From: a virus
DNA length: 44,300 nucleotides
Direction: 5' to 3' (one strand)
IMG/VR virus record: IMGVR_UViG_3300021478_000058
Location: 1 to 44,300 of that record
Part shown: piece after piece, positions 1 to 44,300 of the stretch
How the letters are laid out: the number at the start of each line of letters is the position of its first letter
How positions within the stretch are numbered: position 1 is the stretch's first letter
Program-made: the position numbers and the translations under genes
The notes under the pieces: model-generated
The model's input: the letters and a program-made list of their open reading frames with translations, nothing else
Database searches by the model: none
Told to the model about the DNA's origin: nothing

Positions 1-135
1 CCGCGCTGTGCTGTGCTGTGCTGTGCTGTGCTGTGCTGTGCTATATATACTATTCTTACTGACAACAACGGAGTCTTCTCATGCCTTTCGATCTCACGCT
101 CTCTTTCGACGATTCGATCCATATCCTCTCACAGC
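1..135. repeat. Left copy of terminal direct repeat
   Basis: These 135 bases recur as the last 130 bases of the window. The only difference is that this copy has seven CTGTG units and the right copy has six. The repeat includes the start of the first small gene. It either is a true terminal redundancy or marks the overlap of a circular or circularly permuted genome that the assembler did not close, probably because of the unstable pentamer. Confidence 0.9.
6..40 (+). repeat. CTGTG pentanucleotide tandem repeat, 7 units
   Basis: Seven perfect head-to-tail CTGTG units follow CCGCG and precede CTATATATACT. The right-hand copy at 44176-44205 has six units. Single-copy versions of the same words (CGCGCTGTGCTA) occur inside other promoters of this genome, for example at 1579-1589, so the tract looks like an expansion of one normal promoter spacer. 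Confidence 0.9.
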
Positions 136-296
136 GCTTCGCGTCGCTCGATGCCGCTATCGCATGGGCTTCGGCCCTCGCGGGCTCGCCATTGGCTTTC
201 GCTCCTCGCGGCCTAGTGCTTCGCGCAGAGCATTCGCACGCTGTGTTCGCCATCTCTCGCCTCTCCGACGACGGTCGCGTTCTGCCTATTCTTTGA
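81..296 (+). CDS. Small hypothetical protein, first gene after the genome junction
   Basis: A 71-residue protein of unknown function and I recognise no family. GGAG lies seven bases before the ATG. It is rich in Ala, Ser and Leu with scattered charged residues, and has no obvious signal peptide or membrane segment. It sits directly behind the promoter that is interrupted by the CTGTG repeat, so its expression may vary with repeat number. It ends just before a strong hairpin, and its last codons overlap the end of the convergent gene at 286-585. Its first 55 bases are present again at the right end of the window. Confidence 0.7.
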   Translation: MPFDLTLSFDDSIHILSQRFASLDAAIAWASALAGSPLAFAPRGLVLRAEHSHAVFAISRLSDDGRVLPIL

Positions 297-585
297 TCAT
301 CGTCGCCCCCGGCTGCGTTTCTGCGCCGGGGGCGTCTATCTCATTTCCCAGTGCCTCGTCCAGCACACTCCCGAATACTGCCGCGATGGGCTCTTCTACT
401 TCATCCGTTCCCAGCCCAAACACGAACTTGCCTTCTGCTAGTTCATCCCATCTTGCATCGTGGATTCCGTCTACCATACCTTCCACATACGTTTGGGCAT
501 CTTCCAGACTGCTGAAGGTGAGAACCGCATATGGAACCGTGACTGGTGTCGTCTGAGCTAGAACTACCACAGTGAATATGTCCAT
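286..585 (-). CDS. Hypothetical protein, last gene of short leftward unit
   Basis: A 99-residue acidic protein with no recognised family. GGAGGGATAAG lies directly upstream of the ATG and the gene starts one base after the stop of its upstream neighbour, so the two are probably co-translated. The N-terminus begins with a short hydrophobic stretch followed by a predicted alpha/beta segment containing FSSLEDAQTYVEGM, which resembles small phage proteins with a beta-alpha-beta fold, but this is only an impression. The C-terminal codons contain the hairpin at 304-334 and overlap 11 bases of the convergent gene. Confidence 0.65.
   Translation of the reverse strand: MDIFTVVVLAQTTPVTVPYAVLTFSSLEDAQTYVEGMVDGIHDARWDELAEGKFVFGLGTDEVEEPIAAVFGSVLDEALGNEIDAPGAETQPGATMIKE
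304..334 (+). terminator. Probable intrinsic terminator, possibly bidirectional
   Basis: A perfect 10-base-pair stem, CGCCCCCGGC (304-313) with GCCGGGGGCG (325-334) and an 11-base loop, is followed by TCTATCTCATTT. It lies just after the rightward gene ending at 296 and inside the last codons of the leftward gene 286-585. It is well placed to stop rightward transcription. The leftward side has no T run. Confidence 0.6.
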
Positions 586-586
586 C

Positions 587-772
587 TTATCCCTCCATTT
601 CTATGTGCACGTCGAACCCAGCTTGCTTTAGCAGTTCCACCACTTCGTCTTCGTCCCTTGCCCCGTTTATGGCTCGTTTGGCTTTGGTCATCAATTCCGC
701 CTCATTCTTCCAGCCGCACGACATCCAAGTTACGCCACCGTCTTCGAATTTGAGAAAGATTACCGGTTCCAT
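587..772 (-). CDS. Small hypothetical acidic protein
   Basis: A 61-residue protein of unknown function. I chose the ATG at 772 because AGGGGA lies nine bases before it and because the promoter at 810-838 would start transcription near 803, which excludes the longer upstream reading. The sequence has a beta-like start (VIFLKFEDGGVTWMSCGW) and then two acidic helices. It is followed after one base by the gene at 286-585. Confidence 0.65.
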   Translation of the reverse strand: MEPVIFLKFEDGGVTWMSCGWKNEAELMTKAKRAINGARDEDEVVELLKQAGFDVHIEMEG

Positions 773-809
773 ATCTTTGATTCCCCTATTTGGCCTGATT
801 GCCGCGCCA

Positions 810-838
810 ATTGTAACACAACGGCGCGGCATTGTCAA
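810..838 (-). promoter_or_regulatory. Leftward sigma-70 promoter with flanking palindrome
   Basis: Reading leftward, TTGACA (838-833) is followed by 17 bases and TACAAT (815-810), preceded by TGT. An inverted repeat, GCCGCGCC (801-808) with GGCGCGGC (823-830), brackets the -10. A repressor or a hairpin could act there. The promoter serves the genes at 587-772 and 286-585 and overlaps the end of the gene at 839-1453. Confidence 0.75.
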
Positions 839-1453
839 TTACGCTTTGCTCTTGAACTTCTCTACGAAGTCGACCGGAACCACTAATTCGGTGCCATCTG
901 GCCACACCAATCGGCCAGAATCCGCCACCTTTCTTTGCAGCGCGACCCGTCCAGTCATTCTGAACCTTCCCTCCCAGCCCTTCGTCCTATTGACCCACCG
1001 CGAATGGTCCACACCGTTCGCATCCAGAACATCCGTGAACGCACCGATGTCGATCTTGCCCTTATCACTCAAACAATAAGTGGCCAGCATTTGGCTGAGC
1101 CAATCCCAATTCGACCTGCGCGCGGCTTTGCCCTTGGCACCGAGCGCCTTGGCGTTCTCGATGTACTTATCTTTGTATTTTGGCTTCACGATGGAATTGA
1201 CTACTTTCTCTTCCGGCTCTTCGTCACCTTCCATCGGGGCGACGTCGCCTTCCATATCCGACTCGTGGTCGGCGACTGATTCCGCATGTGCGGCCATCAG
1301 TTCTTCCGGTGCCATTTGGCTTTCCTCAGCTTGTTGTTCCTCATATGCCAACTCATCTTCCACTGGCGCTGGTGTGAACTCCACCACTTTCTGATCTTCT
1401 ACTGCTTTTGCTTTCTTGCTGCGCTTGAACTTGGTCGTTACGTTCTGCTTCAT
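839..1453 (-). CDS. Member A of the four-copy RMTGR paralogue family
   Basis: A 204-residue protein. The ATG at 1453 is preceded by GGGAG at seven bases and by a promoter at 1501-1529. The first ~90 residues are a basic start followed by a low-complexity acidic Glu/Ala/Pro-rich arm. The last ~110 residues form the conserved domain: a VKPKYKDKY start, WDWLSQ, DANGVDHSRW, then GWEGRFRMTGR, and a C-terminal WPDGTELVVP. The same domain occurs in the proteins at 5159-5698, 10067-10507 and 42984-43466, the last being clearly closest. I do not recognise a named family. The basic RMTGR helix suggests nucleic-acid binding (inference). Confidence 0.8.
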   Translation of the reverse strand: MKQNVTTKFKRSKKAKAVEDQKVVEFTPAPVEDELAYEEQQAEESQMAPEELMAAHAESVADHESDMEGDVAPMEGDEEPEEKVVNSIVKPKYKDKYIENAKALGAKGKAARRSNWDWLSQMLATYCLSDKGKIDIGAFTDVLDANGVDHSRWVNRTKGWEGRFRMTGRVALQRKVADSGRLVWPDGTELVVPVDFVEKFKSKA

Positions 1454-1500
1454 GTTGTGCTCCCGAAAAACCGGTGGCCTTGATCGACCACCGTACACTA

Positions 1501-1529
1501 ATTAAAGCACACTAACGTAGCTCTGTCAA
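1501..1529 (-). promoter_or_regulatory. Leftward sigma-70 promoter of paralogue A
   Basis: Reading leftward, TTGACA (1529-1524), 17 bases, then TTTAAT (1506-1501) with TGC directly before it. It is divergent from the rightward promoter at 1565-1593, and only 35 bases separate the two -35 elements. Confidence 0.8.
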
Positions 1530-1564
1530 GTATGCTTTCACTAAGCAGAATGGCGAAGCCGTAC

Positions 1565-1593
1565 TTGACAAGCAAGCCGCGCTGTGCTACACT
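1565..1593 (+). promoter_or_regulatory. Rightward sigma-70 promoter of the early arm
   Basis: TTGACA (1565-1570), a 17-base spacer ending CGCGCTGTGC, then TACACT (1588-1593). The spacer end is the single-copy form of the CTGTG words that are expanded at the genome junction. It drives the small genes from 1622 onward. Confidence 0.85.
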
Positions 1594-1621
1594 ACGCAGA
1601 CTACGCACACAGGGGAACACA

Positions 1622-1774
1622 ATGGCACGAAGTGAATGGGTAATGGTAATTATTGGCTTTCTGTTGTACAGCGGTGCGATTTACATCTCGCCGCACTTCA
1701 TCATCAGGGGCATATTCCTTTGGGCTTTGTTCGTCCTGATCATCGGCACACTTGAAACCTTAATGGGAGGCTGA
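1622..1774 (+). CDS. Small two-helix membrane protein
   Basis: A 50-residue protein whose ATG follows AGGGGA by five to six bases. Two hydrophobic stretches (about residues 7-23 and 27-46) separated by a short loop indicate two membrane spans. It is the first gene behind the strong early promoter at 1565-1593, so it is probably made at once after infection. Function is unknown. Its early position argues against a holin, and superinfection exclusion or host membrane takeover are possible roles (inference). Confidence 0.75.
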   Translation: MARSEWVMVIIGFLLYSGAIYISPHFIIRGIFLWALFVLIIGTLETLMGG

Positions 1775-1776
1775 AC

Positions 1777-1995
1777 TTGGGGTATGCACTTATGTATGGG
1801 CGATGCATCAACTGCAAAAAAGTATTCACTTTTAATCCGCTGCGCGTTCCATCGATTCGCATCAGGAACCAGCGCGAACCGGTGTGTTCGCCGTGTATGG
1901 TAAAGGTGAACACACACCGCAAGAACAATGGGCAAAAACCGTTCCACATCCATCCTGACGCGTACGACGTCATAGATGAAAGCGAATTCGGTTAG
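1777..1995 (+). CDS. Small zinc-ribbon-like protein
   Basis: A 72-residue protein. The likely start is TTG at 1777, because GGGAGG lies six bases upstream and overlaps the end of the previous gene. The alternative ATG at 1792 has no such site. Two Cys-x-x-Cys pairs (CINC near residue 10 and CSPC near residue 37) could bind one zinc ion. The rest is basic and His-rich. No named family recognised. Confidence 0.7.
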   Translation: MGYALMYGRCINCKKVFTFNPLRVPSIRIRNQREPVCSPCMVKVNTHRKNNGQKPFHIHPDAYDVIDESEFG

Positions 1996-1996
1996 G

Positions 1997-2072
1997 TAGG
2001 CCAATTTCCTGCTCCGTTATTGGCCTATCGGCCCCGGCGACGATGTTCAGTCCAGCGTCCTCGTCGTCGGGG
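1997..2072 (+). promoter_or_regulatory. Two consecutive inverted repeats in a leader
   Basis: TAGGCCAAT (1997-2005) pairs perfectly with ATTGGCCTA (2019-2027). It is followed by CCCCGGCGACGA (2032-2043), which pairs with TCGTCGTCGGGG (2061-2072) with one G-U pair. Both lie between two genes and just upstream of the ribosome site for 2093. They could be a weak terminator, an operator, or a structured leader. No T run follows. Confidence 0.45.
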
Positions 2073-2092
2073 TTCCAATTCAAAGGAATCCG

Positions 2093-2455
2093 ATGACTAA
2101 AGCCGCAGCCGGTGAAGTGCTGGCAGACCGCATCGCGGCCTATCTTGACGACGCGCCTCATGACGGAGGCCATTCTGACGCTGCTGGGGCAAATAGCTGG
2201 GAATTGCTGCAAGAGGCAATGGATGATCTGCGCCTCGCCGCGCAGTTCGCCGCTGAAGTGAGCAGGGAGGAGATCGCGCAGATCATCGACCCGGATGCTT
2301 TTGAAGATACAACGCTTCAGGACGATCTGACGCCAACCGAACGCATGCATTACAGCCAACAACGCTCGCGTGATAAAATGGTGGCGCTCGGAAAAGCTGA
2401 TGTCATCCTCTCCCGTCTTTCAATCGGCCGCGCCATAGAGGTATTGACCCGATGA
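2093..2455 (+). CDS. Hypothetical protein
   Basis: A 120-residue, mostly helical, Ala- and Asp-rich acidic protein of unknown function. AAGGAA lies six bases before the ATG. It overlaps the next gene by the four bases ATGA, which suggests translational coupling. No conserved motif was recognised. Confidence 0.75.
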   Translation: MTKAAAGEVLADRIAAYLDDAPHDGGHSDAAGANSWELLQEAMDDLRLAAQFAAEVSREEIAQIIDPDAFEDTTLQDDLTPTERMHYSQQRSRDKMVALGKADVILSRLSIGRAIEVLTR

Positions 2456-2655
2456 CCAAGATTGCTGACGACTTCGCCGCCATCCAGCAGCGGCTAGCTG
2501 AACTGGAAGGCAAGCTACCGGCGTCGAAGACCGCCAAGAAGCTGAGCACGGTGCGCTGTCTGCGCTGCAACGATACCAGGATGATTAGCAATTATCTGGG
2601 TCAGACGCAAAAATGTCCGTATTGCCCCAGCGACGAGGAAGAAGTGGACTTCTAA
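2452..2655 (+). CDS. Small coiled-coil zinc-ribbon protein
   Basis: A 67-residue protein starting inside the stop of the previous gene (ATGA). The N-terminal half is a short amphipathic helix (FAAIQQRLAELEGKL). The C-terminal half has CLRC and CPYC pairs 18 residues apart, typical of a DnaJ-type or rubredoxin-like zinc ribbon, and an acidic tail. It is probably an accessory protein-binding or nucleic-acid-binding protein, but its role is unknown. Confidence 0.75.
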   Translation: MTKIADDFAAIQQRLAELEGKLPASKTAKKLSTVRCLRCNDTRMISNYLGQTQKCPYCPSDEEEVDF

Positions 2656-2736
2656 ATGAGTGGCTAACACCGCAACAATGCTCGGAGGAAGCCATACGAG
2701 AGTATAACTGATTGAAGCTAAACTAAAGGAGTTCAA

Positions 2737-3018
2737 ATGGCACCGAAGCGAGAAGCATTTAGAATAAAGACCAAATGCTGGAATTGTGGTCGTGAAAATG
2801 ATGGACAGTTATCAGCAATTGACGAGCACGGACCGCCGAAGAATGAAGACATATCGTTCTGCTTCTATTGTGGCAAATTCGCTATATTTGACTACAGCTT
2901 CGAAGATAACGTCCGTAAGCCAACCCCCGCTGAAAATTTCGAACTCAAACACAACAAATTCTTTAAAAATTTGTATGCTGGTTGGTACATATGGAATCAA
3001 AAATACGGGAAACAATAA
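2737..3018 (+). CDS. Small zinc-ribbon protein
   Basis: A 93-residue protein with a strong AAAGGAG site before the ATG. It carries CWNC (near residue 14) and CFYC (near residue 42), which could hold zinc, followed by an aromatic, Lys-rich C-terminal half. It is the third Cys-x-x-Cys protein in 1.3 kb. No family recognised. Confidence 0.75.
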   Translation: MAPKREAFRIKTKCWNCGRENDGQLSAIDEHGPPKNEDISFCFYCGKFAIFDYSFEDNVRKPTPAENFELKHNKFFKNLYAGWYIWNQKYGKQ

Positions 3019-3019
3019 G

Positions 3020-3265
3020 ATGATTTATAGAATCCCAGCCAAAGTGAAATCTCTAGAGCAGAAATCGCGTGCAGTAAGTGCACACAAACACCCCACCATA
3101 GAGCACGAAGTTGTGTGGGTAAGGGAAACAATTGGGTGGTTCGTTACGTTTGAGCGATCGCACGAATCACTATTCGTCGGGACCGAAGAACCAACCGACT
3201 TGAAGGTAGGCACTGAGGTGGACATAATTATAGTCCCCGAGGGTACAGTAGTAAACATGGATTGA
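3020..3265 (+). CDS. Small beta-rich hypothetical protein
   Basis: An 81-residue protein starting two bases after the previous stop. CGGGAA precedes the ATG. It has alternating hydrophobic beta-like segments (VVWVRETIGWFVTF and TEVDIIIVPEGTVV) and may be a small barrel. The gene's last codons overlap the -35 of the promoter at 3262-3290. Confidence 0.7.
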   Translation: MIYRIPAKVKSLEQKSRAVSAHKHPTIEHEVVWVRETIGWFVTFERSHESLFVGTEEPTDLKVGTEVDIIIVPEGTVVNMD

Positions 3266-3290
3266 CAGCCGCGTACGGCTATGTTTTAAT
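3262..3290 (+). promoter_or_regulatory. Rightward sigma-70 promoter
   Basis: TTGACA (3262-3267), 17 bases, TTTAAT (3285-3290) preceded by TGT. The spacer holds a small inverted repeat, AGCCG (3267-3271) with CGGCT (3276-3280), which could be an operator. It drives the genes at 3325-5071. Confidence 0.75.
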
Positions 3291-3324
3291 GTAGATGCGG
3301 GATAGTCCGCGAACGGAGCACAAT

Positions 3325-3588
3325 ATGCCACAAGGCGAATACTCAGTCTGCCAGTTCTTTGAGGACGGCACTTACGAATACACGCGGCGTTACGTCGACA
3401 TTCAAGAAGCCACCGACGCGTTTACCCATTACACCAACAACGTGGCGTGTCGAATGGGCATCACCAAGCGCGTAATCATCACGGACGGTGGTGATTGCAC
3501 CGTCGCGGAATGGCAGCACGGCAAGGGGCTGATTTGGCCCAATAAGAGCGGTGAAGAACCTAAGGAGCAGGCAAGTGGAACTAAGTGA
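3325..3588 (+). CDS. Hypothetical protein
   Basis: An 87-residue protein. The ATG at 3325 is chosen because GGAG lies seven bases before it and because transcription from the promoter at 3262-3290 should start near 3297, which excludes or leaves no room for the earlier start. It is rich in aromatic and acidic residues (CQFFEDGTYEYTRRYVD), and an alpha/beta fold is likely. No family recognised. Confidence 0.75.
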   Translation: MPQGEYSVCQFFEDGTYEYTRRYVDIQEATDAFTHYTNNVACRMGITKRVIITDGGDCTVAEWQHGKGLIWPNKSGEEPKEQASGTK

Positions 3589-3700
3589 AAATGAACTGAG
3601 CCGGCTGTGGGAACTGTACGGCCAAATGCAGCAAGTAATAGGCGAACAAGAAGCAATACAGGAGGAAGCTAGCGAACAGGAGGAACAGGATGCCGATTAA
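3575..3700 (+). CDS. Very small Glu/Gln-rich helical protein
   Basis: A 41-residue reading frame starting with GTG at 3575. AAGGAG lies seven bases upstream. It overlaps the end of the previous gene by 14 bases and the start of the next by 11. The sequence is one long acidic helix (LSRLWELYGQMQQ followed by a Glu/Gln-rich tail), compatible with a coiled coil. The good ribosome site and overlapping layout support it, but it could be non-coding. Confidence 0.55.
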   Translation: MELSENELSRLWELYGQMQQVIGEQEAIQEEASEQEEQDAD

Positions 3701-4073
3701 GAAAATCCACGTTGGATTCGATATCGACGCTGACGTCTTCATGAAGATGCTGCAACACGCGAGCAGCGGCATGAAGATAGAGGTGTTCGGGGACACCCCC
3801 AAATTAGCTAAGCGCGACCAGCCCAAATTGCTGGCCGCTCCGAGCGAACGGGGAGGGGCGCGGAAGTTGATGCTAGCGTTCCTACTGGCGCACAAGGAAC
3901 GCGGCGTCAAACCAACTGAATTGCGCGAGGTATGTGTCGCGGCGGGTTACGCCCCCGCGACACACTCGCCAATACTGACCGCGCTGCAAATCGCGGGAAT
4001 GATTAAGAAGCTTAAGGATGGAACTTATCAAGCAACACCAAAGGCAGTGAGCAATGGCGAAGAGCGGAGCTAA
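3690..4073 (+). CDS. Putative winged-helix DNA-binding protein
   Basis: A 127-residue protein with GGAGG before the ATG. The C-terminal two thirds (ARKLMLAFLLAHKERGVKP, then a helix-turn-helix-like AAGYAPATHSPILTALQIAGM, then a wing-like KDGTYQAT) read like a small winged-helix domain. It is followed, with a 20-base overlap, by an XRE-like protein. Its promoter carries a palindrome, so autoregulation is possible (inference). Confidence 0.6.
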   Translation: MPIKKIHVGFDIDADVFMKMLQHASSGMKIEVFGDTPKLAKRDQPKLLAAPSERGGARKLMLAFLLAHKERGVKPTELREVCVAAGYAPATHSPILTALQIAGMIKKLKDGTYQATPKAVSNGEERS

Positions 4074-4353
4074 AAGCGGAGTATTGAAGTTATACTCGTC
4101 GTACAACTTCGTAGACAAGGACCCTATTATTGACAAGGTGCGAACACTCGTAAACCGGGAGGGCAAGTCCTACCGCGAAATCAGTGAAGCTTCTGGCGTC
4201 ACCACGTCAACTATGTACAACTGGTTTGACGGTAAGACTCGAAGGCCGCAATACGCAACGGTTATGGCGGTCGTCCACGCTTTGGGTTATCGCAGTGTAT
4301 TTGTAAAACGAGGGGCAAAAACAAGCAGGTTGACGTCGACAAAAGGAGGATAA
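4054..4353 (+). CDS. XRE-like helix-turn-helix regulator
   Basis: A 99-residue protein. Residues ~25-80 form a classical phage-repressor helix-turn-helix: VRTLVNREGKSYREISEASG, then VTTSTMYNWFDGKTRRP, then YATVMAVVHALG. It overlaps the preceding gene and is followed after one base by another helix-turn-helix protein. Candidate targets are the palindromic promoters nearby, such as the one at 5091-5120 (inference). The family assignment from the helix pattern is fairly safe. The regulatory role is inferred. Confidence 0.8.
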   Translation: MAKSGAKSGVLKLYSSYNFVDKDPIIDKVRTLVNREGKSYREISEASGVTTSTMYNWFDGKTRRPQYATVMAVVHALGYRSVFVKRGAKTSRLTSTKGG

Positions 4354-4354
4354 A

Positions 4355-5071
4355 ATGACAATCAATGAATTGCTCAAGACCATAGAACCGGAGGACCGAC
4401 AGGTCCTCCTTACTATGCTTGCCATGGAAGGATTCACGGTGGAAGACGAATCCGACGAGGCAATCCAACGCATGCTTCTAATCCCAAATAAGACACAGGA
4501 GGAGGGCAACGCCCTCCTCACTTTAATCAACGTCAGTAACAATATGGGCAAGTTCGCGTCCAAGCTGTCATTCACCCAGCGCTGCGAAATTCTTGCGTTA
4601 CACCGCCGAGGCTGCACGCGCGAACTACTATCTAAGTTGTATAAAGTAGATCGACGAACCATTACGCACATTTATAACGGTCAATCGCCGCACTATAGGA
4701 ACGTGCGGGAAGAAGAATTACGCCTAGGCCGTAATAATTTTATTGACAATTATTTGACCCTCGACGTACAGAACGCGGCGTTCGCGTATTTTGGCGAGAA
4801 GCGCGACGAGCCTCATGTCAACAATAAGGCAGCCAATAAACGACAAGGCGTGCATAACATGCAGAATGATATGTGTGATTACGCACACCGCGTCATAATC
4901 GGCTGGGTAGAACCAGGCATACAGGAAGATATAACTGTCGCCGGGTGGTATTACAAAGACCTTGATAGCGAATGGCCAGATTCTTGGTTCCACTGCGGGC
5001 CAGAATCACTTAGAACTAGCCAAGCGTGTTGGGCTGCGGCGCAAGAGGACATTTCTGATAAGATTTCTTGA
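4355..5071 (+). CDS. Helix-turn-helix protein with two internal hairpins in its mRNA
   Basis: A 238-residue protein preceded by AAAAGGAGG. Residues ~70-112 (FTQRCEILALHRRGCTRELL, then YKVDRRTITHIYNG) form a resolvase/transposase-type helix-turn-helix. The C-terminal ~80 residues (GWVEPGIQEDITVAGWYYKD) are unknown. The first 55 codons contain two perfect hairpins (4390-4409 and 4499-4519) that encode two similar peptides, EDRQVLLT and EEGNALLT. They may slow or attenuate expression. Probably a transcription regulator acting with its two neighbours. Confidence 0.7.
   Translation: MTINELLKTIEPEDRQVLLTMLAMEGFTVEDESDEAIQRMLLIPNKTQEEGNALLTLINVSNNMGKFASKLSFTQRCEILALHRRGCTRELLSKLYKVDRRTITHIYNGQSPHYRNVREEELRLGRNNFIDNYLTLDVQNAAFAYFGEKRDEPHVNNKAANKRQGVHNMQNDMCDYAHRVIIGWVEPGIQEDITVAGWYYKDLDSEWPDSWFHCGPESLRTSQACWAAAQEDISDKIS
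4390..4409 (+). promoter_or_regulatory. Intragenic hairpin 1
   Basis: GGAGGACC (4390-4397) pairs perfectly with GGTCCTCC (4402-4409) around a 4-base loop and is followed by TTACTATGCTT. It lies 12 codons into a regulator gene. It is either an attenuator or a by-product of codon choice. Confidence 0.45.
4499..4519 (+). promoter_or_regulatory. Intragenic hairpin 2
   Basis: GAGGAGGGC (4499-4507) pairs perfectly with GCCCTCCTC (4511-4519) around a 3-base loop and is followed by ACTTTAAT. It has the same purine-rich arm as the hairpin 109 bases upstream. Confidence 0.45.
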
Positions 5072-5090
5072 CCTGCGACCACGGGACATC

Positions 5091-5120
5091 TTGACAGACC
5101 CTACCACTACGTGGTAGACT
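5091..5120 (+). promoter_or_regulatory. Sigma-70 promoter with operator palindrome in its spacer
   Basis: TTGACA (5091-5096), 18 bases, TAGACT (5115-5120). CTACCAC (5101-5107) and GTGGTAG (5111-5117) form a perfect palindrome with a TAC centre that fills the spacer and enters the -10. A protein bound there would block RNA polymerase. It drives paralogue B at 5159. Confidence 0.8.
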
Positions 5121-5158
5121 GGTATATGGGGAGTGCAGAAATATGTGGAGAATGAACA

Positions 5159-5698
5159 ATGGAGTTCGACCGGATCAACGGGATTCCAATCGACGGAGGA
5201 ATAGCCTATAAAGAGGGAGTTATGGCAGGGGACTGCCCCTATATGGAAGAGGATGATGACTTCGCTCGGTGGAATGATGAATGGGACGCCGCAGCGGACG
5301 AACACGAAAACACAAATAATCAAGAATTCAACAAAGTGGGGTCAGTGGTAACTAATCGTTACCGTGCACTATATTCAGAGATGGGGCACCCTACTCATTG
5401 CGGGGATGACTTGGCCAACCTGCTCAACTCGATCTGCGTCAACAAGGCAGGCACCAATCTGGAGCTATTTGAGAGGATATGCGAGGCGAACGGGGTGGAC
5501 CTAGGTAAGTATAACAGAACTGCCAAAGGTTGGCAAGGTCGGTTACGCATGACCGGACGTAACCTACTGGCCAAGCGCGTAGTGGAAAACAACGGCATGG
5601 TTGTAATGCCAGAAGGGATGGGTGATTATCACCAACTGGACGAGGATTGGATAGAACGGACTCGCAACAAGTATAAACCAAGGACAAACAATGAATAA
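5159..5698 (+). CDS. Member B of the four-copy RMTGR paralogue family
   Basis: A 179-residue protein. The first ~60 residues are acidic and unlike the other copies. The rest aligns with the family: VVTNRYRALY, CEANGVDLGKY, then KGWQGRLRMTGRNLL and a C-terminal MVVMPEG. Here the WDWL motif of copies A and D is replaced by DDLANLLNSI. It stands directly behind its own palindrome-bearing promoter at 5091-5120. GGAG lies eight bases before the ATG. The next gene overlaps its end by eight bases. A nucleic-acid-binding role is inferred from the Arg-rich helix only. Confidence 0.8.
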   Translation: MEFDRINGIPIDGGIAYKEGVMAGDCPYMEEDDDFARWNDEWDAAADEHENTNNQEFNKVGSVVTNRYRALYSEMGHPTHCGDDLANLLNSICVNKAGTNLELFERICEANGVDLGKYNRTAKGWQGRLRMTGRNLLAKRVVENNGMVVMPEGMGDYHQLDEDWIERTRNKYKPRTNNE

Positions 5699-6029
5699 TC
5701 CCAAGGTAGACCAGGCTCTAAACACCATCCTCGAAATAATGAAGGAGCAGAACGCCCACCCGATGACGTGTGAAGCGATGAATACAATATTCCGCGATTA
5801 CATGCATTGGGCGAGTAAGGCACAGCGAGACCGAGAAGATACAAAGATAATTCGCCACGCGATGCTTGGTTTTGTATCTTCGATGGCAATCGACATGGCG
5901 ACGCGAATGACAAGTCGACACAAGCCTGAAGACCGAGACGTATGGCTTGGTGAGTTCGTACTTGATCTAAGGGATGAAATCCTAGTAGAATTAGCGGTAA
6001 TAGATGAGGTTCAAACAGGCAATTCATAG
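5691..6029 (+). CDS. Hypothetical helical protein
   Basis: A 112-residue, largely alpha-helical protein that starts inside the end of paralogue B (ATGAATAA overlap) and should be co-translated with it. Several Met and Arg residues, no membrane segment, and no recognised family. It ends at the GC-rich palindromic intergenic region. Confidence 0.75.
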   Translation: MNNPKVDQALNTILEIMKEQNAHPMTCEAMNTIFRDYMHWASKAQRDREDTKIIRHAMLGFVSSMAIDMATRMTSRHKPEDRDVWLGEFVLDLRDEILVELAVIDEVQTGNS

Positions 6030-6198
6030 GCTTCCAGGCGGCTGGCCCCGCGCGTGGGGCTGGCCCCTGCCCGCCGTGGGCTACGCCACGGGGCGGCGTA
6101 CGGTACGCCATGCGGCGGCTGCAGGCGGGCGGCCACATGTAGCGCCACACCGGCCAGTGCACGGCGTATAGTACGCCGCGCCACACACAGGAGAAGTG
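6030..6198. promoter_or_regulatory. GC-rich palindromic intergenic region
   Basis: This 169-base stretch holds no gene and is visibly richer in G and C than its flanks. It contains nested inverted repeats: GCCCC/GGGGC near 6045-6060, CCGTGG/CCACGG near 6074-6091, and two copies of GGCGTA-N3-TACGCC at 6095-6109 and 6163-6177, with centres 68 bases apart. The second copy overlaps a TATAGT that could be a -10, but no good -35 is present. A paired operator or an origin are the best guesses. Confidence 0.55.
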
Positions 6199-6471
6199 AT
6201 GAAACTAACAGTAAAATGGATTGATCGAGGCCGTGAACCGACCGAAAAGCCAAATCCTAACTATCCTAATGGTATTGATCTGGATCAGACCATTGTTGGA
6301 CAAAGGTCATGCAAAACTGATTTGCCGTATCCAGCTAAAAGGTGTGGTTATTATGTAGTGCATTGTTTGAAGTGCAAGTACACCACCATTATAACCACAG
6401 CTGGAAGACCAGACGATCCTAAGAGCGTGAAGGTACCGTGCAAAGGAGGGCGTAATGAAGGAACTCAATAA
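6199..6471 (+). CDS. Hypothetical Cys-containing protein
   Basis: A 90-residue protein. The ATG at 6199 is preferred over the GTG at 6196 because AGGAG is then correctly spaced. It has CGYYVVHCLKCKYTT, a possible half zinc site, plus further single Cys residues. It overlaps the next gene by 17 bases. First gene after the palindromic region. Function unknown. Confidence 0.7.
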   Translation: MKLTVKWIDRGREPTEKPNPNYPNGIDLDQTIVGQRSCKTDLPYPAKRCGYYVVHCLKCKYTTIITTAGRPDDPKSVKVPCKGGRNEGTQ

Positions 6472-7105
6472 GCGCATCGCAAATATTCCGATCCCTCCAC
6501 GAATGAGGGGTCTCCCATTGAGCGACGAAGGATATCCAGTTCCATACTTTGTTCCGTTCATCAACGGCGAAGCTGATTTCCGGGGAATGGACGGCGAGAA
6601 ACTAGGTCGTTGCATTCGGCTAAAACGATGCTGGTTATGCGGCCAGCCCTTGGGTAAATTCATGGTATTTGTGATCGGACCAATGTGTGCAGTAAATCGC
6701 AATACAGCAGAACCGCCAAGCCATCGCAGCTGCGCCGAATATGCAGTTCTAACCTGTCCATTTCTGACTCAGCCTAGAATGCGCCGCAACGAGAAGGACC
6801 TACCAGAAGGTAGTGTATCGGGCATTATGATCAAGCGGAATCCAGGTGTAACTGCGTTGTGGGTAACATCAGAATACAAGCTACGTCGCGGCTCTGGTAC
6901 GCTATTCGCTATAGGGAACCCAATCGAGGTAAAATTCTACACCGAAGGGCGGATTTCTACCCGAGCCGAAATTCTAGTGTCGATCGACAGCGGAATGCCA
7001 ATCCTGATGCAATATGCTCGTGCTGACGGGCAAGAAGCCGTTGATGAATTGAATGAAATGTACCACACCGCGCTTACACTACTCCCAAAGGAGGAAGTAC
7101 CGTGA
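6455..7105 (+). CDS. Conserved phage-type protein with Cys/His cluster
   Basis: A 216-residue protein with AAAGGAGG before the ATG. The middle contains CWLCGQPLG (near residue 59), FVIGPMCAVNR, then PPSHRSCAEYAVLTCPFL, a Cys/His pattern likely to bind metal. I believe similar proteins occur in phages and actinobacterial genomes without a known function (recollection, not checked). The C-terminal ~100 residues look alpha/beta. The next gene starts with GTG overlapping its stop. Confidence 0.75.
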   Translation: MKELNKRIANIPIPPRMRGLPLSDEGYPVPYFVPFINGEADFRGMDGEKLGRCIRLKRCWLCGQPLGKFMVFVIGPMCAVNRNTAEPPSHRSCAEYAVLTCPFLTQPRMRRNEKDLPEGSVSGIMIKRNPGVTALWVTSEYKLRRGSGTLFAIGNPIEVKFYTEGRISTRAEILVSIDSGMPILMQYARADGQEAVDELNEMYHTALTLLPKEEVP

Positions 7106-7323
7106 TCATACAGATTCATGGGGGTGGAATAGGTCCCACGGCTAGAAACTTCACCGCTGCGGTGATACTGCAAGATGATGTAGTCGTGAAGACGGCACCC
7201 ATTTTGCAGTATATGAATGGATGGACCCTTAGCCGGGTGGAAGAGTATTGCAGAAAGAGGCACTGGACATGGACCAAGGTGGAAGAAAAGGATGAAGACC
7301 CGAATATCGTAAAAATACCTTGA
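7102..7323 (+). CDS. Hypothetical protein
   Basis: A 73-residue protein starting with GTG at 7102, with AAAGGAGG eight bases upstream and its first bases overlapping the previous stop. It has a short beta-rich start (MIIQIHGGGIG) and a basic/aromatic helix (RVEEYCRKRHWTW). No family recognised. The promoter of the primase-helicase gene begins in its last codon. Confidence 0.7.
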   Translation: MIIQIHGGGIGPTARNFTAAVILQDDVVVKTAPILQYMNGWTLSRVEEYCRKRHWTWTKVEEKDEDPNIVKIP

Positions 7324-7348
7324 CGGGCGCACCCGGCTGTGGTATACT
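7320..7348 (+). promoter_or_regulatory. Sigma-70 promoter of the primase-helicase
   Basis: TTGACG (7320-7325), 17 bases ending GGCTGTGG, TATACT (7343-7348) with an extended TGG. Transcription should begin near 7355 and leaves a leader of about 95 bases before the ATG at 7450. Confidence 0.8.
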
Positions 7349-7378
7349 AAAGACTTGCACTGCCCCCTGTGCGCGACA

Positions 7379-7421
7379 GCTACGACGAGGAACAAGGACC
7401 GGCCAGTCCCCTCGTCGTAGC
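7379..7421 (+). promoter_or_regulatory. Strong leader hairpin before the primase-helicase
   Basis: GCTACGACGAGG (7379-7390) pairs perfectly over 12 bases with CCTCGTCGTAGC (7410-7421). Inside the loop GGAC (7396-7399) can pair with GTCC (7406-7409). It lies entirely in the 5' leader, 28 bases before the ATG, and probably controls stability or translation of the mRNA. Confidence 0.6.
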
Positions 7422-7449
7422 AACAGTCTTTGGGGGATACGGGGGAGCC

Positions 7450-9990
7450 ATGGAGAGCATCAAGGGCGGATTTGCGTTTAATCAATCCGACGAAAAGCTA
7501 ATAAACCAACAAAGATCAATAACCGCCCAGATTAACAATAACTTCATTCAAGTCGGCGCTGTTTTTCTTCAGATGTCCGGGAAGCATCCCTTTACCTCGG
7601 ACTGGTACAAGCGCAAATTCCGCGACACCAACTTGCAAGACTGGATTGACGACACCGATATGCGTGTTCTCAATCTCGGCTTCAACTTGCAGTTTGGCTG
7701 GCTCGACGTAGATATAGACGCCGAAGACCCACGCTACAATCAGTGCATAGTCAAAGCATTCAAATTCCTTAGCGTCGATACCAGATTCGCATTTGGGCGA
7801 CTGTCCAAAGGTGTTCCGTCCCATTTGATGGTGCAATTGAATGAGACCGATCTGAACAATTACGATATGATGAAGGAATTTGAGCCCAAAGAATTCAAAT
7901 TAGGTGGTAACCGGTATAAGTGCGAACTGCGCTCGATGGGACCGCAGACCGATACCGATAAGCTGAACACCATCAAAGAATCGCGCCAGACTGTGATGCC
8001 GGGGAGCATTTACGCCCACAAGACCAAGGCGGGCGAACACGACGTATCTGTTTGGTATACCGACACCGGCAAGGTAGCTATTCACATCGGCGAAGTGGCA
8101 GCGACTACGCCGCACAAAACCTCATATTCTACCCTAATAACTGCCATCGCGTTCGGCACCTTTCTATATGTAATACAACCTCACTGGACAGAAGGCACAC
8201 GCCAAAACCTAGCTATAAAAGTATCCGGCTGGTTGGCTCGATTGGTGCGCGAAAGCCAAGGGATCAACAACAACGAGGGAATTTCTAAAGGAACGTTCTG
8301 CCCAATCGGGACGCCTGAGACAGCCGAATCCATGCTAGATTTCTTGTGCGGTGAGTGTGGCGACAAAGAAGCGTACATGAGAAAGAGGATATTCCGTGAC
8401 GCGATCAAAAAGCTCGAGAACAACCCCGACGCCAGAATCCCCGGTTGGCCAGCACTTGAGGCTGACGTTGGAACTGAAGCCCTCATCGCGCTTCGCACGG
8501 TTTTTATGCCGGGTGTTGATGTCTCGCCTCTCACTCAAATGGCAGATCGATACATTTACGACGAAACAGATGACAAGTACATTGATCGAGACCGGTTCTA
8601 TACAATGTCCGGGTTTGTCCACGACGGAGCTGAACTTGACCGTCGCCACCGTAACGATCTTATGGACGTTGCCGGAAAAATGAGGCCGGTGTTTAAGCTG
8701 TTTGAGACATCCCCGCTGCGACGCCGCGTTGGCGGTAGAGATTTGTTCCCCGACTTCCCGCCGGGGTCTATATTCAGAATGACGCGGGCGGGCGACACGA
8801 TTCCGGACGATCAAGACGCAGAATTAGGCACGCTGACTATGTTCAACACGTGGCGCGGCTGGCCTATCCTGCCGACCAGAAATCCAGACTTAATAATGCT
8901 ACGCAAATGTACTGTTATGATGGACAAGCTATTTGGATATTTGAGCCAAGACAACAAAGAGCAAGTAGAGTGGTTAAAGCAATGGATAGCATGGACAGTT
9001 CAGAACCCCGGCCAGAAGCAACAGATCGCCCCTGTTTTCGTGGGGGGACAAGGTGTTGGAAAGTCATTCTTTGGGAACATATTCTTAGAACAGCTGTTTC
9101 AGAACCAATGGGGTTCTGCCTCGCCGAAAATTCTAGAGGGCGCGTTCTCTGTCGAACCATTCATAAATAAAATGTTTGTGTTTATAGACGAGGCCAAATT
9201 CCATACTGAAAGCAGTACCGACGAAATAAAGAAACTAATTCGCTCAGACCGAATGGGCGGTGCCGAGAAGTTCCAATCCGCAAAGACATATCGCATCTTC
9301 GCCCGCGTCATCTTTGCTTCCAATCGATTCGATATGAACATCGGGCAGGCCAATACACAAGACCGCGCGCTGTTTTATATGAAGACTTACGATAAAGACT
9401 TTAAGGGGATGACTGACAACCAATTTAGAAGCTGGGCGATTACTCTCAAGCCGTTCTTTGATGAATTTAACACGTTAATCCGCCGCATGGATGTCAAAGA
9501 ACATTTCATGCACATCTTCAATACGATGGCGGTATCCAAGCACGACGTTGAGAACGTTAACTTTTCTAGTGGCACTGATGTTCACATAGTCGAATCCAAT
9601 ATGGCTTACCCGCGACGTGTAGCCAAAGCCATTATAGAGGAAGGCCGCATCTGGGAGGATTTGGATATATCCGCCCCATTCACCATGCAGGAATTCAATA
9701 AACGAGTAGCCGACACCTGCGATTCGCTGCGCTTGAAGTTTGTTCAACCTCGGCATGTTTTCGATGAGTATGTAAGCGCTGGCGTAATCGAAAAGTGGGC
9801 AAGCAACGGCGCGAAGTTCTGGCGGTTCAAATACCGAATTGGCACGCTGACCGAAATGATGGGCGCGGCTATTGGAGTACCGTTAGAATCTAGGTTCTCG
9901 TTCACCGAGGAAGACTACGGCACCAATGAGTCAGAATTGATGGGTGCGAAGGGCTGGCGCGGCGGCGTTAACTCCCGTTTCCGCGTCTGA
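7450..9990 (+). CDS. Primase-polymerase / SF3-type helicase
   Basis: An 846-residue replication protein. The N-terminal part has the archaeo-eukaryotic primase (PrimPol) signature DVDID at residues 86-90 and a downstream PSH with His125. The C-terminal part is a D5/SF3-like helicase with Walker A GGQGVGKS (Lys538), Walker B FIDEA (Asp580, Glu581) and an ASN motif-C near residue 625. It would synthesise primers and unwind the phage DNA. The ATG at 7450 is chosen because it follows GGGGGAG, although the spacing is short. A longer reading from GTG 7369 would run through the leader hairpin. Phages with this gene type often use it as the main replisome core. Confidence 0.88.
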   Translation: MESIKGGFAFNQSDEKLINQQRSITAQINNNFIQVGAVFLQMSGKHPFTSDWYKRKFRDTNLQDWIDDTDMRVLNLGFNLQFGWLDVDIDAEDPRYNQCIVKAFKFLSVDTRFAFGRLSKGVPSHLMVQLNETDLNNYDMMKEFEPKEFKLGGNRYKCELRSMGPQTDTDKLNTIKESRQTVMPGSIYAHKTKAGEHDVSVWYTDTGKVAIHIGEVAATTPHKTSYSTLITAIAFGTFLYVIQPHWTEGTRQNLAIKVSGWLARLVRESQGINNNEGISKGTFCPIGTPETAESMLDFLCGECGDKEAYMRKRIFRDAIKKLENNPDARIPGWPALEADVGTEALIALRTVFMPGVDVSPLTQMADRYIYDETDDKYIDRDRFYTMSGFVHDGAELDRRHRNDLMDVAGKMRPVFKLFETSPLRRRVGGRDLFPDFPPGSIFRMTRAGDTIPDDQDAELGTLTMFNTWRGWPILPTRNPDLIMLRKCTVMMDKLFGYLSQDNKEQVEWLKQWIAWTVQNPGQKQQIAPVFVGGQGVGKSFFGNIFLEQLFQNQWGSASPKILEGAFSVEPFINKMFVFIDEAKFHTESSTDEIKKLIRSDRMGGAEKFQSAKTYRIFARVIFASNRFDMNIGQANTQDRALFYMKTYDKDFKGMTDNQFRSWAITLKPFFDEFNTLIRRMDVKEHFMHIFNTMAVSKHDVENVNFSSGTDVHIVESNMAYPRRVAKAIIEEGRIWEDLDISAPFTMQEFNKRVADTCDSLRLKFVQPRHVFDEYVSAGVIEKWASNGAKFWRFKYRIGTLTEMMGAAIGVPLESRFSFTEEDYGTNESELMGAKGWRGGVNSRFRV

Positions 9991-10005
9991 ATATCTACTA
10001 TGGAC

Positions 10006-10035
10006 TTGACAGGGATAGCCACGCTGTGCTAGGAT
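10006..10035 (+). promoter_or_regulatory. Sigma-70 promoter of paralogue C
   Basis: TTGACA (10006-10011), 18 bases ending ACGCTGTGC, TAGGAT (10030-10035). It lies 16 bases after the primase-helicase stop and directly before the gene at 10067. Confidence 0.8.
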
Positions 10036-10066
10036 GGCCCATCGTTAACCACCGAGGTAACTAGTA

Positions 10067-10507
10067 ATGAGTGACGTAACCCAAGCAGCGCCCGAACAGG
10101 CGCAGGAAGTGAAGACCACCAAGTCGATCGTTCCGTCTAAGTATTCCGGACGGTATAAGAATGGTGGGGACGACCCGCTCGCAGTGTTCATCAAGGAACA
10201 GTGCAAGGTGCAAGGCGGAGATTTTGATTTTGAAAGATTCTTCGAACTGTGCTCCAAGAACGGAATCGCCCAGGAGAAAGTCGACCACTATCGCGCACAG
10301 GTTGCTGAGAAGCGACACGGCGCGCAAGGTCGAGCACGCATGACGCTTCGCAATATGCTGGCGACCATCGTGCGCAAAAACGGCAAGGCAACTGGTCTGG
10401 ACGGAAGTGAAGTGGCGATCAATCTTCCCAAGCCCGCTCTCACTGGCGCGGCGAAGGAAGCATCTGACGCTACCTCCACTGAAGCAGCCAACCCTGCCGC
10501 TGCTTAG
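10067..10507 (+). CDS. Member C of the four-copy RMTGR paralogue family
   Basis: A 146-residue protein and the most divergent copy. It keeps SIVPSKYSGRY, FFELCSKNGI and GAQGRARMTLRNML, and a C-terminal GLDGSEVAINLP. An Ala/Pro-rich tail follows. It lacks the acidic N-terminal arm of the other copies. It is flanked by its own promoter (10006-10035) and a strong terminator (10573-10609), so it is a single-gene transcription unit and probably highly expressed. Confidence 0.8.
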   Translation: MSDVTQAAPEQAQEVKTTKSIVPSKYSGRYKNGGDDPLAVFIKEQCKVQGGDFDFERFFELCSKNGIAQEKVDHYRAQVAEKRHGAQGRARMTLRNMLATIVRKNGKATGLDGSEVAINLPKPALTGAAKEASDATSTEAANPAAA

Positions 10508-10572
10508 TAGCCTAGTTGCTCGGAGGAATTGGTAGCCCCTTCCCTCTGAGGGTTTAATAGGGTTACTAGGTT

Positions 10573-10609
10573 GAAGAGCCCCTGTCGGAGCCCCCAGCAG
10601 GGGCTCTTC
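10573..10609 (+). terminator. Strong intrinsic terminator
   Basis: GAAGAGCCCCTG (10573-10584) pairs perfectly with CAGGGGCTCTTC (10598-10609) around a 13-base loop and is followed by TGTATTT. It closes the single-gene unit of paralogue C. A smaller CCCTC/GAGGG hairpin lies upstream near 10538. Confidence 0.8.
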
Positions 10610-10626
10610 TGTATTTGGAGAATGTT

Positions 10627-10836
10627 ATGGAACAACATAACGATCATATTTGGTTAGTAGTGGGTGGAAAAGCATGGGCGATACGCGCTATTGAGCACGA
10701 TGATGTCATATGGTCATTTCATTTGTGGCGCGGGTATTACCCTAAATTAGAAACAAAAACTCTCGTAATGATTGATCCTGATTGGGACAATTACTGCGAG
10801 TGCGCGGTAAAAATGCTGAACATCCTGAACAATTGA
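10627..10836 (+). CDS. Small hypothetical protein
   Basis: A 69-residue protein. The ATG at 10627 has GGAG six bases upstream. The TTG at 10615 is less likely. It is rich in Trp, His and Asp, and probably a compact alpha/beta fold. It lies between a terminator and the next promoter, so it depends on read-through. No family recognised. Confidence 0.65.
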   Translation: MEQHNDHIWLVVGGKAWAIRAIEHDDVIWSFHLWRGYYPKLETKTLVMIDPDWDNYCECAVKMLNILNN

Positions 10837-10844
10837 ATCGCATC

Positions 10845-10873
10845 TTGACAGGCTGCGCGCGGCGTGCTAGACT
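10845..10873 (+). promoter_or_regulatory. Sigma-70 promoter of replication-accessory genes
   Basis: TTGACA (10845-10850), 17 bases ending GGCGTGC, TAGACT (10868-10873). Transcription should begin near 10880, which rules out the upstream ATG at 10864 as a start for the next gene. Confidence 0.8.
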
Positions 10874-10914
10874 GTTGGCACGGCCAAATCCATGGCCGGT
10901 TCAGCGAGCAGCAT

Positions 10915-11406
10915 ATGCAAGACACAACATTGGAATTAATGCAGCAAGTTTGCCACTCCTTGACTGTTGCAACCGCCAGCGTAAGGAAACAAACAGACGA
11001 AATAGTGGCAACCACCGACCACATAGAACTGATTAGGCACTACGATCAACTCCGCCAAATATCCGCCCTCATTAAGGAATCCCGCGAAGCCCTCACTCAA
11101 ATCGAGGAAAAACTGTCGCGGGAACAAGTGCCAGACGCTCTGCGGGCACACAATATCAGAACCATAACCATCGAAGGCGTAGGCCGCGTGTCTCTTGGGA
11201 CGCGGTGGTCAGCAACTATGCCCGACAAGGAGTCAGGTTTTGAGTGGCTGCGCGGCAATGGTCACGGCGGCGTTATCATCGAGACCGTCAATGCTCAAAC
11301 GCTAGGGGCATTAGCAAAAGAGCTAAACAACGATGGCATGGAATTACCGCAACCAACGTTCACAACGAGCATTATGACTTACACCTCGATCACAAAGGTG
11401 AAGTAA
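10915..11406 (+). CDS. Phage protein with coiled coil and C-terminal conserved domain
   Basis: A 163-residue protein. Residues ~20-75 are helical, with heptad-like charged and hydrophobic residues. The C-terminal half (IEGVGRVSLGTRWSATMP, FEWLRGNGHGGVI, ETVNAQTLGALAKE) resembles a domain I have seen in short phage proteins located among replication genes, whose function I cannot name. The start at 10915 is weakly supported by GAG upstream. The earlier ATG would precede the transcription start. Next gene follows after one base. Confidence 0.7.
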   Translation: MQDTTLELMQQVCHSLTVATASVRKQTDEIVATTDHIELIRHYDQLRQISALIKESREALTQIEEKLSREQVPDALRAHNIRTITIEGVGRVSLGTRWSATMPDKESGFEWLRGNGHGGVIIETVNAQTLGALAKELNNDGMELPQPTFTTSIMTYTSITKVK

Positions 11407-11407
11407 C

Positions 11408-12235
11408 ATGAACAACGATGTAACAAAGACCAAAGACAACCTTCCTGATTACTTGCGGCAATACCCAAAGCAGAAGATCGGCAATATCGATTCCACGGAT
11501 CGCATCATTCCACGGGTCAAATTGATCCAAGCGATCTCGCCGGAATTGGAGGCATTCGACGGCCAAGCCAAAACCGGTCAATTTTGGCACACTATCGCGC
11601 AGGAGAACCTCGGCCCGACCCTGAAAGCTATCCCCATCATTATCCGGAAGTCATACGTGCTTTGGGCTCCTCGGCACGATGATCGGGGCATTCTGGCTCG
11701 AGCTATGGACGCCATCCATTGGGACCCGGCCGACGCTGAATTTACGGTCAAGCCCAAAGGGTCGCCCTCACCGGTAACTTACCGTACCAAGAAGACGGTG
11801 GCGGAATCTGGGTTGGATCAATTCGGGACATCTATTCCCGGTGATTCCAATTCGGCTCCCGCCGCAAGCCTCACCTATAATATGATGTGGTATATGATTG
11901 ACTACCCAGAACTTAGTCCATCAGTTATCATCAATACCCGGTCGAGCGTCAAGCCAATGCAGCAACTACTGTCGCGGATTGATTCTAAGCCGGTCGCGCA
12001 CTTTGCTCAACTCTACGAAATCGGCACAGTTCAACAAAAGGGAGCCGAGGGACCATACTTCAACTTCACTTACGCCGGGGCAGGGTTTGCCAGCAAGGCC
12101 GATGCAGCTATCTGCGAAGCAATGTATGGTACATTCAGTCAAGGCAGCTGGATAGCCAACGACGAGACCGAAGAACCGGTGTTCGACAAAACGCCCACCG
12201 GCAAATCAATCAACGACAAAGATATCCCATACTAA
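11408..12235 (+). CDS. Conserved phage protein, possible ssDNA-binding or recombination accessory
   Basis: A 275-residue protein following its neighbour by one base. It has a mixed alpha/beta pattern with conserved-looking blocks: IPRVKLIQAISPE, FWHTIAQENLGP, a WAPR/GILARA segment near residue 85, SLTYNMMWYMIDYPELSP, and FNFTYAGAGF. Proteins with this architecture occur among replication genes of many phages and are sometimes called ssDNA-binding-like. I infer that role from position only. Confidence 0.65.
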   Translation: MNNDVTKTKDNLPDYLRQYPKQKIGNIDSTDRIIPRVKLIQAISPELEAFDGQAKTGQFWHTIAQENLGPTLKAIPIIIRKSYVLWAPRHDDRGILARAMDAIHWDPADAEFTVKPKGSPSPVTYRTKKTVAESGLDQFGTSIPGDSNSAPAASLTYNMMWYMIDYPELSPSVIINTRSSVKPMQQLLSRIDSKPVAHFAQLYEIGTVQQKGAEGPYFNFTYAGAGFASKADAAICEAMYGTFSQGSWIANDETEEPVFDKTPTGKSINDKDIPY

Positions 12236-12267
12236 GCGCAATTCAGCGCACACTAAGGAGGCCGACT

Positions 12268-12780
12268 ATGCGACCATTTCTAGCTATGATTACCCCTGTT
12301 GGGGATTTAGGCAGCCCGGTTGATCCCGGTTGGGGCGTCGGTGGACCCGGCAGTCCCGGTGGTCCGGGTGGACCCGGCAGTCCGGGTGGGCCGGGACCGG
12401 TATATCCGGCGCACCCAATCGCGGGTGGACCGTGGCCAACACACCCAATTGCTGGTCCTCAACCGCCTCAAGGTGGCGGTGGAGGCGCTCATCCTGAACA
12501 CCCAATCTACTTCCCACCAGAAAGTGGGCAACCACCGCTTGGTATTTGGGGTCCGCCGGATATGCCTCCAGGCTTCTGGGGTGGTGGAATGGGACCGGGC
12601 GTGAAGCCGCAACCCCATCCTGAACACCCGATTGTGTTGCCGCCTGATCTTCCAGCGGAAATTCCGCCTCCGAATGGCGGCGAGGCAATTCCGATCGAGT
12701 GGAAAACTGGCTGGACGCAAGTTACCGGCTGGGTAATCGTTGGTATTCCTACAGTGCCGCATCCAACACCATCCAAGTAA
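12268..12780 (+). CDS. Gly/Pro-rich collagen-like protein
   Basis: A 170-residue protein with a strong TAAGGAGG site. Residues ~20-45 are made of Gly-x-y triplets of the GPGSPGGPG type, and the middle repeats a HPEHPI/HPIAG motif about four times. Only the last ~30 residues look folded (TGWTQVTGWVIVGIPTVP). It is unexpected among replication genes. A second Pro-rich Trp/Tyr-repeat protein lies in the tail region at 32871-33149. It may be a virion or surface protein expressed early, or a linker protein. Unknown. Confidence 0.7.
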   Translation: MRPFLAMITPVGDLGSPVDPGWGVGGPGSPGGPGGPGSPGGPGPVYPAHPIAGGPWPTHPIAGPQPPQGGGGGAHPEHPIYFPPESGQPPLGIWGPPDMPPGFWGGGMGPGVKPQPHPEHPIVLPPDLPAEIPPPNGGEAIPIEWKTGWTQVTGWVIVGIPTVPHPTPSK

Positions 12781-12811
12781 ATTCGGCGTCCTACCTTACG
12801 TCGAACAACTA

Positions 12812-12836
12812 GAGGGAGGGCGCAAATGCCTCCCTC
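12812..12836 (+). terminator. Probable intrinsic terminator/attenuator
   Basis: GAGGGAGG (12812-12819) pairs with CCTCCCTC (12829-12836) and is followed by GCCTTTT. It lies between the Gly/Pro-rich gene and the small gene at 12854, whose ribosome site begins immediately after it. Confidence 0.65.
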
Positions 12837-12853
12837 GCCTTTTGGAGACACCT

Positions 12854-13129
12854 ATGCCACAATTGGGCGACAGACCGATCCAGCAAGAATACTACGAAAT
12901 GATGAACGCCGTCGCGGCGGCACTTGACAAGACATTCAACAGAGAATTAAAGGGCAAAGCTCGTACGACTGGATTTGTGCTGTTGGTTTATCCCTTTGAG
13001 AATATGGAAAAAGGCGACGCGCGCTGTAACTTTATATCCAACGGCGCAGATCGCAAGGATGTAGTTGCCCTGATGAAAGAGATGATCGCGCGGTTCGAGG
13101 GGCAGCCACAGATGGATGGTCACACATGA
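12854..13129 (+). CDS. Small conserved phage protein
   Basis: A 91-residue protein. The ATG at 12854 has GGAG six bases upstream and comes right after a hairpin. The core TTGFVLLVYPF, CNFISNGADRKDVVALMKE is a pattern I believe is shared by short proteins in many unrelated phages, with no known function. It overlaps the DNA polymerase start by four bases (ATGA), which suggests stoichiometric or coupled expression with the polymerase. Confidence 0.75.
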   Translation: MPQLGDRPIQQEYYEMMNAVAAALDKTFNRELKGKARTTGFVLLVYPFENMEKGDARCNFISNGADRKDVVALMKEMIARFEGQPQMDGHT

Positions 13130-14919
13130 AGCATGTAATCAACCCACAATTAGCTTTAGACATTGTGCGGTGCCATTACAAGCCGATTGCGTTCGACACT
13201 GAGACTACCGGAATTACTGTTCAAGACAAAGTTTGCGGCTACGTCATCACCAACGACGAGTATTCAACATACACACCAGTCCGCCATGAAGGCGGGGGCA
13301 ACATCCCAAATGTAGAGGAGTTCGAACATGAGCTTCATAGAGCATTTGGAGATCGTAGCAGGATGCTTTTTCTTACTGTGGGCCATAACTTCGGCTTTGA
13401 TCTGCGCATATGTCTTCGCCATGGAATCACTTTGGCGGGACCGCTAGAAGACACGATGATCAATGAGGCGATCATTAGTGATATTGTTCAGGGGCACGGA
13501 TTGGCCGAGTGTTGCTTACGGCACCGCGTAACAGCTAAGAAAGGAGATGAAATCTATGCCGAATTGGCCAGGAGGTTCGGTGGATTACCCGACAAGAAAC
13601 AAATGGGCAAATTCTGGAAGCTGGAGGGGGACCATCCTCTCGTCGTCGATTACGCCACAGGCGACGGCGTTTCAACCTTGGAGTTATGGGCGAAACAGCA
13701 ACGAATACTTGACGCAGACGGGCTACGAAAATCGTGGCAACTTGAGTGCGATCTATTACCATACGTCGCAAAAATCCACCATCGAGGACTAAAAATTGAC
13801 CCCGAATACGCGGGGCAAGTAGGAACAGAGGTAGAAAATGCCATTAAAGAAAAAAGCAAAGTCTTTATCCCCGGCTTCAACGTCCGATCGCCAAAAGCCG
13901 TCGAAGCCCTCTACCGAACCAACGGATACACCGATGAACGATTCGCCCGTACCGATAGCGGGGCTTTATCCTTCACCGAAAAATGGCTTGAAACAAACGA
14001 CATCGGCGGAGCCATCCTCGCAGTTAGACGGCTCGAAAAGGCACGGGATTCCTTTATTGCACCCCTTATTGATACCCACAATGTCAACGGACGAGTTCAC
14101 CCGGTCCTCAACCAGTCCAAATCAGACGACTACGGAGTTGCCGGTGTCAGATTTTCCTGCTCCGAACCAAACCTACAAGCTTTCCCCAAGAGAAATATTG
14201 ATGTTGGCAGAGTTGTTAGAAGGCTGGTCGTCCCGGACGAAGGATTCGTCTTTGAAGAAGCAGATGCGAAACAGCAAGAACCAAGACTATTCACTCATTA
14301 TTCGGGTGACCCGGCATTGGTTGATGGATACCGTAGCGGAACTATGGATATCCACGACAGAGCCTCCCAAGTCTTTGGGTTAGAGCGCGACGTAGCCAAG
14401 CGAATGGCGATGGGGATGTTGACTATGATGTCCCCACCGACGCTTGCAGGCCATATGCGATGGCCTATAGAGCAAGCGCGCGAGGCTCATCGCCGCTTTC
14501 TCACCGATGCGTTCCCAGCAATCAAAACATTCCAGGACACCGCAATCCATGTATTCCGGAGGCGAGGATATGTCAAAACCTTACTTGGCAGACGCGCTTA
14601 TTTGGATGACCCCCGATTCGCCTATCGTGCAGTATCAAGAATCATCCAGAATGTCGGCGGCGAGCACCTCAAAATGTGCCTTCTCCGAGCTTGCAAGTAC
14701 GAAGACGCCTACCCTAATGATGTTCAGATCCTGCTTACGATTCATGATAGCTTACTCTGGCAGCGAAATCCAAGTCACTCCCCCACCGATTTAATTAGAT
14801 GTATTGAACACGTCGCAGAGGAACTCGAATTATCAGTTCCCATTCCATTTGGCTTAGGCAGCGGCAAAGATTGGGCAAGGGCTTCTTATGGCGATAAACT
14901 CGATAAGTATGACGAGTAG
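13126..14919 (+). CDS. Family A DNA polymerase with divergent motifs
   Basis: A 597-residue PolA-type polymerase. The N-terminal ~200 residues are a DEDD 3'-5' exonuclease (AFDTETTG near residue 24, GHNFGFDL later). In the polymerase domain, motif A is DAKQQEPR (Asp380), motif B is RDVAKRMAMGMLTMM (Arg421, Lys425), and motif C is IHDS (Asp541). Compared with E. coli Pol I the motif A Ser is Lys, the O-helix Phe and Tyr positions are Met and Thr, and the Glu of His-Asp-Glu is Ser. The 5' nuclease domain is absent, as usual in phages. Next to purZ it is a candidate 2-aminoadenine-using DpoZ (inference). Confidence 0.88.
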   Translation: MKHVINPQLALDIVRCHYKPIAFDTETTGITVQDKVCGYVITNDEYSTYTPVRHEGGGNIPNVEEFEHELHRAFGDRSRMLFLTVGHNFGFDLRICLRHGITLAGPLEDTMINEAIISDIVQGHGLAECCLRHRVTAKKGDEIYAELARRFGGLPDKKQMGKFWKLEGDHPLVVDYATGDGVSTLELWAKQQRILDADGLRKSWQLECDLLPYVAKIHHRGLKIDPEYAGQVGTEVENAIKEKSKVFIPGFNVRSPKAVEALYRTNGYTDERFARTDSGALSFTEKWLETNDIGGAILAVRRLEKARDSFIAPLIDTHNVNGRVHPVLNQSKSDDYGVAGVRFSCSEPNLQAFPKRNIDVGRVVRRLVVPDEGFVFEEADAKQQEPRLFTHYSGDPALVDGYRSGTMDIHDRASQVFGLERDVAKRMAMGMLTMMSPPTLAGHMRWPIEQAREAHRRFLTDAFPAIKTFQDTAIHVFRRRGYVKTLLGRRAYLDDPRFAYRAVSRIIQNVGGEHLKMCLLRACKYEDAYPNDVQILLTIHDSLLWQRNPSHSPTDLIRCIEHVAEELELSVPIPFGLGSGKDWARASYGDKLDKYDE

Positions 14920-14953
14920 CCAGAAGAGATATTTAAAAGCGCTGAAGCGATAC

Positions 14954-14982
14954 TTGACAGGGACAGCACGAGGTGTTAAAAT
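14954..14982 (+). promoter_or_regulatory. Sigma-70 promoter overlapping a start codon
   Basis: TTGACA (14954-14959), 17 bases, TAAAAT (14977-14982). The last two bases of the -10 are the first two of the ATG at 14981. Transcripts would begin near 14989, inside the gene, so they would mainly serve the downstream nuclease, purZ and MazG-like genes. Confidence 0.7.
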
Positions 14983-15202
14983 GCCATACCGACCGGGTGA
15001 CCCAACCGTAGAAGTGGAAGGTCGCATCGAAACCTCGACCGCTAAGGCATACCTAATTGAGCCAACCATGAGCAAGAAGACCGAAGTATGGTTGCCCAAA
15101 TCCCAAACGGTGGGGATGACCGATCCGGACGACAACGGTGTACGAGTATTCACGGTAACCCAATGGTGGTACAAACAATCAGGGATGGAAGAAGATGAGT
15201 GA
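14981..15202 (+). CDS. Hypothetical protein after the DNA polymerase
   Basis: A 73-residue protein from the ATG at 14981 (GAGG seven bases upstream). An in-frame ATG at 14888 (AAGGG six bases upstream) would give 104 residues but would add a stretch that is mostly promoter sequence. The core VEVEGRIETSTAKAYLIEP and EVWLPKSQT suggests a small beta-barrel. It overlaps the next gene by eight bases. No named family. Confidence 0.7.
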   Translation: MPYRPGDPTVEVEGRIETSTAKAYLIEPTMSKKTEVWLPKSQTVGMTDPDDNGVRVFTVTQWWYKQSGMEEDE

Positions 15203-15401
15203 AGGTAATTGGAGACCAAGGCCAGAAATACCGCGATCATACAGCTACGAAATGGCGTATTGTAAAGACCCGAATTGTGGGTTACACCTAATCGCTAAAG
15301 ATGAACACGGCAACGATATCTGCGAAATCGTAATGTCGCCAGCCCAAACACTAAAGCTGATCAGCTTCTGTAAGAAGATGCTATACGAGAAAGCAATCTA
15401 A
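15195..15401 (+). CDS. Small hypothetical protein
   Basis: A 68-residue protein overlapping the previous gene. GGAAGAAG precedes the ATG. It has three Cys residues (YCKDPNCGLHL, then DICEIV) and a C-terminal helix. No recognised family. It lies between the polymerase and nuclease genes. Confidence 0.7.
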   Translation: MSEGNWRPRPEIPRSYSYEMAYCKDPNCGLHLIAKDEHGNDICEIVMSPAQTLKLISFCKKMLYEKAI

Positions 15402-15403
15402 TA

Positions 15404-15799
15404 ATGAGAGAGGCTGATGTAAAGCGGCTGATGGTAAAATCGATGACTACGGGTGGCGGTTACGCGCGCCGCATCGAAGACCAATATGGAGTAGGCATTT
15501 TTGATTTGGTACTTATTCCGCGCGGATATCCGGTATTCTTCGCCGAGGTTAAGATCATCCAGGGCAATTTATTTGGCCCAACCCCGAGGCAATACATCGA
15601 ATTACAGCACATTTTAAGCATTGCCGCCAATGCTGGCCACGTTATTCCCGTGATGATTGGGTGGCAACACGGGACATACTACTTCCATCCGCCCCAAAAC
15701 AAGATCGACAAAAAGGATTGTTTCTCCGTAACTACGAGCGACATGGTATTCCATGATCAACTAATAAAATACTACCATTCACAGAAAGGTAAAACATGA
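15404..15799 (+). CDS. VRR-NUC domain nuclease
   Basis: A 131-residue small PD-(D/E)xK nuclease of the VRR-NUC type. The diagnostic pattern is a Glu at residue 25, GIFDLVLIP with Asp34, FFAEVK with Glu48 and Lys50, then GPTPRQYIEL. Stand-alone VRR-NUC proteins of phages are thought to cut branched or flap DNA and often accompany a SNF2-like helicase, which is found here at 17582. Start follows the previous stop by two bases. It overlaps the next gene by four bases. Confidence 0.85.
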   Translation: MREADVKRLMVKSMTTGGGYARRIEDQYGVGIFDLVLIPRGYPVFFAEVKIIQGNLFGPTPRQYIELQHILSIAANAGHVIPVMIGWQHGTYYFHPPQNKIDKKDCFSVTTSDMVFHDQLIKYYHSQKGKT

Positions 15800-16158
15800 A
15801 CCCAAATATCAAGCCGGACGAACTGAACATCGCCGAAAGCATCCTGCTCGACGCGGCCAATGCGATTCGAGACCGTAGCAAGGAACACGGTCACACCGAG
15901 CGATCATTTATGATGATCGCCGAAATGTGGACGACCTATATTGGCCATGTCTACACGATACGAGGCGAGACTAGGTTGCGTCCCCACGATGTGGCATTCA
16001 TGATGGATATGCTAAAGACTGCGCGGTCTGTGTATGGCTTCTCGACGGACAACTTTGTGGATAAAGCTGGGTTCTCGGCGCTGGCTGCGATGCTAACACC
16101 AAATCCCGGCCCAGCCCACAAGAAGATCGAAAAGGAACCAAAGAATGGACCTATTTAA
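15796..16158 (+). CDS. DUF6378-like phage protein
   Basis: A 120-residue helical protein. The pattern ILLDAANAIRDRSKEHGHTE, then IAEMWTTYIG, then LRPHDVAFMMDMLKTAR, then DNFVDKAGFSALAAM matches the phage domain I know as DUF6378. No biochemical role is established to my knowledge. It starts inside the nuclease stop and overlaps purZ by 14 bases, so it is made together with the nucleotide-metabolism genes. Confidence 0.75.
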   Translation: MNPNIKPDELNIAESILLDAANAIRDRSKEHGHTERSFMMIAEMWTTYIGHVYTIRGETRLRPHDVAFMMDMLKTARSVYGFSTDNFVDKAGFSALAAMLTPNPGPAHKKIEKEPKNGPI

Positions 16159-17194
16159 GTACCGGGGAATCCACTGCGTAGTTGACGGTCAATACGGCTC
16201 AACGGGAAAGGGGGCGTTGAGCGCGTATTTGGCTGAGCAATCGATCAAACATGAGCGCCATTTCGAGGGAGCAATCTACAGTGGTGGCCCAAATAGTGGG
16301 CATACATTCTTCCACAACGGTGATCGCCACGTAGTGAAGCAGTTGCCAGCATCCGCTGTTTATTTGGCGTTACGCGGAAAAGTATCGACGGCTTATTTAT
16401 CAGCGGGCGCGGTTATTGACCGCGACGTGCTCAAAGAGGAAGCCAATAGGTACCCTAATCTCCATATATTCGTGCACCCCAATGCCGCTATCGTGACGGA
16501 CGAGGACAAAAAGGCCGAAGAGTATGGTTCTATAGCGGAAGTGGCCGGAACTCGTAGCGGAACTGGCGAGGCGCTGGTCCGGAAGGTGCGGCGCGAGTTC
16601 AGCGCTATTGCCAACAACTCGCTGGGAATGCTAGCCACCAACGTAGTAATCCAAAATCACAGGTTAAAACCTGAGCGAAACGCGTATTTCATGGAAGTAT
16701 CACAGGGGTTCAGCCTTGGCATCAACTCACAGTTCTATCCAAAAGTTACTAGCCGCGAGTGCACGGTTATGCAAGGTCTTGCCGACGCACGAATTGCTCC
16801 TCGGCATTTGGCTCGCATTTATATGGCTATACGCACCTTTCCCATTAGGGTTGGTAATGTCGATGGCCATTCTAGTGGTAATTGGTATTCGGATCAGCAT
16901 GAAACTACTTGGGAAAAAATAGGGGTAGAACCAGAACTGACCACGGTAACCAAACGAGTGCGGCGCGTTGCAACATTCTCGATGGATCAATTCTACGACG
17001 CCTGTTACGCCAATGATCCAGACGTGGTGTTCATTAGCCACATGGATTACTTAAACAGGGAGCGCCAACTTGCATTGTTGGATGATATCAATCAAGCACG
17101 GGGCAGCATGAATAAACACTTTTCCCTGATGGCCAGTTACGGCCCAACAGTAAACGACGTGCGCAAGGAGGACGAATTATATGAGCAACGATAA
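16145..17194 (+). CDS. purZ: PurZ, adenylosuccinate synthetase-like enzyme for 2-aminoadenine
   Basis: A 349-residue relative of PurA, about 80 residues shorter than bacterial PurA. The catalytic loop reads GQYGSTGKG, so the Asp of GDEGKG in PurA is Ser19, with Lys22 kept. This substitution marks PurZ. Other family blocks are present: GGPNSGHT (His53), VAGTRSGTG, MEVSQGFSLGI, and a C-terminal TTVTKRVRRVA. PurZ joins aspartate to dGMP, giving the precursor of 2,6-diaminopurine deoxynucleotide, which host enzymes finish. It overlaps DUF6378 upstream and the MazG-like gene downstream. An ordinary salvage PurA is unlikely because of the Ser. A PurZ0-type variant is an alternative. Confidence 0.9.
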   Translation: MDLFKYRGIHCVVDGQYGSTGKGALSAYLAEQSIKHERHFEGAIYSGGPNSGHTFFHNGDRHVVKQLPASAVYLALRGKVSTAYLSAGAVIDRDVLKEEANRYPNLHIFVHPNAAIVTDEDKKAEEYGSIAEVAGTRSGTGEALVRKVRREFSAIANNSLGMLATNVVIQNHRLKPERNAYFMEVSQGFSLGINSQFYPKVTSRECTVMQGLADARIAPRHLARIYMAIRTFPIRVGNVDGHSSGNWYSDQHETTWEKIGVEPELTTVTKRVRRVATFSMDQFYDACYANDPDVVFISHMDYLNRERQLALLDDINQARGSMNKHFSLMASYGPTVNDVRKEDELYEQR

Positions 17195-17513
17195 AGTTTT
17201 GTTACTCCACGTCCCCAATTCAATCGCTAAGTATGGCGAGCACCTAATGTGGTTCTTCGAGGGGATGCTAATCAAACTAGATAAGAACAGCCACAAAACC
17301 ACTCCGACGTCCAAGGATATCCCGGCGATCATCGAGGACCTGCGCGAAGAGGTAATTGAGTTTGAGGAGCAATTGGCCCTCAACAAGTTCGATGAGAACA
17401 CCCTCATTGAATTGATGGACGCCGCCAACTTCGCATTTTTGGCCTATGTCGCCCTTAGGCTTCAGGGAGTGGAGCATGAACGTAAAACTAAAACTCCGCC
17501 GCTCGGACTGTGA
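17181..17513 (+). CDS. mazZ: MazG-like pyrophosphohydrolase (MazZ candidate)
   Basis: A 110-residue all-helical protein with the MazG signature: Glu57-x-x-Glu60, then Glu77-x-x-Asp80 (ELMDAANFAFLAY). AGGAGG precedes the ATG, which lies inside the last codons of purZ. In Z-genome phages the MazZ enzyme converts dGTP to dGMP, the substrate of PurZ. The direct overlap with purZ makes this role likely, though general dNTP housecleaning cannot be excluded from sequence. Confidence 0.8.
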   Translation: MSNDKVLLLHVPNSIAKYGEHLMWFFEGMLIKLDKNSHKTTPTSKDIPAIIEDLREEVIEFEEQLALNKFDENTLIELMDAANFAFLAYVALRLQGVEHERKTKTPPLGL

Positions 17514-17658
17514 ATGGTTGAAATCCATGTACGGTAAAGACTGGGTTAACCGGTTGAAGCAGCATATAAAAGGAGAAGTACATGCTAGAAAGGTTAGATC
17601 GAACTGGTACAACGAAGTTGCTAGACGTACAAGAAAAAGCTCTTATAAGTTCAAATGA
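17476..17658 (+). CDS. Small basic protein overlapping MazG-like and helicase genes
   Basis: A 60-residue protein, highly basic (many Lys and Arg) with WLKSMYGKDWVNRLKQHIKGE. GGGAG lies six bases before the ATG. It overlaps the preceding gene by 38 bases and the helicase start by 77 bases in another frame. It may be a small nucleic-acid-binding protein. The large double overlap is unusual but the ribosome site is good. Confidence 0.6.
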   Translation: MNVKLKLRRSDCEWLKSMYGKDWVNRLKQHIKGEVHARKVRSNWYNEVARRTRKSSYKFK

Positions 17659-18997
17659 AGTTCCTGGATTTGCTTACTATATGGAAATGGGGCTGGGGAA
17701 AACTCTGACTGCGCTGATAGAATTCTTGAGTTTGGTAGCCCAAAAGAAAGCAACCAGATTAGTAGTGGTCTGTCCCAACAGCTTCAAGATGGGGTGGGTG
17801 GAAGAGATCAAAAAGCACGACATCAATGTGCACCCTTATGTGTTCAATTCCGGCGCGGACTACGACAACGACGCATTTCTAAAGGTATTATTCAAAAAGC
17901 CACCAGTATTGATCGTCAATTATGAAGCGATCCGCAAGGCTGAGAACCAGATATACATCAGGAGATTTATCCACGACAAGAGATGTATGATCGTACTAGA
18001 CGAATCCATCCAAATCAAGACGTGGAATAGTCTACAGACCAAAGCCGCGCTCGAACTAGGCCCGCTGTTCGATTATAAGCGCGTGCTGTCTGGCAAACCT
18101 GTCACCGGAGGCCCGCACGACCTTTGGGCTCAGATGCGATTTATCGGGGCGATCAATGATCGCTTTTTCCCATTCAAGACTACGTTCTGTAAGATGGGCG
18201 GGTTCAAAGCCAAAAAGGTAGTAGGAATCCAAAATGAGGCACTCCTTGCAGCTAAGATTGACAAGTATGTATTCCGAGCTTCTAAGGCGGACTGGACTGA
18301 CCTTCCGGCTAAATCGTACACGTCCAGACAGTACCAGCTTACATCGAGGTTGGCTAGTATGTATAAGAGTATGGAAGACGACTTTGTTCTTTGGCTCGAT
18401 GAAACCGAGAACGTAACCGTCGACGCATTCATCACCAAATATATCAAATTAGCCCAAATACAGTCTGGATTTATTATAAGTGAAGAAGGTATCGTCAAAG
18501 AATTAGTATCTTGGGTGGATAATCCCCGGTTCAAATTAGTCCAAGAGATAATAGAGGAGGTAAGCGGCAAGGCAGTTATACCGTATGTTCACAAGTACAC
18601 TCTGATCTTATTAGAGCGGTCGCTGGCCGATTATAACCCCGCTTTTATTAAAGGTGGAATGACTCCCGATGAAATCAAAGCCCAAACAGACAAATTCAAC
18701 GACGACCCGACGTGCAGAATTATTCTTGCACAGATTCGTGCTAGCAAGTATGGTTTTACTTGGCTTGGTGGACATGCTCCTTTGGATAGATGCAATACGA
18801 TGATTTTTGCCGAGAATTCATATTCCTTAGACGACAGAAGTCAGATCGAGGACCGTATCCATCGCCACGGACAAAAGAATCCATGTCTATATGTTGATCT
18901 TTGGGGGACAAAGTTAGACCATAGGATAACGATGGCACTGCAAGCCAAAGAGAACATAGCGCAAGCAGTGTTCCAATACTTCGGTAAATCACGTTAG
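17582..18997 (+). CDS. SNF2-like DEAD/H helicase
   Basis: A 471-residue superfamily 2 ATPase with AAAGGAG before the ATG. Motif I is MGLGKT (Lys40), motif Ia CPNSFKMGWVEEI, motif II LDESIQ (Asp140, Glu141), motif III LSGKPV, and motif VI DRSQIEDRIHRHGQ, the SNF2 form. Phage proteins of this type probably remodel branched or protein-bound DNA in replication and recombination, with the VRR-NUC nuclease as partner. It is the last gene of the rightward arm. Its stop codon overlaps that of the convergent small gene at 18994. Confidence 0.88.
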   Translation: MLERLDRTGTTKLLDVQEKALISSNEVPGFAYYMEMGLGKTLTALIEFLSLVAQKKATRLVVVCPNSFKMGWVEEIKKHDINVHPYVFNSGADYDNDAFLKVLFKKPPVLIVNYEAIRKAENQIYIRRFIHDKRCMIVLDESIQIKTWNSLQTKAALELGPLFDYKRVLSGKPVTGGPHDLWAQMRFIGAINDRFFPFKTTFCKMGGFKAKKVVGIQNEALLAAKIDKYVFRASKADWTDLPAKSYTSRQYQLTSRLASMYKSMEDDFVLWLDETENVTVDAFITKYIKLAQIQSGFIISEEGIVKELVSWVDNPRFKLVQEIIEEVSGKAVIPYVHKYTLILLERSLADYNPAFIKGGMTPDEIKAQTDKFNDDPTCRIILAQIRASKYGFTWLGGHAPLDRCNTMIFAENSYSLDDRSQIEDRIHRHGQKNPCLYVDLWGTKLDHRITMALQAKENIAQAVFQYFGKSR

Positions 18998-19092
18998 CAA
19001 TCTCCAAGCCAGCCGACCACAAGCAGCGTTATCCCTGCGGAGGCGACCGCTCCGAATACCAAGCCGTACAGAAAGGCCGCCCCAATGCTCAT
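18994..19092 (-). CDS. 32-residue single-span membrane protein
   Basis: A reading frame of 32 codons that is almost entirely one hydrophobic helix (AAFLYGLVFGAVASAGITLL, then VVGWLGDC). Its ATG overlaps the TGA of the upstream polysaccharide-lyase-like gene, which supports translation by coupling. It is the last gene of the late operon, two genes away from the endolysin, so a lysis role is possible, but nothing in the sequence proves a holin. Confidence 0.55.
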   Translation of the reverse strand: MSIGAAFLYGLVFGAVASAGITLLVVGWLGDC

Positions 19093-19823
19093 CCAAAGTG
19101 TAGGTTGCTGTACTTCACCGCCATTACTTCTGGGGCTTCGTTGCGATAGATGCCGTTCTTCCAATAATACTGCTCGCCGGTACCGAAGCCGATCTCGCCT
19201 TTAAAATCGACGATTTGGATATCGTCGCGCCACACCCGGCAGTAGCCGTTGTGGTCGAATTTCACTTCGGTGCGGAGCTTATACTTGTGGCCGCGCTGGA
19301 TATTCTTGGTGTCGGCGAATATTCGATTTTCCTTGTTAGTGCTGTCGCGGATTAGCACGTGGAAGCGCTCGCCGTACATCGCAAATGCGAACGGCGGATT
19401 GCCCCCGGAATTGGTTTGATGCCACTGCCCAAGTATCATCCAATCGGCGGTGTTAGGACCACCCGGCTCCATCAAGAAGCCATGTTCTTCGATGATATCG
19501 GTGCCTGCGGGGCGACGACCATCCCAAATCTCAATCTCGGAGCGCTCGGAAGTGGTTGGATCGGTGTGATTGGGCGATGTCCAACGGTCGCCGGAGTGCA
19601 CTTCGAAATGTAAAGTGTATGGGTCGGGATTTGCGATCGAATATGACTTGGATGGGTCATGTTCAACCTCAGCGTTGACACCATCGATTTGGATCATCGA
19701 GCCGTTCTGAGCATTGAATTTGGTGATCTTGCCCGCAGTATTGACCGGATCGGGCGGAACTGGCGCGTCGTCGTAGGTAATGGTGCCGGTAACTGTGGCA
19801 TTGGTCACGTTGATGGTCGGCAT
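19089..19823 (-). CDS. Polysaccharide-lyase-like protein, copy 1
   Basis: A 244-residue protein. A short N-terminal arm of about 30 residues, with a Pro-rich linker, precedes a jelly-roll domain resembling the polysaccharide lyase family (PF14099-like): FEVHSGDRWTSP, TTSERSEIE, GQWHQT, PFAFAMYGERFHVLI, RGHKYKLRTEVKF, and W.D.IQIVDFKGEIG. It is likely a depolymerase acting on capsule or exopolysaccharide. A paralogue lies at 20746-21498 with the same block order. The catalytic residues cannot be assigned from sequence alone. Confidence 0.75.
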   Translation of the reverse strand: MPTINVTNATVTGTITYDDAPVPPDPVNTAGKITKFNAQNGSMIQIDGVNAEVEHDPSKSYSIANPDPYTLHFEVHSGDRWTSPNHTDPTTSERSEIEIWDGRRPAGTDIIEEHGFLMEPGGPNTADWMILGQWHQTNSGGNPPFAFAMYGERFHVLIRDSTNKENRIFADTKNIQRGHKYKLRTEVKFDHNGYCRVWRDDIQIVDFKGEIGFGTGEQYYWKNGIYRNEAPEVMAVKYSNLHFG

Positions 19824-19826
19824 GGT

Positions 19827-20540
19827 TTACTCCTGTTCGTTGACCCGTACGGTCACTTTGACATTGGGCGGCGCAGTAACTTCGATTAGAACCTCGCTGG
19901 TAGTTGGTTCAGGAGGAACTGGCTCCGGGGTTGAAGAACCGATCCATTCTAATAGCTGCTCGTCGGAGCCGTTGAATTTGTTTAAATCGACGGTTGACCC
20001 ATCGATACCATCCATTTGTCCGCTCTCTGAATACTGCCAGAGCGTCCAGGAAGGATACGTCCCTTCTGACCACGACGGTTCACCTGAGGTATATTGTGCC
20101 AGCCACAAATCGGTGTATTGGGCAAGCATCTCGTCGTACTCGCCGTTTAATTGCTCCTTGAGCAGATGTCCAGAATATACGGTAATTCTCAGATCGCGCG
20201 GATCGGCCAATAGTGCATCTATTGCCTCGTGCAGATCGTTAATGGTGCAACCGTTTTCCTCGTAATCGATTACTACCCGTTCACCGGGTTGCGGATCAAC
20301 CGTCTGCAAAAAGAAAGCCATCTGATCGGCGGCATTACCCGGATTAAGCCAATGATAAGTGCAGACCGCAATTCCGGCCTTGATTGCATTGGCGCAGTTC
20401 TTGGCGCGGTTTGGGTCCTCGTAAGTGGTGCCCTCGGTTGCCTTGTGGATCATAGCAATGACCCCCTCCGCCTTCACCTTTGCGAAATCGGGGAATCCTT
20501 GCCAGTGCGAAATGTCGATACACTTTACTGTTTCGCTCAT
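19827..20540 (-). CDS. GH25 lysozyme (endolysin)
   Basis: A 237-residue muramidase of glycoside hydrolase family 25. It begins with IDISHWQG (Asp9), then MIHKATEG, then VVIDYEENG with the acidic pair expected for the active site, then LWQYSESG. It cleaves the glycan strands of peptidoglycan for cell lysis. The last ~40 residues are a Pro-rich linker and a short beta segment (LIEVTAPPNVKVTVRV). No signal peptide or membrane anchor is visible, so it needs a holin. It overlaps the small gene upstream by four bases. Confidence 0.9.
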   Translation of the reverse strand: MSETVKCIDISHWQGFPDFAKVKAEGVIAMIHKATEGTTYEDPNRAKNCANAIKAGIAVCTYHWLNPGNAADQMAFFLQTVDPQPGERVVIDYEENGCTINDLHEAIDALLADPRDLRITVYSGHLLKEQLNGEYDEMLAQYTDLWLAQYTSGEPSWSEGTYPSWTLWQYSESGQMDGIDGSTVDLNKFNGSDEQLLEWIGSSTPEPVPPEPTTSEVLIEVTAPPNVKVTVRVNEQE

Positions 20541-20740
20541 TTTGCCTCCTCGATCTTCTGTCGCACCACATCACAATGTTCGGACACGGTGATCAGCTTA
20601 CCATCAGTCAGACCAATAATGCAGCGCACATCCTCAGTGTAATATTTATTCGGTTCATCATCCTTAGCAGCGCGTAAACTAGTTACCTGCTTTGGGTTGA
20701 TACTAACCTCGTGGCCATCGACAGTGTGGAACACCACCAA
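20537..20740 (-). CDS. Small hypothetical protein before the endolysin
   Basis: About 67 residues if it starts at TTG 20740. GTG at 20737 or 20734 are alternatives, and no ATG is available in a fitting place. It starts about six bases after the stop of the upstream lyase-like gene and overlaps the endolysin start by four bases. The sequence is beta-rich with HTVDGHEVSINPKQVTSL and GLTDGKLITVSE, like a small barrel. Function unknown. Confidence 0.55.
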   Translation of the reverse strand: MVVFHTVDGHEVSINPKQVTSLRAAKDDEPNKYYTEDVRCIIGLTDGKLITVSEHCDVVRQKIEEAK

Positions 20741-20745
20741 AATGG

Positions 20746-21498
20746 CTACGTAACTTTTAGCGACCAGTCGCGATATTGAACGGCAATGGTTTCTTGAGCT
20801 TCTTGGCGATAAATTCCCAATTTGGGATAGTGCGCAACACCAGTGCCAAGCGGTCCTTTGTAGTCTACGATTTGGACCCCATCGCGCTTGGTTCTGAGGA
20901 ATCCGTTGTTCCTGTCCCATTTGATCTCACTCTGGATAGTATACCAACGCCCGCGTTCGATTGGATTGGTGTCTTTATAAACAAACTTCTGTTGATCGGT
21001 GCCGATATCGATCTCCATCTTGTCGTCTTTAAGCCCGATGGCGTAAGGCGGTGAATTGGAAACGTCCAATTCGTGCATCTGGGAATAACAGGACCACGGC
21101 GATGTAGTCTTCGGCCCCGGCTCCCACATAATGCGATGCTGTAGTAGAAGTGTCTGGTTAGGCTGTACCAACGCGCCTGCGGCTTTGGAGGATACTTCGC
21201 AGCGCTCCGAGGTAGTTGGATCGGACCACCACGATGAAGTGAAGCGATCGCCGCTACGTATCTCGAAGCGAATAGTGCGGTCATCAACCTGCTTCATATT
21301 CCAAGACTTACCGGGGGTCTCGATGAAATAAGAAATGCCCCCAATGCTTAGCGAACCGCCGTTGGCGGTATTGAAACCGGTGATTGGACCTTGTGGTATA
21401 ACTATCTCATCCGGAGGTGTTGGCTCCGGCGGAATTGGCGCGGATTCTTCGTAGGTGAATGATCCGGTAGCATTGGTGAAGTGAATTGTTGGTGACAT
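20746..21498 (-). CDS. Polysaccharide-lyase-like protein, copy 2
   Basis: A 250-residue paralogue of the protein at 19089-19823. Shared blocks are the N-terminal IHFTNATGSFTYE arm, FEIRSGDRFTS, DPTTSERCEV, PPYAIGLKDDKMEI, RGRWYTIQSEIKWD, and GVQIVDYKGPLG. The Pro-rich linker is longer. It is probably a second glycan depolymerase with a different specificity. The pair arose by duplication and now flanks the endolysin and a small gene. Confidence 0.75.
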   Translation of the reverse strand: MSPTIHFTNATGSFTYEESAPIPPEPTPPDEIVIPQGPITGFNTANGGSLSIGGISYFIETPGKSWNMKQVDDRTIRFEIRSGDRFTSSWWSDPTTSERCEVSSKAAGALVQPNQTLLLQHRIMWEPGPKTTSPWSCYSQMHELDVSNSPPYAIGLKDDKMEIDIGTDQQKFVYKDTNPIERGRWYTIQSEIKWDRNNGFLRTKRDGVQIVDYKGPLGTGVAHYPKLGIYRQEAQETIAVQYRDWSLKVT

Positions 21499-21510
21499 TG
21501 TGTTCTCCGG

Positions 21511-21984
21511 TTAGAATTCTCGGCGTAATCCAAGAGTGGCCTTCCAATCGTACGGGTTCTTATAGCCCCCTTCCATTTGTAAATTCCCAGCTGCAGTTGG
21601 CAAACTTAGCCCAATATTTGGACGCTGGGTCCAAGGATTTACATTGATATTTGGCATTGGTCCGCCGTAACCCTGTGGTTGCGGCGCTTGGAAATTGGCC
21701 GGAGGTGCCATCGGAGCCGGTGGTATCTCTGCTCCTTTTTGACCAATCGGTGCGGTGTAACTGCCGTAAAGATCGGAGGCGGCCAAATTATTGAATCTTT
21801 GCATGTCTATAATGTCATTAATACCAAGAGATTGCCCTAACGGCGTAACTGGCGGAGGGTCGGACATAGCCCTCCGCAACGCTTCCATCTTTGCTAATTC
21901 GGTGGGGCTTTGAGGCAAAAATTCTTGTTGGTTATTCAAATTAACCGTGGGCCAAGATTCGTATCGGCGATCTTCTGTAGGCAT
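21511..21984 (-). CDS. Pro/Asn-rich putative virion protein
   Basis: A 157-residue protein with long Pro-, Gln- and Asn-rich stretches and no recognised domain. Its ATG overlaps the TAA of the upstream internal virion protein (TAATG), and it ends just before the lyase-like gene. It may be a minor structural protein. Assigned by position only. Confidence 0.6.
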   Translation of the reverse strand: MPTEDRRYESWPTVNLNNQQEFLPQSPTELAKMEALRRAMSDPPPVTPLGQSLGINDIIDMQRFNNLAASDLYGSYTAPIGQKGAEIPPAPMAPPANFQAPQPQGYGGPMPNINVNPWTQRPNIGLSLPTAAGNLQMEGGYKNPYDWKATLGLRREF

Positions 21985-23171
21985 TATTCCTCGTAATCCT
22001 CTAGTCCAGTCATTCCGCCATACCCAAGTCCTTGGGCCAAAGACCTAATACTACCTGCTGACATTAGTCCCTTGAATGGCTTTTTCTTATACATCAACTG
22101 GCGAAGGCGATCCACCGCTTCCTGAGTGGCTTTGGCCGAGTCCGCTGTAAGGATTTTACCCGCGCCCATCGTTGCCCCGGTGGTTGCCAACCCTGGAATA
22201 ACACCTCCAGAAGCAGCGCCGGTTCCGGCTCCAAAAATACTTGCCACCAGCTTGTTTTTTAGCAAGTCGCCGCCGGTCTCACTTATTCTGGTACCCGGAT
22301 CGCCATATACGATGTCCTCCATCCTGCTCTTCTGGGTCGGAGTAAACCTATTACTAACCTTCCCGGTAACTGGATCAGTTACCTTGCTGGCCTTGCCAGT
22401 CAATAGCTTAGCGAACTCATCCCTTTGGGCCTGTTGTGTAGCCTCGACGCTACCCTTCTTGGCACCGGCAGCTTCAGCCCTAGCCGCTGCAACATTTACA
22501 TAATCCATTGGGGATGGCGTTTTGCCAGTAGGAAGTACGGTCATGCTGTTCGGCGGAGCCGCGTCGTTAATTCCTCGATATGATTTGATGCTAGCATTGA
22601 CAGCGGTACCAATGGCGTTAGCGATGGGTTGCGCAATGGCACCACCAACAGCGCCACTCAATACCCCCGCAGGGATGGAAGTGCTGGGTTTGCCCGTCAT
22701 TGGATCAATCGGGCTGGTCGCAGCATTGATGCCGCCGTAAACGCCGCCCTCGACCCCGGCTGTCCCGGCCCCTACCAGATTGCGGACCAGCGGACCCCCA
22801 CCGACAGCCGCGACGGCGCGCGGGGCGGCAGACGGCAGCATCATGGCACCACCAGCCCGAGCTAGCGTCGTCGCGCCCAGTCCCAAGCGATCCGCGCTCG
22901 CTTGAGTTTCCTCAGCTGATTTCGCGCCAGTAACCGCGTCAAAGCCCTTATCGAACAAGCCAGCCGTAAGGCCGTGGACTACCTGATTAATTGGATCGCC
23001 AACAAGCATTCGAGCTTTGGTAGTAATAGGTGCATCGAAGTATGCTTTTTTGGACGCATCGATTCTGTCTTGCGTTACCTGATCACTAACACCTTTTTGA
23101 GCCTCCTCCCACGAATCTGCTGTTGCGTTATATTGGCTGCCATCAGGCATTGTAAATTTCCAATCGCCCAT
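21984..23171 (-). CDS. Putative internal virion / DNA-ejection protein with Gly/Ala-rich segments
   Basis: A 395-residue protein. The ATG at 23171 overlaps the upstream TGA (TGATG). Several Gly/Ala-rich weakly hydrophobic stretches (around residues 100-190 and 305-345: GAGTAGVEGGVYGGINA, GAVGGAIAQPIANAIG, FGAGTGAASGGVIPG) resemble membrane-inserting parts of podovirus ejection proteins. Placed between two other large virion-type genes. No enzymatic motif seen. Confidence 0.65.
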   Translation of the reverse strand: MGDWKFTMPDGSQYNATADSWEEAQKGVSDQVTQDRIDASKKAYFDAPITTKARMLVGDPINQVVHGLTAGLFDKGFDAVTGAKSAEETQASADRLGLGATTLARAGGAMMLPSAAPRAVAAVGGGPLVRNLVGAGTAGVEGGVYGGINAATSPIDPMTGKPSTSIPAGVLSGAVGGAIAQPIANAIGTAVNASIKSYRGINDAAPPNSMTVLPTGKTPSPMDYVNVAAARAEAAGAKKGSVEATQQAQRDEFAKLLTGKASKVTDPVTGKVSNRFTPTQKSRMEDIVYGDPGTRISETGGDLLKNKLVASIFGAGTGAASGGVIPGLATTGATMGAGKILTADSAKATQEAVDRLRQLMYKKKPFKGLMSAGSIRSLAQGLGYGGMTGLEDYEE

Positions 23172-24817
23172 CACTTGATCCTTTCAACTTTAACTTTAGG
23201 ACCAGCGGCACCCAACTCTAGTATGCGCTTTTCAAGAGCATCTTGAAATTTGGTCGAATCCTTATTGAAATTACTATCAGCCAGCAATTCCATAGCTGCT
23301 TGAATTCGGACCAAACTCTTTCTAGCTATTTCTGGGCTGGTCGCAGTGCTCAATGGAGCAATGACGCTTTGCAGCATCTTATCTTCGAAGTCCGAAACGT
23401 TACCCAAAGCGCCGCCAGTGGGTGAAGCCGCCCGCATTCGGGCCAAGGTATCGATAGTGATATTGGAACCAATTGTCTTGACTGCCGCGTCGTATTTATC
23501 CGTCGGCATCCCACCGGGCGAAACAGCTCGCGCCGCATTCGCAAAATGACCAACGACGCCGGGAGAATCTACGTGCTTCAACGCTTCCTTGACAGCCTCG
23601 GCCACGTTGCTGGCACCGAATACTTGCTGTACTTTAGCTTTGGCTTCTTTTTCGTCCGCTGCCGTTGTCTTCTTCGCCGCAGCCGCCGCTTCGTCCGCAG
23701 CGCCGCCGCCTGGGATTTTATACAAGGTGGGCCGACGAGTAACCGGGTCAATAACGGGCTTACCATCCGCGCCGCGCTCGTAGTCGTAACCTGCCTCTGG
23801 TTTGGGTAGAACTGTCCCATCCGCTCCAACGTTGATATTGGTAGCGGGCTGTTGTTTCAGCTTAATCAAAGCCTCCGCAGTAAGTGGTGCTTCGCCGCGC
23901 GTCGCACGGTCAGCATTGATAGCCGCCAGTTCGTTCTGTTGCGGCAGTATCTTGTCGCCGATCTTCTCGGCCGGAGCCACTTCGGTCGGAGGCAAATTGG
24001 GATGGCTCTTATCAATGACCATTTGACTGCCATCCGGTCGCGTAATAACCATCTGATCAGGCTTCTGACCAATACCGGCTTTGATTAGTTCGCCAGTTCT
24101 ATCGTTACGCAATTCCGGCCCATTCGGCCCATCGTGCCAACTGGTACCATCAGGCTTTTCGCCGCCGAGCCGGGTAATTTCCTTACCGGTCCTCGGATTG
24201 AACATTATATGTTCCCCGGTGTCGGCATCGACCGCCGTGCCAAGGTTCTCGGTGGCGTAATGCTTCAATACATCACCCAACTGGCCAGTCGATTTCAACG
24301 ACTGAATTTGAGCGGGCGACATATTATACTGCTTCATTAGCGAAGGGAGCGCATTCTGGAGGATCAAATCTTGCCTCTGCGCATCAGCCTGTTTCTGGAA
24401 ATTGATGAGGTCACTGGCGGACAACGACATTCCGGTATGTCCGGCCCCTGCTCCTTGAATTAGAGCGGAACGATTAGTAGGACTATTAGACAGACCAGCA
24501 GCAATAAGATTAAGACCGGAATCCAACTGAGCAGCATTCTGATTCTTCTTCATCAATTCAATATACATATTCGCCAAGTCAGGCGGAGACTGAGTAACCT
24601 TTGGCGCGGCGCTTGCCGGTTGCGGATTGGTTACAGGCGTAACTGCCCCGGTGGGAACAGTTGTCTGCGGAATAGGAGTTGGCGGCGGAGCCTGTTGCGG
24701 GGGTGGAGGCGCTTGTACCGGAGCCACAGGAGGAGCATTCGGGTCCGCACCAGCCAACACTGCCTGATTTGGGTCAAGTCCCCGCTGGATAGCGGCGATA
24801 ACGCTGGCGATATCCAT
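23171..24817 (-). CDS. Large putative internal virion protein
   Basis: A 548-residue protein with a Pro/Gln-rich N-terminal arm (residues ~28-75), a central section rich in short Gly/Asp repeats (ITRPDGSQMVIDKSHPN and similar), an Ala/Lys-rich helix near residue 375, and a helical C-terminus. Such architecture is common in ejected proteins of podoviruses. TAATG overlap with the upstream gene. No catalytic motif recognised. Confidence 0.6.
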   Translation of the reverse strand: MDIASVIAAIQRGLDPNQAVLAGADPNAPPVAPVQAPPPPQQAPPPTPIPQTTVPTGAVTPVTNPQPASAAPKVTQSPPDLANMYIELMKKNQNAAQLDSGLNLIAAGLSNSPTNRSALIQGAGAGHTGMSLSASDLINFQKQADAQRQDLILQNALPSLMKQYNMSPAQIQSLKSTGQLGDVLKHYATENLGTAVDADTGEHIMFNPRTGKEITRLGGEKPDGTSWHDGPNGPELRNDRTGELIKAGIGQKPDQMVITRPDGSQMVIDKSHPNLPPTEVAPAEKIGDKILPQQNELAAINADRATRGEAPLTAEALIKLKQQPATNINVGADGTVLPKPEAGYDYERGADGKPVIDPVTRRPTLYKIPGGGAADEAAAAAKKTTAADEKEAKAKVQQVFGASNVAEAVKEALKHVDSPGVVGHFANAARAVSPGGMPTDKYDAAVKTIGSNITIDTLARMRAASPTGGALGNVSDFEDKMLQSVIAPLSTATSPEIARKSLVRIQAAMELLADSNFNKDSTKFQDALEKRILELGAAGPKVKVERIK

Positions 24818-25836
24818 TAGGATTGTCCTGTTAGAGTAAGGCCGCGATTACGATTCAATAATTGCGCCATCAACTGGAAAGCCATTTGATTGGGTTGATT
24901 AGCTTGCGGCGTCATTCCTGATATAGTGGCAGCATCTGCTGGCGCTGCAGCTTTGGGGTGCAATCCTTTGGCGACGTCATCCAAACCGCCCATCGCTTGA
25001 TTATATGGGGAATCCTTGCTGGTATCCGGATTTGTAAGGTTCTCCAAAAAACTCTTGGGAGCAGCCGCTGCAACTGCGGTTGCAGGGTCAGGAACAGGCC
25101 CTGGAACTATTGGAGCCGCGCCTTGTGGTGTAACCATATTGGTACCCCCTGCGGTACCAACACTGCCAGCATAACCGGCAACCGGGGTTGAAGTAAGAGT
25201 AAGGCCAGTTCCTATGCCCGGATTGGCGTACGGGACTCCTGTCGTAGTTGGCTGCCCAACCGCAAGTCCCGCCGCGTTGACATCCGGGAATGGGCTGGGA
25301 GTCTTCATGTTCAACGCATAGCTGGGTAACATAGTTGAGTCTCCTTTATCGTCGTTAGCTACGCGCATCAAATCTTCGCGCCAAGCTCTTGCGCCTGCAT
25401 GACTTCCCGGACCCCCGCCCCAATCATTAAATCGTTCCCTATTGATATTTACGCCAGTGCCGCCTTGTTCATAATTAGGGTCGCCCGAACTTCCTTGATC
25501 GGTGTGGCCTTTGACAAAATTGCTGGAATAGGCTTGGTTGATTTGAGCATATCGTTGCGCCAATCTATCCGGGTTTTTTGCAAGTTCCTGCATGCGAGCT
25601 TCAACCATACCCGGATTTCTAGCGGGACCATAAAAACTCTTCGGACCTCCAGCAATGCCTTGGGCAACGGAACGATCCGAATAAATCGACCGGTTAAACA
25701 AGCTTTCTGCAACTGCTGTCCCAGCGCCGGGATTTTCCAGATCAACTATAGCCGCAAGACGTAGCTTTAATGCAGGATTATTTTCTATCTCCTGTATCAA
25801 CGGTGTACGCAACTTTCGGAGGTTTTCGGAACTCAC
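24817..25836 (-). CDS. Putative virion-associated peptidoglycan hydrolase
   Basis: A 339-residue protein. The N-terminal ~150 residues (AIVDLENPGAGTAVAESLFN, then SFYGPARNPGMVEARM, then RYAQINQAYSS) resemble a transglycosylase or cell-wall-hydrolase fold that local-digests peptidoglycan during DNA entry. The conserved Glu of AVAESLFNR would be the catalytic candidate. The C-terminal half is Pro/Ala/Thr-rich and low in complexity. It overlaps the gene upstream by ATGA. Confidence 0.55.
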   Translation of the reverse strand: MSSENLRKLRTPLIQEIENNPALKLRLAAIVDLENPGAGTAVAESLFNRSIYSDRSVAQGIAGGPKSFYGPARNPGMVEARMQELAKNPDRLAQRYAQINQAYSSNFVKGHTDQGSSGDPNYEQGGTGVNINRERFNDWGGGPGSHAGARAWREDLMRVANDDKGDSTMLPSYALNMKTPSPFPDVNAAGLAVGQPTTTGVPYANPGIGTGLTLTSTPVAGYAGSVGTAGGTNMVTPQGAAPIVPGPVPDPATAVAAAAPKSFLENLTNPDTSKDSPYNQAMGGLDDVAKGLHPKAAAPADAATISGMTPQANQPNQMAFQLMAQLLNRNRGLTLTGQS

Positions 25837-26891
25837 GACAGCGCCTCCATCAAATTGTTGATATCGATGGTCTTGTACCTACCGACCTTCTTAATGGCGG
25901 ACGGATACTTTTTCTCGATATCTTGAGCCATCGGTCCGACCACCTTCGGATAGCTCTTGGGGTCACCCTTATATCGATAAGAGTACAGCGGAATCTCATC
26001 GTCTGTCAATTTCGTAATGTCTGTCTTGGCGTTTCGATCAGACATAGCAAACAACGCTGGAGCCGCTTTCAGAATACCAAGACCTGTCGTAGCCCAATCG
26101 ATGGGGGTATCGGTCTCGGAAGTCTTGTTGCCTGTAACAGTCTGGCCATAAGGCGACATACCCAAAGCAGCCAGTTTCATGTTTAGTTGCTGCGTCGGAT
26201 AGTCCCAAGCCTGCTGGAACTTCTGCATATTGGCGTTGATAATAGCTTGTTGCTGCGCCTGATCTTGCTGGCCCGCAGTCAACAAATTAGTAATATCTCC
26301 TTGTTGCCCCATTATCTTCTGCTGAGCAGTTGACAATAATCCAGTCGCCGCCGCTCGCTGGTTAGCCTGTTGATCCTCTGCGGTTTTAGTTGCAGTATCG
26401 AATCCCTGTTGTAGCAACTGAGCGTTTAAATCGCCGATATTCTTGACGCCCTGTGCTTGCGCAACGCCCTGCTGAACGCCAAACCGCGAACCACCGAATG
26501 CACCAGCTTTTGAAGCAAGGCCCGCATTGTTTGCTAACTGTTGCTGCAACGCCGTGGTGGCGTTAGTTGTGCTCCTGTTAATCACGTCGCTAATATACGG
26601 GTTCATATATTGATCGACGTTCAGCGGACCACCGGATTGTGTATTCAACGCCGCAGCTTGGTTCACCAACGGATCGGTTGACCCAACATCACTCTTAATT
26701 AGACCGTATCCTTGCGTCGTCATACTCGAAGGATCAGCTACCATTTGGCCGCCGTATTGCTGCAACGGTCTACCAGCGACATCTACTGCTTGCTGATAAT
26801 TGGCCTGCGACGCTGCATCAACCCAAGCAGGAAGCTGAGTTTGTTGTTGCTGATTTGAAGTGGTGGTTGAGGTTGTTCCACCCATGATCAT
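25833..26891 (-). CDS. Gln-rich virion protein with S74-type chaperone domain
   Basis: A 352-residue protein. It begins with Gln/Thr-rich coiled segments (SNQQQQTQLPAW and many QAQ repeats) and ends with SDRNAKTDI, YSYRYKGDP and GPMAQDIEKKYPSAI, the pattern of the intramolecular chaperone (peptidase S74) that trimerises and is clipped off phage fibres. The ATG at 26891 overlaps the upstream stop. An ATG at 26885 is an alternative. Likely part of the tail or ejection machinery. Confidence 0.7.
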   Translation of the reverse strand: MIMGGTTSTTTSNQQQQTQLPAWVDAASQANYQQAVDVAGRPLQQYGGQMVADPSSMTTQGYGLIKSDVGSTDPLVNQAAALNTQSGGPLNVDQYMNPYISDVINRSTTNATTALQQQLANNAGLASKAGAFGGSRFGVQQGVAQAQGVKNIGDLNAQLLQQGFDTATKTAEDQQANQRAAATGLLSTAQQKIMGQQGDITNLLTAGQQDQAQQQAIINANMQKFQQAWDYPTQQLNMKLAALGMSPYGQTVTGNKTSETDTPIDWATTGLGILKAAPALFAMSDRNAKTDITKLTDDEIPLYSYRYKGDPKSYPKVVGPMAQDIEKKYPSAIKKVGRYKTIDINNLMEALS

Positions 26892-27247
26892 ATATCCTTC
26901 GAATACATAACGCCCAACTTTTTCCAGCCGTGAGTTCGATGTTCCCACCACCCATCGCGACCTATCGCCGTGATGTGATCAGCGCCAATATCCTTAGCCC
27001 AATTGGTAATTTTTGTTTCTAGTTCCAACGATTCGTCTAAATTGCCGACGACCACCAATATGTTAACCGACTTACGCCTGGGCCATTGATGCACTTGAGT
27101 TACGGCCCACGTATCGCCTACAACAAAACCTTGCATAGTTCCCTTACGCAATCCATCTGCAATATCGTTCAAATCAAACGTATCGTTGGCCATTTTCAAG
27201 GCCCGCTGCATTTTCTTCAACATGAACTTATCGGTAATAACGATCAT
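26888..27247 (-). CDS. GNAT-fold-like small virion protein
   Basis: A 119-residue protein. The block order GDTWAVTQVHQWPRRKSVNIL, VVVGNLDESLELE, then WAKDIGADHITAIGRDGWWE resembles acetyltransferase-like proteins found next to internal virion genes of T7/P22-like phages. No acetyl-CoA site can be confirmed. ATGA overlaps with both neighbours indicate coupling. Confidence 0.65.
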   Translation of the reverse strand: MIVITDKFMLKKMQRALKMANDTFDLNDIADGLRKGTMQGFVVGDTWAVTQVHQWPRRKSVNILVVVGNLDESLELETKITNWAKDIGADHITAIGRDGWWEHRTHGWKKLGVMYSKDI

Positions 27248-27444
27248 CCTTGCACCTTGGTCGCTGTCAATACTCCTGTGTCGCTGACCTTCACTTCAAA
27301 TACTTTCTTGCTTGGCGACAATAATAACACCGAATTGTTGGCCGTTTGAGAGCTTAACACCGCAGTTGGGTCTAACAGCTGAGGCATCAATTGAACAAGA
27401 AACTTAGTTACATCCGGGTCTTTAAAGTTCGGAACTTTCATCAT
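27244..27444 (-). CDS. Small hypothetical protein of the tail region
   Basis: A 66-residue protein with ATGA overlaps at both ends. It has an N-terminal helix (VTKFLVQLMPQLLDP) and a beta-rich C-terminal half. No family recognised. Confidence 0.7.
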   Translation of the reverse strand: MMKVPNFKDPDVTKFLVQLMPQLLDPTAVLSSQTANNSVLLLSPSKKVFEVKVSDTGVLTATKVQG

Positions 27445-28976
27445 GGCAGTTTCTTCCCTCGCGGCTTAAAGTCAAAAATGATAGGGCCAATCGTGCTCCA
27501 ATCATTATTCTTGACCATATCGATGCGAAGTCTAAGATCACGTGCTGTTTTTCGTATGTCGACCCAACCAAAGCCGTTCACCGTACGTTGTGCTGAATAT
27601 GATTGGGAAGCGTAATTCGTACGGTCAATATTCTTCGCCACCGAGAAAGCCAAAGCAGTCTTATCACCCATAATGTCTGGAAGTATCTTATTTAGCGTAA
27701 CCATCTGCTCGCCGTCAGTTATGTTCAACGTTTGAGATTCTAAATACGGCATATGCAGCGCATTTGGGTAGATTAAACCGGATTCGTGTTTCCAAACCAC
27801 CCATCCATCACACATAAGCGGATTGCGATCGTTGCCGTATGTAAATCCGCAAGTCCTGCTGAGGTATCCCGGCATCCATATATTTGACCGGAAATCGAAC
27901 GCAACATAGCGCGAAGTAGTCAAACCTAAATTAACATCAACCCAGAACCACCATATTTCGCCGCGATTTTGTAGACTAACTACAGATGCTTCACGAATGG
28001 TCCTGCCAAAATCCATATTCCTTACAATTGAATCCCAAATCGGACAGGCAACGATATCAGCAGTTGTTCCATTCCACAGCCAGAACCCTTCGACCGAAGC
28101 CCATACGATGCCAGACGGTATTGAAGATACGGATGAAGCGCTGATGGGAATCGGTATTTTTCCAACCGGTGCAATGCTATAAATATACGGCAGACCGATG
28201 TACTGCAATACATGGGTCATTGCTGGGGTAAAAGCTAAGATACCCCCAGCCGACAGTTTGGCCGCCACGATTGGCGCAAGTGGATCAACAGTGTAAGTAC
28301 CAGCCGTATTGGTAACGCTAGCGAAGTTCCAATCTGTTATATCTTCTTGACTACACCACCCGATATCACCGAACGCGCCGCCCATGCCGAACAGCATAAC
28401 ATGCCGCTCGGGAGTAACCACAAATTGTCGATTAGAATTAGGAGCACCGACAACAGCCGTTAGTTTAACAGTTGGAGTGGATGGAAGCCACTGGTATAGT
28501 TTGCCTTCGTAGCTCCACATTACCAACAAATTCTCGCCCCAATTATCCACGGACCAAGCGAGGGAGAATTTCTGAATGGTGGACGGAATCGGAGGAACAG
28601 CATCTACACCGTAGTTACCAAAACTATAATTTTGCTCGCCATAACCAGCGGTATCGCCGCCCGGTGCTGGTATTCCCGTGACAGGTGTAATGTCGGTTAG
28701 AACGCCCCCTGACTCCACGTAACAATGCTGCTCGCATAAATAAGCGGTCCAAAGGATGCCGTTTAAGGATTCCCACCTATGCATTGCGCGACAGCGAGAC
28801 GCAAACACAAATCCACCGGAAAGGACAGGCGTAAGAGGTACTTGTTCCCAACCGCCAACTGGCTTTAACGTAACGCCATCATCCCAACGCACAAGATTGG
28901 CGTCGCGCCAATTTCGAATTTGCGCGGCTCTTGATAGGAGGGTTGTTACCCCGGCTGGGAAATTTATGGATGCCAT
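27441..28976 (-). CDS. Tail hub / DNA-stabilisation protein, beta-propeller type
   Basis: A 511-residue beta-rich protein with Trp- and Gly-containing repeats typical of P22 gp10-like tail proteins: ASRCRAMHRWESLNGILW, KFSLAWSVDNWGENLLVMW, WCSQEDITDWNFASV, WASVEGFWLWNGTTADIV, FDFRSNIWMP. In P22 such a protein closes the portal channel and carries the tail fibres. Its position downstream of the fibre genes fits. Specific residues cannot be assigned. Confidence 0.7.
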   Translation of the reverse strand: MASINFPAGVTTLLSRAAQIRNWRDANLVRWDDGVTLKPVGGWEQVPLTPVLSGGFVFASRCRAMHRWESLNGILWTAYLCEQHCYVESGGVLTDITPVTGIPAPGGDTAGYGEQNYSFGNYGVDAVPPIPSTIQKFSLAWSVDNWGENLLVMWSYEGKLYQWLPSTPTVKLTAVVGAPNSNRQFVVTPERHVMLFGMGGAFGDIGWCSQEDITDWNFASVTNTAGTYTVDPLAPIVAAKLSAGGILAFTPAMTHVLQYIGLPYIYSIAPVGKIPIPISASSVSSIPSGIVWASVEGFWLWNGTTADIVACPIWDSIVRNMDFGRTIREASVVSLQNRGEIWWFWVDVNLGLTTSRYVAFDFRSNIWMPGYLSRTCGFTYGNDRNPLMCDGWVVWKHESGLIYPNALHMPYLESQTLNITDGEQMVTLNKILPDIMGDKTALAFSVAKNIDRTNYASQSYSAQRTVNGFGWVDIRKTARDLRLRIDMVKNNDWSTIGPIIFDFKPRGKKLP

Positions 28977-28977
28977 G

Positions 28978-29949
28978 TTATCCTAGTTTTATCTGAGCGT
29001 TGAGAACGATAGTTGGTTGTAGATTAGTATGGGCTCCACCACCCGTGTTATTCGACGTCACACTTAACGATCCAGTAGCCGAACCTAGCGAAGTTTCTTT
29101 TCTGACGGAAGCCCCCGCGCTCAAGGAAATCGATAGACCACCGCTGCCCGCTTGTACTGATTGACCGGTGCTGTCTCCAGGGTTGGCCGCAATCCAATCA
29201 TTACTGGTGACGCTAACCGACAAACTCCCACTGGTTGTCCCCGTGATCGCCGGTATTTGACTAGCAGCTAGTGCAACTGAATCTACACCGCCAACAGCGC
29301 CCACGGCTGATCCAATAGAATTGTTCAATCTAGTCCCACCGGAATGGGCAATTGCGCGGCCCATCGCATCGGGCAAATTGAACGTAGTTGATCCATCGCC
29401 GCCGCCAAATGTGGTTCCATACCGCGCAAACACTACAGGATTGCCTGTGCGCGATATTGCTTGACCGTTTAGAAGCGCCCAACCAACATCAGCCGTTGGA
29501 GCACCGGTATACGTAATTGCCCCTGGAGGAACACCTATGTATTGAACAGACCCATCTGGTCGTTGAATTACAGGGTTGCCATCCGTATTTATGTAAATAT
29601 TCGCAGAGCCCGCCGCTGGAACGGTTGGAGGAGCTTGATATGTATAATTAAGAAAACCTGAAATCTTGTTGATAATAGCATTTAAAATTGTGACTACGCC
29701 GGTTTGACGATTTACACTGATTGGATTATCGATCGGTAAAGTATCGTTTCCATATCGTGTTAAAAGATAAGGACCAGTTGTACTGACTGGATTATCATCC
29801 CCCATTGTTTGCGTCCACTGAATAGTCTGACGCACCATTTTTTGATCAATTATATCCAAATCGGCATTGATCTTAGTGCCCCAAGTATTATTGGAAGCAC
29901 CAATCTCTGGCTTAGTCATGCCCAGCTTGGCAGTTACTGTATCAGCCAT
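28978..29949 (-). CDS. Tail fibre with tail-collar domain
   Basis: A 323-residue fibre protein. The ATG at 29949 has GAGG upstream. An ATG at 29964 is less good. The N-terminal module [25 protein letters not shown] is shared with the fibre at 31531-32871. The C-terminal half is a tail-collar domain ([20 protein letters not shown], then [19 protein letters not shown], ending [15 protein letters not shown]). It probably binds the host surface. Confidence 0.8.
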
Positions 29950-29967
29950 AACTAAACCTCTCATTAA

Positions 29968-30843
29968 TCATCGACGAGCATAGCCCTTCATAATCGTTCT
30001 GTTACCATCGGCGCTTGACGACCAAGCTGCGGTGCCTGCATCGCACTTACCTATCAAAGTCGCAAAGTTGTAACCCTCTGCCAAGCCCGCTTTAGCTGAA
30101 CTACAACCAGCACCAAACGCCGTACCAGCAATCGCACCAACGATGGTAACGAGAATACCATTTTTCTCGGGCACAGCGCTATTGAAGCCAATAGCAGAGA
30201 AACTATTAGAATTTGTCACAGTGTTAGATAAGCCCGCAATATATTGCGTAACGTCCCACGTTTCACCAGACCAAATCAGGGCTTCAATCCGGATTTCCGC
30301 ATTAACCTCAACAAATGCGGCAGCGGCTGTAGTCCTAGTAGTCGCGAATTGGTTGAAACTGTAGATTCCCGGATCGTTAAACCACGAACGAACATAACGT
30401 TGCGCAGGCGTATCTTGCCACGCCGGTCCCGTAATTATTTGTGCCATTCCTATTAGCGAGCGAGTATCATCGCCCGACTTAATTTCGAAACCGATATTAC
30501 CTGCTGTCGCTGAAGTGGCGTGCGTTGTAGTTGAGGCTTCCAGCGAAGTAATAACACCCGCAGTCGCAACGGCATAAATGTAATAATTCGTACCAACTGT
30601 CAATCCAGTTGGCGCTAAAGCTACGCCTGCGGCCGGAATAGTACAAGTAACGCCGTTCACCGTCAGCCTATTGCCGTTGAACGGCATCAGCGCCAGATTA
30701 GCACCAGTCTTAACCAACCTACACTGTCCATGTGCAACAGAAGGTGCAGCTGTTGTACCTTGCACTTGCCATGCTTGCCCATCCCAGACATAGCCACCAA
30801 ATACTTGGCCGACCGTTGGAGTGTTAGGAAAGTCAAACGCCAT
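29968..30843 (-). CDS. Tail fibre with FDFPN N-terminal module
   Basis: A 291-residue protein. It opens with MAFDFPNTPTVGQVF and YVWDGQAWQV, nearly the same as the next fibre at 30845-31531. The rest is Ala/Thr/Gly-rich and beta-like, as in trimeric fibres. It is likely a separate or alternating receptor-binding fibre on the same tail. Confidence 0.7.
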   Translation of the reverse strand: MAFDFPNTPTVGQVFGGYVWDGQAWQVQGTTAAPSVAHGQCRLVKTGANLALMPFNGNRLTVNGVTCTIPAAGVALAPTGLTVGTNYYIYAVATAGVITSLEASTTTHATSATAGNIGFEIKSGDDTRSLIGMAQIITGPAWQDTPAQRYVRSWFNDPGIYSFNQFATTRTTAAAAFVEVNAEIRIEALIWSGETWDVTQYIAGLSNTVTNSNSFSAIGFNSAVPEKNGILVTIVGAIAGTAFGAGCSSAKAGLAEGYNFATLIGKCDAGTAAWSSSADGNRTIMKGYARR

Positions 30844-30844
30844 T

Positions 30845-31531
30845 TCAAGCTATCCTAATTACGGCAATCGTGCTACTAGCTTTGAGTCGTCCACTTGGCG
30901 AACCGTTCTGGTCATTGCCTTGTAATCTTAAATTTCCCACAGGATTTGTAAGAATCCCAACAACAGGTATGGTTAAAGGAGTATTGGTACCCACAGAAGT
31001 ATTTGTGAACCCAGGCGTATTAACAGAACCCCCGTCAGATATTCTTGCGCCCAGTGTTGCTATAGCCACCGTGTCCGTCACAATAGCCACTCCAACCACA
31101 AGCAAAGTTCCCCCTGCTCCTTGCGCCACACTAGGCCCATCAAACCACGCATTCGTATTCATTGTTACATCGGCACCAAGCACCGCCGAAAATGAAGTAA
31201 TTATCGCTTGCGCACCAATATTAGTCCGTGCTTGCGTTTGTTGTGCGCCCGTCAATGTCTGTGCTGCGCCGTATCGAACCGCATCCGCGATACCGCCGCC
31301 AATAGCTACCCATTGAATTGAGTTACCATCGTTGTAGCTTATATAAAGAATGCCGCTGTCGCTTTCCCACCACAACGAACCAGACGGCGCACTTGGCGGC
31401 GTATCAGCGATATAAATCGCACCGTAGCCCGAGCCCGACGTCCACTTCTGACCATCCCACGTGTAAGCCACGCCGGTTGGCGAGGTGTACACTTGCCCTA
31501 CTGTCGGGGCATTAGGAAAGTCAAACGCCAT
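30845..31531 (-). CDS. Tail fibre made of shared modules
   Basis: A 228-residue protein beginning MAFDFPNAPTVGQVY. It then carries the module SLWWESDSGILYISYNDGNS also seen in the fibre at 31531-32871, then a unique Thr/Gly-rich distal part. I chose the ATG at 31531, which overlaps the upstream TAA; the upstream extension is not needed. It is a mosaic of pieces found in both neighbours. Confidence 0.7.
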   Translation of the reverse strand: MAFDFPNAPTVGQVYTSPTGVAYTWDGQKWTSGSGYGAIYIADTPPSAPSGSLWWESDSGILYISYNDGNSIQWVAIGGGIADAVRYGAAQTLTGAQQTQARTNIGAQAIITSFSAVLGADVTMNTNAWFDGPSVAQGAGGTLLVVGVAIVTDTVAIATLGARISDGGSVNTPGFTNTSVGTNTPLTIPVVGILTNPVGNLRLQGNDQNGSPSGRLKASSTIAVIRIA

Positions 31532-32871
31532 TAAGCATCCCTCCCGCGCCGGTCGATCCAACCATACGTATATATGAAATACGTAGTACCAGTTGCCGTC
31601 TGTGAAACTACAGCTACTTGCGCCGAGGTGTTGGTGCGAACAGGCGCTATAGCAGCGAAACTAGACCCTGCCGCACTGAAAGTTTGTACTGTAATATTTA
31701 CACCTATCGGCAACGTTGGTACTTCATCTGGCGAGCATAAAAGAAGCGCCGTTGTCGCCGTCGAATGAATGGTACCCACCCGCATCAACGCGCCAACCTT
31801 CAAACCAGTTGGAACCGACAACGCGGAGGTTAAGATCAGCGCGAGAGCAACCGCAACCCCGTTTACGTCTTGCACCCCCGTTGTCCACAAAAATTCATCG
31901 CCGTTTTGATTAAAGTTAGTCCACTGCGACGAAGCATTAGTCTTCATTGAACCAATGCGGCGGAATTGAGTATAATTCGCAGGCAACGTTGGCGCTGTTG
32001 CATTCAACGACACCAGAACATCCACTACGCCAGTATCGGGCCGTCGAATTAGATAGGCATGATACCAAGTGCTAGCCGCAATCGCCCCAGTGTCTAGCGC
32101 ACCAACAGCCGTTCCGACCGCCCACGCCGCTGTTGTCTTAGTGATCGCTGCCGCGAGTATCATCATCGCAGCATTAGTGCTATCCGCTGCAACACCGGGC
32201 TGAACTGTAAAATTCGCTGATGTCCCCGGTGTCGATAACGTCAACCCAGCCAAATAGCTGCGCATCACCGTAGGAAGGCCAATATTCTGCTGCGCCTGCA
32301 CTTGCTGTGCCGCGCTTGGCGTCTGCGGCGTATAAGTAACTGCACCAAACGAAGCAGCATTAGTCTGCGGTGTAACTAATACCCATTGACTAGAATTACC
32401 ATCATTATAATAAATATAGAGATTGCCGCTATCGCTTTCCCACCACAGATTTCCAGCCGTTGGTGAACCGGGAGGATTATCTGATATGGTAACGCTGGCT
32501 CCACCGCCTCCTCCACCAGCCGCATCTATCTTCAACGTATTCGCAGGATCATTGTACGTTAATGTTATGTTGGTACCAGCAATCAATAAGGCAGCAACGC
32601 GGTCATCAATAGTCTCACCGATGGTAGCCACGTCTACCTTAGATGAATCGTTCGGATGAACATGGTCGCCGCGCGAATAAAGTAGCGAAACACCTGGATT
32701 AGCCGCCCCGGCAACTAATGGAGGATTATTGGCGGGTAACGGAACTGGTACAGTCTGAACAGCACCATCTAAAATGTCAAAATTATGGTTTAGCTTATCG
32801 CCCCAAGTATCATCAGAAGCGCCGACATCTGGCTTAATCAACGATAGGTTTGGGGTAATCCCATCATCCAT
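31531..32871 (-). CDS. Large tail fibre
   Basis: A 446-residue fibre protein. Modules in order: LSLIKPDVGASDDTWGDKLN (shared with 28978-29949), a HVHPNDSSKVDV joint, a Gly-rich hinge of six Gly, LWWESDSGNLYIYYNDGNSS (shared with 30845-31531), an Ala/Thr-rich shaft, and a unique C-terminal domain ending IYTYGWIDRRGRDA. It starts inside the end of the Pro-rich gene. Confidence 0.75.
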   Translation of the reverse strand: MDDGITPNLSLIKPDVGASDDTWGDKLNHNFDILDGAVQTVPVPLPANNPPLVAGAANPGVSLLYSRGDHVHPNDSSKVDVATIGETIDDRVAALLIAGTNITLTYNDPANTLKIDAAGGGGGGASVTISDNPPGSPTAGNLWWESDSGNLYIYYNDGNSSQWVLVTPQTNAASFGAVTYTPQTPSAAQQVQAQQNIGLPTVMRSYLAGLTLSTPGTSANFTVQPGVAADSTNAAMMILAAAITKTTAAWAVGTAVGALDTGAIAASTWYHAYLIRRPDTGVVDVLVSLNATAPTLPANYTQFRRIGSMKTNASSQWTNFNQNGDEFLWTTGVQDVNGVAVALALILTSALSVPTGLKVGALMRVGTIHSTATTALLLCSPDEVPTLPIGVNITVQTFSAAGSSFAAIAPVRTNTSAQVAVVSQTATGTTYFIYTYGWIDRRGRDA

Positions 32872-33149
32872 CAGTTAAACCTCGGTGGAGATACTGCCGG
32901 AACCCATATTTCATTTGGATTGAACGGATCGCCGCTCCATCCACCCGATAATGGCGCAACAGGATTCCAAATGTCAGAAATCGGAACTGACGTGCTCGGT
33001 GCCCATATTGGAGGCGGATCATCAGGTATTGGGTACCAAATATCGGAAGGAGGCGGAGCGGGGTCGGGCGGAATTGGATACCAAGCAGGCCATAGGTCGT
33101 AAGAGTACCTTCCGTACGCCAACAAACCGTATTTGCGCCCACTACCCAA
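32871..33149 (-). CDS. Pro/Trp-rich small tail-region protein
   Basis: A 92-residue protein starting with TTG at 33149, with AGGAG seven bases upstream inside the end of the adaptor gene. It has repeats of W/IWYPIP and DIWNP/EIWVP with many Pro. It is intrinsically extended and probably a structural linker. It recalls the Gly/Pro-rich protein at 12268-12780 in composition but not in sequence. Confidence 0.65.
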   Translation of the reverse strand: MGSGRKYGLLAYGRYSYDLWPAWYPIPPDPAPPPSDIWYPIPDDPPPIWAPSTSVPISDIWNPVAPLSGGWSGDPFNPNEIWVPAVSPPRFN

Positions 33150-33801
33150 ATGTCTTTCTCCTGACCGGCATCAACACAGAGCCGCTCGCCATATCTATTT
33201 TGTGTTGGGCATTCATTCCGTTCACCATTCGGACCACTTCTTGGTCCCACACTTGGCTTCGCGCGTCCTCAATGGAATACATCGAAGCCACATGCAAAAT
33301 TTTTAAAGTGTAAACAGTGGGGTGATAATAGTTAGGCCAATTGTTGGCGTTGTCCGCAAGCGGTGGAATGTTCTGATAATACGTCATCTCCACAGTGACC
33401 GGATTAGAGGAGCTTGGAGCATCACCAACAATAAGAAAATTGCCTAAAATAGTGTAACGATTTAGTTGAGTATCGCATTTCTGTCCAGTTCCGGTCGGAT
33501 ACGACGGTGAGTTAGGAAATTCGGGGTTATAGAAAGCATCGGGGGTCTGGTAACGGCAAACGCCGTTGGTATCTAATCGACGCACCAACCGAATTTCCTG
33601 CCAATCCAACGGCATCGGAACTCGGCCATTGATGATATTGGAGGTGTCGATTTGAACCATATGTTTGACGCGAAGCGCCACCGACAAATATTCCTCGGCC
33701 ATACGAATCCAGCCGGTAACCACTTGGTCCGAATAAACATCGGCACCAATGGCTAACCAGTTACGGATTTCGGTGCATTTATCGGTTAGGAATGTGGTCA
33801 T
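33142..33801 (-). CDS. Head-tail adaptor / tail tubular protein A-like
   Basis: A 219-residue protein. The ATG at 33801 overlaps the upstream TAA. The pattern of an N-terminal helical part (IRNWLAIGADVYSDQVVTGW, then MAEEYLSVALRVK), LPLDWQEIR-like PMPLDWQEIRLVRR, and a C-terminal YYHPTVYTLKILHVASM helix is typical of gp4-like or gp11-like podovirus adaptors that bind the portal. Confidence 0.7.
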   Translation of the reverse strand: MTTFLTDKCTEIRNWLAIGADVYSDQVVTGWIRMAEEYLSVALRVKHMVQIDTSNIINGRVPMPLDWQEIRLVRRLDTNGVCRYQTPDAFYNPEFPNSPSYPTGTGQKCDTQLNRYTILGNFLIVGDAPSSSNPVTVEMTYYQNIPPLADNANNWPNYYHPTVYTLKILHVASMYSIEDARSQVWDQEVVRMVNGMNAQHKIDMASGSVLMPVRRKTFG

Positions 33802-34106
33802 TATACCCACCCGCGATAAATTCTAAACGCTGCGTTATCGGGATCATTGAGCCACTTAGCCCAATCCTTCTGATCCCATTGCTCGCGAATAGCTTTTTCC
33901 GCGACGGTGATTGGCACTCCCCGAGCTATAAGTCTATGGCTAGACTTGGGGTCTTGCCGCTCCCTCATGACCTTGTTCATCTCGATAGTCTGGGTCATGT
34001 CTTGTTCGGTATAGACGTGCACCTCTTCAGGCGCATCGTCTTCCCAAACCATTACGCGCTTAGCATCTCCCGCTGGATTGGTGTACACGAACTTCCGTTC
34101 AGCCAT
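33801..34106 (-). CDS. Small hypothetical structural-region protein
   Basis: A 101-residue protein from the ATG at 34106. A promoter -10 overlaps this ATG, so the transcript that begins there could only use a later start such as the MVWEDD Met near 34053. Acidic and helical. No family recognised. It lies between a DUF6582-like gene and the adaptor. Confidence 0.65.
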   Translation of the reverse strand: MAERKFVYTNPAGDAKRVMVWEDDAPEEVHVYTEQDMTQTIEMNKVMRERQDPKSSHRLIARGVPITVAEKAIREQWDQKDWAKWLNDPDNAAFRIYRGWV

Positions 34107-34133
34107 GGTACCACACCCTGAGTTCCGTGTCAA
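34105..34133 (-). promoter_or_regulatory. Leftward sigma-70 promoter inside the late operon
   Basis: Reading leftward, TTGACA (34133-34128), 17 bases ending GGTGTGG, then TACCAT (34110-34105), whose last two bases are the first two of the ATG at 34106. It would boost adaptor, fibre, tail and lysis genes relative to the head genes. Confidence 0.65.
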
Positions 34134-34146
34134 GTCCAAACAGATA

Positions 34147-34341
34147 TTACTTACCAATGCTGGGGTACTTCCGCTTAACCTTGGCGCGAACTGCTGATTT
34201 CTCGGCGGGCGAACCAAACTGGCTAACCCGCGACAGCGCATTGCGGGCATGCGACGGATCGTTGATCGGATACTTCCGCCCCGCCACTGCGAAATCTTTG
34301 GATGGAAGCGCCTTGCGCCCCTTGGATGTGAGCTTTGCCAT
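34147..34341 (-). CDS. DUF6582-like small basic protein
   Basis: A 64-residue protein: LTSKGRKALPSKDFAVAGRK, then YPINDPSHARNALSRVSQ, then KSAVRAKVKRKYPSIG. I recognise this as a small phage family (DUF6582-type) with no known function. It is very basic and overlaps the next upstream gene by TAATG. Confidence 0.75.
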   Translation of the reverse strand: MAKLTSKGRKALPSKDFAVAGRKYPINDPSHARNALSRVSQFGSPAEKSAVRAKVKRKYPSIGK

Positions 34342-34496
34342 TACTTCCTCCGCTTCGGCTTGATTTTTCCAGTGCCCTTATCGGCCTGATTGAACTCCTT
34401 GGCAACCTTTTGCGGGATGCCAACCTTCTTTGCAAATTGTGGCGAATGAGCAGCCGCCGCCATTGTGCGAGCCTGCTTAGCAGTTTTGCTCGGCAT
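34341..34496 (-). CDS. 51-residue basic protein
   Basis: A short reading frame with GGAGGGAATC directly before the ATG: MPSKTAKQARTMAAAAHSP, then QFAKKVGIPQKVAKEFNQAD, and a Lys/Arg tail. Similar tiny proteins occur next to phage structural genes. Its stop overlaps the start of the DUF6582-like gene. Possibly a head decoration or DNA-binding helper. Unknown. Confidence 0.75.
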   Translation of the reverse strand: MPSKTAKQARTMAAAAHSPQFAKKVGIPQKVAKEFNQADKGTGKIKPKRRK

Positions 34497-34519
34497 GATT
34501 CCCTCCATATATTAAAGGA

Positions 34520-34539
34520 CCGCCCCTTGGCAGGGGCGG
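34520..34539 (-). terminator. Hairpin after the capsid gene
   Basis: CCGCCCC (34520-34526) pairs with GGGGCGG (34533-34539) and, reading leftward, is followed by TCCTTTAAT. It is a weak intrinsic terminator or RNA-processing hairpin between capsid and downstream genes, giving more capsid mRNA than tail mRNA. Confidence 0.6.
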
Positions 34540-34556
34540 CAAGTCTCGGGAGGAAC

Positions 34557-35552
34557 TTAGAGAACGGTACCCTGCTTGATACCGTTAAACAGGATGTGCG
34601 CAATGGGATTGCGCATTTCGACACCCCACTCCACCACGATCATCCGAGTCTTTGCGTCGCCAACCACGGCAAGCAGAGTGTGGTTGAAGTTCCGGAAGAA
34701 CGCAGTAGCGAGGAAGTCCGCGTCGAGCAACAGTCCAACGTCGGACGGCAGCCAAAGCGACGGCATCACCATAACCCGACCGAAGTCGGTGGCAATCACA
34801 TCAACCGTGGATACCACTTCGGTGCTTCCGACCTGCACCATCGTAGCGCTGCGGCCTTTGAAGGTGGAAACGGTACGCCGAATGGCGGGCGGAAGAATCA
34901 GCTTGTCTGGATGCGCACCATTGGTATATGCCCTCTGCATCGCATCGTTGACCATGGTTTCGGTCAACGCCACCTGCGACGCACCCGCAACTGCGGCGAA
35001 AGCATCGGTGGACAGCACCGGAACACCGGTAACAACAGTACCCGGCGCAATAGCGCCGTTCACCGCACCGGTTCGATCCTTGGCGCGCGCAATCCAATGG
35101 CTGATGGCTTCGGTTTTGCGCGGAGTACCCGGATCGGCACCGTCGTTTCGCTCTTGTCGACCCGACATGATGGTTTCCATATCGGATTTGAGAACCTTCG
35201 ACGCTATTGCCATCTGGTGGCCCATTTCGGAGCCCTTACCAGCGGCATCGGCGGCTTCTTGCGATCCGGAAACCGTCGCGTCACGCTTGGAAATCTGCGT
35301 AACGTTGGTCAAACGGACCGTCGGCGTTCCGACTGATGCAACCAGCTGGAAACCTTCGATCTGGGCGTTATTCGGATCGACGTTGGGGAGGTTCTCGGTC
35401 TGCCAATCGAAGCTCCGATTCTTCGCGTTGCGCCTACGGCTCAGCGACATAACCGGGGTGTCGAATGGGTCGATGTTGTAGATGGAATTGGACAGGTCTT
35501 CCCTGTTGGCTTTCGCCTGATAGGTGGTAAACGCACCCGCAACTTGGGGCAT
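34557..35552 (-). CDS. Major capsid protein (SU10-like)
   Basis: A 331-residue protein preceded by AAGGAG. The N-terminal AFTTYQAKANREDLSNSIYN, the SFDWQTENLPNVDPNNAQIEG block, the SGSQEAADAAGKGSEMGHQM region and the C-terminal LLLDADFLATAFFRNFNHTL are of the SU10-type (DUF5309-like) HK97-fold capsid family. The scaffold gene directly upstream supports this. A hairpin follows. Confidence 0.85.
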   Translation of the reverse strand: MPQVAGAFTTYQAKANREDLSNSIYNIDPFDTPVMSLSRRRNAKNRSFDWQTENLPNVDPNNAQIEGFQLVASVGTPTVRLTNVTQISKRDATVSGSQEAADAAGKGSEMGHQMAIASKVLKSDMETIMSGRQERNDGADPGTPRKTEAISHWIARAKDRTGAVNGAIAPGTVVTGVPVLSTDAFAAVAGASQVALTETMVNDAMQRAYTNGAHPDKLILPPAIRRTVSTFKGRSATMVQVGSTEVVSTVDVIATDFGRVMVMPSLWLPSDVGLLLDADFLATAFFRNFNHTLLAVVGDAKTRMIVVEWGVEMRNPIAHILFNGIKQGTVL

Positions 35553-35555
35553 GAG

Positions 35556-36692
35556 CTAACTCCTTGCTATGATCTGATCAAACACCATGGCGGCATCTTC
35601 GATACTGCCTGTTTTGTTGAGTCTCTTCATAGCCGAGGTAACTCCCTTCTGGACCGTGCGCTGCTTAGCGCTTCCCGTCCCCGGAGGAATCGGCTTAGCT
35701 GCAACCTTTGGAACCGGTTGCGGCCTGCTTGTCACCATTCGGTCGTACTTACTCGCCTTCAATAGTACTTTGAGCATGCGAGAATCGTAGACCTGTGACA
35801 ACTCTTCTTCGGTGAAACCCGCTGATAGTCCAGTCCTGCGCATCGATTGCAGGTCCTTGACTTTCTTCTTGGGATCACTCCATGTTTTGCGATTATCCGC
35901 CTCGAATTTGGCGGACTCTTCTTCGGCGAATGCAGCCAATTGATTGGCGTTCATTTGCGCCTGCTTTTTGGTATTCTCCTCCATCTGCTGTTGGAGTTGA
36001 GTTCTGAATTGATTGGCCTTCTCGTAGTAACGCTGAAGTTCCCGCGCTTTCGCCGGGTCCTTCTGGAATTCCTCGTCCCAATTCGGTTCCTTGGGGATCA
36101 TCGTATCCATGTGCGCTTGCATCTGCTTCGCAACGTTCATGGAATAGTCGTAATTCTGTATGGCATCCGCAGCGGCGCGACGAACGATCTTCTTCGCCTC
36201 GTCCAATTGGTTCATTCTGCGGTGAAAAGTCTCGGTGCGAACGTAGCCCTCAAGAGCTTCTTTAAGCGTTACTTCGACCGGCTCGCCGTCGACGGTTACT
36301 TCTACCTTCCGCTTAAGCTCGTTGGACTCAGCATCGGTTTCTTTTTCTTCTTCATCTTCGGCGTCGTCATCCCCGTCAGGGGATTCGTCATCGTCGTCCC
36401 CATCAGATTCGTCATCATCTGGTCCCTCTGCTTCGTCATCGCCTTTGCGAGGATCCCTTGCGGGAGGCTTGGGCTCTTTCCTTTTGCCATATAACAATTC
36501 CTCCGGATCAGAGTTGTCGCCACCGCCTTCGGCAGGGCTGTCTTCGTCCACTTCCAGCCTGCCGATGTTCTCAAACATCTTGACCGGCGGACCTTCCTCC
36601 ATCGGAACTGATCTATGTTCCGCCTTAGGACTCGCAGCAGGGCTAATTGACGCGTCGAAGGCCAATGCTGCGTCTTTCATACCCTCTGGCAT
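35556..36692 (-). CDS. Scaffolding protein
   Basis: A 378-residue protein immediately before the capsid gene. It has a very acidic Asp/Glu stretch at residues ~85-115 and then long Gln/Glu/Lys-rich helices (FRTQLQQQMEENTKKQAQMN), ending with a basic C-terminus that would bind capsid subunits. This is typical for podovirus scaffolds that guide procapsid assembly and leave on maturation. It starts inside the TAA of the gene upstream. Confidence 0.8.
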   Translation of the reverse strand: MPEGMKDAALAFDASISPAASPKAEHRSVPMEEGPPVKMFENIGRLEVDEDSPAEGGGDNSDPEELLYGKRKEPKPPARDPRKGDDEAEGPDDDESDGDDDDESPDGDDDAEDEEEKETDAESNELKRKVEVTVDGEPVEVTLKEALEGYVRTETFHRRMNQLDEAKKIVRRAAADAIQNYDYSMNVAKQMQAHMDTMIPKEPNWDEEFQKDPAKARELQRYYEKANQFRTQLQQQMEENTKKQAQMNANQLAAFAEEESAKFEADNRKTWSDPKKKVKDLQSMRRTGLSAGFTEEELSQVYDSRMLKVLLKASKYDRMVTSRPQPVPKVAAKPIPPGTGSAKQRTVQKGVTSAMKRLNKTGSIEDAAMVFDQIIARS

Positions 36693-36982
36693 TATTTATC
36701 TCCCTTGTTGTATTTTTGCCGCATCTTGTGATCGGCGATGTACTGTTCCAACTGCGCTTTGACATCCAGCACTGCCTTCATCATAGCATGGGCATGGCTA
36801 GCTGTCAAGCTACCTACTTCCGCCCCCACTAGGGTTCCGACCGCCTTGGAATATATATCTATCAAAGCTTCGTTTAGCACGGAATCACCCAATGCCGCCT
36901 GCGCATTCAGAGCCTTCTCCTCCGTCTCAAAATTATTGAGGCGGGGCTTCTCCTCCGGGAACGGGTTGTTCGGCATTGACAT
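36692..36982 (-). CDS. Small helical protein between portal and scaffold
   Basis: A 96-residue, mainly helical protein (EEKALNAQAALGDSVLNEAL, then VLDVKAQLEQYIADHKM). Its first 17 codons overlap the last codons of the portal gene in another frame. It could assist assembly. An internal leftward promoter lies in its sequence at 36780-36808. Confidence 0.7.
   Translation of the reverse strand: MSMPNNPFPEEKPRLNNFETEEKALNAQAALGDSVLNEALIDIYSKAVGTLVGAEVGSLTASHAHAMMKAVLDVKAQLEQYIADHKMRQKYNKGDK
36780..36808 (-). promoter_or_regulatory. Internal leftward promoter before scaffold and capsid
   Basis: Reading leftward, TTGACA (36808-36803), 17 bases ending CCATGC, TATGAT (36785-36780). It matches consensus closely with an extended TGC. 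It would raise scaffold and capsid mRNA. It lies inside coding sequence, so the match could be partly chance. Confidence 0.65.
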
Positions 36983-39155
36983 TTGGCTGTCCTAGCATCT
37001 GATTAACCACAGGCGGAACTGGTAACGGAGCAGGAGGTGCTGTCTCTCCCGGTTCTGTGTTTTGTGCTTCGATGTCGTGCGCAGTGATGTCCGCGCTGTA
37101 TTGAGCATGTATCTTCGCCGCGTCGAGTATACCCTTGACCACCATCTGGTCGCGGCGGAAGTCGTCGTCAACTCTGAGCTTCCGATCCTCGAAATTGGAC
37201 TGCGAGATCGAAGTGGCCATCTTGACCCGATTCTTCTCCATCTCCGACTGCGCCAACAAGGTAGCCGCGTCCGGTTCTTTGGGCGTGGCTGCAATAGCTG
37301 CGATTTGTTGCGAATTGATTTCTCTGTAATACCGCCCGACATTTTTCACATTCGCAATGGCCAATATGTCCGTCAAGGTATTGCGGAATTCTTGCACCCC
37401 ACATAATGGATTCTCCACCCCGAATTGTTGCATAATTGCGGTCTGCGTCGCTTTCACCTCTTGGAGCACCATCAGCTTAGTAGTATCGGAACCCTTCCCA
37501 AGGGTCGGATTAACACTTACCCGCATAGTTGGGTCAAACGTGGACGGATTAACGTTGACCCATTTGCCCCTCAATTGAATGGTGCGGTTCTGATTGGGAC
37601 TGTTGACTATCTCGCGGAGCAGTCCGCGGAATAGCTGCTTCATTCCGGTCTCAGCCAGAATGCGAGCGCACAGTTCGATGCGCTCTTGCGCACCTTGAAC
37701 GATGGCATCGATCCCCGTCACATTGGTGGACTGCAACGCGCGGGGATCAACACCCTTCGACGCGTCCGAGATGCCGGTCCGGGACTGCCGAAGTTGCTCC
37801 ATCACCTGGAACATTTGGAAAACAGGCTGTCCCACGAATTGGTGTGCTATCGACATCACCGCCGAATTGGGGTCGCCCGTAGTTCTGATCGGCGCTCCGA
37901 TCTCGTCGTTCAACACATCGTCTGTATTGGTAATGGTCTGGTTGAACACCGTCCTAGGCCAAATAGATTGGGCCAGCGAGTCCAACGAGCCTCGCAGCAT
38001 GTTGGTCTTAATTGTCTGGATATCCTTTACCAGATCAGCCGGAGTATCACCAACCACAGTATGAGGTTCAGGATCAGGGCACCAGACGGCGAAATTGGCC
38101 CATTGAACAACATCGTCACGCAAGATATGATGATTATCACCGACAGTATGGATTTCGCGTAGCTCTGCGATTCCGTCGCCGTCCTTATCGATTCTAATGA
38201 AATAGCAGCCGTAGCGGATATCCCAAGCATCTGAGAGGTCTCCCTCATCTAGACCCTGATTCCTGAACAGGCGGTCGACCGAGAAGTTGCGCGGCGTCGC
38301 ATGCAGAAAGTCTTGTAACTCTTCTAATTTATACCCCTGCTTGACCAATTCAGACACGTTCACGATCTGGTCGTGGCCAATCAATGGCGCGTTCTCGACG
38401 TCCTTAGCTTTCCGCGAGATTCTAAATTCGTCCAGCGGCACCGGGAGAATACGGATCATCGGCTTTGACTTAGTGAAGCGAATCCGCAATCTCGCCATTA
38501 CTCCCGGCATTCGCGGATCGACTTGGTGATCGATGATCTGAATAGTCGGATTCTCGCTGACCAGTAGTTGGAATTGCTCAAGGGTAACGTTCATATATTC
38601 TTGCTCGGTCACCTCGTCTTCTTTATCCGACCACCACCTTACGACGCCAGTCTTGCAGCGCAGCGCATCCTTGCATAGGTCATGAACTATCAAGAACCCT
38701 GGATTGTCTTCCCACAGCACGTAATTCAAATAATCGGTACACTGCTTGGCCATATCTTCTTGGCCTTGGTAGTTCGGCGAGCAGTTCACTACATTCTCAG
38801 TAGAAGTGAAAATACGCATAAGGCTAGGAAGGATAGCCATGACAGTATCGCGAAAATCAGTAGAAACAGCGCTCGATTTTCCGTCGCCGTCCTGTTCAGG
38901 GTATTCGCCATAAAAGTACCTCAGGTTTTCATCACGCCCCGGCCCGAGGACTGATTCTTCATAGGATTGAGCATCGTCGATCATTGCACGCACAGTCGCG
39001 CCGTATACCAATTCGTCGTTACCTTCGCCGAATTCGTCCATCAGCCCGGCGTATTCTCCAATCACTCCGTTGTTGAATATCTTTTCAATCGGCGCACCGT
39101 TGATGGCTTCCGAGTTCAAGAACTGATCCAACGGACGTGGGGTAACTATATTCAT
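36933..39155 (-). CDS. Portal protein (P22-like)
   Basis: A 740-residue portal protein. The pattern includes GRDENLRYFYGE, DTVMAILPSLMRIFTSTENV, a long wing region with DHQVDPRMPGVMARLRI, the KDIQTIKTNMLRGSLDSLAQS stem-like helix, and a Gln/Pro-rich C-terminal tail. The ring of twelve copies forms the DNA entry channel and binds the terminase. It starts inside the TGA of terL, with GAGGAG seven bases upstream. Confidence 0.85.
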   Translation of the reverse strand: MNIVTPRPLDQFLNSEAINGAPIEKIFNNGVIGEYAGLMDEFGEGNDELVYGATVRAMIDDAQSYEESVLGPGRDENLRYFYGEYPEQDGDGKSSAVSTDFRDTVMAILPSLMRIFTSTENVVNCSPNYQGQEDMAKQCTDYLNYVLWEDNPGFLIVHDLCKDALRCKTGVVRWWSDKEDEVTEQEYMNVTLEQFQLLVSENPTIQIIDHQVDPRMPGVMARLRIRFTKSKPMIRILPVPLDEFRISRKAKDVENAPLIGHDQIVNVSELVKQGYKLEELQDFLHATPRNFSVDRLFRNQGLDEGDLSDAWDIRYGCYFIRIDKDGDGIAELREIHTVGDNHHILRDDVVQWANFAVWCPDPEPHTVVGDTPADLVKDIQTIKTNMLRGSLDSLAQSIWPRTVFNQTITNTDDVLNDEIGAPIRTTGDPNSAVMSIAHQFVGQPVFQMFQVMEQLRQSRTGISDASKGVDPRALQSTNVTGIDAIVQGAQERIELCARILAETGMKQLFRGLLREIVNSPNQNRTIQLRGKWVNVNPSTFDPTMRVSVNPTLGKGSDTTKLMVLQEVKATQTAIMQQFGVENPLCGVQEFRNTLTDILAIANVKNVGRYYREINSQQIAAIAATPKEPDAATLLAQSEMEKNRVKMATSISQSNFEDRKLRVDDDFRRDQMVVKGILDAAKIHAQYSADITAHDIEAQNTEPGETAPPAPLPVPPVVNQMLGQPNVNAEQPVPGGEAPPQ

Positions 39156-40480
39156 CCCAATCTCCTCGGTCCGTTGTTCATCCGTTTGAGGTTACGCCGC
39201 AACGCTCCCTCCCCGATACCAACCACATTGGTACCGCCGATCATCGGCGCTATCATATTCAGCGCAACACAACCGATGCGCATCGCGTCAGAAGCGTGAC
39301 TCGCCCAATTATGGAGGGGTTTACCCGTCCCGGTTTTGTGGTAATTCCGCAGCGCCATTATTCCAGGCTCGCAGCGCTGCTTGTCGAACCACATTAATCG
39401 AATGGCCGCACGTGTGGCGGAAATCCCATCTTCAACAGTATGGCTTGGACATACGAACAAATTCGGCAACATACCATCGAGAACTTCCTTGCGGCTGACG
39501 CCGGTACCCAATTCGCGTGCCTTAATATCGTGTGGCAGAACGTGCACGCCATATTGATATGGTTTGGATTTGATCTGTCCGACATAGAACTCAAGGCCCT
39601 TACCAGTGTTCTGCAAAAAGTCAATAACGTGCAGTTCCCGGCCGCAGCGTTGTACGAACCATATCACCATCTCGTCGTCAATGCCCAAATCCCACCATGT
39701 GAATACGAGCGCGTTGGGATCGTACGGAACACCGGTGATCTGACCGTCCATGTCAATCTGGTTCATTACTTCGCCGTAGTAAGACCCTTCGATCGGCGCG
39801 TCGAAGCTGCACATCATTTCGCGGGCGAACTCGTCCGCCGTCATGTCCTTTCGCATCTCTGCTACTTCGTCTTCGAGCAGCGCGTCTGTCTGTGTTATGG
39901 GTATGCTGTAAAGGTCCCACTTATCCGGTTCTTGTTCCGCGCGCTTCTTGAGGTCGTGGAAGTGGTCATCGCCGTTGGAAGTACCACTTATCACCGCCCA
40001 TCCTTGATAGTCAGCCAAACAAGGGCGGATAACAGAGCCAAGCATAGCAGGGTTAAGGAGAGGATACTCGTCAGCGACCACTCCGTCAAAATACAGTCCG
40101 CGCATTCTTTCATAGGCGGCACTTCCCCCATACAAATTAATTAGCGCGCCGTTCGGGAGTATAACCTGTAAGTCCCCTTCTATTACCCTTACTTTTGGTA
40201 ATACTTCGGTGTAATATTTGTAATACCCCCACACTAGGTCTTTGGCCTGTGCGAAGCTCGGTCCAATATAGGCGTAACGGGGCGGAGGGAAGGCCCGTTT
40301 GTTTTCCAGCGCCTTCCGGATCACCTGATTACACAGCGCGACCGTTTTTCCGGCTCGTCGGTGCGCCACGACGAACTTCCAACGTTTTTGTGATGCGTGT
40401 AACGGCCTGAAATGTTCGCGCGGCACATACGGAATAGTTATGCGAGGGACTTCTAATTCCGCTGCGGCGCTTTCGTTCAT
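39152..40480 (-). CDS. terL: Terminase large subunit
   Basis: A 442-residue packaging ATPase-nuclease. Walker A is AHRRAGKT (residues 39-46), Walker B is GVVADEYP, and the nuclease domain begins WWDLGIDDE with further acidic residues (HVIDF, then ASDAMR near the end). I chose the ATG at 40480, which overlaps the TGA of the Acb2-like gene. It drives DNA into the procapsid and cuts it. Confidence 0.9.
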   Translation of the reverse strand: MNESAAAELEVPRITIPYVPREHFRPLHASQKRWKFVVAHRRAGKTVALCNQVIRKALENKRAFPPPRYAYIGPSFAQAKDLVWGYYKYYTEVLPKVRVIEGDLQVILPNGALINLYGGSAAYERMRGLYFDGVVADEYPLLNPAMLGSVIRPCLADYQGWAVISGTSNGDDHFHDLKKRAEQEPDKWDLYSIPITQTDALLEDEVAEMRKDMTADEFAREMMCSFDAPIEGSYYGEVMNQIDMDGQITGVPYDPNALVFTWWDLGIDDEMVIWFVQRCGRELHVIDFLQNTGKGLEFYVGQIKSKPYQYGVHVLPHDIKARELGTGVSRKEVLDGMLPNLFVCPSHTVEDGISATRAAIRLMWFDKQRCEPGIMALRNYHKTGTGKPLHNWASHASDAMRIGCVALNMIAPMIGGTNVVGIGEGALRRNLKRMNNGPRRLG

Positions 40481-40668
40481 TTTGTAATTGCCTTGACGGC
40501 CCACATCACCGCCTCTTCTAATTTGGTCTTCGCGATCGATACTTCGCGCGACTGTTCGAGTGAGTCAAATAGCTTAAGAAAATCGGCCCCCATGCTCTTA
40601 ATAGTGTTGATGGATTCTTTCTCGGCGTCACTCAATTCGCGGTAGGTCTTACGAAATACGTCCGTCAT
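40477..40668 (-). CDS. Acb2/Tad1-like cyclic-nucleotide sponge
   Basis: A 63-residue helical protein with GGAGG before the ATG at 40668. YRELSDAEKESINTIKSMG, then a helix with SLEQSREVSIAKTKLEEAV and MWAVKAIT, matches the Acb2/Tad1 hairpin family as I remember it. Acb2 proteins assemble into hexamers and bind CBASS cyclic dinucleotides and trinucleotides, or Thoeris signals. It overlaps the Tad2 gene upstream and terL downstream by ATGA, so all three are translated together late in infection. Confidence 0.75.
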   Translation of the reverse strand: MTDVFRKTYRELSDAEKESINTIKSMGADFLKLFDSLEQSREVSIAKTKLEEAVMWAVKAITK

Positions 40669-40883
40669 TTTAATACCTCCCAATCACAGGCCAATAGATC
40701 AGTTTGGGAACATAACCACGGCACAAGGTGGTTGTCCGCCGTTTTTATGTATACATATGGAAGCGACATTTTGGAATGATCATCAGGCACCTGCAATTCC
40801 AAATACATGTCCTTGCCATTCCACCCGGCGCGCATTACTTTTTTGTGGTCGTAAAGTTCTTTTACTGCTTCTCCGATGTCCAT
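40665..40883 (-). CDS. Tad2-type anti-Thoeris protein (DUF2829)
   Basis: A 72-residue protein with AAAGGATG before the ATG. It matches DUF2829/Tad2 along its whole length: a short N-terminal helix, VMRAGWNGKDMYLELQVPDD, SKMSLPYVYIKTAD, then LVPWLCSQTDLLACDWEV. Tad2 proteins bind and hold cyclic ADP-ribose-type signals of Thoeris defence, and some also bind CBASS molecules. It is upstream of the Acb2-like gene with an ATGA overlap. Confidence 0.88.
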   Translation of the reverse strand: MDIGEAVKELYDHKKVMRAGWNGKDMYLELQVPDDHSKMSLPYVYIKTADNHLVPWLCSQTDLLACDWEVLK

Positions 40884-40956
40884 TTAGCATCCTTTACATA
40901 TACTGTTTGGGGCTGGTTCTGCTGGCGGAAGTGGATCGAACTGGCTTATGGAATGT
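40884..40956 (-). other. Short gap before the Tad2 gene
   Basis: These 73 bases carry the AAAGGATG ribosome site of the Tad2 gene and no reading frame or promoter that I can support. Confidence 0.5.
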
Positions 40957-41121
40957 TCAGTGAAACCCGGACACCTTCGCAACGCCTCCTATTAGTTCGC
41001 TCGCAATCCAAAGTGCGATTGCCATGGGTAGAAGGTACCATGCCCCGACGCTACCAATTCGCGTCGCGATGCACGCCACCACGAATGCGAATACCAAAAG
41101 GATTAGCCCTATGTTCTGCAT
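40957..41121 (-). CDS. 54-residue two-span membrane protein
   Basis: A short reading frame with two hydrophobic stretches (residues ~4-19, LILLVFAFVVACIA, and ~26-46, GAWYLLPMAIALWIASELIG). GAGGAC lies about nine bases before the ATG, and it overlaps the end of the gene upstream by 13 bases. No family recognised. A holin-like role is possible because small membrane proteins are otherwise scarce in the late arm. Confidence 0.6.
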   Translation of the reverse strand: MQNIGLILLVFAFVVACIATRIGSVGAWYLLPMAIALWIASELIGGVAKVSGFH

Positions 41122-41318
41122 GGCGCGGTGTCCTCGTCGATTGCTTCCTCTAGTATTCGTTCCAGGTGGGAAATCACTTCCTCAGTCAAGCAGCGTGCAG
41201 ATGTTCTGTGGTGGCCCGGCGGAAGATATCCTTCTGATTCGAACAGCATCCTCGCGATAGCCAAAGCATATGCCGCCTTGTAGGTATCGAACTCAGCCAA
41301 GCTTTCTGTCAGAGCCAA
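41109..41318 (-). CDS. Small helical hypothetical protein
   Basis: A 69-residue protein starting with TTG at 41318, with GGGAG seven bases upstream. It overlaps the terminase small subunit by 26 bases. Helical throughout (YKAAYALAIARMLFES, then LTEEVISHLERILEEAIDED). No family recognised. Confidence 0.65.
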   Translation of the reverse strand: MALTESLAEFDTYKAAYALAIARMLFESEGYLPPGHHRTSARCLTEEVISHLERILEEAIDEDTAPCRT

Positions 41319-41796
41319 CTAGTTCTCCCTCAATGGTTTTGAGGTCTTCCGACTGGTCTGAACCCAATTGTGTGCCATCAGCCCATTGCACCACGATAGT
41401 TCCGCCAGCGGAGTTCTTAACAGTAACGCCTCCAGAGCCTGCAGTTCCCCATCCGCGATGCTTCCCGATGTTAGTAAGTACGAATCGAGACATGGTGTCG
41501 CGCCGGGATGGGTCTTCCGCATCTGTAAGCGCACTGTATACATTTGCTTCCGCTATATCGACGAGGCGGTCTTGGGCTTCTTGCATTTCGGCGGTCAAGT
41601 AGGGCGATTTCTTAACAAAAGCGCGTAGCCGTATGGAAGTTACTTTTAATAGTTTTGCTGCTTCGGATATATTTCCAGCAGCCATCCAAATAGCGGTGCG
41701 TACCTCCTCCACGTCGAGGGGTAGTTCGACTGGTCGCTCCGAGTACGGCATCGTAGGCAGAGCGACCAGATCATTTGGCACATTTGCGTCGTTCAT
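41293..41796 (-). CDS. terS: Terminase small subunit
   Basis: A 167-residue protein. Residues ~30-60 hold a helix-turn-helix (VRTAIWMAAGNISEAAKLL, then KVTSIRLRAFVKKSPYL) of the kind used by small terminases to recognise the packaging site, followed by RDTMSRFVLTNIGKHRGWG, common in this group. It would bind DNA and feed it to TerL. It overlaps a tiny membrane-protein gene upstream by ATGA. Confidence 0.75.
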   Translation of the reverse strand: MNDANVPNDLVALPTMPYSERPVELPLDVEEVRTAIWMAAGNISEAAKLLKVTSIRLRAFVKKSPYLTAEMQEAQDRLVDIAEANVYSALTDAEDPSRRDTMSRFVLTNIGKHRGWGTAGSGGVTVKNSAGGTIVVQWADGTQLGSDQSEDLKTIEGELVGSDRKLG

Positions 41797-41888
41797 CTAA
41801 GCCAAATAGCTAGTATGGCGATGAGAATGACGGCCAATATAGCTATCCCAATTAGGTACGGTAGATCGTTGCGTTCACGCCAGTTCAT
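41793..41888 (-). CDS. 31-residue single-span membrane protein
   Basis: A short reading frame that is a charged start (MNWRERNDLPY) and one hydrophobic helix (LIGIAILAVILIAILAIW). Its stop overlaps the start of terS (ATGA). The ribosome site is weak. The layout and strong membrane pattern support it. Confidence 0.5.
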   Translation of the reverse strand: MNWRERNDLPYLIGIAILAVILIAILAIWLR

Positions 41889-41904
41889 TCATATACTCAA
41901 TAGT

Positions 41905-41969
41905 AAAGGGAGCGGGCGCTTACAGTCGCCCTGCCAGTTCAAAGCACGTCTATTCGTGCTGCTCCCTTT
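41905..41969 (-). ncRNA. Perfect three-way-junction RNA structure next to packaging genes
   Basis: AAAGGGAGC (41905-41913) pairs with GCTCCCTTT (41961-41969), GGGCG (41914-41918) with CGCCC (41927-41931), and AGCACG (41943-41948) with CGTGCT (41955-41960). All 20 pairs are perfect and two of the joints have no unpaired bases. It sits in the late transcript between the first late gene and terS. It could be a processing site, a terminator, or a packaging-related RNA. It can fold on either strand. No tRNA or hammerhead core is present. Confidence 0.6.
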
Positions 41970-41972
41970 CAA

Positions 41973-42587
41973 TTACGTACGCGCGGGCGTATTGATAACC
42001 GGCGAATTCGGCTGTACCCGCGCGGCGGCTTGTTGCCTTGGGCTGCCGTGTTCGTCCACGGGTTGTCCCGCGCTTGCGAGCGATTCCTTTATCCTCGCTT
42101 CCATACCGGGATCATTCCTCGGGTCCGGCATGGGTTGCATATTGGGCGTAATGGGCGCCCCAGAAGGGGTCACCAAATGGTCCGCTTGCTCGGGGAAGTA
42201 CCCTACAACGGGCGCTGCCACAGTTCCTACTTCGGGAGGGTCAATTGTAGCCGGTCCAGTCGGCTTCCCTTCTTCATCCAAACGAACCCATCCCTTCTCG
42301 CCATGGCCAAGCTGGCCCGACATTTCTTGGTCGCCGAATTCCTCGATCGCTTTGATTCTCTTCTTCTCGGTCTCCAATTCAAGCTCAAGCTCCTTGATCC
42401 GCGCCTCGTGAGCATGCTTGATGGCCAAATTCTGACCGTCCTTGGCGACCTGATGAGTGCTGTCAGACTTATGTGGAGGTGCCGCAGCGGGGGAAGGGGA
42501 CTTCGGCGGTGCCGCTGGAGGCTGCGTCGAAGCAGCCGCCGGGTTGTGGGGAGGCGCTTGCGGGGTGTGCGGAGGTTGGTTGGCCAT
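41973..42587 (-). CDS. Pro-rich coiled-coil protein, first late gene
   Basis: A 204-residue protein. Residues ~1-45 are Pro/Ala/His-rich, residues ~50-85 are a charged helix (IKELELELETEKKRIKAIEE) that should form a coiled coil, and the rest is Pro-rich and flexible. No family recognised. It directly follows the late promoter at 42618-42647 and precedes the terminase genes. Possibly an assembly or terminase-associated protein (inference). Confidence 0.7.
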   Translation of the reverse strand: MANQPPHTPQAPPHNPAAASTQPPAAPPKSPSPAAAPPHKSDSTHQVAKDGQNLAIKHAHEARIKELELELETEKKRIKAIEEFGDQEMSGQLGHGEKGWVRLDEEGKPTGPATIDPPEVGTVAAPVVGYFPEQADHLVTPSGAPITPNMQPMPDPRNDPGMEARIKESLASAGQPVDEHGSPRQQAAARVQPNSPVINTPART

Positions 42588-42617
42588 CGAAGGGGCTCCC
42601 TGTTATATGAATGTAAC

Positions 42618-42647
42618 AGGGTAGCACACGGGCTGGGTAGCTGTCAA
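42618..42647 (-). promoter_or_regulatory. Late leftward promoter with operator
   Basis: Reading leftward, TTGACA (42647-42642), 18 bases ending CCGTGTGC, TACCCT (42623-42618). An inverted repeat CCCTGTTA (42598-42605) with TAACAGGG (42614-42621) covers the -10 and the start point near 42611. It is the first promoter of the late arm and is probably repressed early. Confidence 0.75.
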
Positions 42648-42728
42648 GATCAGAGAAGTATATTCGGGAGGCGTTCAGAGTACGCGGATACGCATAGTGA
42701 AGAGCGTTGCACGTCGAGACGGGTCCCG

Positions 42729-42755
42729 CCTTCGAGTTGCTTTGCAACTCGAAGG
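42729..42755. repeat. Perfect 12-base-pair inverted repeat
   Basis: CCTTCGAGTTGC (42729-42740) and GCAACTCGAAGG (42744-42755) are separated by three T bases, with GTCCCG and CGGGGG flanks that extend the stem. It is not followed by a T run on either strand, so it is probably not a terminator. A cruciform, origin or protein site are options. Confidence 0.65.
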
Positions 42756-42830
42756 TCGGGGGAGTTTCGAACACAACCGCGGGTTGTGGCACGAGTCTTG
42801 CATTGCAAGGGCCGTACCAATCTTTGTCAA

Positions 42831-42907
42831 TGTGACACGGTGTCGCAGTATCGGAAGTTGTTCAGACATGCGAAACGGTTGTGTGCGATATGCGACACTG
42901 TGTCACA
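42831..42907. promoter_or_regulatory. Pair of 17-base operators
   Basis: TGTGACACGGTGTCGCA (42831-42847) and TGCGACACTGTGTCACA (42891-42907) are near-perfect palindromes and reverse complements of each other apart from one base. Their centres are 60 bases apart. The second lies about 45 bases before the predicted start of the paralogue D transcript, a position used by activators and also by repressors. Confidence 0.7.
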
Positions 42908-42983
42908 TATGCGACGCACGTTGCGACATGCTTTAATAATCTCACGGTCGCGATGGAGCGACCGGTACAACGGAGCAAGGCAC

Positions 42984-43466
42984 ATGTCGAAGCGCAAGCA
43001 CAAGGAAGTCGTGGAACCGGTCGTGGAACCGGTCGTGGTGGAACCGGTGGAACCGGTGGAACCGGTGGAACCGGAGGTCGAGATCGACGCGGAGGTCGCG
43101 GAAGAGATCGTCAAGCGAAGCTCGGTGGTCCGCCCCGCATACAAGAAGCGCTACGCGGAACGCGCCGCAGCGAACGGTGGCGGAAAGGTCGCACAGCGAA
43201 GCTGCTGGGATTGGCTGGCACAAACGCTCGCTGGCGAATGCCTCGTCGGATCGAAGATCAGCATCGACCGGTTCCTCGCCCTGCTCGACGCGAACGGCGT
43301 TGACCACAGCCGCTGGAACAACCGCAACAAGGGTTGGGAAGGCCGGCTGCGGATGACAGGAAGGCTGGCGCTGCAGAAGGTCGTCGCGGCGCAGGGCGTG
43401 CTGAAGACCGCCGATGGCGAGACGCTCGAAGCACCGGCGGAATGGGTCGCGAAGCACACCCACTAA
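42984..43466 (+). CDS. Member D of the four-copy RMTGR paralogue family
   Basis: A 160-residue protein. The N-terminal ~45 residues contain the repeat VEPV many times in an acidic Pro/Glu-rich arm. The domain follows: SVVRPAYKKRY, WDWLAQTLAG, LLDANGVDHSRWNNRNKGWE, then GRLRMTGRLALQ, and TADGETLEAP near the end. It is the closest relative of member A. It is controlled by the operator-rich region upstream and ends before a GC-rich hairpin. GGAGCAAGG lies upstream of the ATG. Confidence 0.85.
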   Translation: MSKRKHKEVVEPVVEPVVVEPVEPVEPVEPEVEIDAEVAEEIVKRSSVVRPAYKKRYAERAAANGGGKVAQRSCWDWLAQTLAGECLVGSKISIDRFLALLDANGVDHSRWNNRNKGWEGRLRMTGRLALQKVVAAQGVLKTADGETLEAPAEWVAKHTH

Positions 43467-43473
43467 GGAACAC

Positions 43474-43493
43474 GGGGCGGCGCAAGCCGCCCC
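43474..43493 (+). terminator. GC-rich hairpin after paralogue D
   Basis: GGGGCGGC (43474-43481) pairs with GCCGCCCC (43486-43493) around GCAA. No T run follows, so it may be a stability hairpin or a weak terminator between paralogue D and the next gene. Confidence 0.5.
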
Positions 43494-43522
43494 ACCACTC
43501 ATCGAAACGAGGAAATAAGCCA

Positions 43523-43702
43523 ATGACCGAAGAACAGAAGACGAAACGACTGGTGGAACTCGCAATGATCTTCTACCAGAGCGCGGAAGCACCAGACGCG
43601 AACCAGTGGGACGTTCTCTTCACACATATCGCGGAGCGGAACATCGAAGCACTAGAAAGCTACTTACGCGAGTGGGAACTCGACATCGGAGAAGACCAAT
43701 GA
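43523..43702 (+). CDS. Small acidic helical protein
   Basis: A 59-residue protein with GAGGAAA eight bases before the ATG. Helical and acidic (EEQKTKRLVELAMIFYQSAE, then EALESYLREWELDIGEDQ). No family recognised. Overlaps the next tiny gene by ATGA. Confidence 0.7.
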   Translation: MTEEQKTKRLVELAMIFYQSAEAPDANQWDVLFTHIAERNIEALESYLREWELDIGEDQ

Positions 43703-43782
43703 CTATGGAAGAAGTAGGCTTCATAAGCGCCGTATTCATAATGGCCTTCGGCGCGTTCGCGATAGCGGTGTTCTGTATATAG
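43699..43782 (+). CDS. 27-residue single-span membrane protein
   Basis: A short reading frame whose ATG overlaps the stop of the previous gene. Almost all of it is one hydrophobic helix (VGFISAVFIMAFGAFAIAVF). It is followed by a CTGCCCCA/TGGGGCAG hairpin. Function unknown. Confidence 0.5.
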   Translation: MTMEEVGFISAVFIMAFGAFAIAVFCI

Positions 43783-43787
43783 TTCCA

Positions 43788-43817
43788 CTGCCCCATCGGC
43801 GAAGGCTGGTGGGGCAG
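43788..43817 (+). terminator. Inverted repeat after the small membrane gene
   Basis: CTGCCCCA (43788-43795) pairs with TGGGGCAG (43810-43817), followed by AACTGTATTC. It is a possible weak terminator of the paralogue D unit. Confidence 0.5.
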
Positions 43818-44158
43818 AACTGTATTCGTCGTGCGGAATGCGAAACTTTTCGTGCGACTGAAACTTTTCGCGCGACGCGTGGGCAGCTGCCCAACATTCG
43901 CTGCCCACTGTTGAAACGTTTCGCGAGCCCCGAGCCAAGAAGAGACGTAACCAGAGCACGGCGTACGCGGTTCCCCGTGTTCTCAGGTTACCGCGCTACA
44001 CAGGGGGGACTCAGTACACAACTTTTTACAGCACAGGTACACAACACTGCAACACTTTATTTTCCCCCAGCTTTTTTCCCACCATGTACTATCCCCCCAC
44101 TGTGAAGAGAGGTAAGGAGGGACTACGGAGAACCGCGTACACAGAACTACTTCTTTAC

Positions 44159-44216
44159 TTGACAGACACTCCGCGCTGTGCTGTGCTGTGCTGTGCTGTG
44201 CTGTGCTATATATACT
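44159..44216 (+). promoter_or_regulatory. Sigma-70 promoter split by the CTGTG repeat
   Basis: The -35 is TTGACA at 44159-44164. TATATA starts at 44207 and is preceded by TGC, the extended -10 seen in sister promoters. With six repeat units the spacer is 42 bases and with seven it is 47. With one unit it would be exactly 17, as in most other promoters here. In the circular genome it would drive the small gene at 81-296. As written, the -35 and -10 cannot be contacted together, so the promoter should be off or depend on the extended -10 alone. Confidence 0.65.
44176..44205 (+). repeat. CTGTG pentanucleotide tandem repeat, 6 units
   Basis: Six perfect CTGTG units lie between a TTGACA at 44159-44164 and a TATATA at 44207-44212. 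Each unit changes the -35/-10 distance by five bases. Confidence 0.9.
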
Positions 44217-44245
44217 ATTCTTACTGACAACAACGGAGTCTTCTC

Positions 44246-44300
44246 ATGCCTTTCGATCTCACGCTCTCTTTCGACGATTCGATCCATATCCTCTCACAGC
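44246..44300 (+). CDS. Partial second copy of the gene at 81-296
   Basis: The first 18 codons of the gene at 81-296 are repeated exactly here and are cut by the window end. This is the product of terminal redundancy or assembly overlap, not a separate gene. Confidence 0.85.
   Translation, partial: MPFDLTLSFDDSIHILSQ

Follow-up and report, generated by a model that had tools for sequence, protein, structure and literature searches.

A vB_OspP_OH-Like Phage With a Probable PurZ-Type Z Genome, From a Lineage That Appears to Have Lost DatZ

The Replication Cluster and Its Relatives

The window, i.e., the whole stretch of DNA analysed here, is a virus record of 44,300 bases whose two ends share an exact 126-bp overlap. 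Because of this overlap the genome is regarded as complete, and an incomplete contig is ruled out as the cause of the DatZ absence described below. The relevant features are as follows.

10..135, no strand: terminal overlap, left copy (exact, 126 bp)
7369..9990, + strand: primase-polymerase/helicase-like protein, opening the conserved replication cluster (DUF5906, 9.6e-14; phrog_1156 DNA primase, 6e-23)
13126..14919, + strand: family A DNA polymerase (PolA) with 3'-5' exonuclease (Pfam DNA_pol_A, 4.9e-43; phrog_17, 2e-70)
15404..15799, + strand: small nuclease-like gene, possibly VRR-type (weak phrog_93 endonuclease match, 0.0024)
15796..16158, + strand: DUF6378 protein (Pfam DUF6378, 5e-19; 14-nt overlap with the start of PurZ)
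16145..17194, + strand: predicted PurZ, 2-aminoadenylosuccinate synthetase (phrog_1211 '2-aminooxy adenylosuccinate synthetase', 1.3e-55; Pfam Adenylsucc_synt, 5e-21)
17181..17513, + strand: predicted MazZ-2, a MazG-like candidate (d)GTP diphosphohydrolase (MazZ-2 profile; four acidic residues)
17476..17658, + strand: small gene, 60 aa plus stop, overlapping MazZ-2 and the helicase and sitting in the DatZ slot
17582..18997, + strand: SNF2-type DNA helicase, closing the cluster (Pfam SNF2-rel_dom, 9e-21; phrog_62, 3e-91)
44175..44300, no strand: terminal overlap, right copy (exact, 126 bp)

The original prediction had pointed to a PurZ with Ser19 directly overlapping a MazG-like gene and to a family A polymerase 1.2 kb upstream. 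Both observations held, with a 14-nt overlap between PurZ and the MazG-like gene and a 1.2-kb gap between PolA and PurZ. The DUF6378 gene, the small gene at 17476-17658, and the absence of DatZ had not been described there.

A near-identity DNA search of named phages with the window gave no match, and an open literature search did not find this lineage described. By protein, the closest named relative is Ochrobactrum phage vB_OspP_OH (hereafter OH; 53.8% identity for PurZ and 60.7% for PolA), in which the cluster runs in the same order: PrimPol, Gam-like, PolA, nuclease, DUF6378, PurZ, MazZ-2, and SNF2 helicase. This cluster is common to approximately 70 non-redundant IMG/VR loci. Its first product matches the Prim-Pol family at only 0.06 and is 50% identical to the OH primase-polymerase, and no similarity was found between it and the PrimPol of cyanophage S-2L. 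The nuclease-like gene is conserved in the synteny of the cluster, and the helicase shares 49% identity with that of OH.

PurZ and Its Predicted Donor Site

Residue 19 of the window PurZ, within the motif GSTGKG, is Ser in place of the catalytic Asp13 of PurA, and it is invariant among 20 aligned PurZ sequences, one of which is a PurZ0. In a tree of 76 rows, the window and OH proteins fall in a 64-row clade that is sister (99/91) to the PurZ of S-2L, phiVC8, SH-Ab 15497, PMBT28, Bm1, BUCT555, ZP6, and K300, with PurZ0 (98/98) and E. coli PurA, the latter on a very long branch, outside the PurZ grouping. The best PDB matches are the PurZ structures of phiVC8 and S-2L. The original prediction had proposed a phylogeny against PurA, PurZ, and PurZ0, and grouping with ordinary PurA would have told against it; by residues as well as by tree, the window protein groups with phage PurZ and is predicted to be a true PurZ, neither PurA nor PurZ0.

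In S-2L, the dGMP pocket and deoxy selectivity depend on N49, T132, R146, Q190, R240, V241, T273-T276, and R280 (PMC8342488). All of these are kept in the window PurZ, in which Ala50 to Ser is the sole change. The donor site is altered: the S-2L ATP-recognition residues N305, F306, and Q308 (Asn297 at the last position in phiVC8) correspond to Ser298, His299, and Asp301, so that S-2L-type ATP recognition, which is not required for membership in the PurZ group, is not retained. The Ser-His-x-Asp site is found in the window and the surrounding PurZ subclade; Asn-Phe-x-Asn is kept in OH, in deeper clade members, and in L127, and L157 carries Asn-Phe-x-Asp. Asp also occupies the last position in E. 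coli PurA and in all three PurZ0 examined. These three residues suggest that the donor of the window PurZ is probably GTP rather than ATP. With regard to the reference state, one sentence of PMC12884076 gives ATP as the donor of PurZ0 and GTP as that of PurZ, in conflict with the introduction of the same paper (PurZ, ATP); here, the PurZ donor is taken as ATP, in agreement with that introduction and with the structures from S-2L and phiVC8. A link between the donor-site switch and DatZ loss was considered and rejected, as the DatZ-plus loci L019 and L114 have Ser-His-x-Asp and the DatZ-minus locus L127 has Asn-Phe-x-Asn.

MazZ-2 and DUF6378

The gene at 17181-17513 has no match to Pfam MazG. 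A profile built from the OH and phiVC8 MazZ-2 sequences detects it at 4e-8, and Glu57, Glu60, Glu77, and Asp80 of its product are invariant in comparison with the MazZ-2 of phiVC8, ZP6, and OH. These features support its assignment as MazZ-2, a predicted dGTP diphosphohydrolase. The neighboring DUF6378 protein yields a low-confidence four-helix model for which comparison with the PDB gave no informative match.

A DNA Polymerase Related to DpoZ

A tree built from 33 family A polymerases recovers the window/OH clade as monophyletic (100/100) and places it, with moderate support (86/89), as the sister of the phiVC8-like DpoZ. The window PolA is closest to the polymerases of OH and of Z phages, and its best PDB match is phiVC8, whose DpoZ is a PolA able to select Z (PMC8599892). 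On this phylogeny, the window polymerase belongs to a putative and so far undescribed group that is sister to the known Z-DNA polymerases.

Insertions 2 and 3, located in helix O and the fingers, respectively, are specific to the phiVC8-like DpoZ clade (PMC8599892), and both are absent throughout the window/OH clade. As Wayne-like DpoZ selects Z although it lacks the phiVC8 insertions (PMC8599892), their absence is no argument against Z selectivity. The only characteristic change common to both DpoZ types is Phe at phiVC8 position 459, where other PolA have Tyr (PMC8599892). At this gate position in motif B, the window has neither: the residue is Ser in OH and in L148 and the near-identical L149, Thr in the window and all other aligned clade members, and Tyr in all seven comparison polymerases from outside Z phages.

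A rival view is that PurZ is a leftover, or serves another role, in a phage whose DNA contains ordinary adenine only. Z content and polymerase choice are predictions from the genes, which leaves some room for it; however, PurZ, MazZ-2, and PolA occur together, with conserved active-site residues, across approximately 70 divergent loci, and this view is considered very improbable.

Absence of DatZ and of Known Substitutes

The canonical Z cluster combines datZ with mazZ and purZ, and in the window datZ is missing. DatZ was not found in the complete genome by Pfam PF12917, by tblastn, or by an unfiltered 13-sequence profile. This profile does recover DatZ from OH, from the DatZ-plus relatives, and from each of the eight PurZ-type reference phages tested, and the searches together rule out a DatZ elsewhere in the genome. 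The genome likewise contains no member of the DUF550 family and no match to PF00692 (dUTPase/DutZ), PF18909 (DUF5664), or PF05014 (NDT). Replacement of DatZ by DutZ or by a DUF550, DUF5664, or NDT-type enzyme was therefore rejected on the basis of family matches, with DmtZ sought through the general NDT family model only, which may miss it. Since purZ phages are reported to encode DatZ 'mostly' (PMC12884076), DatZ-minus purZ phages are compatible with the literature. When the S-2L triad was expressed in E. coli, less Z was obtained if datZ or mazZ was omitted (PMC8342488), a result that counts against the preferred reading set out below.

One alternative is a mixed genome, in which dZTP is made and Z and A are found together in the DNA. 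The lack of DatZ, DutZ, and DUF550, DUF5664, or NDT-type matches in a complete genome would fit such an outcome, as would a polymerase that lacks the known DpoZ hallmarks. Conversely, the Wayne-like example indicates that the phiVC8 insertions are not required, and the polymerase differs little in near relatives that do carry DatZ (77-79% identity). A mixed genome is regarded as unlikely.

Alternatively, DUF6378 or MazZ-2 may also hydrolyse dATP and make DatZ redundant in this clade. A precedent for dual activity is available in the DUF5664-DUF550 protein of SH-Ab 15497, which hydrolyses both dATP and dGTP (PMC12884076), and the DUF6378 gene overlaps PurZ and is conserved throughout the clade. 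Redundancy is difficult to reconcile with OH and other members, which carry DUF6378 and MazZ-2 alongside DatZ. Moreover, DUF6378 is a family found in phages generally (phrog_474) and is not confined to the Z cluster, and neither its model nor the PDB comparison gave evidence of an NTP-PPase fold. This explanation is judged rather doubtful.

A Small Gene Exchanged With DatZ

Between MazZ-2 and the helicase, the window carries the small gene at 17476-17658, whose ATG is preceded by a purine-rich GGAG stretch. Its family is the one most restricted to DatZ-minus genomes of the clade, present in seven of eight of these and in none of nine DatZ-plus genomes. Among 62 loci in which the slot could be scored, 32 have DatZ only, 27 the small gene only, three neither, and none both. 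An alignment of 21 small-gene products has invariant Trp17, Trp26, Arg29, His33, Glu37, Arg41, and Trp52 (L112 numbering). The gene is taken to be real because pN/pS is below 1 in 300 of 300 pairs of 25 sequences and most variation falls at third codon positions. In L099 and L128, the slot additionally contains an ORF with an HNH-like pattern recognized by eye.

When the exchange was mapped on a tree of 43 loci built from PolA, PurZ, and helicase, DatZ changed six times and the small gene five times. Of four independent pairs on supported branches, three show DatZ and the small gene changing in opposite directions, and one shows no difference in the small gene. Thus, DatZ and the small gene have been repeatedly exchanged in one slot; the independent events are too few for a claim of significance.

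Searches of Pfam, PHROG, and the PDB returned no convincing match to the small protein, and no match was found among 50,697 named phage records. A by-eye sequence pattern suggesting a ribbon-helix-helix regulator was unsupported by Foldseek. A homologue is present in a 50.5-kb virus with no detectable PurZ; therefore, the family is not strictly linked to Z.

It is conceivable that the small protein replaces DatZ, for example by reducing dATP levels with the help of a partner from the host or the phage, or by sharpening the choice of the polymerase. Its shared operon slot, its mutual exclusion with DatZ, the roughly five exchanges, and purifying selection are all in line with this proposal. At approximately 60 aa and with no enzyme motif, the protein is unlikely to be a dATPase itself, and the three loci with neither gene and the homologue in the PurZ-less virus also speak against a stand-in. 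Furthermore, because an HNH-like ORF also enters the slot, the exchange may reflect plain gene turnover. Replacement of DatZ by the small protein is thus held to be improbable.

Proposed Pathway and Significance

The preferred reading is that the window is likely a PurZ-type Z-genome phage of the OH kind, from a lineage that has lost DatZ. In the established pathway, MazZ converts dGTP to dGMP, PurZ converts dGMP to dSMP, and host steps lead to dZTP (PMC8342488, PMC12884076). In the present phage, MazZ-2 would convert dGTP to dGMP, PurZ would join dGMP and aspartate, drawing its energy probably from GTP and not from ATP, and host enzymes would complete dZTP. The phage PolA, of the sister group of the phiVC8-like DpoZ, would then copy the genome with Z. 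As no known phage dATP-destroying enzyme is encoded, A would have to be kept out by the selectivity of the polymerase, by enzymes of the host, or by the small protein encoded between MazZ-2 and the helicase, or else its exclusion may be incomplete.

Substantial Z in the phage DNA is likely, since PurZ groups with phage PurZ and the genes are arranged as in OH, a published Z-cluster phage. Full replacement of A is rated lower, as plausible, because the complete genome has neither DatZ nor any of the substitutes tested and PolA lacks the DpoZ sequence hallmarks that were tested. The published Z gene set invoked in the original prediction is thus borne out for true PurZ, MazZ-2, and the OH-like gene order, and not for DatZ or its substitutes or for a hallmark-bearing DpoZ. 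A more far-reaching proposal, a third Z-DNA replication system in which a Thr-gate PolA excludes A with no dATPase, helped by the small protein that alternates with DatZ, and in which PurZ has switched from ATP to GTP, appears quite unlikely. The locus is better described as a known Z system in a new form, with DatZ missing, a small gene exchanged for it, a Thr-gate PolA, and an altered PurZ donor site.

The exclusion of adenine in Z phages is understood only in part: in S-2L it proceeds via a dATPase, a case in which a non-selective polymerase needs DatZ (PMC8065100), and the Z preference of DpoZ has not been pinned to a residue. Since this lineage includes sister genomes with and without DatZ whose polymerases are almost alike, the need for DatZ can be tested directly. 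A Thr/Ser gate lacking the one change common to both DpoZ types offers a probe of the importance of that change, and the PurZ donor-site change yields a further clean prediction.

Comparison With Known Systems

The PurZ0 phages (Wayne, Ghobes; DutZ/DmtZ/DUF5664) resemble the window in lacking DatZ and in having a PolA with no helix-O insertion, and PurZ0 also has Asp at the last donor-site position. In contrast, the tree places the window PurZ apart from PurZ0, the window PolA lies outside the Wayne-like group, and of the PurZ0 pathway enzymes the genome has no dUTPase, DUF5664, or NDT family match. Cyanophage S-2L shares a PurZ adjoining a MazG-like gene and differs in having DatZ and MazZ-1 and in relying on PrimPol as its only polymerase (PMC8065100). 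Vibrio phage phiVC8 is alike in PurZ, MazZ-2, and a 3'-5' exonuclease PolA; unlike the window, it has DatZ, the helix-O and fingers insertions, a Phe gate, and an ATP-type PurZ.

The closest counterpart is OH (MT028492, Wolominvirus), a published PurZ/MazZ-2/DatZ phage whose MazZ-2 is cited in PMC8342488. It has the gene order of the window, PolA and PurZ that are 61% and 54% identical, respectively, and a polymerase of the same insertion-free group. Between MazZ-2 and the helicase, OH carries gp34 and DatZ and lacks the small gene, whereas the window shows the reverse; its PurZ donor site is Asn-Phe-x-Asn (ATP-type) and its gate Ser, whereas the window has Ser-His-x-Asp and Thr.

Other Features of the Window

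Upstream of PolA, an ORF at 12268-12780 is rich in Gly-Pro, with GPGGPGSPGGPGP repeats; it overlaps the next gene, and a few relatives share part of it. Several ORFs near both ends of the window (603-1394, 842-1498, 5159-5698, 42030-43466, and 43151-43459) are mutually related, as if they had arisen by duplication. The termini also carry repeats: a 10-bp tandem repeat, GCTGTGCTGT, lies inside the terminal overlap, and the overlap is immediately preceded by an imperfect inverted repeat of 56 nt (5-42, 43963-44140, and 44175-44209). These repeats possibly mark a replication or packaging site.

Relatives of the Z-DNA Gene Set

Many of the PurZ-like genes found in bacterial and archaeal genome records (L051-L089) come from Clostridia MAGs; others belong to Microbacterium sp. 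Root180 (L058) and a Woesearchaeota MAG (L054). These loci are probably proviruses or viral contigs.

In two relatives, the DatZ slot (the position between MazZ-2 and the SNF2-type helicase) holds a further ORF, which shows an HNH-like pattern and lies after the small gene and before the helicase (L099:5488-5853 and L128:5490-5894); this slot therefore appears to be a hot spot for insertions. The small slot protein has a homologue encoded at L224:3001-3138, in a 50.5-kb virus record in which PurZ is not detectable; by eye, this record also encodes UvrD-like and AAA-type proteins.

At four loci (L134, L135, L143, and L144; records G036-G039), PurZ is followed directly by DatZ, with no MazZ-2 in between, and a MazZ-2 profile search of G036 and G037, both partial genomes, returned no match. 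This arrangement is the mirror case of the window's DatZ-less set.

Follow-up and report, generated by a model that had tools for sequence, protein, structure and literature searches.

Among the phage proteins described so far, the closest to those studied here are Tad2 (PF11195), with gp34.65 from phage SPO1 as its type, and the Acb2 proteins Vs.4 from T4 and p26 from PaP2 (PF24729). The locus lies in a virus record of 44,300 bases (IMGVR_UViG_3300021478_000058), which was analyzed whole and is hereafter called the window, and it contains a compact member of each family. The window Tad2 shares with SPO1 gp34.65 the fold and the GWNG and SQTD..A.DW motifs, but its two conserved tryptophan motifs are separated by a core of 35 residues instead of the 48 of SPO1, the β2–β5 stretch being short in the window; a sequence search of the PDB retrieved only Tad2 chains longer than its 72 aa (88 to 158 residues). 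Likewise, the window Acb2 has the hairpin profile and the conserved tyrosine of T4 Vs.4 and PaP2 p26, as well as the IAKTKL.EA.MWA helix of Vs.4, whereas its hairpin loop is shorter and it is devoid of their kind of C-terminal tail.

Two phages offer a parallel for the combination of both genes. SPO1 is reported to possess a Thoeris sponge unable to bind 3′3′-cGAMP and a separate CBASS sponge, Acb4 (PMC11722364). Acb4 differs in being structurally unlike Acb2, Tad1, and Tad2, and the portions of that report consulted here do not describe an overlapping pair. In the cultured Mycobacterium phage MalagasyRose, which shows the same arrangement as the window, gene 4 codes for a compact Tad2 and gene 5, with which it shares one base, for a hairpin protein (PF24729, 79.3 bits), and the pair (positions 707–1509 of our locus L118) is directly upstream of terS and terL; its hairpin partner is, however, a 195-aa protein of another subtype, and both genes are annotated as hypothetical. 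This phage makes the ideas of co-production and division of labor, developed below, accessible to testing.

Genetic Organization of the Locus

Read along the minus strand, the locus consists of a terS candidate, two small ORFs, Tad2, Acb2, TerL, portal, scaffold, and major head protein, in this order. The Tad2 ORF (40665–40883, minus strand) starts with the ATG at 40883 and stops at 40665, coding for 72 aa; the Acb2 ORF (40477–40668, minus strand) goes from the ATG at 40668 to the stop at 40477 and codes for 63 aa, or 68 aa from an alternative TTG start situated 15 bases upstream. The stop of Tad2 and the start of Acb2 overlap in an ATGA (40665–40668), and a second ATGA (40477–40480) joins the stop of Acb2 to the ATG start of TerL. 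The large terminase subunit (39152–40504, minus strand; PF03237, E 4.4e-11; phrog_2, E 1.8e-22) could be read from a GTG, which takes the ORF to 40504, or from the ATG at 40480, and it is with this ATG that the TerL start from Ochrobactrum phage OH aligns. The ORF positions and the two overlaps given in the initial annotation are therefore borne out by the sequence.

TerL is followed, also on the minus strand, by genes for an SU10-type portal protein (36933–39155; PF23899, E 7.6e-162), a head scaffolding protein (35556–36692; phrog_3927, E 8.9e-42), and the major head protein (34557–35552; phrog_1328, E 2.3e-77). At the other end, a minus-strand ORF of 167 aa (41293–41796) had no match among the family models searched, and it is probably the small terminase subunit, as indicated by its position and by its homology to gp59 from phage OH. 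A scan for an own promoter of the pair yielded 4 candidates, versus 3.3 in shuffled sequences, with no signal over chance.

We propose, with a probability of about 0.72, that Tad2 and Acb2 are translationally coupled sponges of the nucleotide signals from Thoeris and CBASS, made from the packaging/head operon. The proposal is built on the homology of both proteins, the fold of Tad2, the ATGA overlaps, the insertion relative to phage OH, and the recurrence of the pair. If it is correct, both proteins would bind their ligands and share the work between them, their expression would be late, and the host would possess both defences.

The Compact Tad2 Protein

The Tad2 product matches PF11195 over the complete profile (positions 1–73 of 73; E 2.8e-24, 85.9 bits for a cut-off of 25), and among PDB chains it retrieves SPO1 Tad2 by sequence at 3.4e-12. 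Its AlphaFold2 model (pLDDT 93.4) superimposes on SPO1 Tad2 (8sme_B) with a Z of 12.4 and an rmsd of 1.9 over 72 residues; with 71–72 residues aligned, it also matches SPO1 Tad2 with gcADPR (Z 12.2), SptTad2 with cGG (Z 12.1), and ModTad2 with hisADPR (Z 11.6). The solved Tad2 types as a whole give Z values of 10.8–12.4, and the first row that is not a Tad2 falls to 5.9.

Binding of cyclic dinucleotides by Tad2 is reported to occur via an insertion between β2 and β5, separate from the gcADPR pocket (review PMC12043709). The alignment reveals that the window Tad2 is devoid of a stretch found in SPO1 between the first and the second conserved halves and, taken together with the description in the review, that compact Tad2 is missing the insertion to which dinucleotide binding has been attributed. 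Without it, direct action of compact Tad2 on CBASS becomes less likely, and the protein should be a sponge for the Thoeris signal only, bearing in mind that SPO1 Tad2, which reportedly does not bind 3′3′-cGAMP (PMC11722364), is longer than the window Tad2, and hence that length alone is not decisive. Residues R18, W21, W56, S59, D62, L64, D67, and W68 are invariant in an alignment of 32 rows that includes SPO1 and, by analogy with the β1–β2 and β4–α3 loops as described in the review, they would line the ligand pocket.

A very different activity could be proposed from the deposition of HgmTad2 under the name of AcrIIA7, a type II CRISPR-Cas inhibitor: the window protein would then be an AcrIIA7-like anti-CRISPR, with Acb2 as a CBASS sponge. 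We regard this as very improbable, because, of the Tad2 matches, AcrIIA7 is one of the remoter ones (E 4e-9 to 4e-8, versus 3e-12 for SPO1) and because the solved AcrIIA7 structures hold cADPR and cGG.

The Acb2/Tad1-Hairpin Protein

The Acb2 product covers the whole of the profile PF24729, Acb2_Tad1_hairpin (positions 1–58 of 58; E 2.1e-22, 79.5 bits for a cut-off of 27), and among solved chains the best sequence match is Acb2 homolog 43 (9ptq; 6.2e-4), with p26 (Acb2) at 0.003. In its AlphaFold2 model (pLDDT 91.0), residues 14–34 and 41–62 form a two-helix hairpin. The top structural rows are Acb2 proteins of the T4 and PaP2 types (Z 7.0 and 6.7; Foldseek E 0.023); as such fold scores are also within reach of common helical hairpins, the assignment rests on the sequence profile and not on the fold.

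Tyrosine Y9 aligns with Y8 from T4, a residue whose change is reported to disrupt dinucleotide binding (PMC12657218). The position of F82, which stacks on the ligand in T4, is occupied by T62 in the window and by alanine in PaP2 Acb2; since the latter protein likewise lacks it, F82 does not define the family. Tad1 is described with strands β1–β4 (PMC12043709), and membership of the window protein in Tad1 was ruled out, since its 63 aa form two helices only, with no N-terminal β-sheet domain before the hairpin. Carrying Acb2 has a cost, because the protein itself can reportedly set off a defence, Panoptes (PMC12657218).

Both homologies put forward in the initial annotation thus hold, that of Tad2 by a profile match over the cut-off together with the predicted structure and that of the Acb2/Tad1 hairpin by a profile match over the cut-off. 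Its suggestion of a double target, Thoeris and CBASS, is plausible and supported by the homology of both proteins, from which ligand binding is predicted. The compact Tad2 would sequester the Thoeris signal made by TIR proteins, whether this is an isomer of cyclic ADP-ribose or a related molecule like His-ADPR, and the compact Acb2-type hairpin would do so with the cyclic di- or trinucleotides of CBASS. Full membership in the two families would further entail a homotetramer for Tad2 and a hexamer for Acb2.

Insertion Between terS and terL

The terS candidate is 54% identical to gp59 from Ochrobactrum phage OH (BLASTP, E 2e-50) and the window TerL is 57% identical to its homolog from the same phage. 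In phage OH, gp59 and terL overlap and there is no sponge pair, whereas in the window terS and terL are separated by about 800 bases with four ORFs. This difference argues that the sponge pair is cargo inserted between both terminase genes, and no part of the packaging machine. From their place by the terminase and portal genes, between terS and terL, one or both proteins might nevertheless be taken for packaging or head accessories, and the first non-Tad2 row retrieved with the Tad2 model is indeed a structural component, the neck protein of phage 812 (Z 5.9, rmsd 3.3, 64 residues, 14% identity), which at a Z of only 5.9 was ruled out as a Tad2 relative. Against such a role, phage OH possesses homologous terS and terL genes and dispenses with the pair, and Tad2 relatives are also found far from the terminase, adjoining ribonucleotide reductase in XC38 and near the genome end in SPO1; we deem it the least probable of the alternatives considered here.

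Between terS and Tad2 there are two small minus-strand ORFs, with no relative for either among 50,697 phage records. The first, of 69 aa (41109–41318), matches Phage_term_smal weakly (19.6 bits for a cut-off of 29.4); the second, of 54 aa (40957–41121), is hydrophobic and its translation suggests a membrane protein, and family profiles gave nothing at a useful E. They are possibly further anti-defence cargo. A megablast of window positions 36000–44300 against phages matched nothing.

Recurrence of the Tad2–Hairpin Pair

Pairs were sought in 33 near relatives, 74 new broader Tad2 loci, and 80 long-form Tad2 loci, and were counted by ORF whenever an Acb2/Tad1-hairpin gene occurred on the same strand at no more than 450 bp from Tad2. 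The counts leave out loci fetched twice (L124–L126 and L132) and L001, which is the window itself, as well as 11 Tad2 ORFs with an unreadable length class (2, 4, and 5 in the three viral sets), none of them paired. A hairpin partner was found for 16 of 78 compact Tad2 genes (window included) and for 3/21 of intermediate length, or four if L177 (Pfam, 5.4e-14) is added, but for none of the 81 long ones, with a weak long-form partner in L031 (23.7 bits, below the cut-off) not being counted. Both the classification by length and the limit of 450 bp were chosen after the data were seen, and the records are related; the contrast between compact and long forms has a p of around 2e-5 when Tad2 is clustered at 95% or 85%, and of 0.05 at 75%.

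Partners located near compact Tad2 had served as the first seeds of the hairpin profiles, and the resulting bias was guarded against by running the Pfam profile on whole records in two of the three viral sets, the near and the long one, the broader set B excepted. This profile found a hairpin in 11/34 near records (window included); in the long set only 4/80 whole records had any match, which in none of the four was both on the Tad2 strand and at 450 bp or less from Tad2. A Pfam search with 20 partner or candidate proteins gave PF24729 for 18 of them at an E of 0.01 or better, and 16 exceeded the cut-off. In set D, with 80 loci from bacterial genomes that are independent of the viral sets, pairs occurred with 1/8 compact, 1/23 intermediate, 0/46 long, and 1/5 unclassified Tad2 genes, including those from Marinosulfonomonas (L286) and Mycolicibacterium sphagni (L290); in this small set the comparison of compact plus intermediate versus long forms goes in the same direction (p 0.16).

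The partners belong to several subtypes: a PaP2 type (L007 and L008), the types of L022 and L029, a mycobacteriophage-like type (L178, L197, and gene 5 from MalagasyRose), and the window's own compact type. Most pairs have the partner downstream of Tad2; those with it upstream are L024, L029, L130, L141, L156, and L172. This variety of subtypes, together with the existence of both gene orders, indicates that the pair was probably formed several times. Starting from Acb2, on the contrary, a general partnership with Tad2 was ruled out, as Tad2 was present in 0/80 records (the best 80 of 369 Acb2 relatives).

That compact Tad2, devoid of the insertion, is paired with hairpins while long Tad2 is unpaired suggests a division of labor, by which Tad2 takes the Thoeris signal and Acb2 those from CBASS. 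Should this be true, the length of Tad2 would predict which alarms it silences and whether it requires a second sponge as partner. Alternatively, both sponges could be broad and redundant, compact Tad2 also binding dinucleotides, and their pairing would reflect cargo gathered at one insertion site. There are phages whose Tad1 and Tad2 are reported to bind signals from both systems (PMC12043709), and the two unrelated small ORFs share the terS/terL insertion with the pair; nonetheless, the absence from compact Tad2 of the insertion reported for dinucleotide binding, the dependence of pairing on Tad2 length, and the scarcity of hairpins, none of them a close same-strand neighbor, in the complete long-set records make redundancy unlikely, and we favor the division of labor.

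Both families were already known, and their recurrent pairing appears to be unreported in the open-access literature: at the level of titles and the beginning of abstracts, we found nothing there on a Tad2–Acb2 pair or on its link to Tad2 length. As a separate observation, in L031, L033, and L034 long Tad2 domains form the end of ORFs of 214–261 aa, close to TerL and to a large gene downstream; in L031 and L034 there is also a weakly hairpin-like neighbor that does not reach the Pfam cut-off.

Proximity to the Terminase

Using a limit of 3.5 kb, picked after the data were seen, Tad2 was near TerL in 10/10 near relatives of at least 30 kb with a TerL match (1.7 expected), a count that covers 10 of the 17 nearest records of this size, the other seven being without a phrog_2 TerL match. 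Among broader Tad2 records of at least 30 kb the figure was 6/20 (3.1 expected, p 0.08), and among Acb2 records, where TerL was sought in 50 of 80, it was 4/21 (3.6 expected). Considering all loci with a TerL match, 13/13 paired versus 21/41 unpaired ones were within 3.5 kb of TerL (p 0.0009), and the same comparison gave 8/8 versus 15/33 for contigs of at least 15 kb (p 0.006) and 4/4 versus 12/26 for those of at least 30 kb (p 0.10). Since proximity is strong where there is a pair, weak in the broader Tad2 set, and lacking for Acb2 alone, placement by the terminase accompanies the pair and is no rule for either family. A general location of sponges at the terminase was thus ruled out, as it holds in the nearest relatives and not in broader Tad2 or in Acb2 alone. 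Individual phages illustrate this diversity: Klebsiella phage IME346 has the order terS-terL-Tad2, followed by a DUF1073 gene, and Sinorhizobium phage Aussie has Acb2 among head-tail genes; besides XC38 and SPO1, mentioned above, PaP2 carries Acb2 outside the structural block.

Late Placement and Defence Triggers

The initial annotation considered the late placement of anti-defence genes unexpected, an anomaly that is ruled out by the literature, because published triggers of both defences are late products. The major head protein is reported to be necessary and sufficient to start a staphylococcal Thoeris system, and is also sensed by a streptococcal one (PMC12578639). Likewise, the CBASS-activating RNA of staphylococcal phages is reported to derive from terS and terL, in certain phages from the junction of the two genes (PMC10686824), and phages without acb2 are described as gaining a capsid mutation that aids their escape from CBASS (review PMC10419184).

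Judging from gene order, the pair would be expressed late, and the sponges would be made from the packaging/head operon alongside terminase transcripts and capsid, which are the triggers known elsewhere. By analogy with those systems, a sponge produced with the capsid and terminase products would meet the signal as it appears. If so, production of sponges together with the trigger would explain the presence of some anti-defence genes among late structural genes. More tentatively, Tad2 without a dinucleotide site and an Acb2-type hairpin could constitute a two-gene operon that was put together several times by phages, is near the terminase wherever one is found, and is co-made with the triggers, and whose insertion between terS and terL may also break the CBASS-activating RNA; we hold this extended version to be possible, with clearly less confidence than the sponge pair as such.

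Other Features of the Window

Two plus-strand genes have their best NCBIfam matches, under the curated cut-offs, to PurZ (16145–17194; NF038379, E 1.9e-64) and DpoZ (13126–14919; NF038380, E 8.8e-73), and from these matches the phage may carry 2-aminoadenine instead of adenine. The minus-strand block ends with adjacent genes for a polysaccharide lyase and a protein with a GH25 lysozyme domain (19089–20540, minus strand). Among cultured records, the terminase and portal are close to those from Ochrobactrum and Sinorhizobium phages, which suggests that the host may be an alphaproteobacterium.
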